Assembly (NCBI GenBank): GCA_947455865.1
Contig: CANGQZ010000002.1
Coordinates: 1-54,286, forward strand
DNA from: Sphingomonadaceae bacterium
GTDB lineage: Bacteria > Pseudomonadota > Alphaproteobacteria > Sphingomonadales > Sphingomonadaceae
Direction of reading: 5' to 3'
Length of the DNA stretch: 54,286 nucleotides
Under the pieces are notes generated by a model. That model saw only the letters and a list, made by a program, of their open reading frames with translations, was not told where the DNA came from and made no database searches. A program made the translations under genes and the position numbers. This document shows positions 1-54,286 of this stretch, piece after piece; the first letter of the stretch is position 1, and each line of letters begins with the position of its first letter.

Positions 1-1641
1 CTGCGGGGTATAGGGCGGCCGGAACGTGGTCAGGCCGATGGCGGTGACGGGGCGGGCCAGTGTTTCCGAGGCGATCTGCAGCCCATTGAGGTTGCTGGTC
101 TTGCCCTGATCGGTGGCCATGCCGTTGGTGGTGTAGCGCTTGATATGTTCGATCGAGCGGAAGCCCTCCTGCACCGCCAGGGCAATGTCGCGGGCCTTCA
201 CGTCGTTCTGGAAATCGACGAAGGCCTTCTGCTTGCGCAGCGGCTTGGGCGATGGGAGGGCAGCGACCACCAGTCCTTCGCCATAGTTCCATGCGCCGGC
301 GCAGCCGCCGACGGCGCGCAGGTTTTCGACCGTGGTGTCGGGCAGATAGGCGCCCCAGGCGGCATCCCACTTCAGCGTGCCGCGGGCATGGCTCCACAGA
401 TGCACGGTTGGGGTCCAGCCGCCCGCCATCATCACTGCATCGCAGGCCAGCGTGCGCTGCTGACCGCCGTTGCTGCCGCAGATGGTGATGGAGCTTACTG
501 CAAGCCGGCCGCTCACCCCGATGATGCTGTGATCCAGATGGACCGCTATGCCGACCGCCGCCGCCGCCGCTTGCAGCGCGGGCGAGACTGCCGGGCGGGC
601 ATCCACAATCGCCGTGATCTTCACGCCGGCCTGTGCCATCGCCAGCGCATCGTGCCAGCCGCTGTCATGGCTGGCCATCACCGCCACTGCGCGCCCCGCC
701 GCCACGCCAAAACGCAGCGCCAGCGTCTTGCCGGCGCTCGCCAGCATAACGCCGGGCACATCGTTGCCATCGAACACCAGCGGGCGCTCGATCGCGCCCT
801 GCGCCAGCACCACTTCGCCGGCCCGGATGCGCCACAGCTTTTCGCGCGGGCCTTGCGCCTCGGCGGGCGCCAGATGGTCGGTCAGTCGCTCCACCGCGAC
901 GACGAAGTTCTGATGGTAATGGCCGATCGCGGTAGTGCGGCCCAGCACGGTGACCCCAGCCACCGCCAGCTTGGCGAGACTATCCGCGAGCCAATCCCAC
1001 TGCGCCGGATCGGCGAGCGCGCCGCCGCCGGGTTCTTCCTGCTCGTCGATCAGGATCACCCGGCCGCCGGTTTCCGCCGCTGCCAAGGCCGCTGCGATCC
1101 CGGCCGGGCCGGCACCGATAACCAGCACTTCGCAGTGTGCATAGGTCGCGCCGTAATGATCGGGATCGGGGGCCGTGGGGCTTTCGCCCAGACCCGCCAG
1201 CCGCCGGATTACCGGTTCGTAGAGCTTCTCCCACGCCGAGCGCGGCCACATGAAGGTCTTGTTGTAGAAGCCCGCCGGAAACAGCGCCCCCAGAACATCG
1301 TTGATCACGCCGAAATCGGTGCGCAGTGAAGGATAGCGGTTCTGGCTCTGCGCGCTCAGTCCATCGTGCAATGCCACCGAAGGCGCGCGCAGGTTCGGCG
1401 TGATCCGGCCCGGCCCGCGATCAACCGTTACGAGCGCGTTCGGTTCTTCCACCCCGGTTGCCAGCAGCCCACGCGGCCGGTGATACTTGAACGAGCGGCC
1501 GAACAGCATCTGCCCGCTCGCCACCAGTGCAGAGGCCAGCGTATCGCCGGCGAACCCGCGGAACGCCTCGCCGTCGAACCGGAAAATGAGCTGCTGCGTC
1601 CGGTCGATCCGCCCGCCTTGTTCAAGCCGATAGCCGCTCAC
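1..1641 (-). CDS. soxA: Sarcosine oxidase alpha subunit-like (partial, runs off window start)
   Basis: Minus-strand reading from GTG at 1641 gives VSGYRLEQGGRIDRTQQLIFRFDGEAFRGFAGDTLASALVASGQMLFGRSFKYHRPRGLLATGVEEPNALV..., then a GAGPAGIAAALAAAETGG FAD motif. GTGA overlap with the soxD stop. Absent from the ORF track because it has no stop inside the window. Confidence 0.93.
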   Translation of the reverse strand, partial: MSGYRLEQGGRIDRTQQLIFRFDGEAFRGFAGDTLASALVASGQMLFGRSFKYHRPRGLLATGVEEPNALVTVDRGPGRITPNLRAPSVALHDGLSAQSQNRYPSLRTDFGVINDVLGALFPAGFYNKTFMWPRSAWEKLYEPVIRRLAGLGESPTAPDPDHYGATYAHCEVLVIGAGPAGIAAALAAAETGGRVILIDEQEEPGGGALADPAQWDWLADSLAKLAVAGVTVLGRTTAIGHYHQNFVVAVERLTDHLAPAEAQGPREKLWRIRAGEVVLAQGAIERPLVFDGNDVPGVMLASAGKTLALRFGVAAGRAVAVMASHDSGWHDALAMAQAGVKITAIVDARPAVSPALQAAAAAVGIAVHLDHSIIGVSGRLAVSSITICGSNGGQQRTLACDAVMMAGGWTPTVHLWSHARGTLKWDAAWGAYLPDTTVENLRAVGGCAGAWNYGEGLVVAALPSPKPLRKQKAFVDFQNDVKARDIALAVQEGFRSIEHIKRYTTNGMATDQGKTSNLNGLQIASETLARPVTAIGLTTFRPPYTPQ

Positions 1642-1910
1642 TTGGCGGGTTCCCCGGCCTTGTAAGTCGTTTCGAACCGGTCGCTCACCGTATCGCGCAC
1701 CGCGTTGAAGAAGCGGCCGCAGCCATGCGTGTGCCGCCAGCGTTCATGGTGCCGCCCGCGCGGGTTGCGGCGAATGTAGAGATACTGCTCCCACTCTTCA
1801 TCGGTCTGGGTCGATGGGTCGACGGGCCGTGCGATATGGGCCTGTCCGCCATTGACGAACTCCACTTCGGGGCGATCTTCTTCGCAATAGGGGCAATGAA
1901 TGAGCAGCAT
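1638..1910 (-). CDS. soxD: Sarcosine oxidase delta subunit
   Basis: 90 aa MLLIHCPYCEEDRPEVEF...RHTHGCGRFFNAVRDT; CPxC and HxxGC zinc ligands typical of SoxD; lies between soxB and soxA. Confidence 0.95.
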   Translation of the reverse strand: MLLIHCPYCEEDRPEVEFVNGGQAHIARPVDPSTQTDEEWEQYLYIRRNPRGRHHERWRHTHGCGRFFNAVRDTVSDRFETTYKAGEPAK

Positions 1911-1916
1911 GGTGCC

Positions 1917-3170
1917 TCAGTGCGCGACTGCGGCGGCGGCCGCTTCGTCGATGAAACGCCCGGTGCGGAACCGGTCGAGGTTGAACGGCGCGTTGATCTT
2001 GTGCGGGGTGTCGTGGGCGATGGTATAGGCCAGCAGATCGCCCGCACCTGGGGTCGCCTTGAACCCGCCGGTGCCCCACCCGCAGTTGACGTAAAGCCCC
2101 GGCACGGGCGTCTTGCCAAGGATCGGCGAGCGATCCGGGGTAACATCGACGATCCCGCCCCACGTGCGCAGCATCCGCATCCGCGAAAAGATCGGGAAGA
2201 TCTCGCAGATCGCGGCCAGCGTGTGCTCGACGATGTGGAACGCGCCGCGCTGCGAATAGCTGACGTACTGGTCGGTCCCCGCGCCGATCACCAGTTCGCC
2301 CTTGTCGGACTGGCTGATATAGGCGTGAACCGAATTGGACATGACCACGCAGGGGAAGACCGGCTTGACCGGTTCGGACACCAGCGCCTGCAGCGGATAG
2401 CTTTCGAGCGGAAACTCCAGCCCGGCCATCTGCATCACGATCGATGTGCTGCCCGCCGCGGAAACGCCGATCTTGCTGGCGGCGATGAAGCCGCGTTCGG
2501 TTTCCACGCCTTGCACCGCGCCATCCGGCCCGCGGCGGATGCCGGTGACCGCGCAGTTCTGGATAATATCGACGCCCAGCGCCGCCGCCTTGCGGGCATA
2601 GCCCCAAGCAACGCTGTCATGCCGCGCGGTTCCGCCGCGCCGCTGCAACGCGCCGCCCAGCACCGGGTGGCGCGCGGTCGGCGAGATATCGAGCGGCGGG
2701 CAATAGGCCTTGCACTCTTCCGCGCTCAGCCATTCGTTGTCGACGCCGTTCAGGCGGTTGGCGTTGATGTGGCGCTGGGCGCTCTGCACATCGTGAACGT
2801 TGTGCGCGAGCATCAGCACGCCGCGCTTGGAATACATGATGTTGTAGTTGAGCTCCTGGCTGAGCCCGTCCCACAACTTCACCGCGTGATCGTAGAGATG
2901 CGCGCTCTCGTCATAGAGGTAGTTGGAGCGGATGATCGTGGTGTTGCGCCCGGTGTTGCCGCCGCCCAGCCAGCCCTTCTCGATCACCGCGATGTTGCGA
3001 ATGCCGTACTTGCTGGCGAGGTAATAGGCCGCGCCCAGCCCGTGCCCGCCCGCGCCGACGATGATCACGTCGTAGGCGGCCTTGGGAGCCTTGTCGGGCC
3101 AATGCTCCGGCCAGCCCTTGTGCCCCTGAAACGCCTGCGCCAGCAGGTTCAGTCCGCTGAACCGCTTCAT
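1917..3170 (-). CDS. soxB: Sarcosine oxidase beta subunit
   Basis: Start [24 protein letters not shown]...[57 protein letters not shown]; SoxB signature. Start trimmed from ORF 1917..3224 by ATGA overlap with the cupin gene. Confidence 0.95.
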
Positions 3171-3532
3171 GCCGCGCGCCAGTCGCGGGTGTACATGACG
3201 AGCGTGAGCGAGCCGTGTTCGCACGCGGTGAGGTGCGGGGCGCCGGGCGCGCGGACGATGAAGTCGCCCGGGCCATACGTGGCGATGCCATCGCTGAAGG
3301 TGCCTTCAAGCACGTAGACCTGCTCGATCTCCGGATGATCGTGCAACGCCGCAGTCGCCCCCGGCTCGGCCTTCAGCAGCCAGGTACGCATGCCGGCCTG
3401 TTCGTCTTCCAGCAGCGGCTTCGCGAGAAAACCGGGCGAGCCGATGTCCCGCCATTCGCCCCCGGCACGGCGCAGCGTCGAACCGCTGGCCGGAACCGTC
3501 AGCACATCACCGCCCACTGCTTCAAACATCAC
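3167..3532 (-). CDS. Small cupin-domain protein (ChrR-like cupin)
   Basis: 121 aa; [30 protein letters not shown]...[12 protein letters not shown] cupin motifs; 4-nt overlaps on both sides. Confidence 0.85.
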
Positions 3533-4779
3533 TGCGGCTCCTGCGCCAGCGCCGCGCGCGAACGCTCGACGTAAAAGGCCTTGAACGCATCGACCAGCTT
3601 TTCTTCCACCGAATACATCCCCTGACGATAGCCGTCGCCGCGGATGCCGGCGTGGTTGATGCTGGACAGATGGCTGTCCTGCGCATTCGTCGCCCGCCAG
3701 ACCGCGGCGAGGTTATCGGGATCATAATCGACGCCCGCAACTGCATCTTCGTGCACGAGCCAACTGGTGCGCAGCAGCGTGCGGTCTGGCCCCAGCGGGG
3801 TGAGCGAGAACGTCACCACGTGGTCGCAGCAGAAATGGTGCCAGCTGTTGGGCTGGGTCCACACGGAAAGGCTGGTCGGCTCGACATGGTCGAACGGCCA
3901 GATCAGCTTGCTGCAGGCGGGCTTGCCGTCCAGCGTCTGCGATACCGCACCGTGCGCCAGCGGCAGGCGCGCGACGCGGTGCCACCAGTTCTCGGGGAAC
4001 TCGATCAGGTCATGGCCGATGCCCATCTCGTTCCAGTGGGCACGCTGTTCTTCCAGCATCTTGTCGAACTGGGCATCATCGACCACGTCGCCTTCACCGT
4101 CTTCGGGCAGGCCCTTGCCGAAGCCATACGTCGATAGCGACTTCATCAGTTCGGGATGGCTCGCATCGCAATGATAACACTCGCGATTGTTCTCCATCAC
4201 CAGCTTCCAGTTCGCCGGTTCGATCAGATCGTCCTGCACCGCGACCTTCAGCCGGTCGAGCTTGTAGAGGCTGACCTGTTCGGCAATGTCGGCCTTCACG
4301 CGGTCGATCGGGGGCGGATTGTCGGCAAGGCAGAGGAAGATCAGCCCGGCGATATTCTCGATCGCGACAGGGCGCAGGCCGAACGCCGCCTTGTCGAATT
4401 CCTCGGGCATATTGCGCGCGGCGAGCAGCTTGCCATCAAGCGCGAACGTCCACTGGTGATAGGGGCAGGTGATGCGGGCGTTGCTGCCGTTGGCGGCATC
4501 GCACAGCTTGGCCCCGCGGTGCGTGCAGGTGTTGTGGAACGCGCGGATCTCGCCATCGCGGCCGCGCACCACGATCACCGAGGTTTCGCCCAGTTCGAAC
4601 AGGAACCAGTCACCCGGGTTCTTCACGTGGGCCACGGTGCAGGCATAGAGCCACACCGATTTCAGCATCACATCCACATCGAAGCGATAGGCTTCTTCGC
4701 TGACATAGAGCTTCTGCGGCAGGGTATAGCCGGGGCGGTCCTGTTTCAGAAGTTCCGCGATTCCATCGAAATTGATCAT
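3529..4779 (-). CDS. Rieske non-heme iron oxygenase alpha subunit, GbcA/CntA-like (candidate glycine betaine monooxygenase)
   Basis: CTHRGAKLCDAANGSNARITCPYHQWTF Rieske motif; NRECYHCDASHPEL mononuclear iron site with Glu at the bridging position; next to DMGDH and sox genes. Confidence 0.9.
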   Translation of the reverse strand: MINFDGIAELLKQDRPGYTLPQKLYVSEEAYRFDVDVMLKSVWLYACTVAHVKNPGDWFLFELGETSVIVVRGRDGEIRAFHNTCTHRGAKLCDAANGSNARITCPYHQWTFALDGKLLAARNMPEEFDKAAFGLRPVAIENIAGLIFLCLADNPPPIDRVKADIAEQVSLYKLDRLKVAVQDDLIEPANWKLVMENNRECYHCDASHPELMKSLSTYGFGKGLPEDGEGDVVDDAQFDKMLEEQRAHWNEMGIGHDLIEFPENWWHRVARLPLAHGAVSQTLDGKPACSKLIWPFDHVEPTSLSVWTQPNSWHHFCCDHVVTFSLTPLGPDRTLLRTSWLVHEDAVAGVDYDPDNLAAVWRATNAQDSHLSSINHAGIRGDGYRQGMYSVEEKLVDAFKAFYVERSRAALAQEPQ

Positions 4780-4783
4780 CGCA

Positions 4784-7291
4784 CTAGCTCCGCAAGGCGA
4801 GGTTTTCCGGGTCGAACGGGGAATCGGGGATCACCACGGCCCGGTGCGACTGGCCCAGAATGGTGATCTCAAGCTCGGTGCCAAGCGCGGTGTGTTCCGG
4901 CCCGACCATCGCCAGCGCGAGGCTCTTGCCCACGCGCCAGCCATACCCGCCCGATGTCACGCGGCCCACCAGGGCGCCATCACGGGTGATCGGCTCCGAA
5001 CCGCGCGCATCGGCGTCGGTCACGTCCATCACTTCCAGCGTGACGAACTGCCACTTCAGCCCCTGCTCCTTGCGCGCGAGCAGGCCTTCGCGACCGTGGA
5101 ATGCCGGCTTCTTGAAGCTGACGAAGCGGTTCAGCCCGCTTTCCAGCGCGGCATATTCGATCGAAAGTTCGCGCGGGATGAGCTTGTAGCTCTTCTCGAT
5201 CGCCATCGCAGTCATCGCGCGGATGCCGAAGGGCTTGATATTGTGCGCCGCGCCAGCCGCCATCAGCTTGTCGAAGATGTAGTTCTGCATCTCGATCGGG
5301 TGGTGGATTTCCCAGCCCAGTTCGCCGATGAAGTTCACTCGCAGCGCTTCCACCGGGGCCGCGCCGATCGAGATCGGCTTGCCGGTGAGCCACGGGAAGG
5401 CCTCGTTCGAAAGGTCGGTGCGGGTCACCGCCGCCAGCACGTCGCGCGCTTTCGGCCCGGCCAGCACCAGCACGCCCATCGCCGTCGTCAGGCGTTCGAA
5501 CCGCACCGACCCGTCGGTGGGCAGAGCCTGCACCAGATAATCGTGATCGTGCTTTTCATAGGCCCCGGCGGAGACGAGGTAATAGCTCTGCGGGCCCTTC
5601 TTGTAGACCGTGAATTCGGACCGCACGCCGCCGCTGGCAGTCAGCAGGTACGACAGCGTTACCCGGCCGATCTTCTTGGGGACCACGTTGCTGAGAAGCT
5701 GGTTGAGCCAGTCTTCCGCGCCCGGACCGGAAATCAGGCACTTGGCGAAGGCGCTCATGTCCTGCAGGCCGACATGCTCGGATACGTGGCGACATTCCGC
5801 GCCGACGAACTCGAAATAGTTGGAGCGGCGGAACGCCCATTTTTCGCGGATCGCCTCGCCCGGCACGTCCGGGTGATTGTGGTTCAGGATCACGTCGGAC
5901 CGATCGAGATCGGCATCGGTCAGTTCATAGCCCTTGGGCGCGAACCAGTTGGGCCGTTCCCAGCCGAACACGCTGCCGAACACCGCGCCCAGATCCTTCA
6001 TCCGGCTGTAGCAAGGCGTCTGGCGCAGTGGGCGCGCGGCCTCGCGCTCTTCGTCCGGATAGTGAACTGTGAAGACCTTGGCGTAGGCCTCCTCGTTCTT
6101 TTCGATCAGATATCCGGTGCTGGCGTAATCGCCGAAGCGGCGCGGATCGACGCCCATCATGTCGATGCCCGGTTCGCCCTCGACGATCCACTGCGCCAGC
6201 TGCCACCCGGCGCCGCCGGCGGCGGTGATGCCGAAGCTGTGGCCTTCGTTGAGCCAGAAATTGCGCAGCGTTCCCGCCGGCCCGACGATGGGCGAGCCGT
6301 CCGGGGTGTAGGCGATCGCGCCGTTGTAGACTTTCTTGACGCCGACTTCGCCGAACGCCGGCACGCGCGCCATGGCGGAAAGGATATGCGGTTCCAGCCG
6401 CTCCAGCGCGTCAGGAAACAGCTCGTATTCGCTGTTGGCCGCGGGTCCATCAATGTAGCAAGCGGGTGCGCCCACTTCGTACGGCCCCAGCAAAAGCCCG
6501 CCGGCTTCCTCGCGCATGTACCAGCTGGCATCGGATTCGCGCAGCACGCCCATTTCGGGCAGGCCCTGTTTGCGGCGTTCCATGATCGCGGGATGCTGCT
6601 CGGTCACGATGTACTGATGCTCGACCGGGATCACCGGCACGTTGATCCCCACCATCGCGCCGGTCTGCCGGGCAAAGCTGCCGGTGGCCGAAACCACGTG
6701 CTCGCAAGTGATATCGCCCTGATCGGTGGAGACCACCCATTCACCGTTCGGCTTCTGGACGATGCCGGTGACGGCGGTGTTGCGATAGATCTTGGCGCCG
6801 AACTGGCGGGCACCCTTTGCCAGCGCCTGGGTCAGATCGGCTGGCTGGATATAACCGTCGGCGGGGTGGCGGATCGCGCCCAGCACGTCCTGCATCTCCG
6901 CCAGCGGCCAGATCGCCTTGACCTCGTCAGGCGTCAGGAAATCGACCTCCACGCCGATCGTCTTTGCGACGCCGGCATAATAGAGATACTCGTCCATGCG
7001 GTCGCGCGTGGTGGCGAGGCGGATGTTGCTGACGTTGGAGAAGCCGACGTTAAGCCCGGTTTCTTCCTCCAGCGTCGGATAGAAATCGACCGAGTACTGG
7101 TGCAGCTTGCCGACCGAATAGCTGAGGTTGAACAGCGGCAGCAGGCCGGCGGCATGCCAGGTTGAACCGCTGGTCAGCTCCTTGCGTTCGACCAGCGCCA
7201 CGTCGGTCCAGCCCAGCTTTGCCAGGTGGTACAAGGTGCTGACGCCGACGACCCCGCCGCCGATGACCACAACGCGCGCGCTCGTCTGCAT
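4784..7291 (-). CDS. Dimethylglycine dehydrogenase/sarcosine dehydrogenase-type FAD protein with C-terminal GcvT domain
   Basis: 835 aa; VVVIGGGVVGVSTLYHLAKLGWTDVALVERKELTSGSTWHAAGLLP N-terminus; C-terminal aminomethyltransferase-like region (IHHPIEMQNYIFDKLMAAG...GLLARKEQG). Confidence 0.93.
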   Translation of the reverse strand: MQTSARVVVIGGGVVGVSTLYHLAKLGWTDVALVERKELTSGSTWHAAGLLPLFNLSYSVGKLHQYSVDFYPTLEEETGLNVGFSNVSNIRLATTRDRMDEYLYYAGVAKTIGVEVDFLTPDEVKAIWPLAEMQDVLGAIRHPADGYIQPADLTQALAKGARQFGAKIYRNTAVTGIVQKPNGEWVVSTDQGDITCEHVVSATGSFARQTGAMVGINVPVIPVEHQYIVTEQHPAIMERRKQGLPEMGVLRESDASWYMREEAGGLLLGPYEVGAPACYIDGPAANSEYELFPDALERLEPHILSAMARVPAFGEVGVKKVYNGAIAYTPDGSPIVGPAGTLRNFWLNEGHSFGITAAGGAGWQLAQWIVEGEPGIDMMGVDPRRFGDYASTGYLIEKNEEAYAKVFTVHYPDEEREAARPLRQTPCYSRMKDLGAVFGSVFGWERPNWFAPKGYELTDADLDRSDVILNHNHPDVPGEAIREKWAFRRSNYFEFVGAECRHVSEHVGLQDMSAFAKCLISGPGAEDWLNQLLSNVVPKKIGRVTLSYLLTASGGVRSEFTVYKKGPQSYYLVSAGAYEKHDHDYLVQALPTDGSVRFERLTTAMGVLVLAGPKARDVLAAVTRTDLSNEAFPWLTGKPISIGAAPVEALRVNFIGELGWEIHHPIEMQNYIFDKLMAAGAAHNIKPFGIRAMTAMAIEKSYKLIPRELSIEYAALESGLNRFVSFKKPAFHGREGLLARKEQGLKWQFVTLEVMDVTDADARGSEPITRDGALVGRVTSGGYGWRVGKSLALAMVGPEHTALGTELEITILGQSHRAVVIPDSPFDPENLALRS

Positions 7292-7414
7292 AATACCTCG
7301 ATCTTTGGTCCGAACCGTTCAGCTCTGGCTATGCCAGCACAGCCGGGCGGCGGGAATGGGAGACTATTGCTATCGGAAACACTAATGCTGGATATCAGGA
7401 GCGCTTCAAACAGA

Positions 7415-9049
7415 TCAGGTCTGCGGCAACCGCGCCAGCATGTGCGCCGAGGCGACCACCACCGCACAGGCCGCCAGCGCCACCCACGGCAAGATTCCCG
7501 CCCTGCGCACAACACCTGCCCCATTGGTTTCGGCCATGTCCGCCGGGAACCGGCCCTTGTCCTGCACATAATGGCGGAACGCGAAGACCGGGACGATCAG
7601 CAGCACCCCGATCAGGCCATTGCGCAAGGTGCCGGCGCCCCACACATCGGCCCCGGCACCCATGAAGGCCATGTTGATGAAGCCGAACACCGCGCCGGTT
7701 GCCAGCAGCCATGTCGGGCAGCGGAACGGCCGTTCCCAGTCCTTGCGGTCGATGCGGTGGATCCAGCCTGATTGCAGGTTGAGGAAGTTGAACACCATGT
7801 AGCAGACGTTGCTGATCATCAGCACCGCGAAGTAATCTGAGGCCAGCAGCAGGATCAGGTTGAAGCCAAGATCGGTCCACATCGCGGCCGTAGGTGCGCC
7901 GTGCCCGTTCACCTGCGAGAGATACTTCGGCAGCCAGCCATCGATCGAGGCCTGATAGAGCGTGCGCGAAGAGCCCATCATCGAGGTCATCACGATCAAG
8001 AGCAGCGACAGGATCAGCATCGTGACGAAGATGTTGGCAACCACCGGGCCGGCGTGGAGAATCTTGGCCAGCGCCAGCGCCACACCCGAACCGTCGTAAA
8101 TGCGCGGATCGAGAAGCCCGTCGAGCCCGAGCGAGGCCTGAAACGCCAGCGGCACCAGCGCAAAGATGACGATGCACAGCAGCCCCGAAGCGATCAGCGC
8201 GCGCGGCGTATCCCGCGCCGGGTCCTTGAACTCGCGCGTATAACAAACCGCGGTCTCGAACCCGTAAGTCGACCAGCCGGCGCCGAACATCGCACCCATC
8301 GCCAGGGTGATGCCATAAGCGTCCCATGTGCCGAAATGCACCTGGCCCACCGCATCCTTGACCAGCGGCAAAAGCGGGAACAGGTTTTCACTCGGCAAAT
8401 CGCCGGTAATCAGCGGGACCAGTCCGACCAGGATCAGCGGGGCCATGCAGGCGACGCCGAGGATCTTCTGCGCAAAGGCGGCGCGGGCGACGCCGTGATG
8501 CTGCATCGCGAAGGTCAGCAGCAGGAACGCGCTGGCGATGATCGAGACTGCGTTGATCCGGAAGTTCAGCCCCTCACGAATGAAGTCGAGATCGAACAGG
8601 GTGATGTGCCAGGTGTTGATCGCGGCATCGGGCGCGAACAGGCTGGCCATGACGTACCCCGCGCCGAGACTGGTGCCGAGCGTGAGTACCGGAGACCATG
8701 CCAGCCAGTTGCACCACACCGAAATCGGCGCGACGAACTTGGAATAAGGCAGCCATGCCGCCGCGCCGTACACCGATGCCCCGCCCGACTTGTGCGGATA
8801 AAGCCCGGCGATCTCGGCATAGACGAAGCTTTGGGTGAACCCCATCAGGATCGAGGCGATCCAGATCACCCAGCTGGGCTGGCCGATCACCGTGGCGATC
8901 CCGCCCATCGTCAAGAGCACGCCCGCCGGCACCCCGCTCGACGCCCAGAACGCATCCTTCCAGTCGAGCGCGCGGTGCAGCTCGGCCTGGGGCGGATGGA
9001 TCATGTCATCGGCATGGGAGGTCGCGACGGCGATGTCTTCGGCGATCAT
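7415..9049 (-). CDS. APC-superfamily amino acid/amine permease
   Basis: About 544 aa hydrophobic multi-TM protein ([44 protein letters not shown]...); ATGA overlap with the GMC gene at 9046-9049. Confidence 0.9.
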
Positions 9050-10713
9050 CGCTGGGTCGTCTCCCACTCTGGCGCGACGTAGAACGGCGCGTTGGACGCA
9101 GGCAGCAGCGGCTTGCCGAGGATGTGGTCCGCCCCCTTTTCGCCGATCATGATGGTTGGCGCGTTGAGGTTGCCGGTGGTGACGGACGGCATCACCGAGC
9201 TGTCGACCACGCGCAGGCCTTCCACGCCGATCACCCGCAGTTCGCTATCGACCACCGCCATCGGATCGTCCGCCGCGCCCATCTTGCAAGTGCACGATGG
9301 ATGGTAGGCGCTTTCCACCTTGCTGGCGATGAAGGCATCGATCGCTTCGTCGCTGGTGACGCCCTCGCCCGGCTGGATCTCGCGGCCGCGCCACGGCTTA
9401 AAGGCGGGCTGTTCGAAGATTTCGCGCGTCAGCCGCACGCAGGCGCGCATTTCCTCCCAATCGTCGGGATGGCTGAGGTAGTTGAAGCGGATCACCGGCT
9501 TGTCGTGCGGATCGGCCGAGCGCAGCGTCACCGTCCCCCGGCTTTTTGAACGCATCGGGCCGACGTGGGCCTGAAAGCCGTGTTCGCTGGCGAGCGAGTT
9601 GCCGTCATAGCTGACCGCCATCGGGAAGAAGTGATACTGGATATCCGGATAGCGCACGCCCGCCTTGCTGCGGATGAAGCCGCAGGTCTCGAAATGGTTG
9701 GTTGCGCCAAGGCCAGAGCGCAGGAACAGCCAGCGCGCGCCTACCATGGCTTTGCCCATCAGGTTGGCATAGCGGTAGAGCGTCACCGGCTGAGTGCAGG
9801 CGACTTGAAAGTAGAACTCGAGGTGGTCCTGCAGATTGGCGCCCACCCCCGGCCGGTCTGCCACCAGCGGGATGCCGTTTGCCGCTAGTTCCGCCGCCGG
9901 GCCGATGCCTGAGAGTTTGAGCAGTTGCGGCGAATTGATCGGCCCGCCCGCCAGGATCACTTCACGCGCCGCGCGCGCTTCGTGCATTCGTCCGCCCTGT
10001 TCATAGGCCACGCCAATGGCGCGTTTGCCCTCGAACAGGATCCGGCTGACCAGAGCGCCGGTCACCACCTTCACGTTTGGCCGCTTCATGGCAGGGCGCA
10101 GATAGGCCTTGGCGGCCGAGCAGCGTTCGCCCTTGCGCACGGTCATGTCCATCCGGCCGAAGCCTTCCTGCCGGAAACCGTTGACATCATCGGTCAGCGC
10201 GTAGCCCGCCTGTGCCGCGGCATCGAACCACGCCTGATTGAGCGGATTGTTGAGCGATCCATAGCAGGTATCGAGCTGCCCCTCGCCGCCGCGATAGGCA
10301 TCCCCGCCCTCGGCCCGGCGCTCGGCGCGTTTGAAATAGGGCAGCACCGCGGCATAGTTCCAGCCGCGCGCGCCTTCTTCCTCCCAGCGCTCGAAATCGA
10401 GCGGGTTGCCGCGAATGTAGACAAGGCCGTTGATCGATGACGAACCGCCCAGCCCCTTGCCGCGCGGGGTGTGCAGGCGGCGGCCGCCAAGGTGCGCCTC
10501 GGGCTCGCTCTCGTACTGCCAGTTCCACCGCTTGGTGTTCATCGGGATGGCCAGCGCGCTGGGCATCTGGATGTAGATCGATTGGTCCGATCCGCCGAAT
10601 TCCAGCACCAGCACGCGGGCAGTGCCGTCCGCGCTCAGCCGGTCCGCCAGCACGCAGCCGGCCGATCCGGCCCCGACGATGATGTAGTCCCAGTTGCCCT
10701 CAGTATGGGGCAT
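9046..10713 (-). CDS. betA: GMC oxidoreductase, choline dehydrogenase-like
   Basis: [80 protein letters not shown] is BetA-like; overlaps the BADH gene. Confidence 0.88.
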
Positions 10714-12106
10714 CGATCGGCTCCATCGCCACGTAAACGCCCTTCAGGCGGGTAAAGTGCTGGAGCGCGGCGGCGCTGTTTTCGAAGCCGATCCCCGATT
10801 GCTTGAAGCCGCCGAACGGCATCTCGATCGGGCAGATGTTGTACGTGTTGATCCAGCACGATCCGGCATCGAGTGCGGCGATCACGCGGTGTGCGCGGGT
10901 GAGGTCGTTGGTGAACACGGCGGCGGACAGGCCAAATTCGGTGTCGTTGGCGCGGGCGATCACCTCGTCCTCGTCGTCGAACGCCAGCACCGTCATCACC
11001 GGGCCGAAGATTTCCTCGCGCACCACGGTCATCCCGTCATCGCAGGCGGTGAATATCGTGGGCGCAACGTAATTGCCCCCGGCCGGCACGCCCTCGGTCA
11101 CCCGGTGGCCGCCGGTGAGCACGTGCGCGCCTTCGGCCTTTCCCTGTGCGATATAGCCCAGCACCTTGTCGCAGTGCGCAGCCGATATCAGCGCCCCCAT
11201 CTGCGTCGCGGGATCGAGCGGATTGCCTAGCCGAATAGCCTCGGTCCGCGCCTTCAACTTGGGCAGGAAAGCATCGAGCCCGCTGCGGTGGACAAACACG
11301 CGCGTCCCGTTCGAGCAGACTTCGCCCGCCGAATAGAAATTGGCGAGCAGCGCGCCGGAAACCGCATTGTCGAGATCGGCATCGGCAAACACGATCAGAG
11401 GCGATTTGCCGCCAAGCTCCATCGTCACGTTCTTCAGCGTGGGCGCGGCATCGGCCATGATCCGCCGTCCGGTGGGCACGCTGCCAGTGAGCGAAATCTT
11501 GGCAATGCCGGGGTGGCGGCTGATCAACTGGCCGGTTTCGCCAAAGCCCAGCACCACCTGGAACAGCCCTTCGGGCAGGCCTGCCTCTCGGTAGATCTTC
11601 TCGAGTTCCAAGGCGGTCAGCGGGGTCAGTTCGGAGGGCTTGAAGATCACGGCGTTGCCGCAGGCCAGCGCCGGGGCCGATTTCCAGCAGGCTATCTGGA
11701 TCGGATAATTCCACGCGCCGATCGCCGCGCAGATCCCCAGCGGCTCGCGCCGGGTATAGCCGAATGCCCCGGGGCCCAGATCGATATGCTCGCCGGCGAT
11801 GGTCGGCGCGATCCCGGCAAAGAACTCCAGGCAGTCCGCGCCCGAGATGACATCGACCACCAGGGTTTCCTGAATCGGCTTGCCGGTATCGAGCGTTTCC
11901 AGCCGGGCCAGTTCGTCATTGCGTGCGCGCAGCAGGTCTGCCGCGCGGCGCAGTATCCGGCCGCGCTCGGTCCCAGTCTGCCGCGCCCATGCCTTCTGGG
12001 CGGCGGCGGCGCGCGCCACCGCCGCGTCGATTTCGGCAGCGCCTGCGATCGGCAGCGTCGCCAGCTTTTCCCCCGTGGCGGGATTGAATGTGTCGAATGT
12101 AGCCAT
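10700..12106 (-). CDS. betB: Betaine aldehyde dehydrogenase-like NAD-dependent ALDH
   Basis: [26 protein letters not shown]...[47 protein letters not shown]; catalytic Glu and Cys motifs. Start trimmed from ORF start 12271. Confidence 0.9.
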
Positions 12107-12131
12107 GCGGGTGTGTCGCAGCTCCAGTTGA

Positions 12132-12162
12132 GCGCCCCCTCCCCAGCGGAGGAGAGGGCGCC
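12132..12162 (-). terminator. Strong hairpin between TonB receptor stop and betB start (attenuator/terminator-like)
   Basis: gcgccccctcc-ccagc-ggaggagagggcgc inverted repeat 12 nt downstream of the receptor stop; no clear U-tract. Confidence 0.45.
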
Positions 12163-12173
12163 AGCATTCAGCG

Positions 12174-14621
12174 TCAGCTCCCGAAGTGATAGACCGCCGA
12201 AACGCCCCAGGTCCGCGGCTTGGCATAGACGCCGGTGGTGTAACCCCAGAACGTCGATGCATCGAAGGCATAGACCCGGTACTTGCGTTCGAACACGTTG
12301 TTCACGAAAACCGCCAGATCGAGGTTCGTGCCCGCCGGGCTGAGGCCCACGCGCACGTTTTCGACATGGTAGGCTTTCTCGCGTTCGACCGGGGCGCACA
12401 GCACGGTGAAGCAGAACTTGCCGGTATAAAGCGCATCTGCCTGAAGCGAGGCGCGGCCGATCCCGGTATCGAATTCGTAGCGCACCAGCGCATTGCCCGC
12501 AAAGCCCGGGGCCTGCGGCAGATCGCTGGTCTTGATGGTCGCGCCATCGGGCAGGAGCACGTCCTTCACTTCGCTGTCCTGCACTGCACCGCTCAGCTGC
12601 AGGGTCAGGCCGGGGATCGGGTGGCTGGTGATGTCCGCCTCGATGCCCTTGATCTTGGCAGGCAGGTTGCGCACGACCTGCGCCGCGAACACCTGCACAA
12701 ACGCCTGATAATTCTTGTAGTCATAGTAGAACGCCGCAACGTTCAACTGGGTGTTGCCGCCAAGCTTGGCCTTCAGGCCCACTTCATAGGCGTTGAGCGT
12801 TTCGGGGCGGTAGGGGATGTTGTTCAGGACATCGACCAGCTGCGTCGGGAACGGCGTACCGGTCGAGAAGGTGAACCCGCCCGATTTCGATCCGCGGTTG
12901 TAGCTGGCGTAGATCAGCGTGTCCGGGGTCGGCTTATAGTCGATTTCGGCCCGTGCGGTGACGCCGCGGAAGGTCGGGTTGGCGGCATTTGGCAGGGTGG
13001 TAACCCCCGAGAGCAGGCCGCTGTTGTAGCTCCACGATCCCGGCGTCACCGTCCCTGTCGTGTCGGTGTACGAGATGTTGTCCGGTCCGAAGTGCAGTGA
13101 GAGTGCGTAGGGTCCGGCAGCGGCCACCGCGTCATAGATGCCTCGCTTCTTGTCCTGCCAGTAGCGCACGCCGCCGATCAGCTTGAGCTGGTCGCTGATC
13201 TTCCATTCGTCCTGCGCGAAGAACGCGAAGCTCTCCGTGCGCTGGGTGAAGTTGACGTTCGGATCATACTGAATGAACGGCACCGCATATTTTGCGGCGA
13301 ACTTGCCGTCGATGATCATGCCGAAGGCACCCACGGTCAGGTAATTCTGGCCGAGCGTGGCGGCGAGGCGCAGCTCCTGCGTGTACTGGTTGGTGTTGGC
13401 CCGCTGGAAGAACACGGTGCCCGATTCATAGCAGGTCACGCTCTGCGCCGGGGCCGGGCATGGCCCTGGCGAGCGGGGAATTCCGTTTTCCACATAGGGG
13501 AACTCGGGCACGCTATCGCCCTGTTCGATGTAGAACTTGCTGAGGTGCTGGTAGTCAGTGATCGAGGTCACATCGACCGCACCCAGCCTGGCATCGAGCC
13601 GCAGGGTGGCGCCGAACACCTTGCGATCGACAAAGGCATCGCCCGTGCCGGCAGTGCGCCACGGATTGCCGCCCTGCGAAGGGGTGATCGCCGGATTGGC
13701 ATAGCCGTTGCCGGTGGTGCCGGTGGTACCCCAGTAGCCGCAATCCTCGTTCGGGCCGAGGAATTCACCCTGGAACTGCGCGTTCGGGCAGGTCGGCTCC
13801 ATCGAATAGATGCCCGCCTGCCGCTCCTTGTCGGCCTGAGTGTAGCGGACGGTCAGCTTGGCCTTGAAGTCGGAACTCGGCTTCCACAGCAGGATGCCGC
13901 GCAGGGCCCAGTGGTTGTCCGCCCCGCGATCGGCCTGCCCGGGGGTGATGTTCTTGATGTAGCCATCATCGCGGGTGTACTGGCCGGAAATGCGCGCGGT
14001 CAGGTTTTCGGCCAGCGCGCCGGACAGCGCGCCCTCGATGATCGCCTGATTGTAGCGGCCATAGGTTCCGGAGATGTAGCCATCGAGCTTTTCGGTCGGC
14101 TGGGCGGAAATGAACTGCACCGCGCCGCCGGTGGCGTTGCGGCCGAACAGGGTGCCCTGCGGCCCGCGCAGCGCTTCCACGCGCGCCAGATCGAACACCG
14201 GGAAGCTCGCCGCGGTGATCGACGAGGTATAGCTATCGTCCTGATAGACTGCGACCGGGGGTTCCTGCTGATCGCCGTAGTCGTTCTGCGACACGCCGCG
14301 GATGTTGTAGACCACCTGCGAGCTGCCATATGCGTTGAACTTCAGGTTCGGAATGGCGCGTACCACGTCGGTCGCATTGGTGATGTTGAGCGCCTTGATC
14401 TCCTTGCCGCTGAGCACGGAAACCGCGATGCCGACATCGTTGAGCTTCTGCTCGCGCCGCTGGGCGGTGACCACGATTTCGCCCGGCGGCGGGGTGACGG
14501 CGGCGGTGTCGGCTGCGTCCTGTGCCATGGCAACCGGGGTCCACAGCATGGCGATGGCAACACTCGTCGCCGCAGTGCCGGCGCGCAGGCCAGCGCGTTT
14601 TCCCAAAAGCGTCGTCATCAT
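12174..14621 (-). CDS. TonB-dependent receptor
   Basis: Signal peptide start [15 protein letters not shown]; plug domain [28 protein letters not shown]...; [32 protein letters not shown]-terminal [33 protein letters not shown]. Confidence 0.95.
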
Positions 14622-14990
14622 GATCTCCCTGAATGACCCTGTGCCCGGGCATCGTCTCCGCTGGCCAAAAGGTGCCGCGTTGACGCGCGTGCGGCAAGGA
14701 TACACCGTTCACCGGATCGAAGATACTCGGCGCCGGAGTTTCGATAAAGAGATTTAAAAACAACGCAGTAAGCGGTGCGCCGGCATAAATCCAACTGATA
14801 GTCAGGATAAGAATTCTCCATGTCGCCGCCACCGCAGTTGGCGGCACCGCCGGAAAGGCCGCAAATGTTGCTGGGGCGGGTCTTGCGCCATGTCCTCGGC
14901 TCATGGCGCCTTCGGTTTTTTGGAGCGCAACCGGCGGTGCTTTTGGGCTAAGCTGCGGCGCTCTCAGTCGACTATGGCTGCTGCAACGAT

Positions 14991-16154
14991 ATGAGTGTCG
15001 CCATGCCCCAAACAGTCTCCCCCACAGCAACCCTGCCAGCAGACAACGTCCGCATCACCGCCACCGGTGTGGAACTGGTGTTGCCCGATGGCCGGCCCGC
15101 CTATTTCAACGCATGCTGGCTGCGCGACAATTGCGCCACCTCGTTCGACCGGGAAACGCGCGAGCGCACCTTCGATATCTTCCACCTCGCGCAGGAACCC
15201 CACCCGCAATCGGCGCGGATTGCCGGTGACATGCTGGAAATCGAATGGGCGGGCGAAGCCCACGTCAGCCGCTATCCGCTGGCATGGCTGGCAGGCTATG
15301 CGCAAGGTGCGCGCCGGGCCGACCCGGCCGATCTGCCGCGCCGGGCGTGGTACGCCGATCATTATGCCGGGCTGGCCCGCTTCCGCCACGCCGATCTGAT
15401 CGCCGATCCCGGCGCGGTGGCGCAGTGGCTACGCGCGGTAATCGTCGAGGGTGTGGCCATCGTCACCGACATGCCGGATAGCGACGCCGGGCTGACTGAT
15501 CTGGTGCGGCTGATGGGCCATGTCCGGCCGACGTTCTTCGGTGAATACTTCGATGTCACCACCCACATCGCGCCGACCAACCTGGCCTACACCGCCAAGG
15601 CGCTGGAACTGCACACCGATACCCCGGCCGAAGACATGGCCCCGGGCGTGCAGTTTCTCCACTGCCGCTCGAACAGCGTATCGGGCGGGGACAACCTGTT
15701 TCTCGATGGCGTGGCGGTCGCCAACGATCTGCGCGCGCAATATCCGGACGATTTCCGTCTGCTCGCCGAAACTGCCGTGCCGTTCTATTGCGAGCACGAC
15801 ACCTACGATGTCCGTTCGCGCCAGCGCGTGATCGAACTTGACGATCACGGAGAAGTCTCGGGCGTAACGATCAGCCAGCACATGGCCGATGTGTTCGATC
15901 TGCCGCAGCACCAACTGGATGCCTATTACCCCGCCTTCTGCCGCTTTGGCCGGATGCTGCAGGACGATAAATACGTGATGCGCTTCCGGCTGGGGGCGGG
16001 CGAGTGCATCGTGTTCGACAATCACCGCATTGTCCATGGCCGCGCCGCCTATTCCGCCACTAGCGGCGAGCGCTATCTGCGCGGCTGCTATGCGGATCGC
16101 GGCGAGATGCGCAGCACTTATCGCGCGCTGGTGGGTGAGGGCCGCTTCAAGTGA
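14991..16154 (+). CDS. Gamma-butyrobetaine/trimethyllysine dioxygenase-like Fe(II)/2-oxoglutarate oxygenase
   Basis: N-terminal DUF971-like CWLRDNCATSFDRETRERTFDIF; TauD fold with ELHTDTPAEDMAPGVQFLHC (HxD) and FDNHRIVHGR (distal His). Confidence 0.88.
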   Translation: MSVAMPQTVSPTATLPADNVRITATGVELVLPDGRPAYFNACWLRDNCATSFDRETRERTFDIFHLAQEPHPQSARIAGDMLEIEWAGEAHVSRYPLAWLAGYAQGARRADPADLPRRAWYADHYAGLARFRHADLIADPGAVAQWLRAVIVEGVAIVTDMPDSDAGLTDLVRLMGHVRPTFFGEYFDVTTHIAPTNLAYTAKALELHTDTPAEDMAPGVQFLHCRSNSVSGGDNLFLDGVAVANDLRAQYPDDFRLLAETAVPFYCEHDTYDVRSRQRVIELDDHGEVSGVTISQHMADVFDLPQHQLDAYYPAFCRFGRMLQDDKYVMRFRLGAGECIVFDNHRIVHGRAAYSATSGERYLRGCYADRGEMRSTYRALVGEGRFK

Positions 16155-16882
16155 GCGAGGACTTGGGCGAGGCCGCGCAGCAGCAGTTGCGCAGTGATCT
16201 CGCGGCCGCGTTCCGGATCGTGGCGCAGCTGGGCTGGAGCGAATCCGTCGGCAACCATTTCAGCGCGGCGGTTTCGGCCGACGGCAAGCGCTTCCTGCTC
16301 AACCGCAAGTGGCAGCATTTCGCCGCGATCCGGCCCGAAGATCTCCTGCTGCTCGATGCCGACGATCCCGCGGTAATGGACCGCGACGATGCGCCGGACG
16401 CTTCGGCGTGGACGATCCACGGCACCATGCACCGGCTGTGCCCTGCGGCGCGGGTGATCATCCACTGCCACCCGCCTTACGCCACCGCGCTCGCCACCTT
16501 GCGCGATCCCACGCTCAAGCCGCTGGACAACAACACCGCGCGCTTCTTCAACCGGGTCGGCATCGATACCGGGTTCGGCGGCATCGCCGACGAGGCGGAG
16601 GAAGGGCTGCGACTGGTGCAGGCGATGGGCGGGCACAAAGTGCTGATGATGGGCAACCATGGCATCACTTGCACCGGCGAGACGGTGGCCGAGGCGTTTG
16701 AGGATCTCTATTTCTTCGAAAGGGCGGCACAGACGATGATCCTCGCCTATTCGACCGGCCAGCCGCTGGCGGTGCTGTCAGACGAGGTGGCGGAGAAGAC
16801 CGCGCGGGGGTGGGACGATTATCGCGGCATGGCCTTTGCCCACTTCGACCATCTCAAAGTGCAATTGCCGGCCTTGGCCTGA
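16151..16882 (+). CDS. Class II aldolase/adducin family protein
   Basis: VIIHCHPPYATALATL and MMGNHGITCTGETVAEAFEDLYFFERAAQ zinc-ligand motifs; GTGA overlap with the dioxygenase. Confidence 0.9.
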   Translation: MSEDLGEAAQQQLRSDLAAAFRIVAQLGWSESVGNHFSAAVSADGKRFLLNRKWQHFAAIRPEDLLLLDADDPAVMDRDDAPDASAWTIHGTMHRLCPAARVIIHCHPPYATALATLRDPTLKPLDNNTARFFNRVGIDTGFGGIADEAEEGLRLVQAMGGHKVLMMGNHGITCTGETVAEAFEDLYFFERAAQTMILAYSTGQPLAVLSDEVAEKTARGWDDYRGMAFAHFDHLKVQLPALA

Positions 16883-17967
16883 TGGTGATGGATGCCGTTC
16901 CCGCGACGATGGCGGCAGTGCTGCTCACCGGCAACGGCGGCTTCGATAAGCTGTCGTTCCGCGAAGATGTACCGGTGCCGGTGCCCGGCGCGGGCGAGGT
17001 GCTGATTCGCGTCGGCGCGGCGGGGGTCAACAACACCGATATCAACACCCGCACCGCGTGGTATTCGAAAGCCGTGGTCGCCGCGACCGAAGCGGGCGGA
17101 GGCGCCGGCTTTGCCGAAGCGCGCACCGAGGATTCGGGCTGGACCGGGGCCATCCCGCAATTCCCGCGCATTCAGGGGGCGGACGCCTGCGGGCGGATCG
17201 TCGCGGTGGGCAGCGGCGTCGATCCCGGCCGGATCGGCGAGCGGGTGCTGGTCGAACCGGTGTTCCATGGCGCAAGCCGGTTCGAGGCCATCTACTTCGG
17301 CTCCGAAGTCGATGGCGGGTTTGCGCAGTTCGCCCGCGTGCCCTCGCGCCACGCGCACCGCATTGCCTCGACGCTCAGCGATATAGAACTCGCCTCGTTC
17401 CCCTGCGCTTACTCGGCGGCCGAAAATATGCTGACCCGCGCCGCGCTGGCGGCGGGCGAGCGCGTGCTCATCACCGGCGCATCGGGCGGGGTGGGCTCGG
17501 CTGCGGTCCAGCTTGCGCACCGCCGCGGCGCCGAAGTGGCCGCGCTGGCCAGCCCCGACAAGGCCGAGGCGGTGCGCGCGCTGGGCGCCGCCCGCACCGA
17601 ACCGCGCGGGGCCGATTGCCTTGCGCTGTTCGGGCAGGAACATTTCGATGTGGTGATCGACATTGCCGGCGGCGATGGCTTTCCCGCCTTGCTGAATGTG
17701 CTGAAACGCGGCGGGCGCTATGCCGTGGCGGGCGCGATTTCCGGGCCGATCGCCCAGCTTGATCTGAGGACGCTGTACCTCAAGGACCTCTCGCTCTTCG
17801 GCTGCACCATCCTTGATCCCGGCGTATTTGCCAATCTGGTCGGCTACATCGAACGCGGCGAAATCCGCCCGGTCGTGGCCGCCACCTGGCCGCTGGCCCA
17901 GATCGTCACGGCGCAGCAGGCCTTTCTCGAAAAGCGGCACGTCGGCAAGATCGTGCTTGTCCCCTAA
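16882..17967 (+). CDS. MDR-family zinc-type alcohol dehydrogenase / quinone oxidoreductase
   Basis: GAGEVLIRVGAAGVNNTDINTRTAWYS; RVLITGASGGVGSAAVQLAHRRGAEVAAL nucleotide-binding motif. Start trimmed to ATG at 16882, overlapping the aldolase stop. Confidence 0.88.
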   Translation: MVMDAVPATMAAVLLTGNGGFDKLSFREDVPVPVPGAGEVLIRVGAAGVNNTDINTRTAWYSKAVVAATEAGGGAGFAEARTEDSGWTGAIPQFPRIQGADACGRIVAVGSGVDPGRIGERVLVEPVFHGASRFEAIYFGSEVDGGFAQFARVPSRHAHRIASTLSDIELASFPCAYSAAENMLTRAALAAGERVLITGASGGVGSAAVQLAHRRGAEVAALASPDKAEAVRALGAARTEPRGADCLALFGQEHFDVVIDIAGGDGFPALLNVLKRGGRYAVAGAISGPIAQLDLRTLYLKDLSLFGCTILDPGVFANLVGYIERGEIRPVVAATWPLAQIVTAQQAFLEKRHVGKIVLVP

Positions 17968-18002
17968 CCACACCGGCGCATCAATCAGGGAAGCGAATAG
18001 AC

Positions 18003-18956
18003 ATGAAGATCGGCTTTATCGGCCTCGGCAACGTCGGCGGCAAACTTGCCGGAAGCCTGATCCGCAACGGCCACGATGTGACGGTGCGCGATCTCAACCC
18101 GGAGCTCGTCGCCGAATTCGCCGCGCGCGGGGCGCATGTCGCGGCCAGCCCGCGCGAACTGGGCGAAGCTTGCGACGTGATCATCACCTGCCTGCCATCG
18201 CCGGCGGCCAGCGCGGCGGTGGCCGCGGGTCCGGACGGTTTCCTCGCCGTAATGCGCCCCGGGCAGGTGTGGATGGAGATGAGCACCACCGACTATGCCG
18301 AGGTGATCCGGCTGGGCGGGCTGGTCGAGGCGCGCGGCGCGCTGTTCATGGAATGCCCGGTCTCCGGTGGTTGCCACCGGGCAGATACCGGCAATATCGC
18401 GATCTTCGCCGGCGGCCCGCGCGAGGGGTTTGAGCGGGTCCTGCCGGTGCTGACCACGATGGGCCGCCGCATCCTCCACACCGGCGCGCTCGGCACCGCC
18501 TCGCAGCTCAAGGTGATGACCAACTACCTCTGCACCGTGCATCTGGTGGCGCTGGCCGAGGCGCTGACGGTGTGCAAGGCCACCGGGCTCGACATGAACA
18601 CCACGTACGAGGCGATCCGCATTTCGTCGGGCAACAGCTTTGTCCACGAAACCGAAAGCCAGGTGATCCTCAACGGCAGCCGCGACATCAATTTCACCAT
18701 GGACCTGGTGTCCAAGGATGTTGGCCTGTTCGACCGGATCGCGCATGAAGCGGGCGTGCCGGTCGAGCTCTCGCCGCTGATCGTGCGAATCTTCAAGGAA
18801 TCCGAAGCCGCTTTCGGCAGCCGCGAGTTTTCGCCCAACGTCATTCGCCGTTATGAAGAACCGCTTGGGATCAAGGTGCTGGGCACCGGCTTTCCGGCCG
18901 AAATGGTCGACGACGAACCCGAAGAACAGGGCTACGAAGTCGTGCCCCGGCGGTAA
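18003..18956 (+). CDS. 3-hydroxyisobutyrate dehydrogenase-family NAD(P)-dependent oxidoreductase
   Basis: MKIGFIGLGNVGGKLAGSLIRNGHDVTVRDLN; FMECPVSGGCHRADTGNIAIFAGG; TASQLKVMTNYL catalytic Lys motif. Confidence 0.92.
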   Translation: MKIGFIGLGNVGGKLAGSLIRNGHDVTVRDLNPELVAEFAARGAHVAASPRELGEACDVIITCLPSPAASAAVAAGPDGFLAVMRPGQVWMEMSTTDYAEVIRLGGLVEARGALFMECPVSGGCHRADTGNIAIFAGGPREGFERVLPVLTTMGRRILHTGALGTASQLKVMTNYLCTVHLVALAEALTVCKATGLDMNTTYEAIRISSGNSFVHETESQVILNGSRDINFTMDLVSKDVGLFDRIAHEAGVPVELSPLIVRIFKESEAAFGSREFSPNVIRRYEEPLGIKVLGTGFPAEMVDDEPEEQGYEVVPRR

Positions 18957-20563
18957 GCACGCACCATTGCCGCGCCTTTTTCCGCCACCATCACCGTGGG
19001 CGCGTTGACGTTGCCCGAGGTGATCGACGGAAAGACCGAGGCATCGATCACTCGCAGCCCGTCCACACCGTGGACGCGCAGGCTGGCATCGACCACCGAG
19101 CGGGCAGGATCGGACCCCATCATGCAAGTGCAGGTGGGGTGATAGACAGTGTCGGCGCGGGCGCGGAAATCGTCCAGCAGCGCGTCGTCTCCCTGAACCT
19201 GCGCGCCCGGCACAAGCTCTTCGGTGATGATCTGTGCCAACGGACCCGTGCCGGCAATCCGCCGCAGCAGCGCCGTGCCGGCGCGCGCCTCGGCCACATC
19301 TACTTCGGTCGCCAGATAGTTCGGCTGGATCGCGGGCTGCACAAACGGATCGGGCGAGGCAAGGGTGATCCGCCCGCGGCTGGTCGGTCGACAGGAATTG
19401 AACGACAGCAGGAAGGCTGAAAACGGATCGGGATTGAGCAGACGCCGCTCGGACAAGGGGGTGCGGGTGTAGCTGACCGGGCTGAAATAGAGCTGCAGGT
19501 TGGGGCGCGGCGCATCAGGGCTCGATCGCACGAACCCGCCGCCCTGATTGACGCTCATCGACAGCGGCCCGCCCCGATCAAAGGCATAGCGCAGCGCCGC
19601 TGATGCCTTGCCCAGCAAGGGGCGCAGCTGATCATTCAGCGTCGGCACGCTGGCGCGATAGAAATAGCTGACGGCAAGGTGATCCTGCAGGTTGGCGCCA
19701 ACCGCCGGTGCGTGCTGCACCGCTTCGATCCCCATGTGCTGCAGCATCGCGCCGTCACCCACGCCCGAAACCTGCAGCAATTGCGGTGATCCGATTGCCC
19801 CAGCGCAGAGGATCACCTCGTGCCGGGCGCGGATCGTCCGCTCGCGCCCGCGCTGGCGCAGGATCACCCCCACGGCGCGTTTGCCTTCGAACAGGATGCG
19901 GGTGACGTGGCAATGCTTCTGCAGCGCCAGATTGCGCCGGCGCAGCACGGGGTGAAGGTAGGCGTTGGCGGTGGAGGCGCGCCAGCCGCGCCGGGTGTTG
20001 ATGTGATAGATGCCGAACCCTTCGCCGTCCGGTCCGTTGAAATCGGGGCTGATCGGAAAGCCGAGCGCGCGCCCGGTTTCAAGGAACCGGCGGCACAGCG
20101 GGTGCGCGCGCGCGGTGATGTCGGTCACATGCTGCGGCCCGCCGACGCCGTGGCGTTCGCTCACGCCCAGATCGTGGTCTTCAGATCGGATGAAGTGGGG
20201 CAGCACATCGTCCCAGCCCCATCCCGGATTGCCGGCATCGCGCCAATCATCGAAATCATGCGGAAAACCGCGCACGTGGACCATGGCGTTGATCGAACCG
20301 GAACCGCCGACGACTTTGCCGCGCGGCCAGTAACTGGTGCGCCCGCCCAACGCATCGATCGGCCGGGTATCGAACATCCAGTTGATCTTGGGATCGAAGA
20401 ACGTGCGGCCATAGCCGATCGGCAGCTGGATCCAGATCGACAGGTCCGATCCCCCTGCCTCAAGCAGCGCCACCGAAATGTCCGCGTCTTCGGACAGGCG
20501 GCTCGCCATTACGCAGCCCGCCGTCCCCGCGCCGACGATCACATAATCGAACTCGTCGGCCAT
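18932..20563 (-). CDS. GMC-family FAD oxidoreductase (second copy)
   Basis: FDYVIVGAGTAGCVMASRLSED; GRTSYWPRGKVVGGSGSINAMVHVRG; C-terminal YHPTCTCMMGSDPARSVVDASLRVHGVDGLRVIDASVFPSITSGNVNAPTVMVAEKGA. Confidence 0.93.
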   Translation of the reverse strand: MADEFDYVIVGAGTAGCVMASRLSEDADISVALLEAGGSDLSIWIQLPIGYGRTFFDPKINWMFDTRPIDALGGRTSYWPRGKVVGGSGSINAMVHVRGFPHDFDDWRDAGNPGWGWDDVLPHFIRSEDHDLGVSERHGVGGPQHVTDITARAHPLCRRFLETGRALGFPISPDFNGPDGEGFGIYHINTRRGWRASTANAYLHPVLRRRNLALQKHCHVTRILFEGKRAVGVILRQRGRERTIRARHEVILCAGAIGSPQLLQVSGVGDGAMLQHMGIEAVQHAPAVGANLQDHLAVSYFYRASVPTLNDQLRPLLGKASAALRYAFDRGGPLSMSVNQGGGFVRSSPDAPRPNLQLYFSPVSYTRTPLSERRLLNPDPFSAFLLSFNSCRPTSRGRITLASPDPFVQPAIQPNYLATEVDVAEARAGTALLRRIAGTGPLAQIITEELVPGAQVQGDDALLDDFRARADTVYHPTCTCMMGSDPARSVVDASLRVHGVDGLRVIDASVFPSITSGNVNAPTVMVAEKGAAMVRAYRRGTTS

Positions 20564-21750
20564 CAGCCGACCGGATGCTGCGTCATTTCAAGGTGCAGCA
20601 TCGTGCCCGTATAGGGATGCGCGCGCGCCACATCCTCGTTCAGCTCCACGCCAAGCCCGGGCGCGGTCGGCGGCACCACATAACCGCTGTCGAACTGGAT
20701 CGGCGTTTTCAGGATCGCACTGTGGAAGCCCCCCCAGTCCTCGATGCTTTCAAGGATCAGGAAATTGGGCGAGCAGGTTGCCAGCTGGATGTTTGCTGCG
20801 CCCACCACCGGCCCGCAATAGAGATGCGGCGCGATCTGCAGGTGGCGCGTTTCGGCCATGCCGGCGATCTTCTTGGCTTCCAGCAGCCCGCCGACGCGGC
20901 CCAGATTCATCTGCAGGATGGCAGCAGCACCGCTCTCGATCATGCGGGCGAAATCGTATTTGGTGGCCAGCCGCTCGCCGGCGGCGACCGGAATGGTGGT
21001 CGCCCGCGCCACTTTGGCCATTTCCTCCGGCGCATCGGGCGGCACCGGCTCTTCCAGCCACAGCGGGTCGTAGGGCTCCAGCCGCCGCGCCAGCCGGATG
21101 GCGCCGGATGCGGTCATCTGCCCATGCGTGCCGAACAGCAGGTCGGCGCGCGTTCCCACCGCCTCGCGCAGCTGCCGGGCGAAGCGTTCGCACAAGTCCA
21201 GCGCTTCCAGTGACAACTGCCGCCCGTCGAACACCGAATAGGGCCCGGCCGGATCGAACTTCAGCCCGGTGAAGCCCATCGCGAGATATTCGGCGGCGCG
21301 CGTCGCGGCCAGATCGGGGTCGTGATAAACGTCGGTCTGATCACCTGGGCGCGGGTAGATGTAGGTATAGCAGCGCAGCCGCTCGTGCACCTGCCCGCCG
21401 AGCAGCTTGTAGACCGGCTGGCCGGCTGCCTTGCCGACAATGTCCCAGCACGCCATTTCCAGCGCGCTGAGGATGCCCATCAGCGACAGGTCGGGGTGCT
21501 GGGTGAACCCGCTGGAATAGACCCGGCGCCACAGCGTCTCGATATCGTGGGGATCGGTTCCTTCCGCATAACGGGCGAACACGCCCTCGATCATTTTCGC
21601 CACAAGGTGCGGCTCGAACGGCACGCAATAGGCCTCGCCGATGCCGCTGATCCCGTCGTCGGTCGTCAGTTTGGCAAACACGAAATAGCGTCCGCCGAAA
21701 TGCGGCGGCGGATTGCCAACCACGAACGTCTCTATGCTCGCCAGCTTCAT
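20563..21750 (-). CDS. Mandelate racemase/muconate lactonizing enzyme (enolase superfamily) protein
   Basis: VYKLLGGQVHERLRCYTYIYPRPGD; YDPLWLEEPVPPDAPEEMAKV; IPVAAGERLATKYDF; LQIAPHLYCGPVVGAANIQLA. Confidence 0.9.
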   Translation of the reverse strand: MKLASIETFVVGNPPPHFGGRYFVFAKLTTDDGISGIGEAYCVPFEPHLVAKMIEGVFARYAEGTDPHDIETLWRRVYSSGFTQHPDLSLMGILSALEMACWDIVGKAAGQPVYKLLGGQVHERLRCYTYIYPRPGDQTDVYHDPDLAATRAAEYLAMGFTGLKFDPAGPYSVFDGRQLSLEALDLCERFARQLREAVGTRADLLFGTHGQMTASGAIRLARRLEPYDPLWLEEPVPPDAPEEMAKVARATTIPVAAGERLATKYDFARMIESGAAAILQMNLGRVGGLLEAKKIAGMAETRHLQIAPHLYCGPVVGAANIQLATCSPNFLILESIEDWGGFHSAILKTPIQFDSGYVVPPTAPGLGVELNEDVARAHPYTGTMLHLEMTQHPVG

Positions 21751-23180
21751 GGCGCGCCAAAGCCGTTGACGATTTTTACCTCAAGGTAATCGAGCAGCCC
21801 ATAGAGGCCCCATTCGCGCCCGTTGCCCGATTGCTTGTAGCCGCCGAACGGCGAGCCGTAATCCTGCCCCGCGCCATTGATGTGGGCGCTGCCCGCGCGG
21901 ATCGCCCGCGCCACCCGCCGGGCCCGCGCCAGATCGCCGCTCTGGACATAACCGGCAAGGCCATAGGGCGTATCGTTGGCAATCGCGATCGCCTCGGCCT
22001 CGTCGGCAAACGGGATCATCACCAGCACCGGCCCGAACACTTCCTCGCGCGCGATGGTCATCTGGTTGGTCACATCGGCGAACACCGTCGGCTTGACGAA
22101 ATAGCCGCGCTCGAACCCCTCGGCGCGCCCGGGCCCGCCGGCCACCACCCGCGCGCCTTCGTCGATCCCGGCCTGGATCAGCCGCTGGATCTTGTCGTAA
22201 TGGCCCTTGGTCACCGCCGGCCCGATGTGCTTGCCTCGCTCACGCGGATCGCCGCAGTGGATCGCTTCAGCCGCTTCCTTCGCCAGCGCCACCGCCTGTT
22301 CATAGACGGAAGCTTCCACCAGCATGCGCGTCGGCGCGTTGCAGGATTGGCCGGCGTTTTCGAAACAGTGCCGCACCCCGCGCGCAATTGCGGCGGGCAG
22401 ATCGGCATCGGCAAACACCACATTGGCCGATTTGCCGCCCAGTTCCTGCGAGACGCGCTTGACCGAATCCGCGGCAGACTTCGCCACCTGAACGCCGGCG
22501 CGGGTTGATCCGGTGAAAGACACCATATCGACCAGCGGATGCGAGGTCAGCGCATCGCCGATCCCCGGGCCGGTGCCGTGGATCATGTTGAATACGCCGG
22601 TCGGGAAGCCGGCCTCATCCACGAATTCGGCAAACAGCTGGGCGGAAAGCGGCGCGATTTCGCTGGGCTTGAGCACCATGGTACAGCCGGCGATCAGCGC
22701 CGGCCCGACTTTGGCAGCCAGCTGGTTGACCGGCCAGTTCCACGGCGTGATCAGCGCGCAGACCCCCACCGGCTCGTGCACCAGCAGGGCACTTTCGCCC
22801 ATCGGCTTTTCCCATTCCATCGCCCGTGCGGCCACGATGGTTTCGCGCAAATGCCCCGGGCCACATTCGGCCTGCGCATCGTGCGAAAGATCATAAGGCG
22901 CGCCCATCTCGGTAGTGATCGCCGCCACCATTTCATCATAGCGCGCCTCGAACGCGGCGATCAGCTTCTCGACCAGCGCAATCCGCGCCTCAAGCGAGGT
23001 CGCTGCCCAGCCATCGAACGCCGCATGAGCCGCGCGGACCGCCAGATCGACATCGTCCGGCCCGCACAGCGCCACCTGCGCGCAGACTTCCTCCGTCGCC
23101 GGATTGATCGCCTCGAACAGCGCGGTCGAAGTGGCGGGCAACAACCATTGCCCGCCGATATAGGATTTCAGGGGCTGCAT
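21747..23180 (-). CDS. Aldehyde dehydrogenase family protein
   Basis: WNWPVNQLAAKVGPALIAGCTMVLKPSEIAPLSA; SQELGGKSANVVFADADLPAA; FENAGQSCNAPTRMLVE; ATGA overlap with the MR/MLE gene. Confidence 0.95.
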   Translation of the reverse strand: MQPLKSYIGGQWLLPATSTALFEAINPATEEVCAQVALCGPDDVDLAVRAAHAAFDGWAATSLEARIALVEKLIAAFEARYDEMVAAITTEMGAPYDLSHDAQAECGPGHLRETIVAARAMEWEKPMGESALLVHEPVGVCALITPWNWPVNQLAAKVGPALIAGCTMVLKPSEIAPLSAQLFAEFVDEAGFPTGVFNMIHGTGPGIGDALTSHPLVDMVSFTGSTRAGVQVAKSAADSVKRVSQELGGKSANVVFADADLPAAIARGVRHCFENAGQSCNAPTRMLVEASVYEQAVALAKEAAEAIHCGDPRERGKHIGPAVTKGHYDKIQRLIQAGIDEGARVVAGGPGRAEGFERGYFVKPTVFADVTNQMTIAREEVFGPVLVMIPFADEAEAIAIANDTPYGLAGYVQSGDLARARRVARAIRAGSAHINGAGQDYGSPFGGYKQSGNGREWGLYGLLDYLEVKIVNGFGAP

Positions 23181-23181
23181 T

Positions 23182-24495
23182 TCAGATATACCCGATCGCG
23201 CGCTTCTGGTCGGCCACGATGTACTTGGCGGTCATCCAGTAGTGCCATGCGGCCCAGAATCCGGTGGGCGCGAGGAACAGCTGCGCCAGCCGCAGCGAAT
23301 CCGCATCGGCCGGGTGCGGGCCGGCGAAGAAATCGCTCAGCGTGCCGACGAAGGCGGGGGCCACGATCAGGTTGAACACGTTGGCGATCAGCAGCGAAAT
23401 GGCGATGAACATCGCGCGCATCTTGGGCGGGCCAAGGTTCTGGCACATCGCGAACGCCGGGCCGAGGTAGAAGTAGATCGCCGGAATGAACAGCCAGAAC
23501 ATGATCTGCGCCACGAACAGATCGCGGGTGTAGAACGCGAAGAACGAAGGCACGGTCGCGATTGCGGTGAAGATCGCGAGGAACAGCGCCACCCGGCGCG
23601 GGTCAGTGAAATAGGGTTTGCCGATCACCCATGCCGTCAGCAGCGACGCACCGATCCCGGCCCACAGGTAGATATTGCCCAGCATCCCGCCGGAAACGCC
23701 TTCGTCCATGCCATAAGTGCGCTGCAGGAACAGCGGTGCGAACCACATCAGGCCCCAGCCCCACAGCGCCGAAACCCCGCTGCCCATCATCGCGTGGACG
23801 GCTGCCTTCTGCGACCACAGGAACTTCAGCGTCTGCGCCAATGTCGGTGCATCGGTATCCTCGCACTTGTCGAGGCACCCCCGCTCGGGCTCGCGGATGG
23901 TGAGATAAAGCACGATTGCCAGCAGCACGCCCGGCGCGCCCAGCACCAGAAAGGCCCAGCGCCAGCCGTGATGCGCCGAAACGGTGCCGGCAATGTCCGA
24001 ACCCAGCCACGCACCGATCGGCGCGCCCAGCGCGAAGATCGTGGTCGCCATCGCGCGGCGGCTGGCGGGGAAGTAGTCGGCCACGATCGCGTTGCACGCC
24101 GGGGTCCCGCCCGCCTCACCGATGCCGACGCCGATCCGCGCCAGCAGCAGTTCGATATAGCCGCGGGTAAAGCCGCAGAGCGTGGTCATGGCCGACCACA
24201 CGACAATGCACGCGCTCAGCAGCTTCACCCGGTTGACCCGGTCGGTCAGCCACGACAGCGGAATGCCCATCACGACATAAAACAGCGCCAGCGGAATGCC
24301 GAGCGAGGCCGCACCCTTGTCGGTCAGGTTGAATTCGTCGCTGATCGGCTTGAGCAGGGTGGAGAGCACATAGCGGTCGGCAATGCTGATGGTGTAAACC
24401 AGCATCACGATCACCAGCACATACCAGCGCTCCAGCGGCGTGCTGTTGGTGGCGGTGGGGCTGTCGGCCCCGGTCGATGCGCCTAATCCGGCCAT
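23182..24495 (-). CDS. MFS transporter (spinster-like)
   Basis: ERWYVLVIVMLVYTISIADRYVLSTLLKPISDEFNLTDKGAASLGIPLALFYVVMGIPLSWLTDRVNRVKLLS; multiple TM segments. Start trimmed from ORF start 24744. Confidence 0.9.
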   Translation of the reverse strand: MAGLGASTGADSPTATNSTPLERWYVLVIVMLVYTISIADRYVLSTLLKPISDEFNLTDKGAASLGIPLALFYVVMGIPLSWLTDRVNRVKLLSACIVVWSAMTTLCGFTRGYIELLLARIGVGIGEAGGTPACNAIVADYFPASRRAMATTIFALGAPIGAWLGSDIAGTVSAHHGWRWAFLVLGAPGVLLAIVLYLTIREPERGCLDKCEDTDAPTLAQTLKFLWSQKAAVHAMMGSGVSALWGWGLMWFAPLFLQRTYGMDEGVSGGMLGNIYLWAGIGASLLTAWVIGKPYFTDPRRVALFLAIFTAIATVPSFFAFYTRDLFVAQIMFWLFIPAIYFYLGPAFAMCQNLGPPKMRAMFIAISLLIANVFNLIVAPAFVGTLSDFFAGPHPADADSLRLAQLFLAPTGFWAAWHYWMTAKYIVADQKRAIGYI

Positions 24496-24511
24496 AAGCT
24501 CGATCCGTCCT

Positions 24512-26551
24512 TTATGATGCGAGCCCGGGGCCGAGCGCTGCACGCAGCGGATCGAGCCAAGGCGAGAAGTTTTCCCACTGGTCCACGCCGCTGGTGAAGA
24601 TCGGTTGGCGGACCTGTTCGGAACTGGCGGTGCGCACGGCGCGCCCGGTCTTGTGGAAATCGAGGCAGGCCTGCTCGAACGGCAGCCCGCAGAAATCGAG
24701 CACCCGCCGCACCTGCGTTTCCAGATCGGCGACGACCTCTTCATACTGCACGCGCAGGATCTTGCCCGGCAGCACCGCGTCCCAGTGGTCCATCAGGCCG
24801 ACATAGTCGTGATAATAGTGGCCGATTTCCTCGAGACCGTAAGTGAACTCCTGCCCTTCGGCGAACAGCTGCTTGAAACCGCTGAAGCAGCAGCCCATCG
24901 CCCCGCGCCGCGCGTCGATGATCCTGGCATTGGGCAGGATCAGGTGGATCAGCGCGATGTGCCGGAAATTGTTGGGCATCTTGTCGATGAAGAACGGCGT
25001 GCCGCGCTTGCGGTGGACCCGGGTGTCGCGGATGTAGTCTTCACCGAAGCGGGCGAGGTCTTCGCGTGACAGATCGGCGAGGTTTCCCGGATAATTCGGC
25101 GCATCGCCCACCCGGCGCTGGCCGTCGAGCCGATGCGACAGCGCGAGGATGTTCGGCAGCTCCAGCGTGCCCTCAACCTGGCTGTGCGAGGACAGGATCT
25201 GTTCGAGCAGGGTCGAGCCGGCGCGCGGCAGGCCGAGGATGAAGATCGGATCGGGCGCTTCGTGGCCGCTGCCCTTGAAACGGTCGAACAGCGCGGCACC
25301 GCAGTGCGTTTTCTGGCGATCCATCTCGGCGGTGATGCGCCGCCAGTCATAGCCCAGCTCGTCGCGCTTCAACCGGTTGCCGCGCTCGTAATAGTCGAAG
25401 CTTTCGGCATATTCGCCGCGATCCTCCAGCGCCTTGCCCAGTGCGAAGCACAAGTGATAGCGATCGGCGAGGCCGGTCGTCGAGCGTGCCTCGCAGTCGC
25501 GCATCTGCTCGATCTCGTGCGGCTCGAAGCGATAAGTCTTGAGGTTGGCGAGGCTCCAGTAAGCATCGCCGAAATCGGGGCGCACGCCATAGGCGCGGCG
25601 GTAGGCGGCGATGGCTTCGGCCTGCTGGCCGATGGTCTTCTTGGCGTGGCCGATGGAGAGGTGCAGCGTGGGGTTGCCGGGCATGGCCTCCGCCTGCCGC
25701 TGGTAAATCGCAATTGCCTCGTCAAACTCGCCGATGGCGAGGCTCTGGTTCGCGTAGAGCAGCTCGAACTGCGGCTTGTCGGGCGCCTTTCGTTGCAGGG
25801 CCTTGGCCTCTTCCAGCGCCTTTTCGTACTTCTGACGCTTGTGCAGCAAATTCACGTAATCGAAGTGAGCGTTGGTATTGTCCGGCTCGAGCACGATGGC
25901 GGATTCAAGCAGGAATTCGGCATCGTCATAGGAATTGAACTTGGTGCCGATCTCCGCCAGCAGGCGCATGGCTTCGGTGTGGTGGCCGTTTTGCTGCAGG
26001 AACGCGCGGCATTGCTGCTCCGCCTTGCGGATGCGGTTTTCCTGAATCAGGCTGACCACGGCCTGCAGGGCTTCGGGCAGGCTTTCCAAATAATCGCATT
26101 GCGCCTGCGCAATCTTGGCGGCTTCGGTCCGCCCCGCCGCCGTGTCGATCGCCACCAGCATTTTCCAGCTGGCGAGCAGCCCGACGTTGTGATCGACCGC
26201 GCTTTGATAGGCGGCCCGCGCCTGCTCGTGCTGCCCAAGGGCGCGCAGGCTATGGCCGCGTTCCTGATGCGCCCGGCCATAGCCGGGGGCGAGTTCGATC
26301 AGACGGTTGATGGTGGCGAGGGCATCGAGCGGGCGGCGCATATAGCGCTGGATGACCGCCAGCAGATAAAGCGCGTCCTGATCGTCGGCATTAAGCTGGA
26401 GGGCCTGCCGGGCAAGCGCTTCGCCTTCGGCCAACTGACCGCGCTGCAGTGCGCCGCGTGCCTGTTCGATCAGTCTGGCCGCATCCGTCGTTGCGGCAGG
26501 CGGGTTCTGCCGCATTGGAACTTGTGTCGCCATATGGCCAGTCTGGCTCAC
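24512..26551 (-). CDS. TPR-repeat sulfotransferase family protein
   Basis: N-terminal TPR repeats (ARLIEQARGALQRGQLAEGEALARQALQLNADDQDALYLLAVIQRYMRRPLDAL...); sulfotransferase P-loop-like FILGLPRAGSTLLEQILSSHSQVEGTLELPN. Confidence 0.9.
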   Translation of the reverse strand: MSQTGHMATQVPMRQNPPAATTDAARLIEQARGALQRGQLAEGEALARQALQLNADDQDALYLLAVIQRYMRRPLDALATINRLIELAPGYGRAHQERGHSLRALGQHEQARAAYQSAVDHNVGLLASWKMLVAIDTAAGRTEAAKIAQAQCDYLESLPEALQAVVSLIQENRIRKAEQQCRAFLQQNGHHTEAMRLLAEIGTKFNSYDDAEFLLESAIVLEPDNTNAHFDYVNLLHKRQKYEKALEEAKALQRKAPDKPQFELLYANQSLAIGEFDEAIAIYQRQAEAMPGNPTLHLSIGHAKKTIGQQAEAIAAYRRAYGVRPDFGDAYWSLANLKTYRFEPHEIEQMRDCEARSTTGLADRYHLCFALGKALEDRGEYAESFDYYERGNRLKRDELGYDWRRITAEMDRQKTHCGAALFDRFKGSGHEAPDPIFILGLPRAGSTLLEQILSSHSQVEGTLELPNILALSHRLDGQRRVGDAPNYPGNLADLSREDLARFGEDYIRDTRVHRKRGTPFFIDKMPNNFRHIALIHLILPNARIIDARRGAMGCCFSGFKQLFAEGQEFTYGLEEIGHYYHDYVGLMDHWDAVLPGKILRVQYEEVVADLETQVRRVLDFCGLPFEQACLDFHKTGRAVRTASSEQVRQPIFTSGVDQWENFSPWLDPLRAALGPGLAS

Positions 26552-26597
26552 CTTGCCGGTTTGTTCAAAGCCAATCTCTATCGCCGCAAAAATGCGA

Positions 26598-26625
26598 AGG
26601 GGCAGCGCGTTTCGGCGCTGCCCCT
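26598..26625 (-). terminator. Rho-independent-type terminator of the second TonB receptor gene
   Basis: Perfect 11-bp stem aggggcagcgc / gcgctgcccct directly after the minus-strand stop at 26634; a TTTTT run lies just beyond (minus strand ...TTCGCATTTTTGC). Confidence 0.7.
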
Positions 26626-26633
26626 CCTTGGGA

Positions 26634-29411
26634 TTACATCTTGTACGAGATGCGCATGCCGATCGTCCGCGGCCGCGAGGTCGTCACGCGCTTTTCACCG
26701 TCGTTAGCGCTGGTGAAGAGCTGCGGGCGCTCGTCGGTCAGGTTGTCGCCATAGATGGTGAGCGACCACATGTCCTTGCTGATCCCGATCGAAGCCTCGA
26801 ACGTGTCGTACGAAGGCTGGTTGAACTGGTTCTGCTGAATCTGAACCGGATCACCCGGGTGCACCGTCACGCCGTTGATCGTCGCGGTGCCACAATTCGT
26901 GTAGGGCGACGAGCAGTAATACAGGATGTTGGTGTTCACCAGATCGGAGGTAATCGTTCTGCCGACATGGTGCCAGCCGCCGGCGATGAACGGCTTAAGC
27001 CCGCTCGGCATCTCCCATTCATAGCGGAAGCGGATGTTGCCCTGGAATTTGGGGCTCAGCGCCAGCGGGGTTCCGGCCGGAGCAATCACGCCCTGCGCGC
27101 AGAGCGTCTGAGCAACCGCATTGCCGGAGCAGCCCGTGATCTTGGTATCGTTGTACGAGAACCCGGCACCGATGGTCAGGCCGCGAGTCGGCCGGGCCGT
27201 GATGTCGCCTTCGATCCCCTTGATCCGCGCGTTGGCCGCGTTGCTCACGAAGGTCTGGTTGGAGATGTTCTGGTCAAACGCGGCAATCTGGATGTCCTTC
27301 CAGTCGATGATGTAGGCTGCAAGGTTGATCTGCAACCGGTGATCGAACAGCCCGAGCTTGGCGCCGATCTCGTAGTTGTTCACCTTGTCGGGTTCGTAGA
27401 ACCGGTTGCGCTGACATGCGGCAGGGGAAAGACCACCGGATCCCGCCGCATCGTTGTTGCAGCCCTTGCGGTTGAAGCCGCCGGGGCGGAAGCCTTGCGA
27501 AAAAGTTGCATAAACCAGCGAGTTCGTATCGATCTTGTAGGTCAGGTTGGCCTTGAACAGCGTGCCCTTGAAGGTCTTGGGATTGATCCCGGCGAGGTTG
27601 ATTGCCAAGTCGGAGCTCTTGCCAAGAGAAGTGGGTGGATTGGCCTTGGGCGTATAATTGCATGTGGTCAGGCCAGTTGCCGGATCGGTGCTGACGGTCA
27701 GGCAGTCGGCGCGCACAGTGCCGGTGAAGCTGTTGCTCGATCCGCCCTCCATGCTGGCCTGTTCGTTGTAATAGCGCAGCCCGCCGGTGATAGTGAGCTT
27801 GTCGGGGATGATGTCAAACGAAGCTTCGCCAAACAGCGAGAACTGCCGGTCACGCCGCAGGATGGTGTTGACGAAGCCGGCACCCCCCAGCGGGCCGACG
27901 TTGAGAACATTGACCTTCGGATTGGGCGCCAGATCGTAGATAAAGCCCGCATCCGCCAGCGTATAATTCCACTGGGTAACGTCGTAGATTCGGTTCACGT
28001 CATAGAACGCACCCAACGTAGCGCGGATGCGCTCGCCCGCCGGCGTGGTGACGCGGAATTCCTGAGTCCAACGGCGGTTGCGGTCATTGACTTTGTAGCT
28101 GTTGTGCGGGGAATAGCAGGTCTGGCCCTGCGCCGCTGAGTTGGAGTAACCCTGATAGTACACGCCGCGGTCGCAGTTGTAGAACGGCATGAACAGGCCG
28201 ATGTTGGCATAGCGGGCATAGTCCGCCTGCTGCACCGAATGGTGATCCTGGTAGGACGATGTGTAGATCAGATCGAGGAAAGCCAGCCGCCCCTTCAAAA
28301 CCGCCGAGGACAGGCTGACCGTGTCGCGCAGCGAGTTCGGCCCAAACTGCTGGGACTTCAGGTCGCCCGCCGCAGGCGAATAGTCGAACACGCCGTCGGT
28401 CTTCAGTTCCTGATACAACGTCATCGCTTCGAGCGACCAGTCGTCGGTGATCTGGTAAAGCGCCGAGGCGCGACCGCCGGTGTAGGTCGCGTCGTTGTAG
28501 TTGTCTTCGATGAAGGCGTTGTTGTTGATCGACTTGCGCAGCGGCACCTTGAAACCGCCAGTGGTGCCGGTCGCGGTCGCGACGCAGTTTTCGACGCCAA
28601 CGCACGACTGGATCGCCTGATTGACCAGCAGAGGGTTGCTGGTAGGCAGTTGGCCGGGGCCGCCCGGATTCCACGGCATCTGGTAAGTGCCGGCAACGTT
28701 GTCGATATAGCCGCCCTGCTGATCGGCGTAGACCGCGACGCGGACGGCCAGCTTGTCCTTCACGATCGGCAGGTTGACGAAGGCGTCGACGCCGAAGCTG
28801 CCCTTGCCGCCCTTGGTCGTGGCCGCATTGCCCGTGAAACCGGCGTGGAATTCGGCCAGATCGGGGCTGTTGGTGATGTAACGGATCGCGCCGCCCATCG
28901 CGCTGGCGCCAAACAGGGTGCCCTGCGGCCCGGCCAGAACTTCGATGCGGTTGATGTCGGTCGCGTGGATGTCAAGGTTGCGGCCCGGCGTCGAGGCCGG
29001 AGCGTCGTTGACATAGAGCGCGACGTTCGGCTGCACGCCGGCCACGCCGAGGATCTGGGCGCCGGCGGTGTCGGTCGACAGGCCGCGAATGTAGATCGAC
29101 GAGATGCCGGGGCCGCGCGAGGCGGTGCGCACGTTGGGGAGATATTCGACCAGCTTTTCGAAGTTGGTGACGTTCAGCTTCTGCAGCGCGTCGCCGCTGA
29201 GTGCCTGAATGGCGACCGGGATCTTGTTGGCCGTTTCCTCACGCCGGGTGGCGGTCACGAGGATTTCGGTGATGCCCTGATCGGTGTTTTCGGTGGCAGT
29301 GGCCGAAGCAGGTGCCGCAGCGGGGGCTGACTGGGCCAGAGCCGGCGTTGCCCCGGCGCCCATCATCACGAGCACGGTGGCTGCGCAAGAAAGATTGAGA
29401 CTCGATTTCAT
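26634..29411 (-). CDS. TonB-dependent receptor
   Basis: MKSSLNLSCAATVLVMMGAGATPALAQ signal peptide; ITEILVTATRREETANKIPVAIQALSGDALQKLNVTNFEKLVEYLPNV plug; [29 protein letters not shown]-terminal TIGMRISYKM. Confidence 0.95.
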   Translation of the reverse strand: MKSSLNLSCAATVLVMMGAGATPALAQSAPAAAPASATATENTDQGITEILVTATRREETANKIPVAIQALSGDALQKLNVTNFEKLVEYLPNVRTASRGPGISSIYIRGLSTDTAGAQILGVAGVQPNVALYVNDAPASTPGRNLDIHATDINRIEVLAGPQGTLFGASAMGGAIRYITNSPDLAEFHAGFTGNAATTKGGKGSFGVDAFVNLPIVKDKLAVRVAVYADQQGGYIDNVAGTYQMPWNPGGPGQLPTSNPLLVNQAIQSCVGVENCVATATGTTGGFKVPLRKSINNNAFIEDNYNDATYTGGRASALYQITDDWSLEAMTLYQELKTDGVFDYSPAAGDLKSQQFGPNSLRDTVSLSSAVLKGRLAFLDLIYTSSYQDHHSVQQADYARYANIGLFMPFYNCDRGVYYQGYSNSAAQGQTCYSPHNSYKVNDRNRRWTQEFRVTTPAGERIRATLGAFYDVNRIYDVTQWNYTLADAGFIYDLAPNPKVNVLNVGPLGGAGFVNTILRRDRQFSLFGEASFDIIPDKLTITGGLRYYNEQASMEGGSSNSFTGTVRADCLTVSTDPATGLTTCNYTPKANPPTSLGKSSDLAINLAGINPKTFKGTLFKANLTYKIDTNSLVYATFSQGFRPGGFNRKGCNNDAAGSGGLSPAACQRNRFYEPDKVNNYEIGAKLGLFDHRLQINLAAYIIDWKDIQIAAFDQNISNQTFVSNAANARIKGIEGDITARPTRGLTIGAGFSYNDTKITGCSGNAVAQTLCAQGVIAPAGTPLALSPKFQGNIRFRYEWEMPSGLKPFIAGGWHHVGRTITSDLVNTNILYYCSSPYTNCGTATINGVTVHPGDPVQIQQNQFNQPSYDTFEASIGISKDMWSLTIYGDNLTDERPQLFTSANDGEKRVTTSRPRTIGMRISYKM

Positions 29412-29899
29412 TGGTATTCCCCCCTTGTTCGAACCCGCCACAATCCCAGCGGCGCTCGTTCGGTTGTGCGTGAAACCCTCTTTCAAACCTGGCGGCGATC
29501 CCCGGCTCGCGAATTACGATGCCTGATTGTGTCCAGCTCGCTGATTTCGTCCCCGTTCCGGACCTCCGCCGATCCTCCACGGCGAACCTTATGTGAAAGC
29601 TTTGGCTAATGCCACACCCTGACGGTCATTGCGGTGTAATGCCGCTCAAGCGCGGCAAACGAGTCACACTTTGCGATCTCGCGTTGCCTCGGTCTGCCGC
29701 AAAATGGCGGATTCAAGCCAGTTTTGTCCGCCGCGGGTGCGATTGGCAAAACCGGCAAATCGCGGCCAGACGCATGATCTGCGGCCGCTCGGCCCGGTAT
29801 TTGTGAATTTGAAATGAGATCATGCAGAAATCCGATTGGATGCCTCCCGGCTGATCGTCCACCCCGCGATGAGGCACAAGGATCGCTTGGAACACCGTC

Positions 29900-31135
29900 A
29901 TGATCGACTACCGCCGGATTGGCGCGCTGCTCGCTGGGCGGCGCGAGGGCTATTGCCTTCCGCAGGGGCTTTATAACGACGTCGACGTGTTCGACTTCGA
30001 CATGGACGCTATTTACGGCACGGGCTGGCTGATGGCCGGCTTCACCTGCGAACTGCCCACGCCGGGCAGCTATGTCTCGCAGATGTTCGGCAAGTGGCCG
30101 GTGCTGATCGTGCGCGACAAGCAAGGCGTGATCCGAGCATTCCACAACAGTTGTCGCCACCGCGGATCGATGATCTGCAAGCCGGGCAGCGGCAGCGCGC
30201 CACGGATCATGTGTCCCTATCACAGCTGGACTTACGAGCACGACGGCAAGCTGCTGGCGGCGCCGCGGATGGGTGACGATTTCGATAAGTCCGCCCATGG
30301 CCTGCGTCCGCTGCGCATCGAATTCGCTGCCGGGGCGATGTTCATTTCCTTCGCCGAGAACCCGCCGCCGTTCGCGGACTTTGCCGAGAAGCTCGAAATC
30401 TACCTCGGCCCGCAGCGGATGGACCGGGCCAAGCTGGCGTTCGAGAGCACGATTTCCGAATATGCCAACTGGAAGCTGGTGATGGAAAACGGGCGCGAGT
30501 GCTATCACTGCGCCACCGGCCACCCCGAGCTGGCCCGCACGTTCCCCGTCACCATGTCGAAGCACTTCGACCGCGCCAATGATGCGCGGGCGAAGGAGTT
30601 TGTCGATACGATGACCGCCAACCACCTCGAGACCGAGGCGATCGAGGGCGACTGGTGGCAGCTGGCGCGGTTCGGGCTCAACCGCGGGGCGGAGACGCTG
30701 TCGATGGACGGGCACCATATGGTGCGCAAGCTGATGTGCGAGGAAAACCAGGGTTACGTCGGCTCGATGCGCCTGGCGATCGATCCGCACTGCTTCCTCC
30801 ACGCGACATCGGACCATGTGTTCATGTTCAGCGCGGTTCCGGTCTCGCCGACCGAAACCCTTGTCACCGGTAAGTGGTACGTCCACGCCGATGCCGTGGA
30901 GGGCGAGGACTACACGGTCGAGGGCCTGTCCGAACTGTGGACCCGCACCAACCTGCAGGACAAGGAACTGGCGGAAAACAACCAGCTCGGTGTGAACAGC
31001 CCGGGCTATCTGCCGGGCCCCTATTCGCGGGACGCGGAGATGCTGGCGCTGCGGTTCACCGATTGGTATTGCAATACGGCCCGGGCCTATCTGGCTGGCC
31101 GGACTGCAATGGATGCCCCAATCCATGTCGATTGA
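29900..31135 (+). CDS. Rieske non-heme iron oxygenase alpha subunit (second, GbcA/CntA/Stc2-like)
   Basis: CRHRGSMICKPGSGSAPRIMCPYHSWTY; NWKLVMENGRECYHCATGHPEL with bridging Glu. Confidence 0.9.
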   Translation: MIDYRRIGALLAGRREGYCLPQGLYNDVDVFDFDMDAIYGTGWLMAGFTCELPTPGSYVSQMFGKWPVLIVRDKQGVIRAFHNSCRHRGSMICKPGSGSAPRIMCPYHSWTYEHDGKLLAAPRMGDDFDKSAHGLRPLRIEFAAGAMFISFAENPPPFADFAEKLEIYLGPQRMDRAKLAFESTISEYANWKLVMENGRECYHCATGHPELARTFPVTMSKHFDRANDARAKEFVDTMTANHLETEAIEGDWWQLARFGLNRGAETLSMDGHHMVRKLMCEENQGYVGSMRLAIDPHCFLHATSDHVFMFSAVPVSPTETLVTGKWYVHADAVEGEDYTVEGLSELWTRTNLQDKELAENNQLGVNSPGYLPGPYSRDAEMLALRFTDWYCNTARAYLAGRTAMDAPIHVD

Positions 31136-32384
31136 TACAATCGGGACCTATCGCCCGGAAACGCTTGCTGTCGCCTATGGTTATGATCCAGCATCGGCTC
31201 TCGGGTCGGTCAAGCCGCCGGTCTACCTGACTTCGACCTTCATTTACCCCTCGGCCCAGCACGCCAAGGAAGTTCATGAGGCGTTTTTCGAAGGCACCGG
31301 CCCGCTGGCGGGGCAGGCGGGGCATATCTATGCCCGGCTCGGCCATCCCGGGCTCGATATTCTGGAAAGCCGGCTGGCCGCGATCGACGGGGCTGAAGCG
31401 GCTGCCGCGTTTGCCAGCGGGATGGCCGCGCATTCTTCCATCGCGCTCACGTTCGTGCGGCCGGGGGACAGCGTGCTTTATGGCCGGCCGATCTATGGCG
31501 GCGTCGATGTGCTCTATGGCTCGGTCATGGGCGAGTTCGGCTGCCACTACGAAAACTACCTCGACGGCACCGATCCGGTCGGCGTGCGGGCTGCTGCCGA
31601 AGCGGCGATGGCCAAAGGGCCGCTCGCGGTAATCATGGCGGAAACACCGGCCAATCCCACTGCGGCGCTGGTCGATCTCGACCTCATGGTCGCCGTGGCG
31701 GATGAAGTCGGGGCAAAGCAGGGCAGGCGTCCGCTGGTGGTGGTGGACAACACCCTGCTCGGCCCCTTTGCCCAGCGGCCGATCGAGCACGGCGTCGATC
31801 TCTGCATGACCTCGCTCACCAAATACTGCGCCGGGCACAGCGATCTGCTGGCGGGCGGAGTCAGCGGACGGCTGGACCTGGTGCAGCGGCTGCGCGCCTT
31901 GCGGACGACTTGGGGCAATCACCTCGATCCGTTCACCGCATGGCTGGTGGTGCGCTCGCTCGAGTCCGCCTCGGTGCGGATCGAGCGGGCGATGAGCAAT
32001 GCGCGGCTGGTCGCCGAATTTCTGCGCGATCATCCCAAGGTTGCGGGCGTCACCTTTCTCGGCTTCCTGCCCGAAGGGAGCCGCGCCCGCGCGGTGTATG
32101 ACCGGCAGTGCAAGGGCGCCGGCTCGACCTTTTCGTTCCACCTCCACGGCGGCGAGGCCGAGGCCTTCCGCATGCTTGACCGGTTGAAGCTGCTCAAGCT
32201 GGCGGTCAGTCTGGGCGGATCGGAAACGCTGATCTGCCATTCCGCCACAACCACGCACTATGCGATTGCGCCGGACGCACGCGCGGCCGGCGGGATCACC
32301 GACGCAACCCTGCGGCTGTCGGTGGGGCTGGAACATGTCGACGATCTCATCGCGGATCTCGCGCAGGCGCTGGAGGCGGTTTGA
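31113..32384 (+). CDS. Cys/Met metabolism PLP-dependent enzyme (cystathionine gamma-synthase/methionine gamma-lyase fold)
   Basis: KPPVYLTSTFIYPSAQHAKE; RLGHPGLDILESRLAAIDGAEAAAAFASGMAA; VVDNTLLGPFAQRPIEHGVDLCMTSLTKYCAGHSDLLAGG with PLP lysine. Start may be ATG 31125. Confidence 0.9.
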   Translation: MPQSMSIDTIGTYRPETLAVAYGYDPASALGSVKPPVYLTSTFIYPSAQHAKEVHEAFFEGTGPLAGQAGHIYARLGHPGLDILESRLAAIDGAEAAAAFASGMAAHSSIALTFVRPGDSVLYGRPIYGGVDVLYGSVMGEFGCHYENYLDGTDPVGVRAAAEAAMAKGPLAVIMAETPANPTAALVDLDLMVAVADEVGAKQGRRPLVVVDNTLLGPFAQRPIEHGVDLCMTSLTKYCAGHSDLLAGGVSGRLDLVQRLRALRTTWGNHLDPFTAWLVVRSLESASVRIERAMSNARLVAEFLRDHPKVAGVTFLGFLPEGSRARAVYDRQCKGAGSTFSFHLHGGEAEAFRMLDRLKLLKLAVSLGGSETLICHSATTTHYAIAPDARAAGGITDATLRLSVGLEHVDDLIADLAQALEAV

Positions 32385-32386
32385 CG

Positions 32387-33847
32387 ATGGCGAATTCCGG
32401 TATCCGCGATCCCCACGCCCTTGATGGCAAGCTGCCCGCAGCGTCGGTCCGCTATGACGTGGTGGTCATCGGCGCAGGGCCGAGCGGCATTGCCGCTGCC
32501 ACGCAGGCGGCCGAGGCGGGCAAGTCGGTCCTGCTGGTCGACGAACACCCCGTCCCCGGCGCGATGATGGGCAATGACGTGCCGCTGTTCTTCGGCGGCC
32601 GGATGACCACCGCGACGCTTAACGCGCAGCGCATGCTTGAGACGATCTTCATGAGCGAACCTGCGCTCGAAGCCGCCATGGAGGCCGGGGTCGAAGTGCA
32701 GCTCGGCACTGCCGCCTGGGCGGTCTATCGCAGCGCGGCGGGGATGGTCACGCTGCCCGAGCAAGTCGTGGCGCTGGCCGATGCGGAGCGCGCCTGGCTG
32801 GCCGGATTTGGCGAACTGGTGATCGCCACCGGCGCGCGCGATCTGGCCATCGGCTTTCCCGGCTGGAACCAGCCCGGGGTGATGGGCGCGGGCGCGCTGA
32901 CCATGCTGCTTTCGCGCTACGAAGCTTTTGCCGGCAAGCGCGTGCTGTTCGTCGGCTCGCACGATCTGGCGCTCGAAACCGCGCTGCTCGCGCGTGACAA
33001 GGGCGTCGATGTGGTCGGCATGGTCGAAGTGCGCGATGCGCCGCAAGGCCGCGCCGAGCTGGTCGAGGCGGTGCGCGGGGCGCAGATCGCGATCCACACC
33101 GGCGATGTCGTGGCGCGCGCGGAAGGCGGCATCGACGGAGTTGAGCGGGCCATCCTGCGCTCCGGACTGGAACTGGCGTGCGACACCATCTGTCTGGCCA
33201 TCGGCCTCGTGCCTGCGATCGAACTGCTCGATGCAATGGGCGGCAAGCGCGTGCTCGATCCGCTGCGCGGCGGCTATGTCCCGGCCGGCGAGCCGGCCAT
33301 CCGCTTTGTCGGCGATTGCGCCGGTCTGCCCGATACCGGGTTCGATCATGTCGCCTATCGGATGGAGTGGGCCCGCGCGCTGGGCGCAGTGAGCGCGCCC
33401 GACACGATCGTTTGCCAGTGCGAGGAAGTTACCCGGGCAGACCTGATCGGGGTGCAGCCGCCCAATTACCTGGCCCGGCCCGATGCGATGGCGGCCCGTT
33501 CGCTTGAAACCCTGCTCCACGATGGGCCGGCCAACCCTGACCAGATCAAGCGCCTCACCCGCGCCGGAATGGGTGTGTGCCAAGGCCGGCGCTGCCGCGA
33601 TTCCGTGGCGATGTTGCTCGCGCTCGAAGCGGGCAAGCCGTTCGGCACGATTCCGCTTGCCACGCACCGTGCGCCGGTGCGCCCGGTACCGCTCTCGATC
33701 CTCGCCGATTGGGAAGAAAGCGAAGCGATGCGCTCTGGCTGGGATGTGTGGTTCGGCATACCGACACAGTGGATACCCTATCGCGATATCGGCACCCCGC
33801 GCGAACAGCAGCACAAGGATGCCATCGGCGGGAACATGAGCCTGTGA
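32387..33847 (+). CDS. FAD-dependent amino-acid dehydrogenase alpha subunit, HcnB/OoxA-like with BFD-type [2Fe-2S] C-terminus
   Basis: YDVVVIGAGPSGIAAATQAAEAGKSVLLVDEHPVPGAMMGND; CQCEEVTRADLIG...GMGVCQGRRCRDSVAMLL cysteine motifs. Confidence 0.87.
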   Translation: MANSGIRDPHALDGKLPAASVRYDVVVIGAGPSGIAAATQAAEAGKSVLLVDEHPVPGAMMGNDVPLFFGGRMTTATLNAQRMLETIFMSEPALEAAMEAGVEVQLGTAAWAVYRSAAGMVTLPEQVVALADAERAWLAGFGELVIATGARDLAIGFPGWNQPGVMGAGALTMLLSRYEAFAGKRVLFVGSHDLALETALLARDKGVDVVGMVEVRDAPQGRAELVEAVRGAQIAIHTGDVVARAEGGIDGVERAILRSGLELACDTICLAIGLVPAIELLDAMGGKRVLDPLRGGYVPAGEPAIRFVGDCAGLPDTGFDHVAYRMEWARALGAVSAPDTIVCQCEEVTRADLIGVQPPNYLARPDAMAARSLETLLHDGPANPDQIKRLTRAGMGVCQGRRCRDSVAMLLALEAGKPFGTIPLATHRAPVRPVPLSILADWEESEAMRSGWDVWFGIPTQWIPYRDIGTPREQQHKDAIGGNMSL

Positions 33848-35007
33848 GCGCGGCCCCGCTCAAGGTCGTCGTCGTTGGCGGCGGCGTCACCGGCCTCAGC
33901 TCGGCCTGGTGGCTCGCGCGCAGCGGTGCGCAAGTGACCGTGCTCGACAAGTTCATCGTCGGCTGGGAAGCGTCGGGCCGCAACGGTGGCGGCGCATCGC
34001 ACTATCAAAGCCCGCTGTTCGAGGAAGAGCAGCGCCTGTGGCCGCAGATGGACGAATTGCTGGGCTATCCGACCGAGCACAGCAAGGAGCGCATCGTCAT
34101 CGCGGTGACGGAAAAGCAACTGCGCCAGTATCACTACATCGCGCAGATGAACAACGACATGGGCTACCGGGTCGATCTGCTCGATGCGAAGCAGGCGCAG
34201 GCTGCGGTGCCGCTTGCCGGGGACAACTGCCTCGGCGGGATGCATTATCGGTTCGGCGGCCACGCCAATCCGCAGCGCACCGTGCAGGCCTATGCCTGGG
34301 CACTTCAGGATCTGGGCGGGCGGATCGTTCAGCACAGCCCCGTCACCGGATTTGCGACGCAGGGCGACAAGGTCGTCGCGGTCGAAAGCGCCACCGGGCG
34401 CTATGAATGCGATGCCGTGGTGGTCGCTGCCGGCCCGCAAATCGGAATGCTGATGGCCAAGCTCGGCGTCGATGTGCCGCTCGCCGCCGCACGGGCCGAG
34501 ATGATCGTGACCGAACCCGCGCCGATGATGCCGCTGGGCGGGGTCGACGGCAACGGGCTTTACGGTCGCCAGACCCTGCGCGGCAACCTCGCCTATGGCG
34601 GCGGCCCGCACGAATGGCTCGAAACCACGGCTGCCGGCCCGTCCGCACGCCCCAGCAGCCCGCTGGCGCGCAACCTCGCCCGCCGCCTGGCCGAACTGCT
34701 GCCCAAGGCCGCGCACCTCAACGTCATCCGCAGCTGGGCCGGGATTGTCGAGAACACCCCCGATGGCCGTCCGATTATCGATCGGATGAGCGATCCTGCG
34801 AACGTCGTCGTCGCGACGATGTCGGGCGTGGGCTTCGGCCTCTCACCCGCTTCGGGCCATGCGGTGCGCGATCTGGTGATCGATGGGCGCTGCAGCTTCA
34901 CCGATATCGAGAAGCTGGCCCTGTCGCGCTTCGCCGGTCTGCCGGATGACTGGCGGGCCGAGCGCGGCTGGGAACCGCTCCCCGCGACTGCCGGCGAGGC
35001 CGCGTGA
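33844..35007 (+). CDS. DAO-family FAD-dependent oxidoreductase (HcnC/OoxB or SoxB-like)
   Basis: GTG start at 33844 with GTGA overlap; VSAAPLKVVVVGGGVTGLSSAWWLARSGAQVTVLDKFIVGWEASGRNGGGASHYQSPLF. ORF start at 33577 is too long. Confidence 0.88.
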   Translation: MSAAPLKVVVVGGGVTGLSSAWWLARSGAQVTVLDKFIVGWEASGRNGGGASHYQSPLFEEEQRLWPQMDELLGYPTEHSKERIVIAVTEKQLRQYHYIAQMNNDMGYRVDLLDAKQAQAAVPLAGDNCLGGMHYRFGGHANPQRTVQAYAWALQDLGGRIVQHSPVTGFATQGDKVVAVESATGRYECDAVVVAAGPQIGMLMAKLGVDVPLAAARAEMIVTEPAPMMPLGGVDGNGLYGRQTLRGNLAYGGGPHEWLETTAAGPSARPSSPLARNLARRLAELLPKAAHLNVIRSWAGIVENTPDGRPIIDRMSDPANVVVATMSGVGFGLSPASGHAVRDLVIDGRCSFTDIEKLALSRFAGLPDDWRAERGWEPLPATAGEAA

Positions 35008-35038
35008 TCCCCAGCCAAACCCTGTGGCAGGACCGGCG

Positions 35039-36301
35039 ATGAGCGGCGGGCGCTATTCGGCGCTGGCGCTGCTGCGCGGCGCGCTCGGCGGGCAGCAGCA
35101 CTGGGGCCGCGCCTGGCGCTCGCCCGAGCCCGCGCCCAGTTATGACGTGGTGATCATCGGCGGCGGCGGTCATGGGCTGGCCACCGCCTATTATCTTGCC
35201 AAAGTTCACGGCATCCGCCGCGTCGCGGTGGTCGAAAGGTCGTGGATCGGCGGCGGCAACACCGGCCGCAACACCACCATCGTCCGCTCGAACTACCGCC
35301 AGCCCCAGCTCCAGCGGATGCTCGATCATTCGCTCAAGCTGTGGGAGAGCCTTTCGGACGAGCTCAATTACAACGTGATGTTCTCGCCCCGCGGCGCGCT
35401 GTTCCTCGGGCATTCCGATGCCGACATGACCCGGCTGGCCGAACGCGGTGATGCGCTGGTGGCGCAGGGGATCGATGCCGAACTGATGGACCGCGCGGCC
35501 GTCGCCAAGCTGATCCCGCTGCTCGATATGTCGCCGGATGTGCACTGGCCGGTGCAGGGCGGGCTGATGCAATGGCGCGGCGGCACCGCCCGCCACGATG
35601 CGGTCGCCTGGGGCTTTGCCCGCGCGGCGGACCGGCTCGGGGTCGACATCATAGAAAACTGCGAAGTGACCGGCTATGTGCGTGATGGCGAACGGGTCAC
35701 CGGCGTCACCACTACCAGAGGGACTATCGCAGCCAGCAAGGTTGCGATCTGCGTGGCGGGCAACAGCGGCCACGTGGCGGGCCTTGCGGGCCTGCGCCTG
35801 CCGATCGAAAGCCACACGCTGCAGGCCTATGTGACCGAGGCGGTCAAGCCGATGATCGATACGGTGATCATGTCGCAGTCGCTCCACTGCTACATCTCGC
35901 AATCGGACAAGGGCGGGATTGTGGCCGGCGGCGATCCGGATTTTTTCCCGAGCTATGCCCAGCGCGGCCAGCCGCTGCGGCTCGAGGACGCGATTGCGCA
36001 GGCGCTCGCGCTGGTCCCGGCGCTCAGCCGCCTGCGGATGGTTCGCTGCTGGGCGGGGGTGACCGATATGAGTTTCGACGGATCGCCGATCATCGGCGAT
36101 ACCCCGATGGACGGGCTCTATCTCAATGGCGGCTGGTGCTATGGCGGGTTCAAGGCGACGCCGGGTTCGGGCTGGCTCTATGCCCACCACCTCGCCACCG
36201 GCAAACCGCACGATCTGGCCGCACCGTTCGATCTCGCCCGTTTCGCGGAAGGGCGGACCATCGACGAGGCCGGGGTCGGCCCGATGCCGCAGCACAGGTG
36301 A
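35039..36301 (+). CDS. soxB: Sarcosine oxidase beta subunit (second copy)
   Basis: MSGGRYSALALLRGALGGQQHWGRAW...[54 protein letters not shown]. Confidence 0.93.
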   Translation: MSGGRYSALALLRGALGGQQHWGRAWRSPEPAPSYDVVIIGGGGHGLATAYYLAKVHGIRRVAVVERSWIGGGNTGRNTTIVRSNYRQPQLQRMLDHSLKLWESLSDELNYNVMFSPRGALFLGHSDADMTRLAERGDALVAQGIDAELMDRAAVAKLIPLLDMSPDVHWPVQGGLMQWRGGTARHDAVAWGFARAADRLGVDIIENCEVTGYVRDGERVTGVTTTRGTIAASKVAICVAGNSGHVAGLAGLRLPIESHTLQAYVTEAVKPMIDTVIMSQSLHCYISQSDKGGIVAGGDPDFFPSYAQRGQPLRLEDAIAQALALVPALSRLRMVRCWAGVTDMSFDGSPIIGDTPMDGLYLNGGWCYGGFKATPGSGWLYAHHLATGKPHDLAAPFDLARFAEGRTIDEAGVGPMPQHR

Positions 36302-36305
36302 TGCC

Positions 36306-36569
36306 ATGCTGCTGATCGCTTGCCCGCACTGCGGCCCCCGCGCGCAGGAGGAATTCTCCTACGAACGCACCACGGATAGCGTGGTGACCACCGAAGCCGC
36401 GCCCGATGCGGCGATGACCGCGCTGTTCACCCGCGAAAACCCGCGCGGCGTGGCCGAGGAGATTTGGCGGCATACGTATGGCTGCCGGGGCTGGATGGTC
36501 TTCCGGCGTGACCGGATCAGCCATGCCATCAGCGATATCCGACCGCTCGGACCGGAGCCGCTGGCATGA
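36306..36569 (+). CDS. soxD: Sarcosine oxidase delta subunit (second copy)
   Basis: MLLIACPHCGPRAQEEFSYE...WRHTYGCRGWMVFRRDRISHAI; CPxC and HxxGC. Start trimmed inside ORF 36126..36569. Confidence 0.93.
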   Translation: MLLIACPHCGPRAQEEFSYERTTDSVVTTEAAPDAAMTALFTRENPRGVAEEIWRHTYGCRGWMVFRRDRISHAISDIRPLGPEPLA

Positions 36570-39451
36570 ACGCGCGCGATGGCAGCCCCGTCCGCTTCCG
36601 CTTCGACGGGCGCGAATACACCGGGCAGGCCGGCGACACCCTCGCCGCCGCCTTGATCGCCAACGGCGTTGCTCTAGTCGCGCGCAGCTTCAAGTATCAC
36701 CGCCCGCGCGGGATCATGGCCGCCGGGGTGGAGGAACCCTCGGCGCTGGTCACCGTGGGCGAGGGCGGGCGGCGCGAGCCCAACACCCGTGCCACCGACG
36801 TGTTCCTTTATGAAGGCCTCGTCGCCGAAAGCCAGAACCGCTGGCCCAGCCTCGCCTTCGATCTGGGCGCGATCAACGGGCTGCTGTCTCCGCTGATCCC
36901 CGCCGGGTTCTACTATAAAACCTTCTTCGGCCCGCCCAAGCGCTGGCTGCGCTACGAACACTTCATCCGCAAGGCTGCGGGAATGGGCGCGCCGCCGACC
37001 GCTGCCGATCCCGATGCCTATGCCCACCGCGCCGCGTTCTGCGATGTGCTGGTGGTCGGCGCCGGCCCGGCCGGACTGGCCGCGGCAGTTTCCGCTGCCG
37101 AAGCGGGCCGGCGCGTGATGCTGGTCGAACAGGATTGCCGGATCGGCGGGGCTCTGCTGCGCGAGGACGTGGCCATTGACGGTATCGCCGGGCATGACTG
37201 GTCAGCCCGCGCCGCCGCGCGCATCCGGGCGCTCGGCGGGCGCATCCTCATGCGCGCCACCGCCACCGGTTACTGGGATCACAACCTCGTCACCGTGATC
37301 GAGCGCCGGGCCGAACCGGGCGCGGTGCCGCCGGTCGATCAGCCGGCGCAGGTCCTCTGGAAAGTCCGCGCCGGCGAAGTGATCCTTGCTACTGGCGCGA
37401 TCGAGCGCCCGCTGGCGTTCTCCGGCAACGATCGCCCCGGTGTGATGCTGGCCCAGGCCGCGCGCACGTATGCCCGGCGCTATGGGGTCAAGCCCGGCCG
37501 CCGCGCGGTAATCGCCACTGCGCATGATGATGGCTATCGCACTGCATTCGCGCTGGCCGATGCCGGCGTCGAGGTGGCCGCGGTGCTCGATAGCCGGGAC
37601 AATCCGCAGGGCACGCTGGTCGCGGCCGCGCGGGGCCGCTTCGCGGTTCACACCGGTGCGGTTCCGCTTGCGGCCAAGCGTTCGGGAGACCGCGTCGGCG
37701 CGCTCGTCGCCGATCTTGGCGGGCGCCAGCAAACTTTCGCTGCTGACCTCGTCGCGGTCTCGGGCGGGGTCACCCCGGTGGTCCATCTGCACAAGCAGGC
37801 CGGCGGCGAACTCGTCTGGGATGCCGGGATGGAGGCTTTCCTCCCCGGCGCTTCGCGGCAGGCCAACCGCAGCATCGGCGCTGCTGCCGGCGGCCATTCG
37901 CTTGCCGCGATCCTTGCTGAAAGCTGGGCCGCAGGCGGCGGGCCGGCGCGCAATTTCGCGGTGACCGATCCGCTTGGCGATGCTGCCGCGCCGCAGGCTG
38001 CGCCGCCGCCGGGCGCAGTCGCTCCGGGCAAAAGCTTTGTCGATTTCCAGAACGACGTGACGCTGGCCGATGTCGATCTCGCGTGGCGCGAAGGCTACCG
38101 CTCGGTCGAGCATCTCAAGCGCTATACCACGCTGGGGATGGCCACCGATCAGGGCAAGACCAGCAACATGGCGGCGCTGTCCCGGTTGGCGCAGGCGCAG
38201 GGGGTGGAAATTCCCGCCGCCGGCCTCACCACCTTCCGCCCGCCTTACACGCCCGCGACGCTCGGTGCTTTCGCCGGCGGTGCAGTGGGGGATCATGCCG
38301 CCCCGATTCGCCGCTTGCCGCTTTACGATAAGCACGAAGCGCTCGGCGCGGTGTGGCAGCCGGTCGGCTACTGGCGCCGCCCGCGCGGCTATCCCCGCCC
38401 GGGCGAAGCTCTGGGTGAAGCCTCACTGCGTGAAGCGCGCATGGTGCGCAGCGCAGTCGGGCTGGTCGATGTTTCCACCCTTGCCACCTTCGCCGTTTCT
38501 GGTCCGGATGCCGCGCTCCTGCTCGAACTGGTCTGCGCCACCGGCGTCGCCAAGCTGGCCGAAGGGCGCGGGCGCTACACCTTCATGCTGCGCGAAGATG
38601 GCTTCGTGATGGACGATGGCACCGTGTGGCGCACCGCCCCGGCGCGCTACCTCCTCACCAGCTCGACCGGTGGATCGGACCGCATGGCGCAGCGCCTGTC
38701 CTATGTCCGCAACGTGCTGCGCCCGGATCTGCGCGTCTCGGTGGCCAATCTGCAGGAACACTTCGCCGCCATCGCTGTGGCCGGCCCGCGCGCCGCCGAT
38801 CTTCTTGCCGAGCTCACCGGCGCCCCGCCGCCGCGCCACATGTCGTGCGATAGTGGCGCAATCGGCGGCACCGCTGTCACCATCCTTGCCGCCAGCTACA
38901 GCGGTGAGCGCGCGTTCGAAGTCTATGCCCCGGCCGATGCTATTGGGCCGGTGTGGGATGCGCTCTTCGCCGGGGCCAGCGCGCGCGATGGCGGCGCTTA
39001 CGGGCTCGATGCGATGGATGCGCTGCGGGTCGAAAAGGGCCACGTCGTGGTCGGGGCCGAAGTTGATGGCCGCTCTACCCCGGCCGATCTCGCCCTGGCG
39101 GGCATGGTGCGCAAGGCCGGCGGGTTCACCGGCTGGCAGGGGCTGACCCGCCCGGCGCTCGCCGATCCGTCCGGCCGCCGCCAGCTGGTTGGGCTGGAAT
39201 CGCTCGATGGCCCGATCCCCGAAGGCGGCATGCTGGTCCCCGCCCCGGGTCAAGAACCGCAGGGCCACGTCACCACCGCCGCGCCGCGCGTGGCGCAGGC
39301 GGGCTGGATCGGCCTCGCGCTGGTGGTGGACGGCGCATCGCGGCACGGCGATGAACTGCTGGCTTGGTCGCCCACCCGCCGCCAGCAAACCCGCGTCCGT
39401 CTTTCCGCCTCGCACTTTTACGATGCCGAAGGGGCGCGCTACCGTGACTGA
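36566..39451 (+). CDS. soxA: Sarcosine oxidase alpha subunit (second copy)
   Basis: 961 aa; RFRFDGREYTGQAGDTLAAALIANGVALVARSFKYHRPRGIMAAGVEEP; VVGAGPAGLAAAVSAAEAGRRVMLVEQD; C-terminal GcvT-like domain. Confidence 0.95.
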   Translation: MNARDGSPVRFRFDGREYTGQAGDTLAAALIANGVALVARSFKYHRPRGIMAAGVEEPSALVTVGEGGRREPNTRATDVFLYEGLVAESQNRWPSLAFDLGAINGLLSPLIPAGFYYKTFFGPPKRWLRYEHFIRKAAGMGAPPTAADPDAYAHRAAFCDVLVVGAGPAGLAAAVSAAEAGRRVMLVEQDCRIGGALLREDVAIDGIAGHDWSARAAARIRALGGRILMRATATGYWDHNLVTVIERRAEPGAVPPVDQPAQVLWKVRAGEVILATGAIERPLAFSGNDRPGVMLAQAARTYARRYGVKPGRRAVIATAHDDGYRTAFALADAGVEVAAVLDSRDNPQGTLVAAARGRFAVHTGAVPLAAKRSGDRVGALVADLGGRQQTFAADLVAVSGGVTPVVHLHKQAGGELVWDAGMEAFLPGASRQANRSIGAAAGGHSLAAILAESWAAGGGPARNFAVTDPLGDAAAPQAAPPPGAVAPGKSFVDFQNDVTLADVDLAWREGYRSVEHLKRYTTLGMATDQGKTSNMAALSRLAQAQGVEIPAAGLTTFRPPYTPATLGAFAGGAVGDHAAPIRRLPLYDKHEALGAVWQPVGYWRRPRGYPRPGEALGEASLREARMVRSAVGLVDVSTLATFAVSGPDAALLLELVCATGVAKLAEGRGRYTFMLREDGFVMDDGTVWRTAPARYLLTSSTGGSDRMAQRLSYVRNVLRPDLRVSVANLQEHFAAIAVAGPRAADLLAELTGAPPPRHMSCDSGAIGGTAVTILAASYSGERAFEVYAPADAIGPVWDALFAGASARDGGAYGLDAMDALRVEKGHVVVGAEVDGRSTPADLALAGMVRKAGGFTGWQGLTRPALADPSGRRQLVGLESLDGPIPEGGMLVPAPGQEPQGHVTTAAPRVAQAGWIGLALVVDGASRHGDELLAWSPTRRQQTRVRLSASHFYDAEGARYRD

Positions 39452-39935
39452 CGCCGTCACCATCACCCTCGCCCCCGCCGGCCCGGTCCACGCGCTTGAA
39501 CTCTGGGATGGGGCCGCGCTGGCTCCGCTCTCCGCCTTGCTCGGTTTCGCCCTGCCGCCGGCCGGGCGCACTGCTGGCACAGCGGCACTGCGCGCAATCC
39601 GTGCCGAGCCTGCCGTTTGGCTGCTCGATGGTCCTGCGCTCGATCTGGCCGCGATCACCGCCGCGCTCGGCGATAACGGCGCGCTCACTCCCGTCGGTGG
39701 CGGGCTGGTGCGGATCGGTCTGGCTGGCCCGGGCTGGCGCGCCGCGCTGATGGCCGATGGGCTGTTCGATGCGGAAGACCCCGCCTTTGGTCCCGGCAGC
39801 ACCGCCGCCACGCTGATCGCCCACGTCGGGGTCCGGCTGATCGTCACTGCTGCTGATGCCTGCGAAGTGCTGGTCGCGGCCAGCTACGCGCCGCACTTGC
39901 ATCATGCGCTGGAACGTTCGGCGAAAATGGCCTGA
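39444..39935 (+). CDS. soxG: Sarcosine oxidase gamma subunit-like
   Basis: GTG start overlapping the soxA stop; MTDAVTITLAPAGPVHALELWDGAALAPLSALLGFALPP...; position and size match SoxG; weakly conserved family. Confidence 0.75.
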   Translation: MTDAVTITLAPAGPVHALELWDGAALAPLSALLGFALPPAGRTAGTAALRAIRAEPAVWLLDGPALDLAAITAALGDNGALTPVGGGLVRIGLAGPGWRAALMADGLFDAEDPAFGPGSTAATLIAHVGVRLIVTAADACEVLVAASYAPHLHHALERSAKMA

Positions 39936-39939
39936 GCCT

Positions 39940-40701
39940 TCAGCCGAACGCCAGCGTTTCGATCTCCGCCGCGGCCGCACGCAATGCCGCAAGGTCGGCC
40001 GGGTCCACCCGCGGTGCGGCGCGCGCCGTCAGCCGAGTGATCGAGATGGCCGCAATCGCCTCGCCATCCGGGCGCCGCAGCGGCACCGCCACACAGGCCA
40101 GATCCTCCACCACCTCTCCAAGATCGGTGGCGAACCCTTGTGCACGCACCGTTTCCAGCACACGGCCCAGTTCGCCGGCATCGCAGATCGTCCGTGCGGT
40201 CAGCGCCACGAACGGTCCGGTCGCCAGATAGGCGGCGCGCTCGGCGTCGGTCAGGTTCGCCAGCAGCACTTTGCCGATCCCCGAGCAATAAGCCTCCAGC
40301 TGCATCCCTACCCGGGTGAACAGCCCGCTTGCACCGCGCCCGCTCTTGATCCGGTAAGTGACCATCTCGTTTTCGTAGGTGCCCAGCTGGACGATCGCAT
40401 CGCTGCGCTCGGCCAGGCGGTGGAGTACGGCTGCGGCGGCGTTGACCACGATCTGGCGGTCGTCGATCTGGTCGGCCAGCCGGGCGAGCGCAGGGCCGGC
40501 GGCGTGTCGCCCCCCGCCAAGCGGGCGCAAGTAACCGGCGGCGATCAGCGTCGCGGCGTGGCGGTGCGCGCTCGATACCGGCATCGCAAGATCGCGGGCG
40601 ATTACGGAAAGATTGCTGAGCCCGCCATCGGCAATCACCGCCTCAAGCAGCGCCAGCGCGCGGCGCAGTGCAGAAACTTCGGGGGTGCCGTTTCTCACCA
40701 T
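39940..40701 (-). CDS. IclR-family transcriptional regulator
   Basis: SALRRALALLEAVIADGGLSNLSVIARDLAMPVSSAHRHAATLIAAGYL HTH; LEAYCSGIGKVLLANLTDAERAAYLATGPFVALTARTI effector domain. Confidence 0.93.
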   Translation of the reverse strand: MVRNGTPEVSALRRALALLEAVIADGGLSNLSVIARDLAMPVSSAHRHAATLIAAGYLRPLGGGRHAAGPALARLADQIDDRQIVVNAAAAVLHRLAERSDAIVQLGTYENEMVTYRIKSGRGASGLFTRVGMQLEAYCSGIGKVLLANLTDAERAAYLATGPFVALTARTICDAGELGRVLETVRAQGFATDLGEVVEDLACVAVPLRRPDGEAIAAISITRLTARAAPRVDPADLAALRAAAAEIETLAFG

Positions 40702-40781
40702 GCGGGATCCTAGCGCAGCCCGGCTCTGGTTCCAACCCCACTCTGGCGGTAAGGACAGATCAGGATAAGATGAGAGGAGCG

Positions 40782-41567
40782 ATGCCGATGGTCAGCCACG
40801 AGGAACTCGCCCAGCGCCTGCGTGAGGCTTATGCCGGCGGGCCGGTGCCGCCGCTGCGGGACGGGCTCGATCCGGTCGACGCCGCGGGCGCTTATGCGGT
40901 GCAAACGCTCAACACGCGGCTGTGGGAGTCGCAAGGCCGCCGCATCGTCGGGCGCAAGGCGGGGTTGACGGCCAAGGCCGTGCAGACCCAGCTCGGCGTC
41001 GATCAGCCCGATTTCGGCGTACTGTTCGATGATATGCGGGTGGCTGACGGCGGCTTCCTCGATCCGGCCAAGTGCCTCCAGCCCAAGGCCGAGGCGGAAA
41101 TCGCCTTCGTGCTGGCAGCGGACCTTCCTTCGCCGACGACCACGGCGGATGAAGTCGCGGCTGCGGTGGGCTCGGTCCACGCCGCGATCGAGATCGTCGA
41201 TAGCCGCATCGCCGAATGGAAGATCACTTTCGCCGATACCGTCGCCGATAACGGCTCATCCGCGTTCTTCGTGCTCGCTGGAGACGGCAAGCCGCTTCCC
41301 GGGCTCGATATCTGGACGGCGGGCATGGTCATGCAGATCAACGGTGCCGCCGTCTCGCTCGGCGTCGGCGCTGCCGCGCTTGGCCATCCGCTTAACGCCG
41401 CCGCGTGGCTGGCGCAGACCCTCGCCGCGCGCGGAGAGCCGCTCAAGGCCGGCGATGTGCTGCTCGCCGGGGCGCTCGGGCCGATGGTGGCGCTCAACCC
41501 GGGTGACCGGGTGGAAGCCTTCGTCGGCGGCCTCGGTTCCTGTTCTTTCACGTACGCAAAGGGCTGA
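40782..41567 (+). CDS. 2-oxopent-4-enoate (2-hydroxypentadienoate) hydratase-like
   Basis: [86 protein letters not shown]; MhpD family. Start codon uncertain (40770/40782/40788). Confidence 0.9.
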
Positions 41568-41572
41568 GTGCC

Positions 41573-42529
41573 ATGGCCGGAAAAATGAAAGTCGCCATCA
41601 TCGGCTCGGGCAACATCGGCACCGATCTGATGATCAAGATCATGCGCCTGTCCCAAGTGCTGGAAATGGGCGTGTTCGTGGGTATCGATCCGGAGAGTGA
41701 CGGTCTCAACCGCGCGGCGCGGATGGGCGTTGCGATCACCGCCGACGGGATCGACGGGCTGCTGGCAATGCCCGAGTTCGCCGATATCGGCATTGTCTTC
41801 GACGCAACCAGCGCTGGCGCACACCGCCGCAACAGCGAACTGGTGCTGGCCGCGGGCAAGCGGATGGTCGACCTGACTCCGGCAGCGATTGGCCCCTTCA
41901 CCATCCCGCCGGTCAACGGCGATGCCAACCTCGATGCGCCGAACGTCAACATGGTCACCTGCGGCGGGCAGGCTACGATCCCCATCGTCGCGGCCGTCAA
42001 CCGGGTCGCCAAAGTCCATTACGGCGAGATCGTGGCCTCGATCTCCTCGAAAAGCGCCGGCCCCGGCACCCGCGCCAACATCGACGAGTTCACCGAAACC
42101 ACCAGCCAGGCGATTGTCGATGTCGGCGGGGCGACCCGGGGCAAGGCGATCATCATCCTCAATCCCGCCGAACCGCCGCTGATCATGCGCGATACGGTCT
42201 ATTGCCTGTGCGAGGACGGCGACCGCGACGCAATCCGCGCCTCGATCGAGGCGATGGTGGCCGAAGTGCAGACTTACGTTCCCGGCTACCGGCTGAAGCA
42301 GGCGGTGCAGTTCGAGACGATCGGCGATAACCGGCCGCTGCGCATTCCCGAAATGGCCGGCACCGGCCGGACTGAATTCACCGGCCTCAAGGTCAGCGTC
42401 TTCCTCGAAGTCGAAGGCGCGGCGCATTACCTGCCTGCCTATGCCGGCAACCTCGACATCATGACCTCGGCCGCGCTCAAGACCGCCGAGAAGATTGCTA
42501 TCCGGATGACTGAAGGAGCTGCGGCATGA
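41573..42529 (+). CDS. mhpF: Acetaldehyde dehydrogenase (acylating)
   Basis: [38 protein letters not shown] catalytic Cys; [19 protein letters not shown]. Confidence 0.95.
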
Positions 42530-43548
42530 GCTTCGATCCCACCACCACCAAGCTCTATATTCAGGACGTCACGCTGCGCGACGGGATGCACGCGATCCGG
42601 CACCAGTATGGGCTCGATCACGTCAAGGCGATTGCCCGGGCTCTAGATCTCGCGAAAGTCGATGCCATCGAGGTCGCCCACGGCGATGGTCTGCAGGGCT
42701 CCAGCTTCAATTACGGCTTCGGCTCATACACCGATTGGGATTGGATCGGCGCGGTCGCCGAAGTGCTCGAACATTCGGTGCTGACCACGCTGCTGCTTCC
42801 CGGCATCGGCACCGTGCACGATCTCAAGTACGCCTATGATCTCGGCGTCCGCTCGGTCCGCATCGCCACCCACTGCACCGAGGCAGACGTCTCGAAGCAG
42901 CACATCGAGGCCGCCCGCAATCTCGGCATGGACGTCTCGGGCTTCCTGATGATGAGCCACATGAGCGAGCCCGAACCGCTGGCGCAGCAGGCGCTGCTCA
43001 TGGAAAGCTACGGCGCACACTGCGTCTACGTTACCGACAGCGGCGGCGCGATGAACATGGACGAATATGCCGCGCGGCTGCAGGCTTATGACCGGGTGCT
43101 GAAGCCCGAAACCCAGCGCGGCGTGCACGCCCACCACAACCTTTCGCTCGGCGTCGCCAACTCGATCGTCGCGGTCCAGAACGGCGCGATCCGGGTCGAT
43201 GCGAGCCTCGCCGGAATGGGCGCGGGTGCCGGCAATGCGCCGCTCGAGGTGTTCGTCGCGGCGGTCGACCGGATGGGCTGGAACCATGGCTGCGACATTC
43301 ACGCGCTGATGGACGCCGCCGAAGATCTTGTCCGCCCACTGCAGGATCGGCCGGTGCGGGTTGACCGTGAAACGCTCACCCTCGGCTATGCCGGGGTCTA
43401 TTCCTCGTTCCTGCGCCATGCCGAAAAGGCCAGCGCCGAATACGGCATCGATACCCGCATCCTCCTCACCGAGGTTGGCCGGCGAAAGATGGTTGGCGGC
43501 CAGGAAGACATGATCGTCGACGTGGCGCTCGATTTGTTGAAAGGCTAA
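42526..43548 (+). CDS. mhpE: 4-hydroxy-2-oxovalerate aldolase
   Basis: [96 protein letters not shown]. Confidence 0.95.
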
Positions 43549-43582
43549 GGCGCGAGTCACCGATAAAAGGGGGGCTGAGGCT

Positions 43583-44515
43583 ATGCCGGCTGGTGCGACC
43601 GATCTGATCGTCCATTGTTACAACGATGCGCCGGCGTTTTCGCATAAGGCGCGGGCGATGCTTGGCGTCAAGAACGCCCACTGGTTCGCCTGCGATCATC
43701 CCACGATCTTGCCCAAGCCCGACCTTTCCGTTTTGACCGGCGGCTACCGCCAGATCCCGGTGGCGCAAATCGGGGCGGACGTGTTCTGTGGCAGCGAGCT
43801 GATCCTCGATATGCTCGAAGCGCGCATTCCCGAACCTTCGCTGACCGCGGCAAGCGGCCCGGGGGTCGGTCGCGGGCTGGCCCATTGGGGTGAGGACACG
43901 CTGTTCTGGCTGACCGTCCAGATCGTCTGCGGTTCGGATTTTGTCGCCTCCGAGGATGCCGATTTCAATGCCGACCGCGAGAAGATGCTGCCGGGGTTCT
44001 ACGACGTGCCGGCGATGAAGGCGGCGCTGCCGACCAACGTCGCGCTGCTCCACGGCCACCTTGATTTGCTGGCGCGTCAGCTGGCGGACGGGCGGCGCTT
44101 TCTGTTCGGCGATGTGGTCGATGTGGCCGATATCAGCCTGTGGTTTCCGCTCGAGTTCATGCGCTTCTGCCGCAACGGGAACGAACGCATTCCGGATCAG
44201 TACCCGGCCATTGCCGCGTGGATGGGCCGCATCGCCGCGTTCGGCCACGGCCGGCGCGAGGAAATTTCGCGCGCCGATGCGCTCGCTGTCGCGCTTGCAG
44301 CAACGCCCACCAGTACACCGCGCGCAACGGTCGATTACGGTCCGCAGCCAGGCGAGCAGGTGCGGGTCATATGGAAGGCCTATAGCCCGACCGATCTCGT
44401 CGGCGAACTGGTTGAGGCGCATCCGCGCACGCTGGCAGTGCGCTGGTCGGCCCCCGAAGTGGGCGATGTGGTGGTGCACTTCCCGCGCACCGCCGGGACG
44501 GTCACGCCTGCCTGA
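43583..44515 (+). CDS. Glutathione S-transferase family protein (extended C-terminus)
   Basis: Thioredoxin-like N-terminus DLIVHCYNDAPAFSHKARAMLGVKNAHWFACDHPTILPKPDLSVLTGGYRQIPVAQIGADVFCGSELILDML and helical GST C-terminus. Confidence 0.75.
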   Translation: MPAGATDLIVHCYNDAPAFSHKARAMLGVKNAHWFACDHPTILPKPDLSVLTGGYRQIPVAQIGADVFCGSELILDMLEARIPEPSLTAASGPGVGRGLAHWGEDTLFWLTVQIVCGSDFVASEDADFNADREKMLPGFYDVPAMKAALPTNVALLHGHLDLLARQLADGRRFLFGDVVDVADISLWFPLEFMRFCRNGNERIPDQYPAIAAWMGRIAAFGHGRREEISRADALAVALAATPTSTPRATVDYGPQPGEQVRVIWKAYSPTDLVGELVEAHPRTLAVRWSAPEVGDVVVHFPRTAGTVTPA

Positions 44516-44563
44516 ATCTGGGGCCTGATTCCGGGGCCTGAATCTGGCCTCTGCACGCGGGCC

Positions 44564-45361
44564 TTACGGCGCGGTCAGCACCGCCAGATCGGTAAAGCGC
44601 ACGTTGTCGGCGGCGAGTCCCGCCAGCAGCACCGGCATCCCACCCGCGCGCACCATCCATTCCAGCCGGTGATCGCGGTAATGCCGCTTGAGCAGGCCCG
44701 AATCCAGCGCGCCCGAAACGCTCTGCAGGATCTCCGCCCCGGCCAGCGATTCGGCCCGCACCTTCGCCACGGCCGGCCGCTGGTTCACCCGCTCGAACCA
44801 CCGCGCCAGTGCGCCTTCGGGGGGAATGCCGTTGAATTCGGTTCCGCCGACGAACGGCGCCACCGCCAGATCGGCCATCCCGAAGCTGGCGCCGCCAAAC
44901 CACTCGGCATCGCCCAGTTGCTGTGTCAGCCAGCCATGGATCGCGGCGACATCGGCGCGGGCAGCGGCGAACAGCTGGTCAACCATGCCTTCGGCCTTGC
45001 CCCGTCCGAAATAGTTTAGCTCGAACAGCCCCCAGTTGATCGCCTCGTAATGTGTGTCGCAGACTTCCTCGATCATCCGCGCCCGCGCCCGCTCGGCGGG
45101 GCTGGCGGCGCGCAGCGGCACGTCCGGATACTGTTCTTCCAGATATTCCAGAATGATTGAGCTGTCGAAGATCGCGGTCTCACCGTCGATCAGCGCCGGC
45201 GCTTCGGAACGCGGGTTGGCCGCGACCAGCGCAGGCGAAACGCCTACCCCGATCCCGTCAGGCACGGCCGCGTCGAATTCCAGCCCCTTCTCGTGCAGCG
45301 CGATCTTCACCTTGTCGACATAGGGCGACATCGGCACTTGCCACAGGAACAGCTTGGACAT
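44564..45361 (-). CDS. Glutathione S-transferase family protein
   Basis: LFLWQVPMSPYVDKVKIALHEKGLEFDAAVPD...NPRSEAPALIDGETAIFDSSIILEYLEEQYPDVPLRAASPAERARARM. Confidence 0.88.
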   Translation of the reverse strand: MSKLFLWQVPMSPYVDKVKIALHEKGLEFDAAVPDGIGVGVSPALVAANPRSEAPALIDGETAIFDSSIILEYLEEQYPDVPLRAASPAERARARMIEEVCDTHYEAINWGLFELNYFGRGKAEGMVDQLFAAARADVAAIHGWLTQQLGDAEWFGGASFGMADLAVAPFVGGTEFNGIPPEGALARWFERVNQRPAVAKVRAESLAGAEILQSVSGALDSGLLKRHYRDHRLEWMVRAGGMPVLLAGLAADNVRFTDLAVLTAP

Positions 45362-45492
45362 GGGCGACTCTCCTTCGGTTGGATCTTGTTCTCAGGCCAA
45401 GGCGTTGCCGCCGCAGCGTTGCGCGACTGATGGTATCCGACGAATTGTCGGCATACCCACTGACGAAATTCCGTCAACGCCCGTTCTTGCGC

Positions 45493-46986
45493 CTAACGCC
45501 GCTCGGCCTCGATGCGCGCGCGGATTTCGCGCTTGAGCACTTTGCCGTTGCTGTTGCGCGGGATCGTGCCGGCAAGGTTCATGCTGCGCGGCAATTTGTA
45601 ACCCGCCAGCTGTGCCCGGCACAGCGCAGTCAATTCGTCGGCGCTCACCGTCCTGCCCTCTGCCAGCACGATTTCGGCATGGACCGTCTCGCCCCAGTCG
45701 GCATCCGCCAGCCCCACCACGGCCGCATCGGCCACCGCGTCATGCTGCAGCAGAACCGCCTCGATCTCGCGCGGATAGATGTTCATCCCGCCGCTGAGGA
45801 TCATGTCCTTCTTGCGGTCGACGATATAGTAGAATCCGTCCCCATCACGCCGGGCCAGGTCGCCCACCGAAACCCAGCCATCATGGATCGCCTCGGCGCT
45901 CTCGTCAGCTCTGCGCCAGTACCCGTCAAACAGATAGGGGGATCGGCTGAACAGCTCACCCACCGCGTCATCCGCCACCGGATTGCCGGCATCGTCGCGC
46001 AGTTCCACTTCGGTCGCCACGAACGGCGTGCCCACGCAGTTGTGCTTCAGCCGGTGCATCTCGGGCCGCAAATTGGTGATGATCCCGGATTCGGTCGCGC
46101 CGTAGCATTCATAAAGCCGCCCTTCGCCGAACAGGTCGATCACCCGCTCCTTGTCGCTCTGGGGCAGGGGGGCGGCGTTGGAGATCAGCGCCTTCAGCCG
46201 GTTGTCGCGCAGCGCATCCTGCGCCGCGGCCGGCAACTCGAAGATCCGGCGGAAATGGGTCGGCACCAGAAACAGCCCGGTAATCTCCGGCCCGATCAGC
46301 CCTGCCACCACGTCGGGCTCGAACTGGTCGACCAGCGTCACCGTCCCGCCGGTGTAAAGCGGCGCCAGCGCGAAGGCGAGGCCCGCCCCGTGGCACAGCG
46401 GCGCCACCGCAAGGAAATGGTCGTCCGGGCCGTAGCAGCCATATTCGCTCGCCATGCCGAGGAACGAGAGCACTCGGCTGCGATGCGAAATCGGCACGCC
46501 CTTGGGTAGCCCTGTGGTGCCCGAGGTATAATGTAACGCGAACGGTCGCAATTCCTCGCCCCGGTCGACAAATGCTGCGGAAATTTGCTCGCCGGCCGCC
46601 GCAACATCGCCCAGCGCATGCACCGGCAAATCCAGCGCCGCGCCCGGATCGTCATCGGCGATCACTAGCCGCGCGCCGCTATCGGCCACGATTGCCGCGA
46701 TCTCCGGCCCGGCCAGCCGCGGATTGACCAGCGCGCTCGCCCCGCCGAGATTGGCGACCGCCACCAGCAGTGCGATGAATTCGGGCGAATTGCGCCCGAT
46801 CAGCACCACGTTGTCGCCCGGGCCGATGCCGTGCTCGCGCTCCAGCCACGCCGCAATTCCGGCAATGCTGCGCAGCAATTGGGCATAGCAGATGGCCCGC
46901 GTCCCAAAGCGCACCGCAATCTTGCCCGGCTGGCGCGCCGCCGCCGCGGCGATCCCGCGCCCCAGCGTCAGCGGCTGCGCAATCAT
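45493..46986 (-). CDS. AMP-dependent acyl-CoA synthetase/ligase
   Basis: LHYTSGTTGLPKGVPIS; YECYGATESGI; YYIVDRKKDMILSGGMNIYPREIEAVL; SNGKVLKREIR. Start trimmed to 46986 by ATGA overlap. Confidence 0.93.
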   Translation of the reverse strand: MIAQPLTLGRGIAAAAARQPGKIAVRFGTRAICYAQLLRSIAGIAAWLEREHGIGPGDNVVLIGRNSPEFIALLVAVANLGGASALVNPRLAGPEIAAIVADSGARLVIADDDPGAALDLPVHALGDVAAAGEQISAAFVDRGEELRPFALHYTSGTTGLPKGVPISHRSRVLSFLGMASEYGCYGPDDHFLAVAPLCHGAGLAFALAPLYTGGTVTLVDQFEPDVVAGLIGPEITGLFLVPTHFRRIFELPAAAQDALRDNRLKALISNAAPLPQSDKERVIDLFGEGRLYECYGATESGIITNLRPEMHRLKHNCVGTPFVATEVELRDDAGNPVADDAVGELFSRSPYLFDGYWRRADESAEAIHDGWVSVGDLARRDGDGFYYIVDRKKDMILSGGMNIYPREIEAVLLQHDAVADAAVVGLADADWGETVHAEIVLAEGRTVSADELTALCRAQLAGYKLPRSMNLAGTIPRNSNGKVLKREIRARIEAERR

Positions 46987-47858
46987 CCCGAAAGGCCCAT
47001 CCGCGCCGCCAGCTTGGGGAACACCGCTAGCGCATTGTCGCGCATTACCCGCCGGTGCGCTTCGGGCCGCAACCCGTGAGCCGCCACTTCGGCCACGCCC
47101 CGGCGCGGATCGATCACCGGCCAGTCGGTCCCGAACAGCACTTTGTGGCTGCCATAGCTGTCCATGTAGCGCACCAGATTTTCCGGCAGGTGGCGCGGGG
47201 CATAAGCATCGATGCCGATGAACACATTGGCATGCTTCCACGCCATCGCGATCATCTCGTCCGACCATGGCGTGCCGACATGGATGCCGATCAGGGTCAG
47301 CTCGGGAAAATCGATCGCCACCTGATCGAGCAGGATCGGCTTCGCCACCGAAGGCAGCCGCACGTCCTTCTGATAGATCAGGTTCTGCCCCACCTGCAGC
47401 ATGAACGGCAGTTCCAGCTCGCAGCACTTGGCATAGATCGGATACCACCGCGCCGCATCGGGCGGCAGGTCAAACCAGTGCGGATAGGCATGGACGCCCA
47501 CGAAACCCAGATCGGCGGCGCGCTCCAGATCCCGCAGTTGCTCCATCCCCATTGTCGGATCGGCCCCGGCCAGCCCGGAAAACCGGTCGGGGTGGGCTCG
47601 GCACCACTTCGCCACCTGCTCATAGGGAATGTCGAAGCTGCCCTTCCAGCGGCGATCCCCGGCACGCACAGCCACCAGCAGGCTGTGCTCGATCCCGGCC
47701 TCGTCCATGATCCGCAGGTATTCGTCCATCCCCACGCCGCCGCGCATCGCTTCGGGCATGCGCACCTGCTCCATGAAGTTCGCATCGAACCCGGTCTGCC
47801 CGGCATCGACTTCCTCCGGCCCGAACAGGTTGACGACGATATCGATGAACCCGCTCAT
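46983..47858 (-). CDS. Amidohydrolase-2-type TIM-barrel protein
   Basis: LDQVAIDFPELTLIGIHVGTPWSDEMIAMAWKHANVFIGIDAYAP...VLFGTDWPVIDPRRGVAEV; N-terminal HxH absent (IDIVVNLF). Confidence 0.85.
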   Translation of the reverse strand: MSGFIDIVVNLFGPEEVDAGQTGFDANFMEQVRMPEAMRGGVGMDEYLRIMDEAGIEHSLLVAVRAGDRRWKGSFDIPYEQVAKWCRAHPDRFSGLAGADPTMGMEQLRDLERAADLGFVGVHAYPHWFDLPPDAARWYPIYAKCCELELPFMLQVGQNLIYQKDVRLPSVAKPILLDQVAIDFPELTLIGIHVGTPWSDEMIAMAWKHANVFIGIDAYAPRHLPENLVRYMDSYGSHKVLFGTDWPVIDPRRGVAEVAAHGLRPEAHRRVMRDNALAVFPKLAARMGLSG

Positions 47859-48811
47859 GCCTCGTCGAGCCCGCTGCGCGCCGAACGGTCGAGCCGCAGC
47901 CGCAGCACGTCGGGGCGCGAATAGTGGCCGGTGCTGTCAACCCACAGCTTCACATCGGCGATCGCGTCCAGATCGATCTCGGCGATCACTAGTTGCTCCT
48001 CCAGGCCCGAAACCGGCCCGGCGAGGATCGGGGTGAACGGGTGGATCACCGCGCTCCACCCGCCCCCGGTGCCCATCATCTCCTGCGGACCCAGTTCGCG
48101 CGCCATGAACTCTAGCATTTCCTCGGTCACCGGGCTCGACGCGGAAATCACGAAAGTTTGCCCGGTCAGCGCATGGTTGAGCATCATCGCCTCGATCTGC
48201 CGGTTCGCCACCGCGTCGAACCCGGCCATCGTCGAGAGTGATGGCCACAGCGCGGCGTGAATCTGCTCGCCGTCTTCGATCAGCGCCTGGCGGGCGAGGT
48301 TCATCGTGTGCTCCCAGCACGCCAGCCCGCCGATCCGGCCCACGCTGCTGGCAAACACCGAAAGGGTCGAGCCATCGCCTTCGCCCCAGATATAGCGTTC
48401 GGCATAAGTCGGCTTCAACTTGCGGTGCGCGCCTAGCAGGCTGCCATCGGTATCGATGAACAGGGCGGTGTTATAGCAGGTGCGCCGCCCTGCCGGCCGC
48501 TCGCTGATCCCCATCACCACCGCCACCCCGGCCGCCTTGGCCGCCTCGCGGATAACTGCAATTTCCGGCCCGTCGACCGCCACCGAAACATCCTGATAGC
48601 GCCGGTTGAGCGCGGTCTGCACCAGGGGCGCATAGAGATTGATCCAGTAGGGAAAGCCTGGGAGGAACACTTCGGGAAAGACCATCAACTTCACCCCGGC
48701 CGCGCCCGCCCGGCTGATCCACTCGGTCGCCTTGGCGGCGGTTTTGCCCGGATCCATGTAGACCGGGGCGAGGTGAGCAGCGGCAACGGTCAGCAGATTT
48801 GGCATGGGCAA
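47855..48811 (-). CDS. Nitrilase-family carbon-nitrogen hydrolase
   Basis: VFPEVFLPGFPYW (Glu), HRKLKPTYAERYIWGEGDGS (Lys), GGLACWEHTMNLARQALI (Cys) catalytic triad motifs. Confidence 0.93.
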   Translation of the reverse strand: MPMPNLLTVAAAHLAPVYMDPGKTAAKATEWISRAGAAGVKLMVFPEVFLPGFPYWINLYAPLVQTALNRRYQDVSVAVDGPEIAVIREAAKAAGVAVVMGISERPAGRRTCYNTALFIDTDGSLLGAHRKLKPTYAERYIWGEGDGSTLSVFASSVGRIGGLACWEHTMNLARQALIEDGEQIHAALWPSLSTMAGFDAVANRQIEAMMLNHALTGQTFVISASSPVTEEMLEFMARELGPQEMMGTGGGWSAVIHPFTPILAGPVSGLEEQLVIAEIDLDAIADVKLWVDSTGHYSRPDVLRLRLDRSARSGLDEA

Positions 48812-48841
48812 TCCTCCGTGACTCGGCTATAGCATAGAAAT

Positions 48842-49642
48842 GTGTTTGCTCCATACAGAGATATGTCTGCGGTGTCCGCGGTGACTCTGGCCGAAATCGC
48901 CCCGCCCGCACCCGACGGCGTCAAGTCTGCCGATCGAGCCATGGCGATCCTCGAAGTGTTCCGGCAACAGCGCCGTCCGCTGTCGGCGCGCGATCTCGCC
49001 GAAGCCCTCGCCATGCCCCGCTCAAGCACTAACGTGTTGCTGCGCAGCCTGATCGCGGGTGGTTATCTGCGCTATAGCGAACCCGGCGCCCTCTATTACC
49101 CCACCCTGCGCGTGTTCCACCTTGGCTCATGGCTGATCGAGGGGCTGCTTGATGATCCCGCGCTGGACCGGGCCTTGCGCGATCTCGCCGCAAGAACCGG
49201 CGAAACTGTCTGCCTCTGGGCGCGGATCGGGCTGCAGTTGGCGGCGGTGGCGGTGATCGAAGGGCCGCAGGCGATCTCGCTCCATGTCCGCACCGGCATC
49301 GCCGCGCCGCTATTCGGCAGCACCGTCGGCCTCGCACTGCTCGCCGCGCTGGGTGATGCGGAACGCGAACGCCTACTCACCCGCCAGCAGCAGACCGGTC
49401 CCGCCGTCGATCTCGATCTGACGTTGCGAGAGGTGGAGGGCACGCGCCAACGCGGCTGGTGTGCCGGCTATGATCGCTGGCTGCCCGATGCCGGGGCGGT
49501 CGCTGCGGCGCTGGCACTGCCGGGCGCGGCCGAACCGCTGGTGATCGGGGTGGGCGGCCCTACTTTCCGCGTCCGCCGCAACGAAGCCCGCATTGCCGAC
49601 GAACTCACCGCCACGCTCGCCCGGAGGTGGGGCGTTGGTTGA
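48842..49642 (+). CDS. IclR-family transcriptional regulator
   Basis: VKSADRAMAILEVFRQQRRPLSARDLAEALAMPRSSTNVLLRSLIAGGYL HTH; divergent from nitrilase. ATG 48863 possible alternative start. Confidence 0.9.
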   Translation: MFAPYRDMSAVSAVTLAEIAPPAPDGVKSADRAMAILEVFRQQRRPLSARDLAEALAMPRSSTNVLLRSLIAGGYLRYSEPGALYYPTLRVFHLGSWLIEGLLDDPALDRALRDLAARTGETVCLWARIGLQLAAVAVIEGPQAISLHVRTGIAAPLFGSTVGLALLAALGDAERERLLTRQQQTGPAVDLDLTLREVEGTRQRGWCAGYDRWLPDAGAVAAALALPGAAEPLVIGVGGPTFRVRRNEARIADELTATLARRWGVG

Positions 49643-49788
49643 ACCCGCGGCGCGCACCGCCAGAGCCGAACACGTGTTGACCTGAGCCCGCCGGGTATGG
49701 CAAGCGCGCCAAGTCTGAAAGCGGTCCGGAACGCAAATTCGGTCGGTCAGCGCAATTCGCACAGGGAGCCTCGCGTTCCCGCGGGTTT

Positions 49789-49862
49789 GCGGGTGTAGCT
49801 CAATGGCAGAGCAGAAGCTTCCCAAGCTTACGACGAGGGTTCGATTCCCTTCACCCGCTCCA
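49789..49862 (+). tRNA. tRNA-Gly (anticodon CCC)
   Basis: gcgggtgtagctcaatggcagagcagaagcttcccaagcttacgacgagggttcgattcccttcacccgctcca; acceptor GCGGGTG/CACCCGC, anticodon loop TTCCCAA, GGTTCGATTCC T arm, encoded CCA. Confidence 0.93.
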
Positions 49863-49975
49863 TTTCCCTGTCCGCCAGCATCCGCTAGCGTCTAGACAAA
49901 CCCCCAAAATCCAAGGTATTTAGCGGTTATCAGGCCGCAAGCGTTCACCCGCGTTCGCATTCAGCCACCAGCCGC

Positions 49976-50050
49976 TGGGGGTATGATTGGGGGGTACACG
50001 CAAATCGGCCGAGTCCATACCCCCACGCCTGGGGGTAGATTGGGGGTATA
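49976..50050. repeat. GGGGGTA repeat array upstream of integrase (candidate arm-type recombinase sites)
   Basis: tgggggtatgattggggggtac (49976-49997) and tgggggtagattgggggtata (50030-50050) as imperfect direct repeats; catacccccа-type inverted copy CATACCCCCA at 50016-50025. Confidence 0.7.
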
Positions 50051-50074
50051 GCCCCCGGAAAGGCTGGCAATCCC

Positions 50075-51307
50075 GTGGCGTTGACCGATGTGGCCATCCG
50101 CAATGCAAAGCCCGGTCCGAAGGCGATCAAGCTGGCGGACGGTGGCGGCATGTTCCTGCTGATCACGCCAGCCGGCGGCAAGCTCTGGCGGCTCAAATAC
50201 CGGGTCGATGGACGCGAGAAGCTGCTGGCCATCGGGGCCTATCCTGAAATTGGACTTGGCGAGGCGCGCAGGCGTCGCGAGGAAGCGCGGGAGTTGATCG
50301 CCCTTGGCAAAGACCCATCCCGCGAAAAGCAGCGCGACAAGGTGCGCGCCCGCATACAGGCGGCCGACACGTTCAAAGCGATCTGCGATGAGTTCTGCGA
50401 AAAGCGGCGGCGCGATGGGGTGAAAGGCTGGGCACCCGCTACGGCAGTCCGCAGCGAATATCTGCTGTCACTGGTCTGCGGGTCTATCGGCAAGCTGCCC
50501 ATCGGCGAAATCGAGCCTGCGGACGTGCTTACGGCAATTCGCCGGATAGAGGGTAAGGGCAAGCTCGAAAGCGCCCGCCGCAGCCTGCAACTGGCCGGTG
50601 CCGTCTTCCGCTATGCCGTGGCCACGGCGCGGCTGGCATCGGACCCTACCCGTGACTTGCGCGGGGCGCTGACCGCACCAACCGTGACGCACTATGGCGC
50701 GATCACCGAGGCGGCGAAGGTCGGCCAGCTGCTTCGCGCGATTGACGATTATGAAGGCAGCGGGATCACCAAGCTGGCTTTGCAAATCGCACCGCACGTC
50801 TTTGTTCGCCCCGGTGAACTGCGCCACGCAGAATGGAACGAGTTCGATCTGGACAGCGCGCTCTGGATCATCCCGGCCGGCAAGATGAAATCACGCAAGG
50901 TGCATCACGTGCCCCTATCGACGCAGGCGGTGGACTTGTTCCGACTGGTGCATGAGGCGACCGGCCCAACCGGGTTCGTGTTCCCTTCGATCCGCACCCG
51001 TGTCCGCCCTATGAGCGAAAACACCATCAACGCCGGATTGCGGCGGCTGGGCTATGCAACCGATGAAATGACCGCCCACGGCTTCCGCGCCATGGCGTCC
51101 ACGCTGCTGAACGAAAGCGGCAAGTGGAACCCGGACGCGATCGAGCGTGCGCTGGCCCATGGCGATACCGACAAGGTGCGCGCGGCCTATCACCGTGGCG
51201 CGCACTGGAAAGAGCGGGTCGAAATGGCGCAGTGGTGGTCAGACTATCTGGACCAATTGCGGAAGGGGGCGGACATCGTGCCGTTTCCTGAACGCGGAGC
51301 TTTGTGA
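50075..51307 (+). CDS. Tyrosine recombinase/integrase (tRNA-targeting, DUF4102 N-terminal type)
   Basis: LTDVAIRNAKPGPKAIKLADGGGMFLLITPAGGKLWRLKYRVDGREKLLAIGAYPEIGLGEARRRREEARELIALGKDP; VRPGELRHAEW, TAHGFRAMASTLLNESG, AYHRGAHWKERVEMAQWWSDYLD. GTG start. Confidence 0.95.
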   Translation: MALTDVAIRNAKPGPKAIKLADGGGMFLLITPAGGKLWRLKYRVDGREKLLAIGAYPEIGLGEARRRREEARELIALGKDPSREKQRDKVRARIQAADTFKAICDEFCEKRRRDGVKGWAPATAVRSEYLLSLVCGSIGKLPIGEIEPADVLTAIRRIEGKGKLESARRSLQLAGAVFRYAVATARLASDPTRDLRGALTAPTVTHYGAITEAAKVGQLLRAIDDYEGSGITKLALQIAPHVFVRPGELRHAEWNEFDLDSALWIIPAGKMKSRKVHHVPLSTQAVDLFRLVHEATGPTGFVFPSIRTRVRPMSENTINAGLRRLGYATDEMTAHGFRAMASTLLNESGKWNPDAIERALAHGDTDKVRAAYHRGAHWKERVEMAQWWSDYLDQLRKGADIVPFPERGAL

Positions 51308-51351
51308 CCGGCTTGGCTGCGGCAGTTACAGACTTTACCATCCGCAACTGA

Positions 51352-51711
51352 ATGAACGAACCGACCGATTCCACCACTTCCGCTATGACCATCTTGCGCG
51401 CTTTGGATTGGCAGCGCTGTGACCCGGACGGCGTTCCGTTTCATCCGGGACAGGATTTGAATTGGGTAGCAAACCGGCTGGCGATGGAAGGCGTCCGGCG
51501 GCCTCAAGACGCCATCTTGGCGCTGCTATGCCAAGGGTCACTAACCGCGCGTGGCAACTATTCCATCCGCGAAGCCTGCCGCATTTCGTCTCTGGGTCGG
51601 ACCCGCCTTTATCAGCTGATTGCCGAAGGGCGGCTGGAGGCCCGCAAGATCGGCAAGCGCACAATCATCCCCGCTGCCAGCCTGCGCGCCCTGATCGAAG
51701 GGCAGGCCTGA
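51352..51711 (+). CDS. Excisionase-like helix-turn-helix protein
   Basis: NYSIREACRISSLGRTRLYQLIAEGRLEARKIGKRTIIPAASLRALIEGQ. Confidence 0.8.
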   Translation: MNEPTDSTTSAMTILRALDWQRCDPDGVPFHPGQDLNWVANRLAMEGVRRPQDAILALLCQGSLTARGNYSIREACRISSLGRTRLYQLIAEGRLEARKIGKRTIIPAASLRALIEGQA

Positions 51712-51716
51712 TCGCC

Positions 51717-52280
51717 ATGCCCGCGCCCCGGGCCAATCATCGCCGGGTCAAGCTCCACCGCATTTACAGCGCGGTGGAGCTGGCGGCCTGTTGCGGCGTG
51801 CACAAGAACACGGTGCGGCACTGGCAGGCGAACGGGCTGGAGCCAGTCAGCACGGGCCGCCCTGCCCTGTTCGACGGTGCCACCGTCCGCGCCTTCCTCG
51901 CCAAGCGCAACGCCAGCCGCAAGCGGCCCTGCCCGCCTGGCACGCTCTACTGCTTCAAGTGCCGCCAGCCCCGTGCCCCGGCCATGGGAATGATCGAAGC
52001 CACGTCCCTGAAGGCGGCAGCACGACCGCCCCCGCGACCGGTTCCGGCGGCACCGGGGTCGGCGGCATCGCCAGCGTCTTCCTCAACCAGAATGCTGCGC
52101 CCGTGCTGGTTACCGCGACTCAGGGCATCAACACCGATGCCCATGCCCTTGGCGGCGATGGAGCGAACGGTGCGCTGGCCGTACCCAAGGCACCTTCTCG
52201 TTCCTGCCCGATCTCACCGACGAACAGATCACCGCGCAGGTGCAATACTGCCTCGATCACGGTTGGGCGGTGAACCTTGA
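51717..52280 (+). pseudogene. HTH/zinc-ribbon mobile-element protein, 3' end lost and read through into unrelated sequence
   Basis: MPAPRANHRRVKLHRIYSAVELAACCGVHKNTVRHWQANGLEPV...[27 protein letters not shown], then low-complexity frame-shadow of a Gly-rich segment and rbcS. Confidence 0.65.
52015..52180 (+). pseudogene. Fragment of a glycine-rich surface/autotransporter-like protein
   Basis: In the frame of ORF 51791..52273: [56 protein letters not shown]; no start or stop of its own, cut at the rbcS junction. Confidence 0.5.
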
Positions 52281-52599
52281 ATACACCGATGAGCCGCACC
52301 CGCGGAACACGTACTGGGAAATGTGGGGCATCCCGATGTTCGATGTTCCCGATGCCGCCGGGGTGATGATGGAACTGGCGGCCTGCCGTAAGGTCCACGC
52401 CGGCTCCAAGTACATCCGCATGTCGGCGTTCGATGCCAGCCACGGCTGGGAATCGCTGCGCCTTTCGTTCATCACCGATCGCCCGGCATACGAGCCCGGC
52501 TTCGCGCTCGAACGGCAGGAACGCGCCGGGCGCCAGATCGCCTACACCACCCGTTCCTATTCGGCCGGCCGGCCCGAGGGCGAACGCTACGGTGGCTGA
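52183..52599 (+). pseudogene. rbcS: RuBisCO small subunit (form IC-like) lacking its start codon
   Basis: [107 protein letters not shown]; upstream in-frame codons contain no start; first in-frame GTG is at 52240. Confidence 0.9.
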
Positions 52600-52873
52600 A
52601 GCGATCGATCTTCAGGCGGAATTTGCCGCCACTGGCCTAGGTGAAGAGTTCGGCCAGCTCGATCGCGAGCTGGTCGGGCTCGCCCCGGTCAAGCAGCGCA
52701 TCCGCCAGATCGCGGCGCTGCTGCTGGTCGATCGGGCGCGGGCGCGGCTGCGCCATGCCACCCGCTTGTTCGAAGGCAGTGCCGTGCCCGTCACCGCCGA
52801 ACAGCTTTCCACCATCGAGCCCGCCGATATCGCCGCCAGCCGCGTCTTCGCCGAAGCAGAGCGGCCGGGATGA
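52592..52873 (+). pseudogene. cbbX: CbbX (RuBisCO activase) internally deleted in frame: N- and C-terminal ends fused, AAA+ core absent
   Basis: EAIDLQAEFAATGLGEEFGQLDRELVGLAPVKQRIRQIAALLLVDRAR joined to ARLRHATRLFEGSAVPVTAEQLSTIEPADIAASRVFAEAERPG; no Walker A/B present in about 93 aa. GTG start 52592. Confidence 0.87.
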
Positions 52874-53613
52874 GCGCGGCCGACCCTGCGCTGCCCCGGG
52901 CGCTGATCTTCGATGTCGATGGCACCCTTGCCGAAACCGAAGAGGCGCACCGCTCAGCCTTCAACCAGACGTTCGCCGCCGCCGGCCTCGCGTGGCATTG
53001 GGATACGGACCTCTACCGCGATCTGCTGCGGGTCACTGGCGGCCAGCAGCGCATCCGCCATCATGCTTCGCGCATCGGCCACGCTTTGGCCGATGATGCC
53101 GTCGCCGCGCTGCACCGCGCCAAGAACCGCCGCTATGCCGAAATGGTTGCGGGCGGCGCAGTCTCGCTGCGCCCCGGCGTCGCGCGGCTGATTGCCGAGG
53201 CGCGCCAGGCCGGGCTCCGGCTGGCAATCGCCACCACCACCAGCCGCTCGAACCTCGAAGCGCTGCTCGCCCATGTCATGGCGCCTGAGGCGCTGGCATG
53301 GTTCGAAGTGATCGTCACCGGAGAGGATGTATTCGCCAAGAAGCCAGATCCCGAAGCCTATGCCCGCGCGCTCGCCGGGCTTGGCCTTGCCGCGACCGAA
53401 TGCTTCGCGTTCGAGGATTCGCGCAACGGCTTGCTCGCGGCTCATGCGCTGGCGATACCCACTGTGGTCACCCCCTCGGTTTATACCGCGCATGAGGTCT
53501 TCGCCGAGGCCATGCTGGTGCTGCGCTCGTTCGATGATCCCGTGCGGCTCGATGTCGCGGCGCTGCGCACGCTGGCCGCGCCCATCGGCCGGGCGCAGGC
53601 TTCGGTGGTCTGA
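52870..53613 (+). CDS. cbbY: CbbY-type HAD phosphatase
   Basis: ALIFDVDGTLAETEEAHRSAFNQTFAAAGL; IATTTSRSNLEALL; EDVFAKKPDPEAYARAL; CFAFEDSRNGLLAA; ATGA overlap with cbbX remnant. Confidence 0.93.
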   Translation: MSAADPALPRALIFDVDGTLAETEEAHRSAFNQTFAAAGLAWHWDTDLYRDLLRVTGGQQRIRHHASRIGHALADDAVAALHRAKNRRYAEMVAGGAVSLRPGVARLIAEARQAGLRLAIATTTSRSNLEALLAHVMAPEALAWFEVIVTGEDVFAKKPDPEAYARALAGLGLAATECFAFEDSRNGLLAAHALAIPTVVTPSVYTAHEVFAEAMLVLRSFDDPVRLDVAALRTLAAPIGRAQASVV

Positions 53614-53809
53614 ATGGTCGGTGCGCACGAAGGAACCACGGCGCGCCGGGCGGGTTCCTGCCCCAATGGCCCCTTGCTTCGTGCCGGCGGCAATGGAAGA
53701 TTAAATCTGTGTAAGATTGCAACGCTGCCGGGCGCATCGGGGGTTTCACCGTTGCTGGCTTCGTTGTTCTCGCCTAAATATTTCGGTTAGAAACTTGAAG
53801 GGAGTGGCT

Positions 53810-54286
53810 ATGAAAAAGTTCAGTGGATACGTCGGTCTGATTGCTCTGACCGCGGCGCTGGCCGCGTGCGGCAGCAAAGGCGGCTCGTCGAGCGATGCTC
53901 CGGCAGCGCCGGCTGAACCGGCTGCTGCCGCCGCCGGGGCTGATGCTGGCGCCGGTGCCGGCGCGGCCGAACCCAAAGCTGCAGCGCCTGCTGCCGATGC
54001 GGTCGATACGATCGATGGGACCAAGCTGGCCGATCTCAAGGGCGATGCCACCCATGGCGCCGCAGTCTTCGCGCAGTGCAAGGCCTGCCACGTGCTCGAT
54101 CCCGGTGTGAACCGGATCGGCCCCTCGCTGCACGGCATCATCGGCCGTGCCGCCAGTGCGGTTCCCGGCTTCTCCTATTCGGCCGCAAACCACGCCAGCG
54201 GGATCACCTGGAGCAAGGAAAAGCTGTTCCAGTATCTCGAAAAGCCGCAGCGCGTTGTCCCCGGCACCAAGATGTCGTTCCCCGGC
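53810..54286 (+). CDS. Lipoprotein-type cytochrome c (partial, runs off window end)
   Basis: MKKFSGYVGLIALTAALAACGSKGG lipobox, Ala/Pro-rich linker, GAAVFAQCKACHVLDPGVNRIGPSLHGIIGRAASAVPGFSYSAANHASGITW...PGTKMSFPG. Confidence 0.93.
   Translation, partial: MKKFSGYVGLIALTAALAACGSKGGSSSDAPAAPAEPAAAAAGADAGAGAGAAEPKAAAPAADAVDTIDGTKLADLKGDATHGAAVFAQCKACHVLDPGVNRIGPSLHGIIGRAASAVPGFSYSAANHASGITWSKEKLFQYLEKPQRVVPGTKMSFPG

Follow-up and report, generated by a model that had tools for sequence, protein, structure and literature searches.

A conserved alphaproteobacterial operon of three N-demethylation systems and a PLP lyase, a candidate route for degradation of the DGTS headgroup

Introduction

The window analysed here, a stretch of 54,286 nucleotides from a member of the Sphingomonadaceae (contig CANGQZ010000002.1), carries a cluster of plus-strand genes for a Rieske oxygenase, a Cys/Met-type PLP enzyme, a pair of HcnB- and DAO-like flavoproteins and a heterotetrameric sarcosine oxidase, and raises the question of which compound would call for such a set of enzymes. 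The enzyme families are all known, and it is their combination, together with the ether gamma-elimination that we propose for it, that is new. Algae, fungi and bacteria widely form the membrane lipid DGTS, which contains no phosphorus and takes the place of phospholipids when phosphate is short. Its headgroup is the glyceryl ether of N,N,N-trimethylhomoserine. We consider it fairly probable that the operon degrades this betaine-lipid headgroup, glyceryl-O-(N,N,N-trimethyl)homoserine, and that its PLP enzyme breaks the ether bond through gamma-elimination. The enzyme that cleaves the ether bond of DGTS was listed as unknown in a review of 2023, and no description of a catabolic pathway for the DGTS headgroup was found in the literature searched, which was mostly open-access and exclusive of preprints.

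Organization of the operon

Eight plus-strand ORFs at 29900-39935 form one operon with the gene order Rieske, Cys/Met PLP enzyme, HcnB/DAO pair and SoxB-D-A-G. Gene families were assigned with Pfam and NCBIfam as follows:

29900..31135, + strand: Rieske non-heme iron oxygenase alpha subunit, putative Stc2/GbcA-type N-demethylase (Pfam PF00355 and PF00848; best NCBIfam model GbcA, below cut-off)
31113..32384, + strand: Cys/Met PLP enzyme of the PRK07049 family (NCBIfam NF005455)
32387 (or 32381)..33847, + strand: HcnB/OoxA-like FAD/NAD(P) subunit with a BFD-like [2Fe-2S] C-terminus (Pyr_redox_2 and SO_alpha_A3)
33844..35007, + strand: DAO-family FAD subunit, partner of the HcnB-like protein (PF01266)
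35039..36301, + strand: SoxB, heterotetrameric sarcosine oxidase beta subunit (TIGR01373)
36306..36569, + strand: SoxD (PF04267; TIGR01374 below cut-off)
36566..39451, + strand: SoxA with Fer2_4, FAD, SO_alpha_A3 and GCV_T folate-binding domains (Pfam, NCBIfam)
39444..39935, + strand: SoxG, GTG start (TIGR01375 below cut-off)

The successive junctions measure -23, +2 (or -4), -4, +31, +4, -4 and -8 nt. The eight-gene plus-strand layout that had been read from the sequence is thus borne out, with a spacing of -23 to +31 nt, and the family calls made at the same time (Rieske, PLP, HcnB/DAO and SoxBDAG) are confirmed by Pfam and NCBIfam. A consensus scan found no promoter- or terminator-like sites above shuffled background inside the operon, and gave no reason to split it.

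Enzymes of the operon

The Rieske protein reached 418 bits against the NCBIfam GbcA model, far from the cut-off of 670 for a glycine betaine monooxygenase, and is a divergent member. It has the Cys-His pairs, the 2-His-1-carboxylate site and the bridging Glu of Rieske N-oxygenases of the Stc2/GbcA/CntA type, and these residues (C85/H87/C105/H108, E200/H203/H208 and D354) are kept in at least 97% of the linked orthologues. The solved structures nearest to it are 3n0q and the stachydrine demethylase Stc2 (3vca/4qup), the latter aligning over nearly the full length with 331 bits. The earlier suggestion that the Rieske enzyme would N-demethylate a betaine is supported.

Among proteins of solved structure, the HcnB-like protein is related to TSOX alpha and 1y56_A, and the DAO protein is closest to 1y56_B, followed by TSOX beta; the pair resembles both the P. 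horikoshii 1y56 subunits and the alpha and beta subunits of heterotetrameric sarcosine oxidase. No HcnA-like ORF lies between the operon genes, where only the B- and C-like pair is found, so that the locus does not qualify as an HcnABC hydrogen cyanide synthase. SoxB passed TIGR01373 (635.9 bits, cut-off 529). The other three subunits remained below their NCBIfam cut-offs (SoxA 1043 bits against 1164, SoxD 73 against 116.5, SoxG 55 against 144), and are divergent members; the B-D-A-G order and the domain set of SoxA are those of a heterotetrameric sarcosine oxidase, for which the cut-offs of all four subunits are not reached together. Because the scores lie below these cut-offs, the names of the GbcA, SoxA, SoxD and SoxG families should not be taken as substrates.

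The PLP enzyme scored 514.6 bits against NF005455, the PRK07049 cystathionine gamma-synthase family (cut-off 504), and its Rhizobium orthologue lies just under this value with 499.9 bits. The PLP lysine K237 and residues D212, Y128, Y73, R75 and R401 are invariant in the linked sequences with data; going by the residue roles established for methionine gamma-lyase, they include the stacking tyrosine, the arginine that binds the carboxylate, the catalytic lysine and both residues of the phosphate site. By sequence, methionine gamma-lyases are the closest characterised relatives, but the enzyme scored only 334 bits in the methionine gamma-lyase test (cut-off 549.7) and has Gly130 in place of the active-site cysteine. 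The curated cut-offs for biosynthetic O-acetylhomoserine sulfhydrylases and cystathionine enzymes were missed as well. Since the genome has its own O-acetylhomoserine sulfhydrylase and cystathionine beta-lyase encoded outside the operon, a biosynthetic or housekeeping function of the PLP enzyme was rejected, in agreement with the non-biosynthetic PLP lyase proposed by the sequence-only reading.

Conservation across Alphaproteobacteria

A profile scan with one genome per species identified 80 orthologous loci, spanning Novosphingobium, Sphingomonas, Sphingorhabdus, Caulobacteraceae, Acidisoma, Rhizobium oryzicola, Methylobrevis and others. Genes linked to the PLP orthologue were the HcnB-like gene (75/80), the Rieske gene (73/80), DAO (70/80), and SoxA and SoxB (51/80 each). 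A Rieske and/or HcnB gene accompanies the PLP orthologue in 78 of the 80 alphaproteobacterial loci, the exceptions being L104 and L128; L104 has a lone PLP copy. The gene order is conserved far beyond chance, and the operon is a non-chance assemblage; the genome search for conserved order, which had been put forward as a check, was run and upholds the single conserved catabolic unit. In a first set of relatives, all seven same-genus genomes with a close PLP orthologue, including the window's own, have some or all of the operon neighbours, and the linked form occurs in 20 of 401 sampled genomes of the same order. In the phylogenetic tree a 100/100 branch sets the linked PLP copies apart from 12 unlinked homologues, a reading which, like the residue comparison, excludes the outgroup rows L018 and L022 (misframed, long branches); the label count of linked versus unlinked copies gives three changes, which take in these two rows and one apparent loss (L104).

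Outside the sphingomonads, SoxBDAG is often replaced by one monomeric sarcosine-oxidase-like gene. The replacement in Acidisoma, Rhizobium, Methylobrevis and related organisms (L110, L111, L118, L120, L124 and L125) is a single DAO-family gene related to N-methyltryptophan oxidase. A GbcB-like reductase was found in four loci. The constant core is comprised of Rieske, PLP, HcnB and DAO, together with an exchangeable third N-demethylase, and the logic of the operon, as far as it can be read from its sequences, is that of three N-demethylation systems and one PLP lyase. A gamma-lyase accompanied by three N-demethylation systems suggests as substrate an amino acid that is N-trimethylated and has a leaving group at its gamma position.

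Flanking genes and a separate glycine-betaine set

Upstream of the operon, the window encodes three genes with homologues at other loci:

26634..29486, - strand: TonB-dependent receptor, divergent from the operon (NCBIfam TonB families; homologues near the operon in 16/80 loci)
24512..26551, - strand: TPR-sulfotransferase-like protein beside the TonB receptor (PF13469; 10/80 loci)
23182..24744, - strand: MFS transporter (NCBIfam MFS subfamilies; homologues in 21/80 loci)

The TonB-dependent receptor is the probable importer of the operon substrate and the MFS transporter, whose homologues directly follow SoxG in other lineages, probably serves for inner-membrane uptake.

Positions 1-12271 encode, besides BetA and BetB, a protein resembling dimethylglycine dehydrogenase, another Rieske protein, which is 42% identical to that of the operon, and a second SoxB, with SoxD and SoxA, both identified by reading the sequence, running off the window edge. 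The window therefore carries most of the choline/glycine-betaine route apart from the operon, which argues that the operon serves another betaine. Sarcosine and glycine betaine were rejected as operon substrates on account of this separate set; as the second SoxB/D/A set adjoins the glycine-betaine genes, the N-methylglycine product that had been proposed for the operon is unlikely.

Gene neighbourhoods

The DGTS headgroup, with glycerol and 2-oxobutyrate as products, was predicted before any neighbourhood was examined. A GlpR-GlpD-GlpK cluster adjoins the operon in L083, L086 and L089, and GlpD, GlpK, an AceE-like gene, a LysR gene and the whole operon lie inside 20 kb in L096. In both of these arrangements GlpK and GlpD are at most 10 kb away from the PLP gene, whereas elsewhere a single GlpK copy is the rule, in 19 of 20 genomes. 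Of the 80 loci, no more than 4 have linked glycerol genes, to which two genomes can be added at longer range: the N. pokkalii-like G123, in which esterase-GlpK-GlpD and the operon lie within 18.5 kb, and G003, with GlpR-GlpD-GlpK-esterase-LysR at 35 kb from the operon. These linkages probably represent two or three independent events. A GlpK link in L061, a fragment of approximately 120 residues at the locus edge, was not counted. Ten loci, that of the distant Methylobrevis among them, have an AceE-like 2-oxoacid dehydrogenase E1 close to the operon; in a sample of 20 genomes the gene is present in 14, where it is usually located away from the operon.

A secreted alpha/beta hydrolase (esterase) with a GxSxG serine and conserved Asp and His is encoded in 24/80 loci, on either side of the operon. 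It is predicted with moderate confidence (pLDDT 73) to have a PETase/cutinase fold; a fold of this type does not identify the substrate of the esterase. The N. nitrogenifigens operon contains a patatin, and S15-type hydrolases are present in other loci. No lipase or glycerol genes are located near the Acidisoma- and Rhizobium-type loci. The secreted esterase is encoded by 16 of 23 operon-bearing genomes versus 3 of 54 without the operon, and within the genus by 4 of 7 versus 2 of 30 (p=0.007), counts which were pooled from several genome scans and whose statistics ignore phylogeny. Formate dehydrogenase and glutathione-dependent formaldehyde dehydrogenase are each found in 12 of the 80 loci, and an OpuAC-type quaternary-amine transporter in L118, L120 and L124.

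From these neighbourhoods, the leaving group would be glycerol. For 2-amino-4-(trimethylammonio)butyrate, a candidate of the sequence-only reading, three alpha-N-demethylases would not be required. No sulfur-handling or methanethiol genes were seen near the operon, and the sulfonium substrate, likewise put forward there as an analogue, was rejected, there being no sign of it.

Within the window no esterase or glycerol genes are linked to the operon, both being located on other contigs of the same genome. The window's sub-clade (ten loci) is without the divergent LysR gene that is present in 57 of the other 70 loci. A small contig of the same genome (C236) carries a LysR orthologue, a secreted esterase and GlpD together, and this LysR is 78.5% identical to the cluster-linked LysRs of two Novosphingobium species; the LysR orthologue of G020 adjoins a secreted hydrolase. 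The genome also encodes BtaA and an adjacent methyltransferase, BtaB-like by position and sequence, and the organism can therefore probably make DGTS itself. Among relatives, BtaA is present in G000, G014 and G020 and absent in G001, G003, G023 and G034, so that BtaA and the operon do not track each other; a mere recycling of the host's own lipid was rejected for this reason.

Proposed pathway

PLP enzymes need a primary amine. There is a somewhat better than even chance that the operon encodes the whole of a bacterial pathway for the DGTS headgroup: three oxidative N-demethylations would expose the alpha-amine, and the PLP gamma-lyase would then cleave the glyceryl ether, freeing glycerol; the substrate, the order and assignment of the demethylations and the ether gamma-elimination are those that we infer. 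Secreted esterases, encoded elsewhere in the genome or beside the operon in relatives, would strip the fatty acids from DGTS, and the resulting glyceryl-O-(N,N,N-trimethyl)homoserine would be imported by the TonB and MFS proteins, in whose place Rhizobiales-type relatives would use a ProXWV-type transporter. The Rieske enzyme would take off the first N-methyl group (trimethyl to dimethyl), the HcnB/DAO pair the second (dimethyl to monomethyl), and SoxBDAG, or the monomeric sarcosine-oxidase-like enzyme of other lineages, the third, which would leave a free primary amine together with formaldehyde or methylene-THF. The HcnB/DAO pair, previously assigned to the oxidation of a separate amino-acid product, is better read as the middle N-demethylase. 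Aldimine formation by the PLP enzyme would be possible only after full demethylation, and gamma-elimination of the ether-linked glycerol would convert O-glyceryl-homoserine to glycerol, 2-oxobutyrate and ammonia, glycerol entering via GlpK/GlpD and 2-oxobutyrate via the 2-oxoacid dehydrogenase. To our knowledge there is no proven case of alkyl ether gamma-elimination by the Cys/Met PLP family.

Alternative substrates

The same chemistry could apply to other N-trimethylated alpha-amino acids that have a leaving group at the gamma position, above all methionine betaine: three demethylations to methionine would be followed by a methionine gamma-lyase reaction that yields methanethiol, 2-oxobutyrate and ammonia. 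The position of methionine gamma-lyases as closest characterised relatives of the PLP enzyme is in favour of this scheme, whose 2-oxobutyrate would explain the AceE-like neighbour too; yet the glycine in place of their active-site cysteine and the lack of sulfur or methanethiol genes near the operon speak against it, methionine betaine turned up in a single paper of the literature searched, and the esterase, patatin and GlpK/GlpD links are left unexplained, so that we regard it as unlikely. Free homoserine betaine, a known environmental osmolyte (Trichodesmium), might instead lose its methyl groups to give homoserine, whose activated form would be the substrate of the PLP enzyme, and the three loci L118, L120 and L124, which have the ABC quaternary-amine transporter only and no lipase, would fit this substrate. 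Free homoserine, however, requires no PLP gamma-lyase, nor was a kinase or acyltransferase for homoserine noticed at the loci, and glycerol genes and esterases are again unaccounted for; there is little likelihood of this route either.

The chance that the operon takes part in the ordinary route from choline or phosphatidylcholine via glycine betaine to sarcosine, with the PLP enzyme as a passenger, appears very slight. Its oxidative enzymes all resemble GbcA and sarcosine oxidase, BetA and BetB are encoded in the same window, and lipases and glycerol genes are compatible with phosphatidylcholine too, but the separate set at 1-12271 (BetA, BetB, DMGDH-like protein, second Rieske and second SoxB/D/A), an operon Rieske well under the GbcA cut-off and a PLP gene that constantly goes together with Rieske and HcnB and belongs to a clade of its own all weigh against it, as do the BetA and BetB homologues, which flank only 2/80 and 3/80 loci, respectively. 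A different betaine, i.e. a stachydrine-like cyclic compound, a DGTA-type betaine lipid or another compound undergoing PLP-dependent beta- or gamma-elimination, is improbable: the stachydrine demethylase is the nearest characterised Rieske of solved structure, but stachydrine is converted to N-methylproline and proline, neither of them usable by a Cys/Met PLP lyase, and DGTA, which likewise has a glyceryl ether and a trimethylamine, is a beta-amino acid and as such an unusual substrate for this family.

If the DGTS pathway holds true, the PLP enzyme is the missing ether-cleaving enzyme of DGTS catabolism, and represents a new use of PLP gamma-elimination, i.e. ether cleavage gated by N-demethylation. 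For the DGTS headgroup, the operon offers a specific candidate enzyme that can be tested, along with a stepwise route, and would connect the turnover of algal lipids with freshwater sphingomonads and further Alphaproteobacteria.

Comparison with known systems

Glycine betaine catabolism (GbcAB, dimethylglycine dehydrogenase and SoxBDAG) resembles the operon in its Rieske enzyme, flavin N-demethylases and heterotetrameric sarcosine oxidase, and in the GbcB-like reductase of some operon loci; the operon differs in having a PLP lyase as an invariant part and the HcnB/DAO pair, instead of dimethylglycine dehydrogenase, at the middle step. Stc2, the closest characterised Rieske enzyme of solved structure, acts on an alpha-carboxy quaternary amine, whereas the substrate of the operon's Rieske is probably acyclic, and we know of no Stc2 accompanied by a PLP lyase or an HcnB/DAO/SoxBDAG set of this kind. 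HcnBC, OoxAB and P. horikoshii PDH1 (1y56) share the two-subunit FAD dehydrogenase organization with a BFD-like [2Fe-2S] domain, but the operon is without an HcnA-like third gene and its context is one of betaine demethylation, not of cyanide or opine metabolism. With methionine gamma-lyase and PRK07049 the PLP enzyme has in common the fold, the catalytic lysine, the tyrosines and the arginines, as well as a score above the PRK07049 cut-off; it is set apart by the glycine replacing the methionine gamma-lyase cysteine and by a clade of its own that is tied to N-demethylases. BtaA/BtaB, finally, have homologues in the same genome and make DGTS, the very compound that the operon would dismantle, but are biosynthetic and unrelated to the operon's enzymes.

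Genes accompanying the operon

The operon (Rieske, PLP enzyme, HcnB/DAO pair and SoxB-D-A-G) shares the window with the following groups of genes:

1-12271, minus strand: choline/glycine-betaine degradation block (BetB, BetA, DMGDH-like, GbcA-like Rieske, second SoxB, SoxD, SoxA), of which SoxD and SoxA extend past the left edge of the window
14991-17967: TauD protein (gamma-butyrobetaine/TMAEP dioxygenase-like), class II aldolase, zinc ADH
18932-23180: GMC oxidoreductase, MR/MLE-superfamily dehydratase-like protein, aldehyde dehydrogenase
39940-43548: IclR regulator and MhpD-MhpF-MhpE-like meta-cleavage lower pathway, immediately 3' of the operon
49789-51307: tRNA-Gly, then a phage-type integrase, a likely site of island insertion

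The three genes at 18932-23180 are co-conserved with the operon in Novosphingobium, and relatives of some of them, accompanied by a hydroxyisobutyrate-dehydrogenase-like gene, are also close to it at three Caulobacterales loci (L102, L106 and L108). In Sphingorhabdus and relatives (L053-L087), the operon is adjoined by an NAD-type formate dehydrogenase and FdhD, and often by a GSH-dependent formaldehyde dehydrogenase. A homodimeric AceE-like E1, scoring far under the AceE cut-off, adjoins the operon's regulator or transporter at L051, L055, L096-L098, L105 and L120; we propose 2-oxobutyrate as its substrate. The IclR and MhpD-MhpF-MhpE-like genes were found near the operon at none of the other loci examined. 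The genome search also matched a related PLP clade of about 46-52% identity (L016-L028), with no operon genes in the vicinity at the loci inspected.

Possible relation to betaine lipids

The trio at 14991-17967 is possibly a further betaine or betaine-lipid branch. In one genome (G020, locus L141) such a trio adjoins the secreted esterase and LysR, and at L106 and L108 the operon is flanked by BBOX-like and ADH homologues. The genome that carries the window itself encodes BtaA with an adjoining methyltransferase (L136 4465-6356, contig C166), a probable DGTS biosynthesis pair.
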